From assembly GCA_014729505.1 (NCBI GenBank), contig WJJS01000015.1, positions 1 through 35,299 on the forward strand: a stretch of DNA of 35,299 nucleotides, in the 5' to 3' direction. The position numbers and the translations under genes are program-made. Below the pieces are notes generated by a model that saw only the letters and a list, made by a program, of their open reading frames with translations, was not told the DNA's origin and searched no databases. This DNA is from Candidatus Woesearchaeota archaeon (GTDB lineage: Archaea > Nanobdellota > Nanobdellia > Woesearchaeales > ARS49). Of the stretch, positions 1 to 35,299 are shown piece by piece; positions within the stretch are counted from its first letter, which is position 1; each line of letters opens with the position of its first letter.

Positions 1-795
1 GTAGATCTCGGTGTGCCAGCAAAACTATTGCTCTCAAAGAATTTACTTGGAAAAAAATTCGGACAAAACATACTCAATATCTCTGTGATCAACATTCTTC
101 TAGGGCTGCTCGGGCTTACCGCACTTACGATCTTTTTTAGCGAATCAACAGCAGACATCGTCCTACGCCTTGCAGGCATACTAGGTTTTGGTGTCATGTT
201 TGTGCTCCTCTTCTGGTCAGTCAACAAACTCTCGCGCTTCATCATTATGCTTGAGATAGAAGAAGCACAATTTAGCATCGCATTTGTTCTCGTACTTTTC
301 CTGGCATACCTCAGCGACGTTTTAGGATTCTCAACAGTTCTTGGCGCATTCCTTGCAGGAATTATCATCGGAAAAATGGGTTTTGCAGGAACAAGAGATT
401 TCAGCGAAAAACTCAGCGCAGTAGGCTCAGGTATCTTCATACCGCTCTTTTTTGCATGGTTTGGACTCGAACTCAACTTGCAAGCGATCATCGCAAATAT
501 CGGCATGGCAGTTGCACTCATGGGAGTATCAGTCATTATAAAGTTCCTGGTCTGCTACCTAGGCGCGCGTTATTTTGGACTGCCAAAACCAGGAGTCACA
601 GCAAGTTCCATGCTAAGTCTTGATGTCGAAAGTTTAGTCATACTCCTGCTCGCCGTGAAAATAGGAATATTTGCGACGGGAAGCGTAAGCGCAACATACC
701 CATTAGACATTTTTGCACCAGCAGTACTCTTTACTACCATACTCGTCACCATACTACTCAATTTTTTTGTCAAAGTGGAGCATGCCTATGAATAA
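1..795 (+). CDS. CPA2/Kef-type cation:proton antiporter-like membrane protein, 5'-partial
   Basis: The reading frame is open at the left edge, so the N-terminal half lies outside the window. The visible 264 residues are almost all hydrophobic helices, about seven or eight membrane segments. Family hallmarks are the helix rich in S/A/F with the GAFLAG motif (around residues 110-125) and the stretch before it reading FSIAFVLVLFLAYLSDVLG. CPA2 proteins exchange Na+ or K+ for protons across the membrane. The segment that should carry the ion-binding acidic pair (usually VIDDVLGL) reads VINILLGL here, so transport chemistry may differ. No C-terminal TrkA-N/TrkA-C domain is present. The stop overlaps the next gene by 8 nt, suggesting co-transcription with the DUF4139 operon. 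Membership in the superfamily is fairly sure; the substrate is unknown. Confidence 0.75.
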   Translation, partial: VDLGVPAKLLLSKNLLGKKFGQNILNISVINILLGLLGLTALTIFFSESTADIVLRLAGILGFGVMFVLLFWSVNKLSRFIIMLEIEEAQFSIAFVLVLFLAYLSDVLGFSTVLGAFLAGIIIGKMGFAGTRDFSEKLSAVGSGIFIPLFFAWFGLELNLQAIIANIGMAVALMGVSVIIKFLVCYLGARYFGLPKPGVTASSMLSLDVESLVILLLAVKIGIFATGSVSATYPLDIFAPAVLFTTILVTILLNFFVKVEHAYE

Positions 796-1399
796 ACCCG
801 TTATCTTCCATCGCTACAAGGGAAAAGAACAGATGAATATTATCAGCTACAGTATCGTCTACAAGGATATTTTCTCACTGGACGATTTTTTAGCACTACT
901 TCACGGATGGCTCGTAGAAAACGAGTACGCTTCAGGAGACGACTACGAATTTCGGGAGGACTTCTATCTACAACGAGAAAGTCCGCGCACAGGAAAGCAA
1001 ATACAAATCAGATGGAGAGTACACAAAGTACCCTCAGACACCAAAAAAACAAAACTCTACCGCTATGATTTTGACATTGACATCGATGTGCGCGGCATGC
1101 AACAAGTAGAATTCATGCACGAAGGAAAAAAAGCAACAGCAGACAAAGGGGAACTCGAAATACAAGTAACAGGAAACCTTGTCATCGATTACGAAGAAGC
1201 ATGGAAAAACCATCCATGGCTCAAAAGATACAAGAAATTTATTATCCACACCTGGCTGAAAAGTCAGACAAAAGAACAAAAAGGTGAACTCGATAAAGAA
1301 GGCAAACGATTACAAGACTTTATCAAAGAACACCTAAAAATGAAAGATTACGGTCCGGGACAACTAAAATATTACAATCCCACAAGACCGCCGAGGTGA
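788..1399 (+). CDS. Uncharacterised protein, paralog A of a three-member family around a DUF4139 gene
   Basis: The protein is 203 aa from the ATG at 788, soluble, charged, with no signal peptide. I chose 788 over the ATG at 782 because GGAG at about 776-780 sits at a normal distance only from 788. It shares its pattern with the proteins at 3330-3809 and 3809-4312: an N-terminal 'I/V-F-x-(h)-x-x-(h)-(h)-x-x-(h)-W-(h)' helix, a long alternating beta section, then a basic helical C-terminus beginning near a W/F-K-R motif. No known family is recognised. It ends inside the Shine-Dalgarno-like GAGGTG of the DUF4139 gene that follows four nt later, so the two are very likely translated from one message. 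Function unknown; context suggests a complex with the DUF4139 protein. Confidence 0.8.
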   Translation: MNKPVIFHRYKGKEQMNIISYSIVYKDIFSLDDFLALLHGWLVENEYASGDDYEFREDFYLQRESPRTGKQIQIRWRVHKVPSDTKKTKLYRYDFDIDIDVRGMQQVEFMHEGKKATADKGELEIQVTGNLVIDYEEAWKNHPWLKRYKKFIIHTWLKSQTKEQKGELDKEGKRLQDFIKEHLKMKDYGPGQLKYYNPTRPPR

Positions 1400-1403
1400 A
1401 ACC

Positions 1404-3329
1404 ATGACATTACAACGAGTAACACTCTATAAGCACGGCGTAGGCTTCTTTGAAAGAAAATTTAGTATGAGCGGAGAGGGTAAAATCACACTCTTTTTTG
1501 AACCAGAACAAATGAACGACGTATTGAAAAGCGTAAGCGCTGTTGATACCAGTGACGGTTATGTTGCAAACATCAGCTATGACACTGCACGACCACAACC
1601 AAGCAAATTCTCCTTAGAAAACGGAGCAGTACTACAAACACTGATACTACAACTCATCGGCGTAACCGTAAAAGCAAAAATAGGACAAAAAACAATGCAA
1701 GGAGCAATCGTAGGTCTTGAAAACAGACAAACAGCAACTGAACAAACAAGCGTCATGATGCCACACCTCGTCATATCAACAGACCAAAGCGTGCAACAAG
1801 TGCCATTGCAGGACGTAGAACACATCACGATTCAAGACAAACAAATAGCAGAAGAACTCCAACGATACCTTGACGCCTTTCTCTCAAAACAAAAAGAAGG
1901 GAAAAAAGAACTAAGCATACACTGCAAAGGAAAAGGAAAACGAGACATACACGTTAGTTATCTTACAAGCGCACCAGTATGGAAAACAAGTTATCGCGTC
2001 GTTCTCGACAAAAAACCACTACTGCAAGGATGGGGAATGATCGACAACACCACACATGAAGACTGGAAAGAAGTACGTGTCAGTCTCATTGCCGGACAAC
2101 CAATCAGCTTTGTCTACGGACTCTACGCGCCACATTACGCTTCACGACCACATATCGGAGTACAAACTACAGAAGCAATGGCTCCAACAACACTGGAATC
2201 AGCAGAAGAAGAATACGAAGACATGAGCATGGCACCAATGGCAAGCAGCATGGGAGCACCCGCCATGAAAAAAGAAATGGCACGCAGCAAAGTGGCAGCA
2301 CTAAGCAAGCCACAAGCAGCACCAACAAGTGTTAAAACCACATCAATAACACAAGAAGTAGGCGCGCTGTTTGAGTACGAAATAGAAAAACCAGTTAGTG
2401 TACGAAAAAATGAAAGCGCATCATTACCGCTCTTTTCAAAAAACGTCAAAGGAAACAAGGCACTCGTGTATAATGAAAGTACGCGACCTTTGCATCCAAT
2501 GAACACGATAGACATGACAAACTCGACGGGATTAACACTAGAAGGAGGACCGCTCTTTGTCATCGATGAAGGAACATACGTCGGAGAAGCACTGCTTCCT
2601 GCACTTCAAACAGACGAACAACGATTCGTACCGTATGGAGTCGAGTTAGGCGTTGATGTAAAAAAAGAAATCCGCAGTACCACACTACCCATCTACTTCG
2701 TCAAAATAGTCAAAGGAATCATGTACCAATATTACATTTCCATTAGAGAAACACAATACAAAATTAATAATAAGACAAAGCGGGCACACACGCTACACGT
2801 GGAACATCCGCGAGACAGAAGTTACACCGTAGAACAACCAAAAACATTCAAAGAAACAGACAATTTTTTGCGATTCACTGTAGACCTCAAAGCGCAAAAA
2901 CCGGAAACATTTACAGTAAAAGAACAAAAAACAAGTACCAGCACGAGCTATCTATCAGACATAACAGAAAACGATCTGAAATTTTATCTCGAAAAAAAAT
3001 ACATAAGCAAAGCACTCGAGAAACAGATACAAGAAGTAATGAACATGAAACGGACAATAGCAGAATTATCACGCAAAAAACAAGAATTACAAAAGCTCAT
3101 TAACGAACTCAAAACAGACCAGGCACGCATACGAGAAAACATGAAAGCACTAGGCAGATCAAGCCAAGAAGAGCAAGTGAGACAACGATACCTCACAAAA
3201 CTGGCAGAACAAGAAAACGACATAGAAGACAGCACAGAAGCAATAAAAAATAATGAAGAAAAAGTCAAACAATTACAAGAAGATTTGACAAAGAAACTAG
3301 AAAAAATCAATTTCGAAGTACGATTATAA
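1404..3329 (+). CDS. DUF4139 domain-containing protein with C-terminal coiled coil
   Basis: The protein is 641 aa. Residues 1-170 form an N-terminal beta-rich domain starting VTLYKHGVGFFERKF. Residues about 180-240 match the DUF4139/MuiA-like pattern (V-Y-x-T-x-A-P-x-W-x-x-x-Y followed by N-T-x-E-D-W). Residues about 255-315 are a low-complexity linker rich in Met, Ala, Glu and Pro, after which the beta domain resumes with the EYEIEKPVSVRKNES segment. Residues about 530-641 are a long Lys/Glu/Gln-rich coiled coil. There is no signal peptide, unlike many bacterial family members, so it is probably cytoplasmic. The family has no settled biochemical role. GAGGTG lies 5 nt upstream of the ATG. 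It sits between paralog A and paralogs B and C in a gapless operon, so a shared complex is likely. Confident in the family, not in function. Confidence 0.8.
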   Translation: MTLQRVTLYKHGVGFFERKFSMSGEGKITLFFEPEQMNDVLKSVSAVDTSDGYVANISYDTARPQPSKFSLENGAVLQTLILQLIGVTVKAKIGQKTMQGAIVGLENRQTATEQTSVMMPHLVISTDQSVQQVPLQDVEHITIQDKQIAEELQRYLDAFLSKQKEGKKELSIHCKGKGKRDIHVSYLTSAPVWKTSYRVVLDKKPLLQGWGMIDNTTHEDWKEVRVSLIAGQPISFVYGLYAPHYASRPHIGVQTTEAMAPTTLESAEEEYEDMSMAPMASSMGAPAMKKEMARSKVAALSKPQAAPTSVKTTSITQEVGALFEYEIEKPVSVRKNESASLPLFSKNVKGNKALVYNESTRPLHPMNTIDMTNSTGLTLEGGPLFVIDEGTYVGEALLPALQTDEQRFVPYGVELGVDVKKEIRSTTLPIYFVKIVKGIMYQYYISIRETQYKINNKTKRAHTLHVEHPRDRSYTVEQPKTFKETDNFLRFTVDLKAQKPETFTVKEQKTSTSTSYLSDITENDLKFYLEKKYISKALEKQIQEVMNMKRTIAELSRKKQELQKLINELKTDQARIRENMKALGRSSQEEQVRQRYLTKLAEQENDIEDSTEAIKNNEEKVKQLQEDLTKKLEKINFEVRL

Positions 3330-3809
3330 ATGCCTGAAAAAATAGATGCCGCAAGCAGTGAAATAAAACACGTAGGAGTTTTTGATTTTGACACCCTGCT
3401 TAGCACTGTGAGCAAATGGATGAAAGGACAACTGTACGGATACCTGGAAAAAAAACACAAATACACTGCTGATGAGAGAGAACTGGAAATCAAGGGCGAC
3501 AAGAAAATAAACGAGTATGTCAAACTCTACCTGGTAGTAGAAGTAGAAGTGTCCGAACTAGAAGATGTCGAAGTAATCATCGATCAAAAAAAAGAAATAA
3601 AGAAGAGAGGAAAAATAAGAATCGGCATAGAAGGAAAAATGGAACTCGACTGGATGAAACGATTCGAAAAAGGATTTTACGGTTCAGTACAAAAATTTTA
3701 TCACGAATACATTATTAAACACCGCATAGGACAATGGAAAGATATGATAGACAAAGACGTTTATGAACTGTCACGGGCAATACGAGGAGCGCTGGAGATG
3801 GAACTCTAA
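3330..3809 (+). CDS. Uncharacterised protein, paralog B of the DUF4139 operon family
   Basis: The protein is 159 aa and starts directly after the stop codon of the DUF4139 gene, with no intergenic base. It is predicted soluble and rich in Lys, Glu and Ile. The N-terminal part, GVFDFDTLLSTVSKWM then YGYLEKKH, aligns with GIFKLAKFVQSIKEWL then YGWIEKDH in the next gene, and the middle sections both hold long beta stretches of alternating charge (KLYLVVEVEVSELEDVEV). The C-terminal part is a helical segment around RFEKGFYGSVQKFYHEYII. No known family is recognised. Its stop overlaps the start of paralog C in a TAATG arrangement. The tight coupling suggests defined stoichiometry, but this is inference. 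Confidence 0.8.
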   Translation: MPEKIDAASSEIKHVGVFDFDTLLSTVSKWMKGQLYGYLEKKHKYTADERELEIKGDKKINEYVKLYLVVEVEVSELEDVEVIIDQKKEIKKRGKIRIGIEGKMELDWMKRFEKGFYGSVQKFYHEYIIKHRIGQWKDMIDKDVYELSRAIRGALEMEL

Positions 3810-4312
3810 TGGCAGAAAAAACAAAAGTTGCAGACGGAGAAACAATCGAGTACGAAGGAATCTTTAAACTCGCAAAATTCGTGCAAAGCATCAAAGAATG
3901 GCTCGAAGAAAAAGGATACGGATGGATAGAAAAAGACCATCTGGAAACCATAGGTCCAGAAGGAAAATACATAGAAGCAAAAATTGAAGGAGAAAAAAAA
4001 GCAGCAGATTACGCAAAACAAATACTCAAAATAAAACTCACATTTGAAAACATCAAAGACAAGATAGTAGATTTTCACGGCGAAAAATCACGCTACGCCG
4101 TAGGAAAAGCAAAAATCAAAATAGACGCGCATGTCAAAACAGACTTTGAAAAACGATGGAAAGAAGACAAACCCGCATTTTACCTACTACGACTCTTCTT
4201 TGAAAAACACATCTACTCGCCATACAGCAAACGACTAGAAGACACTGTGCGAGAAGATGTGAACGCGCTCAAAGACCATATCTCCAATTATCTCAACCTC
4301 TACAAATACTAG
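3809..4312 (+). CDS. Uncharacterised protein, paralog C of the DUF4139 operon family
   Basis: The protein is 167 aa, cytoplasmic by appearance, and the last gene of the operon; its ATG shares a base with the preceding stop codon. The order is the same as in paralogs A and B: an N-terminal amphipathic helix (GIFKLAKFVQSIKEWL), a YGWIEKDH element, a beta section with alternating charge (KQILKIKLTFENIKDKIVDF), and a helical C-terminus starting at a FEKRWKED-like motif and ending YLNLYKY. Divergence among the three copies is large, so the duplications are old and the copies probably do distinct jobs. No catalytic motif is visible. A scaffold or binding role is as plausible as an enzymatic one. 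Confidence 0.8.
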   Translation: MAEKTKVADGETIEYEGIFKLAKFVQSIKEWLEEKGYGWIEKDHLETIGPEGKYIEAKIEGEKKAADYAKQILKIKLTFENIKDKIVDFHGEKSRYAVGKAKIKIDAHVKTDFEKRWKEDKPAFYLLRLFFEKHIYSPYSKRLEDTVREDVNALKDHISNYLNLYKY

Positions 4313-4370
4313 GGCAATCTTTAAAAATAAGTCTCCTGTTGTGAGTGCTGAAGCCTTGTGGCACAGATAG

Positions 4371-4556
4371 CAAATTTTTAAGAAAAATTTGTTAAAAACA
4401 CGGTCGGTACACTTTGTTTACCGCTCAGCACACCTTTTATGCCTCCGTAGTATAGGCGGCGAAGTTTTAAGAAAACTTCGATCAAAACACGGAGAGTGAC
4501 GGGACTTGTAGTCCCGTACGCGCCACACACCCTTTTATGCCTCCGTAGCATAGCGG
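4371..4556 (+). repeat. Two tandem copies of a structured ~90-nt element ending in the 5' part of tRNA-Thr
   Basis: Unit 1 is 4371-4459 and unit 2 is 4460-4556. Each begins with a 9-bp hairpin closed by loop AAG (4371-4391 and 4460-4480), continues with an A-rich AAAACACGG box, then a second hairpin (4405-4423; 4499-4517), then CCTTTTATGCCTCCGTAG, which runs into tRNA-Thr sequence. Hairpin arms differ between copies at two paired positions (A-T to G-C, and T-A to G-C) yet stay fully complementary. Hairpin II sequences are quite different but both fold. In unit 1 the tRNA-like part stops after about 19 nt; in unit 2 it is the genuine tRNA gene. No canonical box A lies 26 nt before the tRNA. 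Confidence 0.75.
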
Positions 4557-4625
4557 CTAATGCGCCGGTCTTGTAGCACAACGCAAGCAAACCGGAGATC
4601 CCGAGTTCAATTCTCGGCGGAGGCT
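4539..4625 (+). tRNA. tRNA-Thr (anticodon TGT) with a 14-nt intron
   Basis: The acceptor stem GCCTCCG (4539-4545) pairs with CGGAGGC (4618-4624), followed by discriminator T, usual for archaeal tRNA-Thr. The D arm uses GCAT/ATGC and the T arm is CCGAG-TTCAATT-CTCGG. The anticodon stem CCGGT (4565-4569) pairs with ACCGG (4591-4595). The loop reads CT-TGT-A, then a 14-nt intron at 4576-4589, then A4590, which puts the intron at the canonical 37/38 site. Around it, CTTG (4570-4573) pairs with CAAG (4584-4587), flanked by 3-nt bulges TAG and CAA, so cleavage after TA and after CA fits a bulge-helix-bulge substrate. CCA is not encoded. Confidence 0.92.
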
Positions 4626-4629
4626 TACT

Positions 4630-4773
4630 GGACAAACTCGTTACACTCGTTTGCCCAGCGATCCGCTATTTGATTGTATTTTACGTACAATAGACAAACT
4701 CGTTGCACTCGTTTGCCAACTACTTGATATTTAATTCTGTTTTAGTGGACAAATCTCGCTTTGCTCGTTAGCT
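4630..4773 (+). repeat. Tandem repeat of ~60 nt with a 26-nt core, about 2.5 copies
   Basis: The cores start at 4630, 4692 and 4748. The first two read GACAAACTCGTT, then a purine plus CACTCGTTTGCC; the third is more diverged. Each core contains the direct repeat CTCGTT twice and has short complementary ends (CAAAC/GTTTG). The following ~30 nt are AT-rich and only loosely similar. The stretch lies between tRNA-Thr and a damaged LamG gene and contains no credible ORF. Confidence 0.65.
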
Positions 4774-4858
4774 CAGGGAACAATGGTTACTTGTTTTTTA
4801 TACAAACTCTAAATCGACGAGCGAGCATAAGTATTTGAAATTTTATTGTCAACGTGTG

Positions 4859-4866
4859 TTTTAAAT
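4859..4866 (+). promoter_or_regulatory. Box A (TATA) of the LamG remnant
   Basis: TTTTAAAT is centred 27 nt upstream of the ATG at 4890. This spacing recurs across the window and implies a leaderless transcript. It argues for a start at 4890 rather than at the ATG at 4875. Confidence 0.55.
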
Positions 4867-4889
4867 AGTAGATTATGTTCTGGAAAATA

Positions 4890-5225
4890 ATGAAAAGAGG
4901 AATCATAGTTTTGTTAATATTTTTACTGCTTTTTGGAGTTACTGTTTCTGCCAAACGCGCACTTAATTGCAGCATTGATGATTGCACTGGGTTAACGGGA
5001 TTATGGCACTTGGATGACGGTAATGAAGCCAATGTTTTTTTGGATATGGCAGGAAACCTAAACGGATCTTGCACGACCTGTCCTAATTGGGTCGAAGAAG
5101 GTAAAACTGGAGGCGCTTATGACTTTGTCATAGCGGTAAACAAGTCATCATACAATTCTATACAGATAGCCAGACCAATCACTCTTGCACGAAATAAGGG
5201 CCTTTCAGAAGGAGGAAATCTTTGA
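4890..5225 (+). CDS. Truncated secreted LamG-domain protein (remnant)
   Basis: From the ATG at 4890 the product starts with a clear signal peptide (MKRGIIVLLIFLLLFGVTVSA) followed by the front of a LamG/concanavalin-like domain: GLWHLDDG, LDMAGNLNGSC and GKTGGAYDF are the first strands of that fold. Homology stops after AYDF, where the usual 'DGxDDYV' strand should follow; the remaining ~30 residues look random and overlap an opposite-strand ORF. Full family members run to several hundred residues, so this is the 5' remnant of a larger surface protein, cut at about position 5125-5130. The box A and signal peptide are intact, so a short secreted peptide might still be made. Confidence 0.55.
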   Translation: MKRGIIVLLIFLLLFGVTVSAKRALNCSIDDCTGLTGLWHLDDGNEANVFLDMAGNLNGSCTTCPNWVEEGKTGGAYDFVIAVNKSSYNSIQIARPITLARNKGLSEGGNL

Positions 5226-5362
5226 GCAAATTCATAGACCTTGTCAAGAAACTGTTCTGAGAACTTGACAAGATCGTCATTAATCACTATGGGCGGACCA
5301 TCAGTCTTACTCGTGCGACACTTGAGTGTATCCCAAACTTCTTTGACGATTTTTTTAATCAC
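5117..5362 (-). CDS. Possible four-helix-bundle (Avd-like) remnant
   Basis: This is an 81-aa reading frame with GTG as the only usable start (5360-5362) and no convincing promoter. The segment FPPSERPLFRARVIGLA resembles the F-P-x-x-E-R-x-x-L-x-x-R helix junction of 23S rRNA intervening-sequence/Avd four-helix-bundle proteins. It ends at about the point where the LamG homology on the other strand ends, so both may be fragments joined by a rearrangement. Avd proteins accompany diversity-generating retroelements, but no reverse transcriptase or template repeat is visible here. Assignment is tentative; it may also be a chance frame. Confidence 0.3.
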   Translation of the reverse strand: MIKKIVKEVWDTLKCRTSKTDGPPIVINDDLVKFSEQFLDKVYEFAQRFPPSERPLFRARVIGLAICIELYDDLFTAMTKS

Positions 5363-5465
5363 TTCCTAGGGGATCTTCATTTGCTTTATCATGAAGAATT
5401 CTCTTATATGATTTGCGGTACTGGCGAGCAGAAACACTAATTAATCTGTGCCGCGTAACAAGGGC

Positions 5466-6455
5466 ATGACGAGGCGATATTATGGATTGAGGTACTTCTC
5501 TTGGTTTTTGGCTTGGTATCACTGTTCTATTAAACCAAGATTCTTTACTGTGTTGTCATATATCAGGACATCGCCGATGCGTAGAACGGAAGTTCCTAAA
5601 GAGTTAGTGGTGGTCACAAGTACTTTTTGTAACGCAAAGTGCGTATTCTGCTCATATCGGAAACTGTCTTATGAAAAAAAGATAATGCCTCGTTCTGTTT
5701 TTGAGAAAGGAGCTGATGATTTCAAACGCGCAGGCGGATCTCGACTTATGTTTTCTGCTACACTAGGAGAAGTAACATTGGATCCGGAGTTATTCGACAA
5801 GATACGCTACGCAAAACACCTGGGCTTTCGCATAGGTATGTACACGAACGGTTTTCTTCTCGGTTCATTATGCAAAGAGTTAGTTAGTCTCGTCGATGAT
5901 CTCGTCATTAGTATTGGTGATATCAACCCCTCCTTAGAAGCTCAAATCTTTGGAATTCCAGAAGTGCTTGCACGAAAAAAAATACAATCGCTATTTGATC
6001 TTGTCCGGTACAATGCAAAAGAAGGCAAACCATTGCGCATCACTCTTGCGATGCGATCACAACGATCCTTTGCAACACTTTACAAAGATTCTCGTTTTTG
6101 CGCATTGCTTGATGAAGTCAACATTGATTTCCTTTTTGGATACGATAATTGGAGTGGGACGATCACTAGTGACGACTTACTGGGTGTGATGAAACTTCGA
6201 CAACCCATTCGCAAAGGCAATATTCCTTGTCAAGGATTGCGGCGAATAAGTCTTTTACCGAATGGAGATATTCGTTTATGTGCTTGCAAGGTGTTAAAAA
6301 ACGAAAGTGATGAGTTAGTTGTTGGAAATATTTGTCACGACGATTTTGCTAAAATTTTTTCCAGTAAAGCAATCAATTCACTTCACAAAAAGTTTGAACA
6401 ACAAGAGTATCCAGAAGTGTGCCAGCAGTGCACGCGTTATTCGCCCCTCAAATGA
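5466..6455 (+). CDS. Radical SAM protein with SPASM-like C-terminus
   Basis: The product is 329 aa from the ATG at 5466. A cluster motif C-x3-C-x2-C (CNAKCVFC, residues 55-62) would bind the [4Fe-4S] that cleaves S-adenosylmethionine. A TIM-barrel-like region follows with GEVTLDPELFDKI and the MYTNGFLL strand typical of the family. The C-terminus has CQGLRRISLLPNGDIRLCAC and a final CQQC, a Cys-rich SPASM-type auxiliary cluster region. The ~50-residue basic N-terminal extension is common in relatives found in polysaccharide loci. A weak box A (CTAATTAAT, 5437-5445) lies 25 nt before this ATG; the GTG at 5448 is an alternative start. The substrate is not predictable from sequence; the adjoining glycosyltransferases suggest a sugar or lipid carrier. 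Confidence 0.85.
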   Translation: MTRRYYGLRYFSWFLAWYHCSIKPRFFTVLSYIRTSPMRRTEVPKELVVVTSTFCNAKCVFCSYRKLSYEKKIMPRSVFEKGADDFKRAGGSRLMFSATLGEVTLDPELFDKIRYAKHLGFRIGMYTNGFLLGSLCKELVSLVDDLVISIGDINPSLEAQIFGIPEVLARKKIQSLFDLVRYNAKEGKPLRITLAMRSQRSFATLYKDSRFCALLDEVNIDFLFGYDNWSGTITSDDLLGVMKLRQPIRKGNIPCQGLRRISLLPNGDIRLCACKVLKNESDELVVGNICHDDFAKIFSSKAINSLHKKFEQQEYPEVCQQCTRYSPLK

Positions 6456-6471
6456 ATCACCGATCAGGTAC

Positions 6472-6500
6472 GATTCTCAAAAATTGCGAGAGTCATCCTT
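6472..6500 (+). terminator. Hairpin plus T-rich tract after the radical SAM gene
   Basis: GATTCTC (6472-6478) pairs with GAGAGTC (6488-6494), 7 bp with one G-T pair, and is followed by CCTTTTA. It may end the radical SAM transcript, though the T tract overlaps the box A of the next gene and archaeal termination needs mainly the T tract. Confidence 0.3.
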
Positions 6501-6508
6501 TTATATTA
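6501..6508 (+). promoter_or_regulatory. Box A of the GtrB/DPM-like gene
   Basis: TTATATTA, within a longer AT run, lies about 24 nt upstream of the ATG at 6527, giving a leaderless or nearly leaderless message. Confidence 0.5.
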
Positions 6509-6526
6509 TAAATAATCAGCATCCAT

Positions 6527-7432
6527 ATGAAATATTCTGTTGTCATTCCTGTTCACAACGAATCAGCAACGATTGTTCCATTAATTTCTGAAATAAAATC
6601 AGTGATGCAACCACTAGGATCATACGAGATACTTGTTATTGATGATGGAAGTACTGATGCTACTTTACCTCTTGTTCAATCCTTATCAGTAAAAACATTC
6701 TCTTTTACCAAAAACTATGGACAAAGTGCTGCACTCCAATGCGGTTTTGATCACGCAAAAGGAGACATCATCATCACACTTGACGGTGACGGACAAAACG
6801 ATCCGCGCGATATTCCGCGCATGCTTTCTGCTCTCGACCTATTTGATGCGGTCGCAGGATGGAGAGCACAACGAAGAGACGGCGTGAGCAAAGTCATAGC
6901 ATCCCGACTCATGTGGTTCATGCGTTACATAGTATTGCAGGACCCCTTGCGCGATGCAGGATGCGGACTCAAAGTGATGAAACAACACTGCCTGCAGAAT
7001 ATTGAGATCTACGGAGAATTACATCGGTTCATTTTGGAACTCGTCGCCATGAAAGGCTATCGCGTATCAGAAGTACCGGTGCGTCACCGGCCACGACGAG
7101 GGGGGAAAACACACTATTCAAACCTAGATCGAGCAATAAAAGGCAATCTCGATCTTTTCATGGTATGGTTTTGGAAGAAATATGCAGGCCGACCTTTGCA
7201 TATCCTGGGATTTGGAGGTTTTCTCTTTTTTGTTGTCGGATCTCTAATCGGCGTATACGCCGTGTACCTCAAGTTTATCCTCGACAAAGATCTATCAAAT
7301 TCTGTTTTTCCTTTGTTAAGCGTTTTTCTTCTTCTAGCAGGCATACAGTTTGTCACTGCAGGATTGTTGTTTGACATCGTCATTAGAAACTATTATCGAG
7401 ACAAACCACGATACGAACTTAGAACACTTTAA
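6527..7432 (+). CDS. GtrB/ArnC/DPM-like polyprenyl-phosphate glycosyltransferase (GT2)
   Basis: The protein is 301 aa. It opens with the GT2 nucleotide-binding motif SVVIPVHNE and IDDGSTD. The metal-binding DxD is DGDG at residues 86-89, followed by QNDP as in dolichol/undecaprenyl-phosphate sugar synthases. RHRPRRGGKTHY is the membrane-facing acceptor region. Two C-terminal membrane helices (about 220-245 and 255-285) give the GtrB/ArnC topology. These enzymes transfer a sugar from a nucleotide donor to a polyprenyl phosphate on the cytoplasmic face. That product is the kind of donor used by GT39-type proteins, two of which are encoded nearby. The sugar is unknown. The gene converges with the flippase gene, overlapping it by 14 nt. 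Confidence 0.88.
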   Translation: MKYSVVIPVHNESATIVPLISEIKSVMQPLGSYEILVIDDGSTDATLPLVQSLSVKTFSFTKNYGQSAALQCGFDHAKGDIIITLDGDGQNDPRDIPRMLSALDLFDAVAGWRAQRRDGVSKVIASRLMWFMRYIVLQDPLRDAGCGLKVMKQHCLQNIEIYGELHRFILELVAMKGYRVSEVPVRHRPRRGGKTHYSNLDRAIKGNLDLFMVWFWKKYAGRPLHILGFGGFLFFVVGSLIGVYAVYLKFILDKDLSNSVFPLLSVFLLLAGIQFVTAGLLFDIVIRNYYRDKPRYELRTL

Positions 7433-8648
7433 CTTTCACGTACGCAATATTAAGACCCGCCCATAACGCAATAGCGATGAGTGTTGCCATCGCAGCACCA
7501 AAGGCACCAAAGAAAAGAATACCCACATAATTGAGAACGACGTTTGTACATGCTGCGATTCCATTAAAGAGTAGAATGATAGACAAGTCTCCGCGAATAA
7601 AAGCAAGCCTACTACTCAAATGCCCAACTGCGTAGATCAAAGGAGAAAACGCCAGGACCTGCATGAGAGGCACAATCGACGAAGATGAATAGAGAAAAGG
7701 AATGATGAGTGGGGCTAGGATCAACAACAATACGACAATTATCGCGTTGATAGTCAATAACCTCCACAAGGTAGAGAGATAAAACGATCGGACCTTCCGA
7801 TGGTTGGCAAACAATGGAGCAGCACCAGCAATAAATGGAATTGATAGCGCAAGCGCTTTTTTAGTTAGCGAAGCAGCAATACTGTAATTACCCACTTCAA
7901 CACTGCCCAACATCGAAGAGATCATTAGAATGTCAATCTTTTCGACGAGAATCCAAAATAAGTACGCTAAAGTAATAATGAAAAGGGCCTTAAGAGCAGA
8001 AGATGAAAGCGAAGAAACCTCTTTATTAGATCGGGGAAGTTTGATACACAAGATAGCAAGAAGAAACACAATACCCGCCCCGTAACTTGCGATATATGAG
8101 ATGAGAAGCCCAGATAATGAGATCCAATTGTATGCATAAAGTGCCGTTAACAACAACAGTTCAAGCACATAAAACAATATGATGGCGATGACTGGATAGA
8201 CTTGTCGATGAAGAGGCTCGAAAAGGGAGATAAAAAAGAAAAAGAAATTTGACACCAACACAAAAACAATCACAAGCACAATATGGTCAAGCAATACTGC
8301 AACGGGGAAGAAAACAAGCCAAGCACAAAACAGTACTGCAGTAATCGCGGCAAACAACAAGCGTGCGCGAAGAGAAGAAAAAATATGCACTCGACTCGTA
8401 GAAGAAAACTTATGAGAACTCAAGGTTTGATACAAATCAAGACTGACTTTACCGGAAAAAAAGACACCGAGCAGAGCAGCATAGGCAAAAACAGTCTGCA
8501 ATTGCCCGTACAATTCAATGCCTGCAATGTTTGGAATCAACACAACAAAAAGCAGACCAAAAACCGCAACAATCAACTGGTAAGCCATAGCATACGTTGT
8601 CTCTTTACGGACTTTGGTCTTTGAAAAATATGAAGGCAATTTCCACAT
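7419..8648 (-). CDS. Wzx/MATE-type oligosaccharide flippase
   Basis: The protein is 409 aa with about twelve hydrophobic segments spread over the whole length. It starts MWKLPSYFSKTKVRKE, a short basic N-terminus typical of Wzx-like polysaccharide exporters, followed by a first helix and a GIELYGQLQTVFAY loop. Late helices with GNYSIAASLTKKALALSIPF match the family's second half. Such proteins move lipid-linked oligosaccharides across the cytoplasmic membrane. Position among glycosyltransferases supports the call. A box A lies 27 nt upstream of the ATG and there is no ribosome binding site. The next gene upstream is divergent. Confidence 0.85.
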   Translation of the reverse strand: MWKLPSYFSKTKVRKETTYAMAYQLIVAVFGLLFVVLIPNIAGIELYGQLQTVFAYAALLGVFFSGKVSLDLYQTLSSHKFSSTSRVHIFSSLRARLLFAAITAVLFCAWLVFFPVAVLLDHIVLVIVFVLVSNFFFFFISLFEPLHRQVYPVIAIILFYVLELLLLTALYAYNWISLSGLLISYIASYGAGIVFLLAILCIKLPRSNKEVSSLSSSALKALFIITLAYLFWILVEKIDILMISSMLGSVEVGNYSIAASLTKKALALSIPFIAGAAPLFANHRKVRSFYLSTLWRLLTINAIIVVLLLILAPLIIPFLYSSSSIVPLMQVLAFSPLIYAVGHLSSRLAFIRGDLSIILLFNGIAACTNVVLNYVGILFFGAFGAAMATLIAIALWAGLNIAYVKVKVF

Positions 8649-8670
8649 ACAACCCTTAGCAAGTGATGAT

Positions 8671-8678
8671 TATTTATG
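8671..8678 (-). promoter_or_regulatory. Box A of the flippase gene
   Basis: On the minus strand this reads CATAAATA, centred about 27 nt before the flippase ATG (8648). Confidence 0.55.
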
Positions 8679-8693
8679 CGTTTCGCCAGTAGC

Positions 8694-8701
8694 TTTTTAT
8701 T
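8694..8701 (+). promoter_or_regulatory. Box A of the first GT39 gene
   Basis: TTTTTATT is centred 26 nt before the ATG at 8723; it is divergent from the flippase promoter, with about 20 nt between the two boxes. Confidence 0.55.
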
Positions 8702-8722
8702 CGTCACAATAGTACCAAGAAC

Positions 8723-10486
8723 ATGAAACGCGCGATCAGCATTGCAGGAGGGATACTCAGCATAACCTTCATGATCTGCTGGTTGGCAGAGACAACAGGA
8801 TTCTTCTTAGCACATCGCACACTGCACCTCGGATTGTTTGCAGTTCTAAGTGCGGTTCTATTAGTCTTTATGAAAAGACCCTGGAACTTGTATCTTTTCT
8901 TTGCGAACATAACAGTGTTTTCAATAGGCGCACAGTACGCAAAGGACCCGCTACTGTTATTGCTTTGCTGTTTGCCACTCATTGGTCTAGGCGCAACATT
9001 TTCTCAACAACAGCTTTCAACAACGCACCACCACAAAGTGATCTTCCTGCTCGTAGTTGTACTCCTCGTAGCAGGACTCTCCATTCGTTTGACAGGACTC
9101 ACCTCATTAGAACCGTACACGGACGAGTACAGCCATCTCGTCAGCGCACAAGCACTCCGCCAGTACGAAGACACCCGAGTCACATTAGATGGAGAACTCA
9201 GTGAACGATACACTCGGGCGTATGGTCTCACATGGATTATCGCACAACTCTTTGCACTGTTTGGAGAATCCCTTTTTATAGCTCGACTAGTTGGAGTGAT
9301 TGCAAGTACTCTAGTAGCAATACTTTTATTCTCTCTTGGAACAAGAGTGCATTATCTCGTCGGACTTATTAGCGCATACCTTTGGCTTTTTTGTCCATGG
9401 GTCATAGCCGTCTCACAAACCGTTAGAGAATACGCACTGTTCCCACTCTGCTATCTACTCATAATTGCAGGACTCTTTTGGTGTACAGAAAAGAAGAACT
9501 GGTGGGGAGTCGCAGGTATAGTAACTCTTTCCCTTTTTTACGCGTTAGTCTTGGACCCTGCATCCACGTTCGTCCAAATCATACCGATGATTGTCACATA
9601 CTTCATCTATTACTTGACACAACGACTCCTTGCGGGATTGACAAGACATTGGATACTACTACTCGTCGCAACAATTCTTCCGCTCATGATAGTATTATGG
9701 CAAGTGCCGTGGTATATCTCAACGAGTCCAGAACTCAATTCGTTTTGGATCCGACAGTTCTTCTCAGAAGCGATTTGGTCGTATCCCATTGCTACTTTTC
9801 TTATTTTTGTGTTTTTCTTGTGCGGATCATTACGCGTTCTTTGGGACCTGCTGTATCGTCGACTTCATATTGTGAGCTATTGTCTTGTTACATTTCTCTT
9901 TTTTCTCGGGTTTTTCACCTTTCATTTTGATCGATATCTGCGACCACGATACTCTTTTGTTATGCTACTCTTTTATCTGCCAGTTGTAGCGTATGGTATG
10001 TACGCCTTAATCGCGGAGGTACAGCATCTTGCTAAGAAAGTGCCAGCAACACTCTTACTTGCAGCAGTAGGATTGATGGTGTTCTCGCCAGCGCCCGGAT
10101 ACGGTGCCGCAACAATGAGTGAGCATGGATACGTGCCAATTACCGACGAATATCACGACTCTTACAACGCAATACATGAGCTCTACGGACAAAACTTTTA
10201 CAACTCCACAGTGCTTTGTTCGCATTGTTATCTCTTATTGTGGAACCGCGACGCTCCCTTGCGTAACAATACCCTCTACGTCTATTCCTACACTAATCCT
10301 GAACGAATCAACAGAGCGACAAAACTTATACGAGAAAGTAGTACCGGGTGGGCAATTCTTGATTGGCGACGGCATCGACACTGGGCATCGGGACTTCCTT
10401 TGTACGACTTTATCGAAGGAAACAAAAGCGTGCAGCTGGTTGACTCGACAAATGGTTTTGATATATTCTATTGGGAACCTATCTGA
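8723..10486 (+). CDS. GT39 (PMT/ArnT-like) integral membrane glycosyltransferase
   Basis: The protein is 587 aa. Three or four N-terminal helices precede a fifth ending in LSIRLTGLTSLEPYTDEYSH. The D-E pair at residues 134-135 matches the catalytic acidic motif in the first large external loop of GT39/ArnT/PMT proteins. The N-terminal ~100 residues, with three extra helices, are an addition relative to a standard GT39. A further run of helices extends to about residue 460, followed by a ~120-residue external C-terminal domain. Family members use polyprenyl-phosphate sugars to glycosylate proteins or lipids on the outer face. The GtrB-like enzyme two genes upstream could supply the donor. The gene converges with the GT4 gene at 10468, overlapping 19 nt. 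Confidence 0.82.
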   Translation: MKRAISIAGGILSITFMICWLAETTGFFLAHRTLHLGLFAVLSAVLLVFMKRPWNLYLFFANITVFSIGAQYAKDPLLLLLCCLPLIGLGATFSQQQLSTTHHHKVIFLLVVVLLVAGLSIRLTGLTSLEPYTDEYSHLVSAQALRQYEDTRVTLDGELSERYTRAYGLTWIIAQLFALFGESLFIARLVGVIASTLVAILLFSLGTRVHYLVGLISAYLWLFCPWVIAVSQTVREYALFPLCYLLIIAGLFWCTEKKNWWGVAGIVTLSLFYALVLDPASTFVQIIPMIVTYFIYYLTQRLLAGLTRHWILLLVATILPLMIVLWQVPWYISTSPELNSFWIRQFFSEAIWSYPIATFLIFVFFLCGSLRVLWDLLYRRLHIVSYCLVTFLFFLGFFTFHFDRYLRPRYSFVMLLFYLPVVAYGMYALIAEVQHLAKKVPATLLLAAVGLMVFSPAPGYGAATMSEHGYVPITDEYHDSYNAIHELYGQNFYNSTVLCSHCYLLLWNRDAPLRNNTLYVYSYTNPERINRATKLIRESSTGWAILDWRRHRHWASGLPLYDFIEGNKSVQLVDSTNGFDIFYWEPI

Positions 10487-11526
10487 CGCAGTAAAGAATA
10501 CACCGTTTTTGCGTGGACAGACCAAGAAAAACGTTTAATGTTATCAAATCCTTTTTTGCACAATCGTTTCTTCACGGCTCGGTCTTGCACTGTTATCATA
10601 TGTTCAGATAACTTCTTTACATCAAATGGAGCAAAATAAAGCGCTGCCTCGCCCGCCACCTCAGGCAAAGACGTTTCAGTCGTGGTAATGACAGGACAAC
10701 CATTAGCTTGAGATTCCAAGACGGGAAGGCCAAAACCCTCGTAGAGTGATGGGTACACAAAAGCAAGAGCTAATTTATACAAGGCGACAAGGTCCTTACG
10801 TGGAACATGACCGAGAAGATGTACTTGAGGATTCTTATTAATCATTTTAACAAGAGAAGAACTCTGTTTTTGCACTCCTCCCGTAAGGACAAGATATGCT
10901 TCTGGCAAGTGCTCAAGAGCTTTGAGAAGCGTACGAAGATTTTTTCTCGGTGTTATTGCGCCAGCATAGAGAAAGAACGAGTTGGGAAGCTCGTACCTCT
11001 TTTTGATTTTTAGCAACTCTTTTTGAGAATACCTTTTTTTTTGTGGCGGACCTTCCTGAGCAATAGTTATTTTTTCTTTTGGAACTTTTAGCAACCCATG
11101 CACTTCTTGACAAGTACTTTTTGAAACCGTAATGAAATGCGTTGCTTGACGGCAAGTGAGAGGCAAAAGGAAAGTGTTACGAATACGATTCTCGAGAGAA
11201 AAACTCTCAACACGCCGTCTACAAGAGATGTCATGGATTACAACAGCAGAGGGTACTGTTGTGAACAAAGGCTTCGTTTGCATAGTACACAACAAGACAT
11301 CCAGATGCAGAGAATTAATGAGAGGGCCTGCAGTAAGTTCGCATATGAGCTGATTATCAAAAGGAAGCTTTACTTCAGTAACTGACGGTTTCGAGGTCTT
11401 ATTGTTACGAAACAAAAACAATTGATCTTCTTTGCACAACGGAATCAAATGAGAAAGAAGATTCTCATGATACGTGGCAACACCTCCTTCAACACTGCCA
11501 TCCGTAAGAAAGATACCTATTCGCAT
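10468..11526 (-). CDS. GT4-family glycosyltransferase
   Basis: The product is 352 aa from the ATG at 11526, preceded by a strong Shine-Dalgarno AAGGAGG inside the upstream gene. It begins MRIGIFLTDGSVEGGVATYHENL, the glycine-rich N-terminus of GT-B fold family 4 enzymes. The second half has FLYAGAITPRKNLRTLL (donor phosphate loop), HLLGHVPRKDLVALY, and the nucleotide-sugar motif PSLYEGFGLPVLESQANGCP, where E-x7-E is the retaining-transferase signature. It shares a 10-nt overlap with the preceding GT4 gene, so the pair is translationally coupled. The sugar is unknown. Confidence 0.9.
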   Translation of the reverse strand: MRIGIFLTDGSVEGGVATYHENLLSHLIPLCKEDQLFLFRNNKTSKPSVTEVKLPFDNQLICELTAGPLINSLHLDVLLCTMQTKPLFTTVPSAVVIHDISCRRRVESFSLENRIRNTFLLPLTCRQATHFITVSKSTCQEVHGLLKVPKEKITIAQEGPPQKKRYSQKELLKIKKRYELPNSFFLYAGAITPRKNLRTLLKALEHLPEAYLVLTGGVQKQSSSLVKMINKNPQVHLLGHVPRKDLVALYKLALAFVYPSLYEGFGLPVLESQANGCPVITTTETSLPEVAGEAALYFAPFDVKKLSEHMITVQDRAVKKRLCKKGFDNIKRFSWSVHAKTVYSLLRQIGSQ

Positions 11527-12605
11527 GAGACCTCCTTGTAGACCTTGTAGTATTGTTCTGCGACAGATTTCCACGACAGCGAGCAGGCAATACGTCGAGA
11601 CTCCCTGCCAAGCTGTAAACGAAGAAGAGGAGATTTGATAAGACTTGCAATAGAAGCACGCAAATCGACAACAGAGTCCGCAATGAAACGGTGATCACTC
11701 ACCAACCCGGTTTTTGAAGCAGAAGACACAATCACAGGAAGACCGCAAGCCATCGCTTCAAGAAGCGCGTTACTCATGCCCTCATTTTTAGAAGGCAACA
11801 CAAACACGTCATGATCTTGATACACTTGTGACATAAGATTCCAAGGAATACGTCCCAAAAAAGCAACAGAGACATTCTTTGATGCCGCCCTCGCTTTTAG
11901 AGACGCCTCAAGAGGGCCAGAGCCAACAATCGACACTTCACAAGACAAACCCCTACACGCGTCGATTAACACGACGATGTTCTTTCGAGTAATAAGTCGG
12001 GAGACACAAAGCACTTTCAACAACCCCTTTTTTAATCTTTTCCTGGGCGTGAACAAGACAGTATCAACACCGTTTGGAATCACATCAATATGTCTTGAAG
12101 AAGTCTTTTGTGCAAGCAAACGCAAGTGCTCAGAATTTGCGATGACTCGATGAGCTTTAGCCCACAAATACTTACTCAATGATTGCAGACCCATCATTTC
12201 AATGACTTTAAACCTTTCGTTAAATCCTGGAACGTCAGAACCCCGCAACGAAATGATTATGGGCAAACCCAAACCCAGAGTAGCAGGTCCAGAAGGAAAC
12301 GCTCCAAACACATGACAGCAGTGAAATTTTCGATGGGAACATAGTTTTTTTGCAGTATGACGTGCTTTAGGAAAGAAACTCAACAAGTTCTGGTAACTTT
12401 GAAAATGAGGGTTTTTACCAGCACTACAAAGAGCATGTAGAGTGATATTCGGACTCACTTGAACCGCGCGGCGCTGAGACATTGTAGAAGCAATAATATC
12501 CATCTCAACATTAAAAGATTGGAACTCTTTGAGAAGGGAGGCTAAAGCGCGACCAGTACCTCCGCCAAGAGGAGGATATTCATAACAGAGCAAAAGCACA
12601 CGCAT
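11517..12605 (-). CDS. GT4-family glycosyltransferase
   Basis: The product is 362 aa. I place the start at the ATG at 12605 because box A CTTATAAC is centred 26 nt upstream and the protein then begins exactly at the fold: MRVLLLCYEYPPLGGGTGRA. The PPxGGG glycine loop, the VLCVSRLITRKNIVVLI strand and the C-terminal PSKNEGMSNALLEAMACGLP box (E-x7-E) define a GT-B family 4 enzyme. It is the first gene of a two-gene unit with the next GT4. Such pairs commonly add successive sugars to a lipid-linked precursor; specificity cannot be read from sequence. Confidence 0.9.
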   Translation of the reverse strand: MRVLLLCYEYPPLGGGTGRALASLLKEFQSFNVEMDIIASTMSQRRAVQVSPNITLHALCSAGKNPHFQSYQNLLSFFPKARHTAKKLCSHRKFHCCHVFGAFPSGPATLGLGLPIIISLRGSDVPGFNERFKVIEMMGLQSLSKYLWAKAHRVIANSEHLRLLAQKTSSRHIDVIPNGVDTVLFTPRKRLKKGLLKVLCVSRLITRKNIVVLIDACRGLSCEVSIVGSGPLEASLKARAASKNVSVAFLGRIPWNLMSQVYQDHDVFVLPSKNEGMSNALLEAMACGLPVIVSSASKTGLVSDHRFIADSVVDLRASIASLIKSPLLRLQLGRESRRIACSLSWKSVAEQYYKVYKEVSCE

Positions 12606-12626
12606 GAACCTGAGCTCTGGCAAACG

Positions 12627-12634
12627 CTTATAAC
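12627..12634 (-). promoter_or_regulatory. Box A of the GT4 pair
   Basis: On the minus strand GTTATAAG is centred about 26 nt before the ATG at 12605; it separates the GT4 unit from the GT2 unit upstream. Confidence 0.5.
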
Positions 12635-12671
12635 ATTTTATGTCGAAAAGACTGCCTATTTGAAAATATAG

Positions 12672-13622
12672 TTAGGGTCGCAAGGTCAAAAACACGTCCC
12701 TTTTTATTCGTCGTGAATGTTGCACTTGACGTCGACGAGATAATGCTGTAGGAAGAGAATTCAGTATCCGACGTGCTGCGCTACCTAAACCCCACAAAGG
12801 ACCAAGATTTCTTCGCTCAAGAGATTGTTTGATTGCTTTAAAACAGGAAAACACGGTAAACACAGGAATACTACATAAGAGATTATGCCATCGATAATTC
12901 TTTAGCAGAGTGTAGGCCATCGCATAAGTGGTTGCAGCAAACCTACGAGAATACATCTCATTATTTTTTCGAATTCCTTTGCCAATATGGGTTTGCAGGT
13001 TCTTGGCAAAAAGACGGACTTCATGCCCTTTCATCCACAGTTTAATGCCAAGATCTGTGTCATCACCTCCAAAGACCAGATGCTCGTCGTACCCACCAAC
13101 CCGTTGCCATAACGACTTTTTGAGAAATAGAGCGCCCCCACACGGAAATGCAACCGTGCGACCGTGCATTTGTTTTACGTCCTGAATGGTCGCGAGCGGG
13201 GACTCAGTAACGCCATACAGTCCGAGGAAACCACCGTAGTACTTTGTCTTCTTAGCTCCAAGGTCTACTAACGCAAGGCTAATGCACAAAGGATCAGACC
13301 ATTGTTGATGGGTATCAAGAAGATCGGTGAGAAGATTTCTATTGTTAACAACGATATCGTTATCAAGCAAGAGAATGAAGGGACCTCTTGCAACTGCAAC
13401 GCCTTCATTGCATGCAGTGTTTTTTGACTTGAGTCGAGAACTTCCTAGCACACGAACTTTTTGCTTACGTAAAAGCGAAACACTCTCGTCGCAAGAGTGA
13501 GCATCAACGACAATCAACTCTTTGGCTGGCAGCTTTTTGAGAAAAGGAATTGTTTTTCGTAAACGGCAAGCCCCATTATAGTTCGCGACGACAATACTGA
13601 CATCACTTGGCAGGTATTTCAT
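12672..13622 (-). CDS. GT2-family glycosyltransferase (WbbL/rhamnosyltransferase-like), second of a paralogous pair
   Basis: The product is 316 aa from the ATG at 13622; the ATG at 13634 abuts GGGAGG with no spacing, so 13622 is the better start. SIVVANYNGACRLRKTI is the GT2 N-terminus, LLLDNDIVV carries the DxD, and GGYDEHLVFGGDDTDLGIKLW holds the late acidic motif. The expected D-N/D-G-S-x-D triad is changed to DAHSCDESV. A C-terminal helix follows and the tail reads HSRRIKRDVFL, matching ASRTVREDVFL in its neighbour. The gene starts inside the upstream paralog. It probably transfers a sugar in assembly of the same surface glycan. Confidence 0.88.
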   Translation of the reverse strand: MKYLPSDVSIVVANYNGACRLRKTIPFLKKLPAKELIVVDAHSCDESVSLLRKQKVRVLGSSRLKSKNTACNEGVAVARGPFILLLDNDIVVNNRNLLTDLLDTHQQWSDPLCISLALVDLGAKKTKYYGGFLGLYGVTESPLATIQDVKQMHGRTVAFPCGGALFLKKSLWQRVGGYDEHLVFGGDDTDLGIKLWMKGHEVRLFAKNLQTHIGKGIRKNNEMYSRRFAATTYAMAYTLLKNYRWHNLLCSIPVFTVFSCFKAIKQSLERRNLGPLWGLGSAARRILNSLPTALSRRRQVQHSRRIKRDVFLTLRP

Positions 13623-14547
13623 TGAGAAAAACATCCTCCCTTACCGTTCTAGAAGCTTGAACGGTTTTTCGCATGCGAAGAGTTGATGGAAAAGAACAAA
13701 GAAATACGTGAGCCGATTGTACAACGCCAAAAAGGGGAGTTGGAGTTTGATGATGCAAGGAAACTCGCAGAGCTTTGACAAGGATCCACGAAAGAGCCGC
13801 AGGAAACCACAAGAGAAGATTGGGCCACGAATAATTCTTCCACATCATGCGAGAAAAGCCCGCCAAGTAAAACTTTTGACGAAACTGCAAACGAGAATCA
13901 GAAATCTCAACACCATGATGGATTAGCTTCACATTTGTTGAAGCAAAACAAGGAACTTGTTGCAAAGCTGCTCTTGCACTTAGATCGTAATCGTCAAGAT
14001 GAATGGGAAATATATCATCATAACCGCCGAGATTGCAGAACAATTGACGCTTGAAAAAAACAGCTCCACCATGAAATCCGTTCACTCGAAGAATCCCTGT
14101 TCTCTCAAGATCATCAGGATGAAGATGAGATTGGAGTCGTGTAAATTTTAGACCAAGACAACGCAAGGTATTCTTATCGATGTCTTGAACTAAGGGAGAA
14201 AGAAAACCAGTATCCCCCAACTCCCTATAGTCGAAAAGCAATTGTTGTACGGCATTGTTTGGGCATTCAATATCGTTGTCAAGGAGAAAGACATAATCTC
14301 CTTTGGCTTGACGGACAAGCTCATTTTTAGCACATCCGTACCCCCTATTTTTTCGAAAATAAATTGTCTTGACGCGCAAGTGCTGCAAATATTCCACGCT
14401 ACCATCTGAAGAACCATTATCTGCTACGAGAAGTTGCACGTTAGGGTACTCTTGATGCAATAGTGAAGGAAGGCAACGACGCAAGCGACGCACTCCATTG
14501 TGGTTCAACACTCCAATAGTGATAAGCGGTGGTTTCACGACGTGCAT
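13603..14547 (-). CDS. GT2-family glycosyltransferase (WbbL/rhamnosyltransferase-like), first of a paralogous pair
   Basis: The product is 314 aa. ITIGVLNHNGVRRLRRCL begins a GT2 fold, VADNGSSDGSVEYL is the canonical second motif, VFLLDNDIE is the DxD, and GGYDDIFPIHLDDYDLSARA is the late acidic motif. A C-terminal hydrophobic helix (LLLWFPAALSWILVKAL) anchors it at the membrane, as in its downstream paralog. The promoter box is a palindromic TTTAAA shared with a small gene on the opposite strand. It overlaps the following paralog by 20 nt. Confidence 0.9.
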   Translation of the reverse strand: MHVVKPPLITIGVLNHNGVRRLRRCLPSLLHQEYPNVQLLVADNGSSDGSVEYLQHLRVKTIYFRKNRGYGCAKNELVRQAKGDYVFLLDNDIECPNNAVQQLLFDYRELGDTGFLSPLVQDIDKNTLRCLGLKFTRLQSHLHPDDLERTGILRVNGFHGGAVFFKRQLFCNLGGYDDIFPIHLDDYDLSARAALQQVPCFASTNVKLIHHGVEISDSRLQFRQKFYLAGFSRMMWKNYSWPNLLLWFPAALSWILVKALRVSLHHQTPTPLFGVVQSAHVFLCSFPSTLRMRKTVQASRTVREDVFLNEIPAK

Positions 14548-14564
14548 ACCAACTTAGAAAAAGG

Positions 14565-14572
14565 TATTTAAA
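14565..14572. promoter_or_regulatory. Shared divergent box A (palindromic TTTAAA)
   Basis: TATTTAAA lies about 22 nt from the minus-strand GT2 start (14547) and 28 nt from the plus-strand start at 14597. No other box is near either start, so one palindrome seems to serve both directions. Confidence 0.55.
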
Positions 14573-14596
14573 CGTTGTTGTATGCCAACATAGAGA

Positions 14597-14761
14597 ATGA
14601 AGAGTCTCAAGGTAACGTTTATATCATTAACAAGTGTTCTTGTACTTGTTGTTTGTGTCGACGTTGTAAGTGGAGGACAAATTCGTCGCACATACCTCAA
14701 CCCATTGTATTTTGCGATAGTTGTCTTTGTGGTTGGTCTTATTGCATTTCGTAGACCCTGA
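14597..14761 (+). CDS. 54-aa protein with two membrane segments
   Basis: This short frame begins MKSLKVTFISLTSVLVLVV and ends LIAFRRP. It has one hydrophobic helix near residues 7-24, a short polar loop containing GGQIRRTYLNP, and a second helix (YFAIVVFVVGLIAF) followed by a basic RRP end. A first helix acting as a cleaved signal is possible. A box A 28 nt upstream supports transcription and a leaderless start. It converges with the second GT39 gene, overlapping its 3' end by 23 nt. No family is recognised. The location inside the glycan cluster suggests a membrane accessory protein, but this is inference. Confidence 0.55.
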   Translation: MKSLKVTFISLTSVLVLVVCVDVVSGGQIRRTYLNPLYFAIVVFVVGLIAFRRP

Positions 14762-16142
14762 TTCCATCCCACCAACGAGGATCGTCCTCGAACGCGATAC
14801 TATTATTCTTAATGGCTGACGCCAATGTTTTGTCAAGACGCGAAAGAGCCAAATCATCGACGAGAATGTAATGCGGTCTCGCCGCAAGTAAGTCTTGGAC
14901 ATCCATTATCGTTGGGAGACCTGAATAATAATCCGTCCCATACCACAACGCATGCCACGAATGCCGCTCTCGATCCTGCATATCAAAATCAATTACGAAA
15001 TCAGGTTCAACACCGTAAACAAGAAGAGGAGCACTGTACGCGCTGGCAATGATTCCACTATCTTGATGAGCGATGAACGCTGCAGCAGCACGAAAATTAG
15101 GTTGGGGAGTCTGATCATTGAATCTGGGAACAGAAGGAACAAAGAGAAAACCCGTCCAGAGAATGGCAAGAAGTCCGAACAGTGCTATCATTTTGCCAAT
15201 ACTGGAGTGAGAAAAGCAAAAATCCAGAAGAGCGCTAGAAAGAATGAACAAGACGGGCAGCACAAAAGAAAGATATCTCATATGAATCGCGCCGCTGAAA
15301 AAAGAAGCCATACAAAACGTAGCGACGAAGATAGACCCCAGGATGACCGCATAACGAGGTTTTATCACTGCAATACCGACAAGAGCGAAAAGAATAACCG
15401 CAAAGGACGTATCGAACAAGTATCCACTATAAAATCTTGACAAATTAATAAGAGTGTAATGAGAAAAAAGAGAGAACGCCGTCCATGACGCATAAACTGC
15501 GAACACGAGGATGGCAAACACGAGACTCAAGGATTGCCATAGTTTGAGGTTCTTTGCGTGCTTAATCCACAAGCGTCTTTTTTCCAGAAGCAGAACCATG
15601 AGAGGGATGAAGGCAAGAGAGCCAAAGACATGAGTAAAAGACGCAAGAAAAGCAGAGCAAGCACTCAAGACAAGAAACTTGTACAATCCTTTGTCTTGCC
15701 ACCATAACGCAAAGAAAAGAGCAGCAAACAATAAGACTTCAAGTAACATATACATCCTCGCTTGCCTACTCCACAACACCTGCGTGTGTGACAGCGCGGT
15801 AAGGGCAGCAGCGCACAATCCGGCTCGCGAAGAAATCATTATAGAAGCGCAACGATACACGAGCCAGACTGCAAGCACGCCAAGAAGTACAGAAGGCAAA
15901 CGCATAGGCCATTCGCCAAATCCAAATAACACACCCATTGCCGAAAGCAGATATGTATGAGGAAGGGATCGCGCATAGAGCAGACCCGAGTCGAGGAGAG
16001 GAACACCATGCTCGAGCACTTTGATCGCAGAGAGAATAGAAAACGATTCATCAATCCAAAACGAAAGCGCTGCAAGATTCCAGACTCGTAGAAGAAAAGC
16101 GTAAAAGATAATACTGATCAGGAACAATTGACGAAAGCGCAT
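14739..16142 (-). CDS. GT39-like integral membrane glycosyltransferase
   Basis: The protein is 467 aa with one N-terminal helix, then AALSFWIDESFSILSA. D31-E32 is the GT39 catalytic acidic pair at the start of the first external loop. The following PLLDSGLLYARSLPHTYLLS and GEWPMRLPSVLLGVLAVWLVY blocks are conserved family loops. About ten further helices follow, then a ~100-residue external domain ending WWDGIRVYEMQ. It would transfer a sugar from a polyprenyl-phosphate donor on the outer face. This is the second such enzyme in the cluster, shorter than the one at 8723 and with a standard N-terminus. It has its own leaderless promoter, diverging from the large surface protein. Confidence 0.82.
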   Translation of the reverse strand: MRFRQLFLISIIFYAFLLRVWNLAALSFWIDESFSILSAIKVLEHGVPLLDSGLLYARSLPHTYLLSAMGVLFGFGEWPMRLPSVLLGVLAVWLVYRCASIMISSRAGLCAAALTALSHTQVLWSRQARMYMLLEVLLFAALFFALWWQDKGLYKFLVLSACSAFLASFTHVFGSLAFIPLMVLLLEKRRLWIKHAKNLKLWQSLSLVFAILVFAVYASWTAFSLFSHYTLINLSRFYSGYLFDTSFAVILFALVGIAVIKPRYAVILGSIFVATFCMASFFSGAIHMRYLSFVLPVLFILSSALLDFCFSHSSIGKMIALFGLLAILWTGFLFVPSVPRFNDQTPQPNFRAAAAFIAHQDSGIIASAYSAPLLVYGVEPDFVIDFDMQDRERHSWHALWYGTDYYSGLPTIMDVQDLLAARPHYILVDDLALSRLDKTLASAIKNNSIAFEDDPRWWDGIRVYEMQ

Positions 16143-16164
16143 AAGGGCAGAAAGTGAGGAATCG

Positions 16165-16170
16165 TATATA
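16165..16170 (-). promoter_or_regulatory. Box A of the second GT39 gene
   Basis: TATATA is centred about 26 nt before the minus-strand ATG at 16142. Confidence 0.55.
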
Positions 16171-16190
16171 AGTATACTTGAATCAACACA

Positions 16191-16198
16191 TTTATAAT
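16191..16198 (+). promoter_or_regulatory. Box A of the large surface protein gene
   Basis: TTTATAAT is centred about 27 nt before the ATG at 16221; it is divergent from the GT39 box with about 20 nt between them. Confidence 0.55.
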
Positions 16199-16220
16199 AG
16201 AAATGTGATTTCCATACTGA

Positions 16221-19200
16221 ATGAAAAGAGGAGGATTAGTGCAACTCTTTAAGAGAGCAGAACGACACCACGTGGTAGGGGGTTTTCTGGCCTTGCTTGT
16301 TCTCGTTGGCCTACTCCTCATTGGGCCTGCAAAAGCAATCACGCTTGTTATTCAATCGAGCGGCACTGCAACAGCAGGACAATCAACAACACTCACCATA
16401 CCAATAGTGTTGGATGACGCTTCTGAAAAATTCCCAAAGAATCTCGATTTCAATCTTCATATCGGAGCGGATTCTTGTGTGTTTAATATTACTAATAGGG
16501 AGTGTTCAATTACTGGGACGACAATAAGTGTTTCAGGGCTGGTTGATGAGTCAACAGCAGCAGGATTTCTCGAAGGATATGGAAATAATAGTGGCGTTTT
16601 AGAAAACTTCTCCAAATCATATCCCTCAGGACAAGTCTATCCCTTTGCTGGCTACGGTTATGGATACGGTTACGCCAGTGCAAACGAAACTACTGTCTTC
16701 ACGTTTAACGTGAACTGGGTGCCCTCGTGTGATGATGGAGGAACAAATGTATCTGTTACATTTGAAGTTGACAACGGCGACGGCAGCCGCTTTACCACAG
16801 AAAGTGAAACGATCATCGAAGTACAAGATGTACCCAATTGTACAGCACAAATTGAACAAGCTCATGTAAACGCGACTGACAATCCAGACAACACCACTAC
16901 GGCAAACCTTTCTGCTCAAATGATCAACCGACAACAGGCAAGTAATTTTGATATTATCACCTGGTCTGTCGATGGAATACCTTTAACCGTAGCCCGCCTT
17001 CCCTTTGAAGGTAGCAGTTCTGGAACCAGTACCAAAGAGTACTCAAGTGAAGGCACTGCAGCAGTGTCTGGAGCAACATATCACAGCACTGGAGGATTTG
17101 AAGATTCAGGCTATTACAGTTTTGAAAAAACAGACAGCATCACCATACCCCATAATTCCGCGCTCACACCAGGCAATCTCACCATTTCTATGTGGTTAGA
17201 TCCAAAACCTTCCGTAGAATTTGGAATTTACACACAAGCAGAGTATAATGAAACAGACAACGGAACGGTATATCCCGAGCATCGAGAAATCGGCAACGGA
17301 GACATTGCAGAACTCGGTCCACAACACCGCTTTGCATGGACACTCGATGAGATTGGTGACTATGACGGGGACGGTATCAATGAGATTATTGCCTCGACGA
17401 ATCACCAAGATGGTTCAGATAATTACACAATCTACGTTATCTTCCTCAACGCTTCTGGGAACGTGAAGAAATACACCGCAATAAATCGGAACAATCCTTC
17501 AGGAAATGAACCAACTTCTGGGAGACTCTATGGATGGATTGCAACGGCAATAGGAGATTTGGACGGTAATGGTGCTAGGGATATTGTTACCACGACAAAC
17601 GAAACATGGATTATCCTCTATATGAACACGAGCGGACACGTTATAAGCTCTCAAGAGAATACGTACGCGCTAACGCCGGGAGATATCGGCAATCCGTTTA
17701 ATCTCATGGCTCGAGGAATAGGAGACGTTAATGGAGATAATATTACCGATCTAGTTCTCTCAGATCCTACTATTCCCCATCCGGTGGACTTTGTCGTATG
17801 GCCACGATCGGGAGGAGGAAACACAGAAATGTGGGTACTTCTTCTCGACAATAGTACGGGAATGGCAAAGGGAGGATCACATATCACTTCAGCTTCGCAT
17901 CCTGCACTGGCGAATATTGACAACGCAACAATAGGAGATGCGGGAATCGGGAGATTTGTTGATCCCATAGGGGATCTTGATGACGACGGAGTGCCAGATA
18001 TAGCTACCTCAGCATACCAATGGGACGAAGTCTTTATCATGTTTCTCAATGCGGATGGAAGTATCAAGAACATCTCAATCATACGGCCAGAAGGCAGTTA
18101 TCACGGCGGAATCGGCGGTACACAACCAGTCAAAGGTAATTTTTATGGAACGGTACGCATTCCCATTACAGTGCCCGCAAACAGCATACGTCCAAGTTTT
18201 GGTTGCGGCATAGGAGAAATGCCCGATATTGACGGTGACGGTAATCAAGAACTCTTCGTGGGTGCGTGCTACGAATGGGACGGCGCGATCTATGGAGAAG
18301 GATATGTCCTTGCACTGCGCGATGACGGATCAGTAAAACAGTTCGAAGAACTACGGCGATACAGTCCCTTTGACAGAGAAACATATGACTGCTTTGGCAG
18401 CAGTTTCGCCTACATTGGTGATGTTAACGGAGACACGTTTGGTGACTTCGCATTAGGAAAACCACTCAACAATTACGGAGGAGAGTTAGAAACAGATTCA
18501 GGAACGTTTGACTTTGTACCATTCAGACATTTAGTAAATCCACCATCAAGCACGCCGCAAGTGTCAGGAAAAACTGGCTCATATGGTATCAGCGTTGATG
18601 ACTCAACCACCACGTTTACGATTAACGGAGTTGATCTTGAAGTGCCAACACGCTATGGTTTCCACCACCTTGGAGCAACGTATAATGGTAACGAACAAAA
18701 AATCTTTATCGACGGGGTTTTAGAAGCAAGCAACACCGTTGGTGAGAGTATCAATACTACCACCCAAAATTTGGTCTTGGGTTCGGGTTACTGGGGAGAT
18801 CTCGACGATTTCACGATCTTTAACAGAGCACTCTCTGAGGCCCAGTTGGCCTCTATTGCAGAAAATGGATTTACCACTATAGTATCACAAGAAACAAATC
18901 CCAGAGAAGTGTGGGAAGCATGCATCACACCAAATTATAATGGAGACGGAACAACGCGGTGCGGCAACATTACAATACTCAATTATTTGCTCACCAGTGT
19001 CTCTTCACCTTTTGAAGTGAAGGTAGGACAACGAGTACTTACAAACGGATCGGGTCAAGACGGCAATCCTTTACTTACGATCGGCAACAGTACGCTCGGC
19101 ACGCGGTTTAGAGGTCAAGCAAATTTTGTGTCAGGAAATGTCGATCTTACAGGACTTATTTTTGATGCAACCCCCACAAGCACTGTCATCAACACTTCTG

Positions 19201-19838
19201 GAACTGTAGGACTTGGATCTACATTTAGCTTGTTCGTACCAGATACGGGAGAGGGAGTGACAATCTGTCCAGGAGCAACTACAATCAGTAGTGTAAACAG
19301 AGGATGTCCGGGACGAGTGTTTATCAGTCCCTTTCAGATTTCGACAGGAGAAAATGTAAGCGGATACACTGCAGCTTACGAAGAAGGATATATCAGAGTA
19401 GACGGACTTACCGGAACGGGAATAACTGTTGGCGGAACAACAAAACTCGTCATATACGACGAGGAAGATCCTGAAGGAGGGGCCGTTAGTAAAGTGCAAG
19501 GAGACACAGTGCTTTTTACAGCAAACTATACGAACGCCACAAGCAATGAATCAATCCAAGGTACCTGCAATATCAGCATCGCAACTGTTGTCAGCGATGC
19601 AGGAATGACATTTAATTTGTCAGGAACAGAACAATACACGTACAATGTCACGATCGACAGTCTTGGCAATATCACTTGGAACGTCACATGTACAAATACT
19701 GTAGGGTTTGACAATCTTACCGCGACTGATTACATCATTTTGGAATCGTCAGCACCAGTACCAGAATTCTCGACGATAGCTCTTCTTGCAGCGCTCATGG
19801 TGGTAGTTGGAGGATTCTTAGTTCTACGAAAAAAATGA
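16221..19838 (+). CDS. Large secreted surface protein: FG-GAP propeller within a split LamG domain, PEF-CTERM-like tail
   Basis: The protein is 1205 aa. Residues 1-40 hold a basic stretch and a hydrophobic signal (LALLVLVGLLLIGPAKA). Residues 40-200 are a beta domain, possibly cohesin-like, with a GYGYGYGYA tract. At about 257-335 comes the front half of a LamG domain, ending LTISMWLDPK. About 375-745 holds six FG-GAP-type calcium blades (for example GDYDGDGINE, GDLDDDGVPD, PDIDGDGNQE). At about 780-885 the LamG domain resumes (YGISVDD, HHLGATYNG, IFIDGVLEAS, DDFTIFNRALS). Several beta regions follow. The end is PVPEFSTIALLAALM, a hydrophobic helix and RKK, a PEF-CTERM-like sorting signal. 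Many N-x-S/T sequons occur. It is probably anchored outside the cell and glycosylated by the adjacent cluster; binding partner unknown. Confidence 0.85.
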   Translation: MKRGGLVQLFKRAERHHVVGGFLALLVLVGLLLIGPAKAITLVIQSSGTATAGQSTTLTIPIVLDDASEKFPKNLDFNLHIGADSCVFNITNRECSITGTTISVSGLVDESTAAGFLEGYGNNSGVLENFSKSYPSGQVYPFAGYGYGYGYASANETTVFTFNVNWVPSCDDGGTNVSVTFEVDNGDGSRFTTESETIIEVQDVPNCTAQIEQAHVNATDNPDNTTTANLSAQMINRQQASNFDIITWSVDGIPLTVARLPFEGSSSGTSTKEYSSEGTAAVSGATYHSTGGFEDSGYYSFEKTDSITIPHNSALTPGNLTISMWLDPKPSVEFGIYTQAEYNETDNGTVYPEHREIGNGDIAELGPQHRFAWTLDEIGDYDGDGINEIIASTNHQDGSDNYTIYVIFLNASGNVKKYTAINRNNPSGNEPTSGRLYGWIATAIGDLDGNGARDIVTTTNETWIILYMNTSGHVISSQENTYALTPGDIGNPFNLMARGIGDVNGDNITDLVLSDPTIPHPVDFVVWPRSGGGNTEMWVLLLDNSTGMAKGGSHITSASHPALANIDNATIGDAGIGRFVDPIGDLDDDGVPDIATSAYQWDEVFIMFLNADGSIKNISIIRPEGSYHGGIGGTQPVKGNFYGTVRIPITVPANSIRPSFGCGIGEMPDIDGDGNQELFVGACYEWDGAIYGEGYVLALRDDGSVKQFEELRRYSPFDRETYDCFGSSFAYIGDVNGDTFGDFALGKPLNNYGGELETDSGTFDFVPFRHLVNPPSSTPQVSGKTGSYGISVDDSTTTFTINGVDLEVPTRYGFHHLGATYNGNEQKIFIDGVLEASNTVGESINTTTQNLVLGSGYWGDLDDFTIFNRALSEAQLASIAENGFTTIVSQETNPREVWEACITPNYNGDGTTRCGNITILNYLLTSVSSPFEVKVGQRVLTNGSGQDGNPLLTIGNSTLGTRFRGQANFVSGNVDLTGLIFDATPTSTVINTSGTVGLGSTFSLFVPDTGEGVTICPGATTISSVNRGCPGRVFISPFQISTGENVSGYTAAYEEGYIRVDGLTGTGITVGGTTKLVIYDEEDPEGGAVSKVQGDTVLFTANYTNATSNESIQGTCNISIATVVSDAGMTFNLSGTEQYTYNVTIDSLGNITWNVTCTNTVGFDNLTATDYIILESSAPVPEFSTIALLAALMVVVGGFLVLRKK

Positions 19839-19868
19839 TATTGCGAAGAATAGATCGCACTCGCTAAA

Positions 19869-19876
19869 TATATTTA
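19869..19876 (+). promoter_or_regulatory. Box A of the methyltransferase pair
   Basis: TATATTTA is centred about 27 nt before the ATG at 19900, consistent with a leaderless start. Confidence 0.55.
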
Positions 19877-19899
19877 TCTGCACTTTACAAACACAATAC

Positions 19900-20427
19900 A
19901 TGATCGATGAATACCATGACTACATTACTAGAGTATCACAACCGCACATGGCAATTTCACTTGAAGCAGCGCAGTTTCTCCACTTGTGGTGCCAAGTTTA
20001 CAAACCGCAGCGCATAGTTGATTTAGGATCTGGGTTTAGCTCGTATGTGTTTCGTCACTATCAACAAAAAAGCAAGAATCGAGTAACGGTCGTTAGCGTG
20101 GACGACAATCAGGAGTGGTTAAAGCGTACAAAGAATTTCTTACAACAGCATTATTTATCGACCGAACATCTTATTTTATATGACAAATTTCTGGCAAAGC
20201 CTAAACAATTTGACTTGTGGTTCTACGATTTAGGAAGTATATCTACAAGAATAAAAGAAATGCCAAAGATACTTCAATGGTCACGCGATGCTTTTCTTAT
20301 CATGGACGACGCTCACAAAAAACGCATGCGCAAGAGCATCAATATGCTCAATATGCGACGAATTCACGCGCTTACCAGAACAACAGACAGTATAGGTCGT
20401 TTCGCTGCACTGGTGTATCCAGAATGA
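19900..20427 (+). CDS. Class I SAM-dependent methyltransferase-like protein
   Basis: The protein is 175 aa. IVDLGSGFSSYVF (about residues 39-51) is the glycine-rich SAM-binding motif I. VVSVDDNQEWL is the acidic motif II that would hold the ribose hydroxyls. FDLWFYDLGS is motif IV, and FLIMDDAHKKRMR fits motif V/VI of small-molecule or sugar methyltransferases. It is compact, with little beyond the Rossmann core. It overlaps the next gene as ATGA. Position next to the surface protein and glycan cluster suggests methylation of a glycan or lipid carrier, but the substrate is not shown by sequence. Confidence 0.75.
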   Translation: MIDEYHDYITRVSQPHMAISLEAAQFLHLWCQVYKPQRIVDLGSGFSSYVFRHYQQKSKNRVTVVSVDDNQEWLKRTKNFLQQHYLSTEHLILYDKFLAKPKQFDLWFYDLGSISTRIKEMPKILQWSRDAFLIMDDAHKKRMRKSINMLNMRRIHALTRTTDSIGRFAALVYPE

Positions 20428-21257
20428 TAGTCACACGACTGTTTACACGGCTGCCAACTTCCCACCAACTATTTCTCAAGAAATGGTATCGCTATACGCG
20501 ACACCTGTTAAAAGTGCTGCCATGGATACCTCAAAATCTTTCAGTAGCATTGCGCAGGAACCAGAAAGACACCGTAATACTGAATGCTTATGAACAAAAA
20601 TTCTTCTCACAAAACGGGGAGGACGGCATACTACGACAAATATTTGCAATCATCGGAACAACTAACAAGCATAGTGTGGAGTTCGGTGCTGGAGATGGCA
20701 TAGAATGTAATACCAGATTGCTACATCATAAAGGATGGGCCTGTCTTTGGCTTGACGCAGAACCGCCTGCGTTTAGCAAAGTCAATAAAGAATTCATTAC
20801 TGCTGAAAACATCAACGAGATCTTTGTGCGCTACAAAGTACCAAAAGAACTCGACTTGCTCTCGATAGACATAGACTTCAATGACTACTGGATATGGAAA
20901 GTATTGCGCTATCGCCCAAGAGTAGTTGTGATAGAGTACAATGCACATATTCCTCCAACGAAAAGCCTGGTGGTACCGTACCAGCCTCGACGAAAAACCC
21001 AGTTCACTAGTTTTTTTGGAGCAAGTCTCTTAGCGCTTGTCAAACTTGGGAAAAAGAAGGGTTATACTCTCGTCGCATGTGACAGCACCGGCATCAATGC
21101 TTTTTTTGTACGGAATGATGTTCTTCCCGCACAATTCAAAAAAAGATCTGTAAAAGAACTTTATCGTCCAGTAGGATATGGCATGAAGAAAAATGGACGA
21201 TATATTGGTCATGCTCATAGCGATGAAAATATGCTAAAACTAGACCAATCCATTTAA
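20424..21257 (+). CDS. FkbM-like methyltransferase-fold protein
   Basis: The product is 277 aa from the ATG at 20424, chosen because it forms an ATGA overlap with the preceding stop; a longer in-frame extension upstream lies within that gene. The N-terminal ~60 residues are basic. The core begins FFSQNGEDGILRQIF, then VEFGAGDGIECNTRLL (SAM motif I-like), WACLWLDAEP (motif II) and LDLLSIDIDFNDYWIWKVL. This order is typical of FkbM-related proteins in capsule and glycan loci, where they are presumed O-methyltransferases. It is co-transcribed with the methyltransferase-like gene upstream. The activity is inferred. Confidence 0.72.
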   Translation: MIVTRLFTRLPTSHQLFLKKWYRYTRHLLKVLPWIPQNLSVALRRNQKDTVILNAYEQKFFSQNGEDGILRQIFAIIGTTNKHSVEFGAGDGIECNTRLLHHKGWACLWLDAEPPAFSKVNKEFITAENINEIFVRYKVPKELDLLSIDIDFNDYWIWKVLRYRPRVVVIEYNAHIPPTKSLVVPYQPRRKTQFTSFFGASLLALVKLGKKKGYTLVACDSTGINAFFVRNDVLPAQFKKRSVKELYRPVGYGMKKNGRYIGHAHSDENMLKLDQSI

Positions 21258-21270
21258 CAAAAGACACTCC

Positions 21271-21570
21271 TCATGACTGAGCGGCCCAATACACGTGAGG
21301 ATGCTTGTTAAGATATCGGAGAATCCGACTCTTTTCTTTATCATCAAGCGTTTCTAACTGAAAAAATAAACGATACTGTTCACAACCCATCATTGCAGGA
21401 TTAATAATCGCTGAACATGAGGTGATCACATTCTTTTGTTGCAAGCGTTTAAACCGATAATCCGTGACCTGCTGACTCAAGCGAACATGCTTAGCAAGAC
21501 TGGAAATACTTATTTTCGGATTGGCATCAAGTTCTGAGATAATCTTACAGTCTTTTTTATCGGGTTTCAT
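21271..21570 (-). CDS. Lrp/AsnC-type transcriptional regulator, 3'-truncated
   Basis: The protein is 99 aa. DKKDCKIISELDANPKISISSLAKHVRLSQQVTDYRFKRL is a complete AsnC-type helix-turn-helix. NVITSCSAIINPAMMG is the linker strand to the ligand-sensing part, and CEQYRLFFQLETLDD starts that domain. The protein then stops after HVYWAAQS, about 50 residues short of the smallest Lrp proteins. Only 13 nt separate its stop from the FkbM-like gene on the other strand, so the missing portion appears deleted. It overlaps the nitroreductase stop as ATGA. DNA binding may remain, while ligand sensing and oligomerisation are probably lost. Confidence 0.7.
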   Translation of the reverse strand: MKPDKKDCKIISELDANPKISISSLAKHVRLSQQVTDYRFKRLQQKNVITSCSAIINPAMMGCEQYRLFFQLETLDDKEKSRILRYLNKHPHVYWAAQS

Positions 21571-22169
21571 TGCACCAGTAGCTCTTCTTTGTCAAATCGT
21601 ATTCTCGGGCCCTGCTTGTCTTTTACATAGCCAATAGGGACGAGAACCGTTGGCACGAGATACGATGGCAATTCCAAGATCTTACTATACTCTTTAGATA
21701 AGAATCCTTCCATAGGACAAGAAGCAAAACCAAGAGCAGTAGCGCCGAGAAGAGCATAAGTCATGGCGATGTAGGCTTGCTTTTGGCACCAGACAAGGAA
21801 CTGTTCCTCTGACAATGACTGCGCCCAGTCTCTCATTGTTCCAATGTATTGCTTTATTTTCTTTTGCGGCATGCCCGTTTCTTTCATCAAATTCTCATAC
21901 CGATCAATGCGCTGCGCAACTCTTGTGTCAGCACAAAACACCAACAAATGAGAACAAGTCGTAATCTGTTCTTGACAATAAGAGACAGGAAACAGTTTTT
22001 CTTTTGTCTTTTTATCAGTAACAATCTTGATTTGCCATGTTTGCAGACCAAAAGAAGAAGGAGCCAATCGAACACTATCCACAAGCTCATCAACCTTATT
22101 TTCGGGAATACGCCTGTCAGCAAATTTCTTACAAGCATAGCGCTTACGAATGACGTTTCCAAACTGCAT
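21567..22169 (-). CDS. Nitroreductase-family flavoprotein
   Basis: The protein is 200 aa. The N-terminus MQFGNVIRKRYACKKFADRRI carries the R-x-S/A-x-(R/K)-x-F FMN-phosphate motif of the family. LAPSSFGLQTWQIKIV is the conserved APSSxNxQPW-like segment, with G-L in place of N and T in place of P. The GATALGFASCPMEGF and PTVLVPIGY blocks are the second half of the FMN site. Such enzymes use NAD(P)H to reduce nitro compounds, quinones or flavins. A TATAAG-type box lies about 24 nt upstream. It is coupled to a truncated Lrp/AsnC regulator, a common pairing for redox or stress genes. The physiological substrate is unknown. Confidence 0.85.
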   Translation of the reverse strand: MQFGNVIRKRYACKKFADRRIPENKVDELVDSVRLAPSSFGLQTWQIKIVTDKKTKEKLFPVSYCQEQITTCSHLLVFCADTRVAQRIDRYENLMKETGMPQKKIKQYIGTMRDWAQSLSEEQFLVWCQKQAYIAMTYALLGATALGFASCPMEGFLSKEYSKILELPSYLVPTVLVPIGYVKDKQGPRIRFDKEELLVQ

Positions 22170-22203
22170 ACCACCACAAAATCATAGAACTATAAGAGTT
22201 TTT

Positions 22204-22911
22204 CTACCGCCTCACTATCATAGCGGACTTTGCAGCATGATACCCCTGCATGATCAACGCTTCAAACTCTTCAACAGGTATCAAAAAAGGAGATCCAAGA
22301 CGCAATCCGAGAGGAAGAGATTTTGAAGGAACAATACGAAACGTGGCATGCAGTTTTCCATAAGGGTCGAGTGCAATAGTATCGCCTGCAACCTTGCCAA
22401 AACCGCCAGAAAAACCTCCATCGAGAAACACTCTAGACTCTTCAACAGCGATAAAACCAGTGAGAAAAGGAATAGTAGAACTTGCAACCGCAAGACGATG
22501 AATGTTCTCAGGAGCACGCCCGTCGACACGAATAATGCGAGATTTTAGTGTTGGAAAAAGCTCCACCACCTTAATACCAAACTCAAAAGAAGGACGAAAC
22601 TTCTCAAAAAAGCCATACTCTTCAAGCACTCGATGAGAATCATCATGCAACGCGCGAGTCATGCGACGCCAATAACGAAAGCGATTCTTTTTTTGCCAAA
22701 GCGCATAGTACTTTGGCGCTCGAGAAATCCAATCATCAAGTATTTCAGCACCTAACCCGAGAAAAATGCCGGACCATGCGCCACCGCTAGAACCAAGAAC
22801 GCGATCAATCTTAACGTTTTGTTCCAGCAAGGATTTCAACGCTCCCAACTGCCACAAATAATTGATACCACAACTAGGCAATAACAAAGTAACCCCCATG
22901 CTTGTACACAT
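22204..22911 (-). CDS. Patatin-like phospholipase
   Basis: The protein is 235 aa. The nucleophile elbow is GSSGG (residues 40-44, Ser42) within RVLGSSGGAWSGIFLG. The catalytic Asp is D164 in FLDGGFSGG, the D-G-G motif that completes the Ser-Asp dyad of patatins. The usual N-terminal G-G-G-x-(R/K)-G oxyanion motif is replaced by PSCGINYLWQLG, which keeps only part of the glycines. AGGAGC precedes the ATG at 22911 by about 5 nt; a second ATG at 22899 is possible. Patatins hydrolyse acyl ester bonds of lipids. Archaeal membranes mostly use ether lipids, so the natural substrate is open. No membrane segment is visible. Confidence 0.75.
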   Translation of the reverse strand: MCTSMGVTLLLPSCGINYLWQLGALKSLLEQNVKIDRVLGSSGGAWSGIFLGLGAEILDDWISRAPKYYALWQKKNRFRYWRRMTRALHDDSHRVLEEYGFFEKFRPSFEFGIKVVELFPTLKSRIIRVDGRAPENIHRLAVASSTIPFLTGFIAVEESRVFLDGGFSGGFGKVAGDTIALDPYGKLHATFRIVPSKSLPLGLRLGSPFLIPVEEFEALIMQGYHAAKSAMIVRR

Positions 22912-22948
22912 GTTTTGCTCCTATATTTGCTTTTTGCAGTCGCAACAC

Positions 22949-22956
22949 ATAAAAAG
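22949..22956 (+). promoter_or_regulatory. Possible box A of the unknown gene plus adk
   Basis: ATAAAAAG is centred about 25 nt before the ATG at 22978. It is less perfect than other boxes here but supports that start over the TTG at 22915. Confidence 0.35.
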
Positions 22957-22977
22957 CAAGCTGCACTAAAGACCTAT

Positions 22978-23436
22978 ATGAAAGAGGTGTACAAAGAACT
23001 ACGAGCCCAGTACAAGGAGTTGCCAACCTTTTCCAGTATCAACAAAGAATTTCGCATAGGTTCTATGGGACACTCACCATTCCCGTTTGATGCACTCATC
23101 AAACGCATACTCAACCAATTCGAAGCACTCAAAAATCTCTTACAACCCATAGTTGAACCAGACACCAACAGTATGCTAGGCATGTACGAACATTCTTCAA
23201 CAAGCGAAGAACACCGCATCGCTTGTACTGAAATGTACAAAACGATCTCTTACCTCGAACGCGTACTACAAGCAAGCGCGTTATCACGAGACAAGCAACG
23301 ACAAACAGTAGCAATCATTGAAGCAACAAGAGCACACGAAAAAATACGAAAAGCACTCGTGCCCTACCTCGAACATTTCGCCGATGTATGGCTAGAAGAC
23401 CACGGCTCGCAGAGCCAGCCAGACTATCTAGGATGA
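22978..23436 (+). CDS. Uncharacterised helical protein upstream of adenylate kinase
   Basis: The product is 152 aa from the ATG at 22978; the frame could be extended to a TTG at 22915. It is rich in charged and aliphatic residues and is predicted almost entirely alpha-helical, with a central GHSPFPFDALIKRILNQFEAL segment, a short loop at VEPDTNSMLGM, and two long helices near the end (TISYLERVLQASALSRDKQ; ATRAHEKIRKALVPYLEHF). No known family or catalytic motif is recognised. Its stop overlaps the adenylate kinase start as ATGA, so the two proteins are co-translated, which hints at a link to nucleotide metabolism. Confidence 0.65.
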   Translation: MKEVYKELRAQYKELPTFSSINKEFRIGSMGHSPFPFDALIKRILNQFEALKNLLQPIVEPDTNSMLGMYEHSSTSEEHRIACTEMYKTISYLERVLQASALSRDKQRQTVAIIEATRAHEKIRKALVPYLEHFADVWLEDHGSQSQPDYLG

Positions 23437-24077
23437 ACATTATACTGATAGGCCCTCCAGGAAGCGGAAAAGGAGTACAAGCACAATTACTCTCCACACA
23501 ATACGACATACCGCATATAAGTGTTGGAGCACTCTTTAGAGAACAGATTAAAAAAAGAACTCTTATAGGACAACAAGCTGAATCATACGTCAAGAAAGGA
23601 CAGCTTGTCCCTGACAAGATAACAGTCACATTACTTCTACGACGAATACGACAGCGAGACGCACAACGAGGGTACATACTCGACGGTTTTCCACGAACAG
23701 AAGAACAAATGAAACTCTTCCACTATCACATCCCGCCGCAACTCGTGTTCTACATCCACGTACCGCCACGATTAACAATCAAACGAATCGCAGGCAGACG
23801 ACAATGCTCAAGATGCGGAAAAATCTATGGAACCAGCCTGCAAGAACAGAAAAAAGGACACTGCGATGCGTGCCAAGGATTACTTATCACGAGAGAAGAT
23901 GATCGTCCCCCTATTGTCAAAAAACGGCTCGACATCTTCAAACAAGAAATAACACCCATTCTGCGCTGGTACAAGGAACAAGAGGTGCTCATACGAATCG
24001 ACGGCACAAAGAGCATCAAGACAGTCAATGCACAGATCACTGCGCATCTGCAAACAACTGCTCGACAAAAACAGTAG
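23433..24077 (+). CDS. adk: Adenylate kinase, zinc-lid type
   Basis: The product is 214 aa from the ATG at 23433, where the protein begins directly with MNIILIGPPGSGKG (P-loop at residues 7-14). It makes 2 ADP from ATP and AMP. AMP-site residues are in the HISVGALFREQI and YILDGFPRTEEQ blocks. The lid has two Cys pairs, C125/C128 and C144/C147, in CSRCGKIYG and GHCDACQG, which would bind zinc. DDRPPIVKKRLDIF gives the conserved lid-closing D-D and R. This is the long bacterial-type Adk, not the short archaeal AdkA type, as often seen in DPANN genomes. Its 3' end overlaps truD by 41 nt. Confidence 0.95.
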   Translation: MNIILIGPPGSGKGVQAQLLSTQYDIPHISVGALFREQIKKRTLIGQQAESYVKKGQLVPDKITVTLLLRRIRQRDAQRGYILDGFPRTEEQMKLFHYHIPPQLVFYIHVPPRLTIKRIAGRRQCSRCGKIYGTSLQEQKKGHCDACQGLLITREDDRPPIVKKRLDIFKQEITPILRWYKEQEVLIRIDGTKSIKTVNAQITAHLQTTARQKQ

Positions 24078-24966
24078 CATACGAACCAGGACCCAAATCA
24101 AAAGATATTTCCATCTTCATCTTTTCAGACACTTCATCTGTAACCAGTTGGCCAAGAACGAGATTCTCACAGCGGGCAAAAACTGTACGAGTCGTCCCCT
24201 CAGAACTCATGCCTGGCAATGAACGAATGATAAAATCACGAGGAGCAACATTAAACTCATTAAGAACGTGTTGGGTTATTTCATCAATATCTTCAGTACC
24301 AAAACCGACAAGAGGCACTGTTTGAGGTCTACTACCTGCAGCGATATGTCGTCGAACAGACTCATTCCACAACAACGATTGAAATGCGTGCACAAATAAC
24401 ATGAGCAATCGTCTAGGAATCGTACGCAAAGCACCAATAACATCAGAGGGATGATGAGCAAGATGCTCCCTGACCGTTGTACTGCCCTGTTCGCTGGCAA
24501 GACGCGCAGCCTCGCGAAAATCGCCACGAACCAACGCGTGACCAATAGCAGCATTTGATCCTCCAAAACGTTGCTTACCAAAAAAATTAATAAACTCCTC
24601 ACGATGAGAAGGTCTTTTTATGATGCCGCGAACAACAATCACAAAATGATTGCCTCTATTATCACCGAGAGTGATACGATCGTCGCCCTGACCAGCATAC
24701 ACTACAGAAAGAGATCGTTCACTAAAGTCAGAAATCCTTTTTGGCATGCTAATCAATTGCGTCGTTAAAGCAACCTTATCCTTATTACCCGCATACCCTA
24801 TTTTTGAAAGAGAAACACCCGTTTTACGACTAATTATCTTCAAAGCAGCAAGCGTAGTCATATTGCGTTTATGTAACCAATAATAATGAAACTGTCCACT
24901 CCCTTTGGGAACGTCAATCAATTCCTCGACGATAAAATCTTCAGGACATGTCTTAAGCAACACCAT
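24037..24966 (-). CDS. truD: tRNA pseudouridine(13) synthase TruD
   Basis: The product is 309 aa from the ATG at 24966. I prefer this start over 24984 because the box A TTTAAA is centred 27 nt upstream of 24966 but only about 9 nt from 24984. LKTCPEDFIVEEL is the conserved N-terminus. YAGNKDKVALTTQLISM holds the catalytic Asp in the G-x-K-D motif (usually AGLKDRRA). GNHFVIVVRG and NFFGKQRFGGSNAAIGHALV mark entry into the TRUD insertion domain. The enzyme isomerises U13 in certain tRNAs. At about 310 aa it is shorter than typical archaeal TruD, owing to a compact insertion domain. It diverges from tRNA-Arg. Confidence 0.92.
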   Translation of the reverse strand: MVLLKTCPEDFIVEELIDVPKGSGQFHYYWLHKRNMTTLAALKIISRKTGVSLSKIGYAGNKDKVALTTQLISMPKRISDFSERSLSVVYAGQGDDRITLGDNRGNHFVIVVRGIIKRPSHREEFINFFGKQRFGGSNAAIGHALVRGDFREAARLASEQGSTTVREHLAHHPSDVIGALRTIPRRLLMLFVHAFQSLLWNESVRRHIAAGSRPQTVPLVGFGTEDIDEITQHVLNEFNVAPRDFIIRSLPGMSSEGTTRTVFARCENLVLGQLVTDEVSEKMKMEISFDLGPGSYATVFVEQLFADAQ

Positions 24967-24989
24967 ACCATCAGACGAGAACATAGTTT

Positions 24990-24995
24990 TTTAAA
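24990..24995. promoter_or_regulatory. Shared divergent box A for truD and tRNA-Arg
   Basis: The palindromic TTTAAA is centred 27 nt from the truD ATG at 24966 and 26 nt from the tRNA 5' end at 25019. One box in the middle of a short divergent gap appears to serve both. Confidence 0.6.
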
Positions 24996-25018
24996 TCTTT
25001 AGGAGGAAACGCATACAT

Positions 25019-25093
25019 GCACCTGTAGCTCAGCCTGGATAGAGCAGTGGCCTCCTAAGCCAAAGGTCGGGGGTTCGAATCCTCCCAGGTGCG
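25019..25093 (+). tRNA. tRNA-Arg (anticodon CCT)
   Basis: The acceptor stem GCACCTG (25019-25025) pairs with CAGGTGC (25086-25092); the discriminator is G. The D arm uses GCTC/GAGC. The anticodon arm GTGGC-CTCCTAA-GCCAA has one G-A mismatch at the outer pair and anticodon CCT. The T arm is GGGGG-TTCGAAT-CCTCC. There is no intron and no encoded CCA. The next start codon follows after a single base. Confidence 0.95.
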
Positions 25094-25094
25094 T

Positions 25095-26156
25095 ATGACA
25101 CTCATCCACGCATTTGAAGGACTGCGCATGTTCACTCATTCATTACGAGTCAGACTGCGAGGTTTTCAGCAGTACAATGGTACTGCAGAGGACATCTGTC
25201 GCGCCATTGTCAAGGATTGTTGGAATGGCAAGTACTTTCAAACAAGTACCGGACACTTCACACAATTCTGGACACGAGATTTTGGCTGGTGCGTGGCAAG
25301 CCTCCTACGTCTTGGATATCGCGACCAAGCCATCAAGACTTTGCAGTACGCATTACAATCGTTTACAAAAGCAGGAAAAATAACCACTGCCATTACACCA
25401 GGCGGTCGCGCATTCGATTTTCCCACGCGAGCAGTCGACACACTACCCTGGCTTGTCTTTGCACTAGCACAAGTACAGAATGCAGCGCTAACAGCATCAT
25501 ATGCGCCTCTTATCCGCTCACAACTACAAGAACTCATGAGCTGGTTAGACCATGGACTCGTCAAAAATAATCTTCGCCTCTCATCAATCAAAGACCACGC
25601 CCGACGAGCACCCTGTTGCTACGACACGTGCATGCTCGGCATGCTCTCAACACAACTCACGAGACTGGCACTGCAAAACCCTCTCAAACACTATTCTTAC
25701 CGACAACTCCTTGAACACCATTTCTGGACAGGAAAAGGATATCGCGATCACAAAGGAAGTAAAGAACACAGCGGAGATGCAAACCTCTTTGCAGTATGGA
25801 CAGGACTCGCACCGAAAACGCACAACACACAAGTGCTCCGCATTCTTGAGACACTCTCGCAACCATTCCCACTCAAATACACACTAGAACAAGAAACACA
25901 TGAGACTATCAACGCTGCACGACTCGCACCCAATTATCAAGGAAACACGATATGGGCACATCTTGGGATGATCTATCTGGATTATCTGCGACGGGAGCAT
26001 ACGAAGCAGTACACAACAGTAAAAAAACAATACGCAGCACTCATAGAAACACACAAAACCTTTTTGGAATTATACGCCCCTGACGGCAAACCTTTTAAAT
26101 CGCCACTCTACATCACAGACGAGGGCATGCTCTGGGCAAGTCTGTATCTCGCATGA
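25095..26156 (+). CDS. Six-hairpin glycosidase-like protein
   Basis: The product is 353 aa from the ATG at 25095; later ATGs are possible but no promoter precedes them. TGHFTQFWTRDFGWCVASLLRLGY is the front of an (alpha/alpha)6 barrel as in amylo-alpha-1,6-glucosidases, trehalases and GH15/GH63-like enzymes. Further barrel motifs are RAVDTLPWLVFAL, CCYDTCMLGML, SKEHSGDANLFAVWTGL and PNYQGNTIWAHLGMIY; several D/E residues lie at loop ends but the catalytic pair is not certain. There is no signal peptide, so it is cytoplasmic. It begins one base after tRNA-Arg and overlaps the next GT2 gene as ATGA. Trimming of a cytoplasmic glycan or storage sugar is possible; the substrate is unknown. Confidence 0.65.
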   Translation: MTLIHAFEGLRMFTHSLRVRLRGFQQYNGTAEDICRAIVKDCWNGKYFQTSTGHFTQFWTRDFGWCVASLLRLGYRDQAIKTLQYALQSFTKAGKITTAITPGGRAFDFPTRAVDTLPWLVFALAQVQNAALTASYAPLIRSQLQELMSWLDHGLVKNNLRLSSIKDHARRAPCCYDTCMLGMLSTQLTRLALQNPLKHYSYRQLLEHHFWTGKGYRDHKGSKEHSGDANLFAVWTGLAPKTHNTQVLRILETLSQPFPLKYTLEQETHETINAARLAPNYQGNTIWAHLGMIYLDYLRREHTKQYTTVKKQYAALIETHKTFLELYAPDGKPFKSPLYITDEGMLWASLYLA

Positions 26157-26863
26157 CACTAAGCATCATTATACCAACACTCAACGAAGAACGATATCTT
26201 GGCACATTACTCAATTGTCTCAGTCGTCAAACACGACAAGATTTTGAAGTTATCATCGTTGATGGCACATCACAAGATACTACCGTGAAAGTAGCACAAA
26301 GGTATAAGAACCGATTACACCTCGCCATTGTTGTGACTCGTCGAGGAGTAGCGCATCAACGAAACGAAGGTGTACGAAAGGCACGCTTTTCACAACTACT
26401 CTTCTTTGACGCAGATTGCACCATAGCCAATGACTTTATCGAGAAAACTCTCGCGTATGTGAAAGGAAAATATACCTTAGCAGGTGCCGTAGTACAATTC
26501 GACAACAACGATTGGCAACACCGACTCATCAACGAAGGATACTCACAAATGTGCACATTCGGGCGCTTTACTGGCGGTTTTCTCAACGGAGCATGCATAT
26601 ACACGACAAAAAACGTGTTTGCTGCAATAGGAGGATTTGACACGAGTATACTCGTCGGAGAAGATCACGAGTTTGGCATTAGAGCACGACCGCATTGTCG
26701 ACGAGGACTTCTACCGCTGCCGGTAATGACAAGTGCAAGACGCTTTGAACAAGTAGGGCCAGTACGACAAGTAATTCAGTACTTAATGATGGGACTCTAC
26801 ATCATGGTACGAGGATCCATTAGAAAACCACACTTCACCTACCGTTTTGGAACACACAATTAA
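26153..26863 (+). CDS. GT2-family glycosyltransferase
   Basis: The protein is 236 aa. SIIIPTLNEERYLGTLL starts the GT2 fold, VIIVDGTSQDTT is motif two (with GT in place of DGS), and LLFFDADCT contains the DxD at residues 86-88. NGACIYTTKNVFAAIGGFDTSILVGEDHEFGIRA is the acceptor-side region with the E-D motif. A hydrophobic stretch near the end (VIQYLMMGLYIMV) could associate with the membrane. It resembles compact archaeal GT2 proteins. It is co-transcribed with the six-hairpin protein, suggesting that the two act on related glycans. It converges with gatE with a 4-nt overlap. Confidence 0.88.
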   Translation: MTLSIIIPTLNEERYLGTLLNCLSRQTRQDFEVIIVDGTSQDTTVKVAQRYKNRLHLAIVVTRRGVAHQRNEGVRKARFSQLLFFDADCTIANDFIEKTLAYVKGKYTLAGAVVQFDNNDWQHRLINEGYSQMCTFGRFTGGFLNGACIYTTKNVFAAIGGFDTSILVGEDHEFGIRARPHCRRGLLPLPVMTSARRFEQVGPVRQVIQYLMMGLYIMVRGSIRKPHFTYRFGTHN

Positions 26864-28686
26864 TCAGCGAATTCTCGAACAAGAGCTACAATCTTCTTAC
26901 CAGGTGCTTTGCCGCGCAATTCCTTCATAGCAACACCAATCAATGCTTTTACAGGTAACTTTTTGTGCTTGTCCACAATGGACTGGACACGCTTGCGCAA
27001 CTCTTTATCGGACAATACCGAAAAATCAGAGAGAACGCGGTGCACAGGCTTGCATGTAGACAGGATTTCCATGACCGACTCCTTTGTAATCTTACCTTTC
27101 TCTACAGCAGTCAACAAATCATGCCAATCCTTGTCAGTAGGAGAACACTCAACACCAAACTCTGACTTGACCACCTTCTGTGCTCGAAGAACAAGTTCAG
27201 CGACATAACTTGGTTTAAGTTTCTTATGTGAAGAAACCAACTCCTCAACCAATTCGCAGGCATCACTCTTTGCAGCAAGCAACGCAAGATCCTTACTCAT
27301 ACCCAGTTTTTCATAACGTGCAGCTCTGTCATCAATTTTTTCAGGAACAGAAATAGCGTCAAGCAGATCTGCAGTGACGTGAATAGAAGGAATATCAGTT
27401 TCAGGATACATGCGAGCTGCACCAGGCATAGGCCGAAGAAACTCAGACGTGCCAGAATCAAGAGCATTACGCACTTCTTTAGGAAGACTTTTTTGCAATT
27501 GTTTGAGACGAGCACCGACTGCGTTTAAAGCGCGATGAGCACGATCCTTTGAGGCAGCGACAAGAATAAACGCATCGCCAGTAGAGCATAATAATTCTTC
27601 GCGAAAGCCAGCAACATCCTCAGCAGTAATACCATAATTTGGTAATTCATCGGAATGAAACAATCCTCGAAGACCGGCAGCGCGCTTTGCATGACTTGCC
27701 AATTCAGAACCCAGACGACGACCAGACTGAATCTCAAAACCCAAGAGACCATCAGCACCCTTAACGCACATCCCAAAGACGGCACCATCTGCGTCGAGAG
27801 CTTTTCGCAGCACGCGAGATTCCCATTTATGCTTAGGTTCAGCAATCTCTTCTATAGGACCAACTTCAATAGCCCGGCGCAAGCATTCTTTTTGCAGTTT
27901 TAACAAACTTTGTTGACGCGCAACCTCTTCAGAGACAATTGTTGGCACTTTACGCAAATCCTGAGCTCCCTTAATCTCGACGCGAGCACCACCAGCAATA
28001 GACACATTAACGTCCTGACGAATAGTGCCAAGACCCCGCCTGGCAAGACCGGTACTGCGCAACAACATACCAAGAGTCTCAGCAACTTCCTTAGCATGCT
28101 CAGGCGTCTTGATATCAGGCATAGTACCAATTTCAATTAAGGGAATACCAAGACGATCAAGGTTATACAGTACACGATCTGTATCTTCACCGCGCTTTTG
28201 TGCGCTATCCTCTTCAATACTAATAGTAGGAATGCGTACAGGACCCAAACTCGTCTCAAGCACACCGTCCATGGCGACAAGAGCAGTGCGCTGAAACCCA
28301 GACGTGTTACTTCCATCAATGACAATCTTGCGCATCACCTGCACACTCTCCACAATAGATGCGTTAAGCAATTTTGCGATTTGAAGAACTGCCCTTAGTG
28401 CATCAGAGGAAATGGACAACGGAGGGGCCTCGTCAAGATCAACAAGACAGACGTGATCGCGACTGCCAGTATACTCGAACCAACGCTTTTTGGACATCTC
28501 CATTTGAGCAGCCACATCCACTGCTCCAAGTTCGCCAACAACAGGACGTAAAAATCTCGTCACGACAAAATCAGTCTTATCAGTAAGATCACCAGGGCAA
28601 CGACAAAACAGTTTAGACCCTTTGAGTTGTTGGTGAATTTCAAGACCGACTTTAAGTCCTAGTTTTTTATGCTCGGGCGTTTCCAT
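26860..28686 (-). CDS. gatE: Glu-tRNA(Gln) amidotransferase subunit E
   Basis: The protein is 608 aa. The N-terminal GLKVGLEIHQQLKGSKLFCRCPG is the GatB/GatE signature of the catalytic cradle domain. The kinase-like steps that phosphorylate Glu-tRNA(Gln) and accept ammonia reside here. The SGFQRTALVAMDG, EEDSAQKRG and YNLDRLGIPLIEI blocks are conserved. An AspRS-like insertion lies near residues 280-400, which separates GatE from bacterial GatB, and a C-terminal helical YqeY-like tail domain follows. It works with GatD, which is encoded two genes upstream on the same strand. It overlaps the DUF504 gene by 28 nt, so all three genes form one unit. Confidence 0.97.
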   Translation of the reverse strand: METPEHKKLGLKVGLEIHQQLKGSKLFCRCPGDLTDKTDFVVTRFLRPVVGELGAVDVAAQMEMSKKRWFEYTGSRDHVCLVDLDEAPPLSISSDALRAVLQIAKLLNASIVESVQVMRKIVIDGSNTSGFQRTALVAMDGVLETSLGPVRIPTISIEEDSAQKRGEDTDRVLYNLDRLGIPLIEIGTMPDIKTPEHAKEVAETLGMLLRSTGLARRGLGTIRQDVNVSIAGGARVEIKGAQDLRKVPTIVSEEVARQQSLLKLQKECLRRAIEVGPIEEIAEPKHKWESRVLRKALDADGAVFGMCVKGADGLLGFEIQSGRRLGSELASHAKRAAGLRGLFHSDELPNYGITAEDVAGFREELLCSTGDAFILVAASKDRAHRALNAVGARLKQLQKSLPKEVRNALDSGTSEFLRPMPGAARMYPETDIPSIHVTADLLDAISVPEKIDDRAARYEKLGMSKDLALLAAKSDACELVEELVSSHKKLKPSYVAELVLRAQKVVKSEFGVECSPTDKDWHDLLTAVEKGKITKESVMEILSTCKPVHRVLSDFSVLSDKELRKRVQSIVDKHKKLPVKALIGVAMKELRGKAPGKKIVALVREFAD

Positions 28687-28907
28687 ATTGTTTTACCATT
28701 TTTCTTAACCATCTTAATGCGATGAAGGGGGATGTGACTCGTCTTACCGTCAACATAAACGACCATAAAGGAACCCTCAATATCCTGCAAAGCCGCATAA
28801 GGGATTTCCCTGAGCGTGCCAAAATCGAGATACACCAGTACATACTCATCAGGGTTCTCGCGATCATCCCACTTGATTTTATTGAGTAACTCATGGATAG
28901 GAATCAT
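28659..28907 (-). CDS. DUF504 (UPF0248) protein between gatD and gatE
   Basis: The product is 82 aa from the ATG at 28907. IHELLNKIKWDDRENPDEYVLVYLDFG matches the start of the archaeal DUF504/UPF0248 family, and SHIPLHRIKMVKKNGKTIWKR matches its conserved I-P-x-H-R-I ending. Members are small beta-rich proteins without known biochemical function, often near RNA-related genes. The gene starts inside gatD (17-nt overlap) and ends inside gatE (28-nt overlap), so it is translated with both amidotransferase subunits. A role linked to tRNA or the GatDE complex is a reasonable guess, not shown. Confidence 0.8.
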   Translation of the reverse strand: MIPIHELLNKIKWDDRENPDEYVLVYLDFGTLREIPYAALQDIEGSFMVVYVDGKTSHIPLHRIKMVKKNGKTIWKRPSIKN

Positions 28908-30171
28908 ATACCTGACGCTCACTGATCTCGCCGCGCAGGTTCTGCTCATAGAGCGAGGCCACCTCATCCTTTTTGAAATTACTCAATAACCATGCCAATT
29001 TAATAAACGCTGTTTCAGCAGTCATATCAAGCTTATTGCCGAGAATGCCAAGTTTTTGCATATCGCGACCGGTCTGATACACATCCATATGAACGCGACC
29101 ATGAATAGTCTGCGTTGCAGCAGCTACAAGAGTGCCGTTCTTGATGAGTTGCTTGATTGCAGTAGCGATCTTTTTATGCTCTCCAGTATATTTATCAATA
29201 TGATTTATAGGAACATTGCCTGCAATACCCGTACCCTCGAGAATAAGACCATCAAAATCCTTAAACGCCAAAAATTGAGAAGCATACATATTCGTATGCC
29301 CCCTGAGTATACCGACCTTCAATTTCTCCTTAAACAATTGAAGTGCAAACGGTCCAGAAGGTACCGGATGTGCAGATAACAAAGAAATCTTACCATGATA
29401 ATGAATCCTTGCAAGAGGCAGAGCGTTAATCGCCTGGAAAGCGTCGCGACGCGATGCATGCATCTTTCGAGATTTACACGCTGGAAGAATAAGGACCGTA
29501 TCATCACTAACGTGTTCATGCATTGCAAGAGCAACACCACAAAAATCCGTTTCAGCAATAAAACGAGCAGCACAAATCACATTCATCGCAGCATCACTGC
29601 TGGGACGATCACTACTGCGCTGAGCACCAACAAGCAACACAGGAACCGGACAATTCTCAAGAGCAAAAGCAAGAGCTGCAGACGTATAATGTAACGTGTC
29701 AGTACCGTGCGTGATAATAATACCCTGCACGCCTTTTTTTATTTCCTTTTCCACCTCGCGAGCCAACACGTTATAATGAGCAAAACGCATGTCTTCAGAC
29801 CACATATTACTCACAAGACGCGAAGTAATATTTGCATAGTCACGAATTTCAGGGAACAACTGCAAGAGTTCTTCAGGTTCAAAACGGGCAATCACGCCAC
29901 CAGTACCATAATCAACCTTTGAGGCGATCGTTCCCCCTGTATGCAAAAGAGTAATATGAGGAAGACCTTTCTTTTGTTTGATTGACGACTTTTTTGACTT
30001 TTTTTCTTTATACTCTTTGAGTACCTTTTTTTCCTTAATGCGCCGAGTAGGAATGCCAATATTATACCCCGTATCAAGTTTGAGAATAACAGTAGACGCT
30101 TCTGGAGGCATCAAGATACCATCATAGGAACCATCTGTTGTTGTAATGCGAACTCTATCACCTGGTTTCAT
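28891..30171 (-). CDS. gatD: Glu-tRNA(Gln) amidotransferase subunit D
   Basis: The protein is 426 aa. Residues 1-45 form the small N-terminal beta domain (GDRVRITTTDGSYDGILMPP) found in GatD. A Lys-rich linker leads to an asparaginase-type glutaminase core. TGGTIAS (78-84) carries the nucleophilic Thr, THGTDT (154-159) carries the second Thr-Asp pair, and GAQRSSDRPSSDA follows. It hydrolyses glutamine and delivers ammonia to GatE for Gln-tRNA(Gln) synthesis. GatDE is restricted to archaea, so it fixes the domain of this genome. A box A lies 27 nt upstream of the ATG, giving a leaderless start of the gatD-DUF504-gatE unit. Confidence 0.97.
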   Translation of the reverse strand: MKPGDRVRITTTDGSYDGILMPPEASTVILKLDTGYNIGIPTRRIKEKKVLKEYKEKKSKKSSIKQKKGLPHITLLHTGGTIASKVDYGTGGVIARFEPEELLQLFPEIRDYANITSRLVSNMWSEDMRFAHYNVLAREVEKEIKKGVQGIIITHGTDTLHYTSAALAFALENCPVPVLLVGAQRSSDRPSSDAAMNVICAARFIAETDFCGVALAMHEHVSDDTVLILPACKSRKMHASRRDAFQAINALPLARIHYHGKISLLSAHPVPSGPFALQLFKEKLKVGILRGHTNMYASQFLAFKDFDGLILEGTGIAGNVPINHIDKYTGEHKKIATAIKQLIKNGTLVAAATQTIHGRVHMDVYQTGRDMQKLGILGNKLDMTAETAFIKLAWLLSNFKKDEVASLYEQNLRGEISERQVYDSYP

Positions 30172-30194
30172 ACAAAGAAAAAATGAAAAGTTCG

Positions 30195-30202
30195 TATATA
30201 AA
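30195..30202 (-). promoter_or_regulatory. Box A of the gatD unit
   Basis: On the minus strand TTTATATA is centred about 27 nt before the gatD ATG. Confidence 0.6.
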
Positions 30203-30211
30203 CGTGTCGCT

Positions 30212-30838
30212 TTAGGTAAACGTCACTTCAGGAGCAGTCTCCGCACCTTCTTCAGCTTCAAACAAGTCACGTTTTTCAAAACCAGCAATACCGGCAATAA
30301 TATTTGACGGAATACGACGTCTAGCCTGTTCGTACGCTGTCACAGCAGCGTTATAATCGCGACGGGCAACAGTGATACGATTTTCAGTACCTTCGAGTTG
30401 ATCCTGCAGAGAAAGGAAGTTTTCAATAGCGCGAAGCTGCGGATACGCTTCAACACTGACAATAACATTAAACTGGCGCACGAGCTCATCAATTTTTTGA
30501 CCCGCAGCAGCAAGTTCTTCAGGAGTTGTTGCCTGAGCTGCTTCCTGCTTTGCAGCTAACGCGCCACTACGAAGACCTGCGAGTTGCGTTTGCGTTTCCT
30601 GCTCAAAATCAGCAGCTCCCTGCACTGTGTTTACAAGATTAGGAATTAAATCAGCGCGACGCTGGTACTCCGTTTGCACATTACCCCAGGCCTGATCAAC
30701 TTGTGTTTCCTTAGTGATAAACCCGTTATAGGTTCCAACACCCCAGCCAACAAGAGCCAAGAGGACCACTACAACGATTGCCAGAACAATCCAGCCAGTA
30801 TACGATTTCTTTGGAGTAACCTTATGTGAACGTGCCAT
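30212..30838 (-). CDS. lemA: LemA family protein
   Basis: The product is 208 aa. I chose the ATG at 30838 because TTTAATAA is centred 26 nt upstream; the ATG at 30856 is only about 8 nt away from that box. After a basic start comes one membrane helix (IVLAIVVVVLLALVGWGV), then YNGFITKETQVDQAWGNVQTEYQRRADLIPNLVNTV, the family signature, and a long helical bundle outside or along the membrane. Members form coiled-coil bundles of unclear role. It lies directly downstream of a TPM-domain gene, a pairing seen in many bacteria and archaea, and the two are presumed to act at the cell envelope. Confidence 0.92.
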   Translation of the reverse strand: MARSHKVTPKKSYTGWIVLAIVVVVLLALVGWGVGTYNGFITKETQVDQAWGNVQTEYQRRADLIPNLVNTVQGAADFEQETQTQLAGLRSGALAAKQEAAQATTPEELAAAGQKIDELVRQFNVIVSVEAYPQLRAIENFLSLQDQLEGTENRITVARRDYNAAVTAYEQARRRIPSNIIAGIAGFEKRDLFEAEEGAETAPEVTFT

Positions 30839-30859
30839 GAACAATAGAGATGTCATGAA

Positions 30860-30867
30860 TTATTAAA
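30860..30867 (-). promoter_or_regulatory. Probable box A of lemA
   Basis: On the minus strand TTTAATAA is centred 26 nt before the ATG at 30838, so lemA can be transcribed separately from the TPM gene 38 nt upstream. Confidence 0.4.
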
Positions 30868-30876
30868 GGATTTCGG

Positions 30877-31704
30877 TCACCAGGAACCGCTAGAACCGCC
30901 ACCAGTAAAGCCGCCACCGCCAGAAAAACCACCAAAGCCACCGCTACTACCGCCATGACCACCACCAAAGTAACCGCCGCCTCCGCTACCGCCAGCATAA
31001 AACAACCAAAACATGAACATAAGAAAACCAACAACAGCAACAGCGGCAAAAGACCACAAAAAAGCAGATACGAGAGCAAGAACATGAGCGCCACCCTTCA
31101 CCCAGTATTTTTTAGAACTCATGCCAGAGGCTATTTCAATGACAAAAAAGACAATGAAGTAAATGACAAACAAAAACGTCAAGTTATCCTCAGTAAATTC
31201 TGTATCAACATCAGCAATGACAGAAGGATCCTGTTGCAGTAATCCTTCGATTTGCAACAATGCCTGGTAGACACCTTCGCCATATCGGCCTTCCTTAAAA
31301 TACGGCACAAGCGTATTACGACCAATACGACCAGAACGAGAATCAGTAATGATACCCTGCAATCCAGAAGCAATCTCAAAACGATACTGTCCTTTTTGAG
31401 TCTGCGTTTTAGGCACAATAAGAATCAACATACCATTATTTGCTGATTCCTTACCTATCTGCCACTCGCGGGCAAGCTCATTAGCATAACGCTCAATAGT
31501 AAGCTGATTAAGATTTTCAACAGTAACAACAGCGATTTCAACAGTCAGATTCTGTTCAATCCGATTGAGAAGCGCATCAATACGAACCTCATCAGGACCT
31601 TCAAGAATGTGAGCAAAATCATTCACATAACCAACAGGATCCGGATATGTTTGAGCAAGAACAAGTGGTGCTAATAAGATAAAGAGTAAAAGAGCCCTTC
31701 GCAT
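30877..31704 (-). CDS. TPM-domain (YgcG-like) membrane protein with Gly-rich tail
   Basis: The protein is 275 aa. A signal peptide (MRRALLLFILLAPLVLAQT) precedes the TPM domain: PVGYVNDFAHILEGPDEVRI, LTVEIAVVTVENLNQLTIERYANEL, and GNNG-type ANNGMLILIVPKTQ. GRIGRNTLVPYFKEGRYGEGVYQAL closes the domain at about residue 160. One or two membrane helices follow (about 175-195 and 210-240). The last 45 residues are Gly/Ser/Phe-rich, ending GGGFTGGGSSGSW, as in YgcG proteins. TPM domains have been linked to photosystem repair and phosphatase-like activity in other organisms, but the archaeal role is unknown. It pairs with lemA. Confidence 0.88.
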   Translation of the reverse strand: MRRALLLFILLAPLVLAQTYPDPVGYVNDFAHILEGPDEVRIDALLNRIEQNLTVEIAVVTVENLNQLTIERYANELAREWQIGKESANNGMLILIVPKTQTQKGQYRFEIASGLQGIITDSRSGRIGRNTLVPYFKEGRYGEGVYQALLQIEGLLQQDPSVIADVDTEFTEDNLTFLFVIYFIVFFVIEIASGMSSKKYWVKGGAHVLALVSAFLWSFAAVAVVGFLMFMFWLFYAGGSGGGGYFGGGHGGSSGGFGGFSGGGGFTGGGSSGSW

Positions 31705-31726
31705 GAGAAGAAAAGCAGCACAGAAG

Positions 31727-31734
31727 TATTTAAA
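31727..31734 (-). promoter_or_regulatory. Box A of the TPM gene
   Basis: TTTAAATA on the minus strand is centred about 26 nt before the ATG at 31704. The rest of the 150-nt gap up to cdc48 shows no other clear feature. Confidence 0.55.
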
Positions 31735-31854
31735 ACTAGCCCATGAACGACCACCCCCAGTTAAGAATCACAGAATCTGAAGCATCGCTATGAAGGATCA
31801 TGTGCAATCTCTTTTTCAAACACCAGTATATCAGTATCTCCGCGTTAACAATAA

Positions 31855-34574
<2,720 letters not shown>

Positions 34575-34596
34575 AGTGCTGCAATGAAGAAGGCTG

Positions 34597-34604
34597 TTTA
34601 TAAA
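34597..34604 (-). promoter_or_regulatory. Box A of the SecB-like/cdc48 unit
   Basis: TTTATAAA on the minus strand is centred about 26 nt before the ATG at 34574. Confidence 0.6.
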
Positions 34605-34651
34605 TTTTATGCTTTTGCGGCACCACTAATTAAGAATGGATATCGCAGCAT

Positions 34652-35200
34652 TCACGAAGGAGAAACGCGAGGTTTTGCTGTGCAAGTGTAGACGAGAGCA
34701 GGAGGAATATTAATAGGCACAAACGCGACAGAAATGTTAAACATCCTTGAGAATCTGCGATGATGAATTGGAGAGTACTGAAATTGAACATACTTACCCT
34801 TGCCAAGTACTTTGCGAACGCCTTGAAGAATGGTTGCGACAGTCAGTTTGTTCATACCGCCAAGAGGTAAACCTGAAATAACATAATCCACGCGTCTATT
34901 TTTGACAAGTCCTGGAAGATCAAGAGCATTGCCCTCGATAATAGTCAGTCGTGGATCTTTAATTTGGCGGAGCTTCTTAACAAAGTCAGGATTCAGTTCA
35001 ATACTGAATAATCGCGCATCAGGTCTCATAGATTCAAGAAGTTTCTTAGTAAAACACCCACTACCCGGACCTAGCTCGACGATACACTTTGTTGTTGAAA
35101 AATCAATAGGCGCAAGCATTTTTCTTGTCAAAAACCTCGAACTAGGAGCAACTGCCCCAGTCATTTGCGGATTTTTGAGAAATTCTGAAAAAAAACTCAT
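34652..35200 (-). CDS. Phospholipid N-methyltransferase-like SAM-dependent methyltransferase
   Basis: The protein is 182 aa. It opens MSFFSEFLKNPQMTGAVAPSSRFLTRKML, which is the hallmark N-terminus of PmtA/COG3963-like enzymes. CIVELGPGSGCFTKKLL is SAM motif I, LFSIELNPDFVKKL is the acidic motif II, IIEGNALDL is motif III, and VDYVISGLPLGGM is motif IV in the SGLP variant typical of this family. Bacterial relatives methylate phosphatidylethanolamine; in an archaeon another amino-lipid or a different substrate is likely. The N-terminal amphipathic segment may touch the membrane. It is monocistronic and leaderless, from a box A 26 nt upstream. Confidence 0.8.
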   Translation of the reverse strand: MSFFSEFLKNPQMTGAVAPSSRFLTRKMLAPIDFSTTKCIVELGPGSGCFTKKLLESMRPDARLFSIELNPDFVKKLRQIKDPRLTIIEGNALDLPGLVKNRRVDYVISGLPLGGMNKLTVATILQGVRKVLGKGKYVQFQYSPIHHRRFSRMFNISVAFVPINIPPALVYTCTAKPRVSPS

Positions 35201-35210
35201 AGACGATAGC

Positions 35211-35229
35211 TATATTAACCGATATATAT
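35211..35229. promoter_or_regulatory. Crossed divergent box A pair
   Basis: TATATTA (35211-35217) is centred 27 nt before the plus-strand ATG at 35241, and ATATATAT (35222-35229) is centred 26 nt before the minus-strand ATG at 35200. Each gene's box lies nearer the other gene, so the two promoters overlap. Confidence 0.55.
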
Positions 35230-35240
35230 TACTTGCCCTC

Positions 35241-35299
35241 ATGCTAGAGGTGATACTCAATCCGCTTGTACTCAATATCGCACTTTTTATTGCAAGCCT
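35241..35299 (+). CDS. Start of an unidentified, probably membrane, protein (3'-partial)
   Basis: Nineteen codons are visible before the window ends: MLEVILNPLVLNIALFIAS. They are strongly hydrophobic, so a membrane segment or signal is likely. The ATG is 27 nt downstream of a box A, so this is probably a real leaderless gene. Nothing more can be said about identity. Confidence 0.45.
   Translation, partial: MLEVILNPLVLNIALFIAS

What the first reader, a model, noticed from the sequence alone, without database searches (positions are those of the whole stretch)
788..4312. Gapless operon of a DUF4139 protein with three diverged paralogs of an unrecognised family
The sequence shows four genes with spacings of +4, 0 and -1 nt; the small proteins flanking the DUF4139 gene share a helix-beta-helix pattern (GVFDFDTLLSTVSKWM against GIFKLAKFVQSIKEWL, YGYLEKKH against YGWIEKDH). 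DUF4139 proteins have no settled function and are usually secreted in bacteria; this one lacks a signal and has a C-terminal coiled coil. Three retained paralogs around a scaffold-like protein suggest a hetero-oligomeric cytoplasmic assembly.
Basis: partly seen in the sequence, partly recalled or inferred. Interest (0 to 1): 0.65.

Follow-up and report, generated by a model that had tools for sequence, protein, structure and literature searches.

The report
Core paralog trio of Woesearchaeales archaea
The three small proteins beside the DUF4139 gene belong to an unnamed, ancient family that almost every examined genome of this group of tiny archaea carries, usually as a fixed gene pair or trio, while the DUF4139 gene between them is a rare insertion found there in this genome only.

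Summary
Four genes lie head to tail with spacings of +4, 0 and -1 nt. The three small proteins are true paralogs (C-D BLASTP 1e-12; profile comparisons 99.6-99.9%; two AlphaFold models with one topology). The paralogs are not a set gathered around DUF4139. They form an unnamed family found in 358 of 371 sampled genomes of this archaeal phylum (240 of 243 good-quality ones). Its A, C and D subfamilies are each monophyletic across the order, whose named members are Candidatus Woesearchaeota. C and D are neighbours in 57 of 57 surveyed loci that hold both, often behind A or a CBS-domain/zinc-ribbon gene. DUF4139 occurs in 8 of 276 genomes and lies between A and C only here; it belongs to a bacterial family that shares its coiled coil, but it lacks their signal peptide. 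No Pfam, NCBIfam, PHROGs or PDB sequence family matches the small proteins, and no solved fold reaches TM 0.5 (nearest: START/SRPBCC, Cyt/volvatoxin). Best reading: subunits of a cytosolic, probably non-enzymatic hetero-oligomer with a housekeeping role, perhaps tuned by an adenine-nucleotide-sensing CBS partner. Heteromer, CBS link and role are inferred.

The parts
788..1399 (+). A: third paralog (203 aa), P0001
   Evidence: A-D BLASTP 8e-5; profile comparisons with D and C 99.6% and 99.9%; homologs in 55 of 60 genomes; AF2 pLDDT 86, pTM 0.80; A clade monophyletic, SH-aLRT 96
1404..3329 (+). B: DUF4139/MuiA-family protein (641 aa) without a signal peptide, inserted between A and C in this genome only
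   Evidence: PF13598 3.3e-6; TIGR02231 1.4e-12; 99%-coverage homologs in alphaproteobacterial plasmids; 8 of 276 genomes of the order
3330..3809 (+). C: paralog (159 aa), P0003, near-constant neighbour of D
   Evidence: BLASTP with D 1e-12; profile of the C subfamily found in 358 of 371 genomes; C clade SH-aLRT 99; adjacent to D in 57 of 57 loci
3809..4312 (+). D: paralog (167 aa), P0004, the most conserved of the three
   Evidence: 253 of 288 genomes of the order by single-sequence search; AF2 pLDDT 85.6, pTM 0.76; D clade SH-aLRT 99
13..795 (+). C-terminal part of a Na+/H+ exchanger, cut by the contig start, overlapping the start of A by 8 nt; possibly co-transcribed, not conserved in the neighbourhoods of relatives
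   Evidence: PF00999 3.8e-22; not seen among the neighbours

Best explanation
A, C and D are subunits made by an ancient triplication of a small cytosolic protein that nearly all of these archaea keep. C and D most likely form an obligate heteromer, with A as a third, more loosely linked subunit or alternative partner. Reduced genomes of sister orders that keep a single copy would make a homo-oligomer of the same protein. The fold is an antiparallel sheet of five strands with one short and one long helix. It has no conserved Cys/His catalytic set, so it probably binds or scaffolds rather than catalyses. The gene often directly upstream encodes a CBS-pair/zinc-ribbon protein, which would sense adenine nucleotides and tune the complex. 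The neighbourhoods (archaeal DnaG, TruD, aRF1, Obg-like GTPase, RNase P p30, adenylate kinase) point to a housekeeping role near RNA metabolism or translation. The DUF4139 protein is a later addition to the operon in this lineage. Shown: homology, distribution, monophyly, gene order, predicted topology. Inferred: heteromer, CBS regulation, role.
For: Paralogy. Near-universality: 358 of 371 genomes, 240 of 243 of good quality, including small single-copy genomes. A, C and D each one clade across the order (SH-aLRT 96, 99, 99). C-D adjacent in 57 of 57 loci holding both; A directly upstream in 13; CBS-zinc ribbon directly upstream in 16. The same CBS gene stands next to the single-copy gene in sister orders. 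DnaG lies downstream, same strand, in 9 of 29 sister-order loci, from eight families. Same predicted topology for A and D. No signal or membrane segment (max 19-residue hydropathy below 1.3 for A, C and D).
Against: No complex was modelled or measured. Adjacency of paralogs can be left over from tandem duplication. One genome, G043, has C and D on different contigs. A is often elsewhere in the genome. The flanking genes are varied housekeeping genes, and synteny in small genomes can persist without function. Some sampled genomes lack A, or show one copy even in the order.
Confidence: 0.45

Rival explanations
1. The small proteins are highly diverged START/SRPBCC-like (helix-grip) proteins that bind a hydrophobic ligand such as an archaeal lipid, for uptake or transfer in these host-dependent cells.
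For: The beta-alpha-beta4-alpha order resembles a shortened helix-grip fold. The best Foldseek hit for D is a COXG/SRPBCC protein (2ns9, E 5e-4, probability 0.94), and START, Ups1 and PYL structures recur. DPANN dependence on host lipids is documented for Ca. Nanohaloarchaeum (PMC11035636, abstract).
Against: TM-scores are about 0.14-0.31 for such hits, well under 0.5. Only five strands instead of about seven. The strands alternate hydrophobic and charged residues as in a simple sheet covered on one side. No gene of lipid metabolism is among the conserved neighbours.
Confidence: 0.13
2. The four genes make one dedicated assembly with DUF4139 as scaffold.
For: In this genome the four genes are gapless and on one strand, so B is probably co-transcribed with A, C and D. 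B has a C-terminal coiled coil and no signal peptide.
Against: DUF4139 is absent from nearly all genomes that have A, C and D (8 of 276), is absent from all other listed genomes of the same family, and is not seen beside them elsewhere. Its coiled coil is shared with bacterial homologs that carry signal-like N-termini.
Confidence: 0.08
3. The paralogs are independent homo-oligomers with separate roles that merely stayed together after tandem duplication.
For: Extra tandem C-C and D-D copies occur (L257, L260, L267, L276), A is often unlinked, and sister-order genomes manage with one copy.
Against: C and D remain contiguous with gaps of about 0-200 nt across the order in 57 of 57 loci, although the flanking genes change.
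Confidence: 0.27
4. The small proteins are membrane-active proteins of the Cyt/volvatoxin fold.
For: The A model hits volvatoxin A2 and Cyt1Aa with Foldseek probability 0.96-1.0.
Against: TM at most 0.42, rmsd 7-8 A, 6-12% identity; no signal peptide; near-universal retention in minimal genomes is not how secreted cytolysins behave.
Confidence: 0.03

Closest known systems
SRPBCC/START (helix-grip) superfamily, e.g. APE2225 COXG (PDB 2ns9)
   Same: Antiparallel sheet with an N-terminal short helix and a long C-terminal helix; top or recurrent Foldseek hit
   Different: Five strands, TM about 0.3 or less, no sequence similarity, no Pfam match
Cyt delta-endotoxin / volvatoxin A2 fold (PDB 1pp0, 3ron)
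   Same: Highest Foldseek probability for the A model
   Different: TM 0.42 or less, rmsd above 7 A; no signal peptide, near-universal in minimal genomes
DUF4139 / MuiA family (PF13598, TIGR02231)
   Same: B is full length, with 99% coverage to alphaproteobacterial members including the C-terminal coiled coil
   Different: B lacks the signal peptide that the two translated bacterial homologs appear to have
Module 98 families shared by Woesearchaeota and Pacearchaeota (Castelle et al. 2021, PMC8204110)
   Same: 51 protein families widespread in these two lineages, most of unknown function
   Different: Whether this family is one of them could not be checked because supplements were not readable; the section read describes no such paralog trio, pairing or fold

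Membership tests
DUF4139 (PF13598) / MuiA family (TIGR02231), protein B | Score above the curated cut-off | tested here: not met
   27.4 against 31.8 bits; 47.2 against 112.6 bits for TIGR02231
DUF4139 (PF13598) / MuiA family (TIGR02231), protein B | End-to-end homology with annotated members | tested here: met
   99% coverage, 24% identity, E 1e-38 with a Rhizobium DUF4139 protein
DUF4139 (PF13598) / MuiA family (TIGR02231), protein B | Signal peptide (common in bacterial members, not strictly defining) | tested here: not met
   B starts MTLQRVTLYKHGVGFF; the two bacterial homologs translated start with signal-like peptides; judged by eye, no predictor was run
SRPBCC/START superfamily, proteins A, C, D | Global fold match, TM above 0.5 | tested here: not met
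   Best SRPBCC hit TM 0.29-0.31
SRPBCC/START superfamily, proteins A, C, D | Sequence profile match | tested here: not met
   No SRPBCC/START Pfam match in any of 30 D and 30 A members at E 0.1
SRPBCC/START superfamily, proteins A, C, D | Internal hydrophobic ligand cavity | not testable with these tools
Known defence or viral protein family | Match in PADLOC-DB or PHROGs, or presence in viral contigs | tested here: not met
   one marginal PADLOC hit, D to PprPIWI, E 1.2e-3 over 85 residues, taken as chance
Single paralogous family of A, C and D | Significant end-to-end homology and common predicted topology | tested here: met
   for homology; for the topology of D and A; C was not modelled

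The most novel reading that the evidence does not exclude
A previously unnamed core protein family of the Woesearchaeales/Pacearchaeales branch, with a fold not matched by any solved structure, forms a lineage-specific essential hetero-oligomeric complex under adenine-nucleotide (CBS) control, with no counterpart in other life.
Probability: 0.2. Interest if true: 0.75.

Novelty: new member of a known kind. Interest (0 to 1): 0.5.

Why it matters
Lineage-restricted core proteins of unknown function are thought to set DPANN archaea apart from other archaea. This family is kept by about 99% of good-quality genomes of a very large symbiotic group, even those near 0.5 Mb, yet it has no Pfam or NCBIfam model here and no solved relative. 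It gives a concrete, soluble, small target with a fixed partner gene for working out what these cells cannot live without.

Tried and rejected
Pfam, NCBIfam, PADLOC, PHROGs and PDB sequence searches of the small proteins: only weak, inconsistent hits. Foldseek against PDB and viral models: nothing with TM above 0.5. Scanning genome contigs with the full D alignment failed for lack of a conserved stretch; a closer subset worked and returned named Woesearchaeota. Viral contigs: no relative. A taxonomic search beyond the phylum was not possible, since 'of' takes only genome handles already held. A fusion of CBS with C was suspected from long open frames (G153, G067, G246), but the genes proved to be separate neighbours. 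An apparent in-frame TAG in the window genome's own CBS-zinc ribbon gene was only its ordinary stop. Inter-protein coevolution was not attempted: too few diverse C-D pairs.

Full report
Observation. The four genes are as described: A 788-1399, B 1404-3329, C 3330-3809 and D 3809-4312, all on the + strand, with +4, 0 and -1 nt between them. The upstream Na+/H+ exchanger ends at 795 inside A, so the unit may be longer, but the contig begins at window base 1.

Are the small proteins paralogs? Yes. C and D align end to end at 26% identity, E 1e-12; A and D at 8e-5; A and C are not significant as single sequences. With 30-member profiles, C-D, A-D and A-C score 99.9%, 99.6% and 99.85% probability over their whole length. 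AlphaFold2 models of D (pLDDT 85.6, pTM 0.76) and A (86.0, 0.80) have the same order of elements, beta-alpha-beta-beta-beta-beta-alpha. C was not modelled. Neither Pfam nor NCBIfam has a family for them, and no PDB sequence matches convincingly.

Distribution. In a sample of the order, D alone finds a match in 253 of 288 genomes, A in 55 of 60 and C in 48 of 60. The C-subfamily profile finds the family in 358 of 371 genomes of the phylum sample, 240 of 243 of those of good quality. Copy number is mostly 3-4 in the window's order and 1 in many small genomes outside it. Named relatives are almost all Candidatus Woesearchaeota. The window's own genome holds exactly three copies, all here. Nothing outside the phylum could be searched, so restriction to this branch is not shown.

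Age. In a 118-sequence tree, the A, C and D rows of the order each form one clade (SH-aLRT 96, 99 and 99), and the window's proteins group with those of its own family. The triplication therefore dates to the root of the order or before and has been inherited vertically. In sister orders, tandem triplets also occur (L235, L238, L244), but their assignment to A, C or D is uncertain.

Gene order. C is directly followed by D in 57 of 57 surveyed loci with both (gap at most 207 nt). A stands directly upstream in 13, and a CBS-pair/zinc-ribbon gene in 16. One genome (G043) has C and D on different contigs. The CBS gene also stands beside the family gene in 7 sister-order loci, and archaeal DnaG follows on the same strand in 9 of 29. 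Other neighbours (Obg-like GTPase, adenylate kinase, TruD, aRF1, thermosome, RNase P p30) are housekeeping genes. The window's genome has its CBS-zinc ribbon gene elsewhere. Stand-alone CBS proteins are thought to regulate partner proteins according to adenine nucleotides (PMC3820547).

DUF4139. It occurs in 8 of 276 genomes of the order and in no other listed genome of the same family. In six of the other seven carriers it is on a contig other than the small-protein genes (compare); in G027 the position of D is unknown. In the close relatives A and C abut, with 2 nt between them in L051 and L037 and 3 nt in L036. B is a full-length relative of alphaproteobacterial DUF4139 proteins, including the coiled coil; the two that I translated carry signal-like N-termini that B lacks. 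So B slipped into a junction of a few nucleotides and fits the operon tightly, but it is not part of the conserved unit.

Fold and mechanism. Foldseek gives SRPBCC/START proteins and Cyt/volvatoxin as nearest, all with TM below 0.5. The strands have alternating hydrophobic and charged residues, A, C and D of the window contain no cysteine, and no conserved His/Cys set is seen. I take the proteins to be binding or scaffolding subunits. The fixed C-D pairing over an ancient duplication, with single-copy relatives in reduced genomes, is the pattern seen when a homo-oligomer becomes a hetero-oligomer (as in prefoldin or LSm proteins; general knowledge). Heteromer formation, CBS regulation and the housekeeping role are inferences.

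Novelty. Castelle et al. 2021 reported 51 mostly uncharacterised families shared by Woesearchaeota and Pacearchaeota (module 98). This family fits that description, though identity with one of them could not be checked. I therefore file it as a new, unusually universal member of a known kind, the lineage-specific core family of unknown function. I found no description of its trio, pairing or fold in the papers searched.

Noticed in passing
window 4539-4625: tRNA gene (Rfam 58.4 bits) that ARAGORN could not name; by eye it reads as tRNA-Thr(TGU) with a short anticodon-loop intron. An 18-nt piece (CCTTTTATGCCTCCGTAG) at its start is repeated about 98 nt upstream.
   Followed up: partly
window 4313-23388: The adenylate kinase-TruD pair that follows D at short distance in many relatives lies 19 kb downstream here (23388-24984). 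The first part of the interval holds a radical SAM protein, glycosyltransferase-like genes and a flippase-like gene (read by eye), suggesting an inserted surface-glycan island after the tRNA.
   Followed up: partly
window 4875-5225: Signal peptide followed by what looks like the start of a LamG-like domain, then a stop: probably a truncated gene.
   Followed up: no
L220-L248 (sister-order neighbourhoods): A CBS-pair protein with a C-terminal zinc ribbon and a signal-bearing protein of about 460 aa without a Pfam match (e.g. L229:8521-9897) recur beside the single-copy family gene.
   Followed up: partly
L230, L235, L237, L238, L243, L245, L247, L248, L227: Archaeal DnaG lies downstream of a family copy on the same strand in eight families of sister orders, a deep synteny of unknown meaning.
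   Followed up: partly
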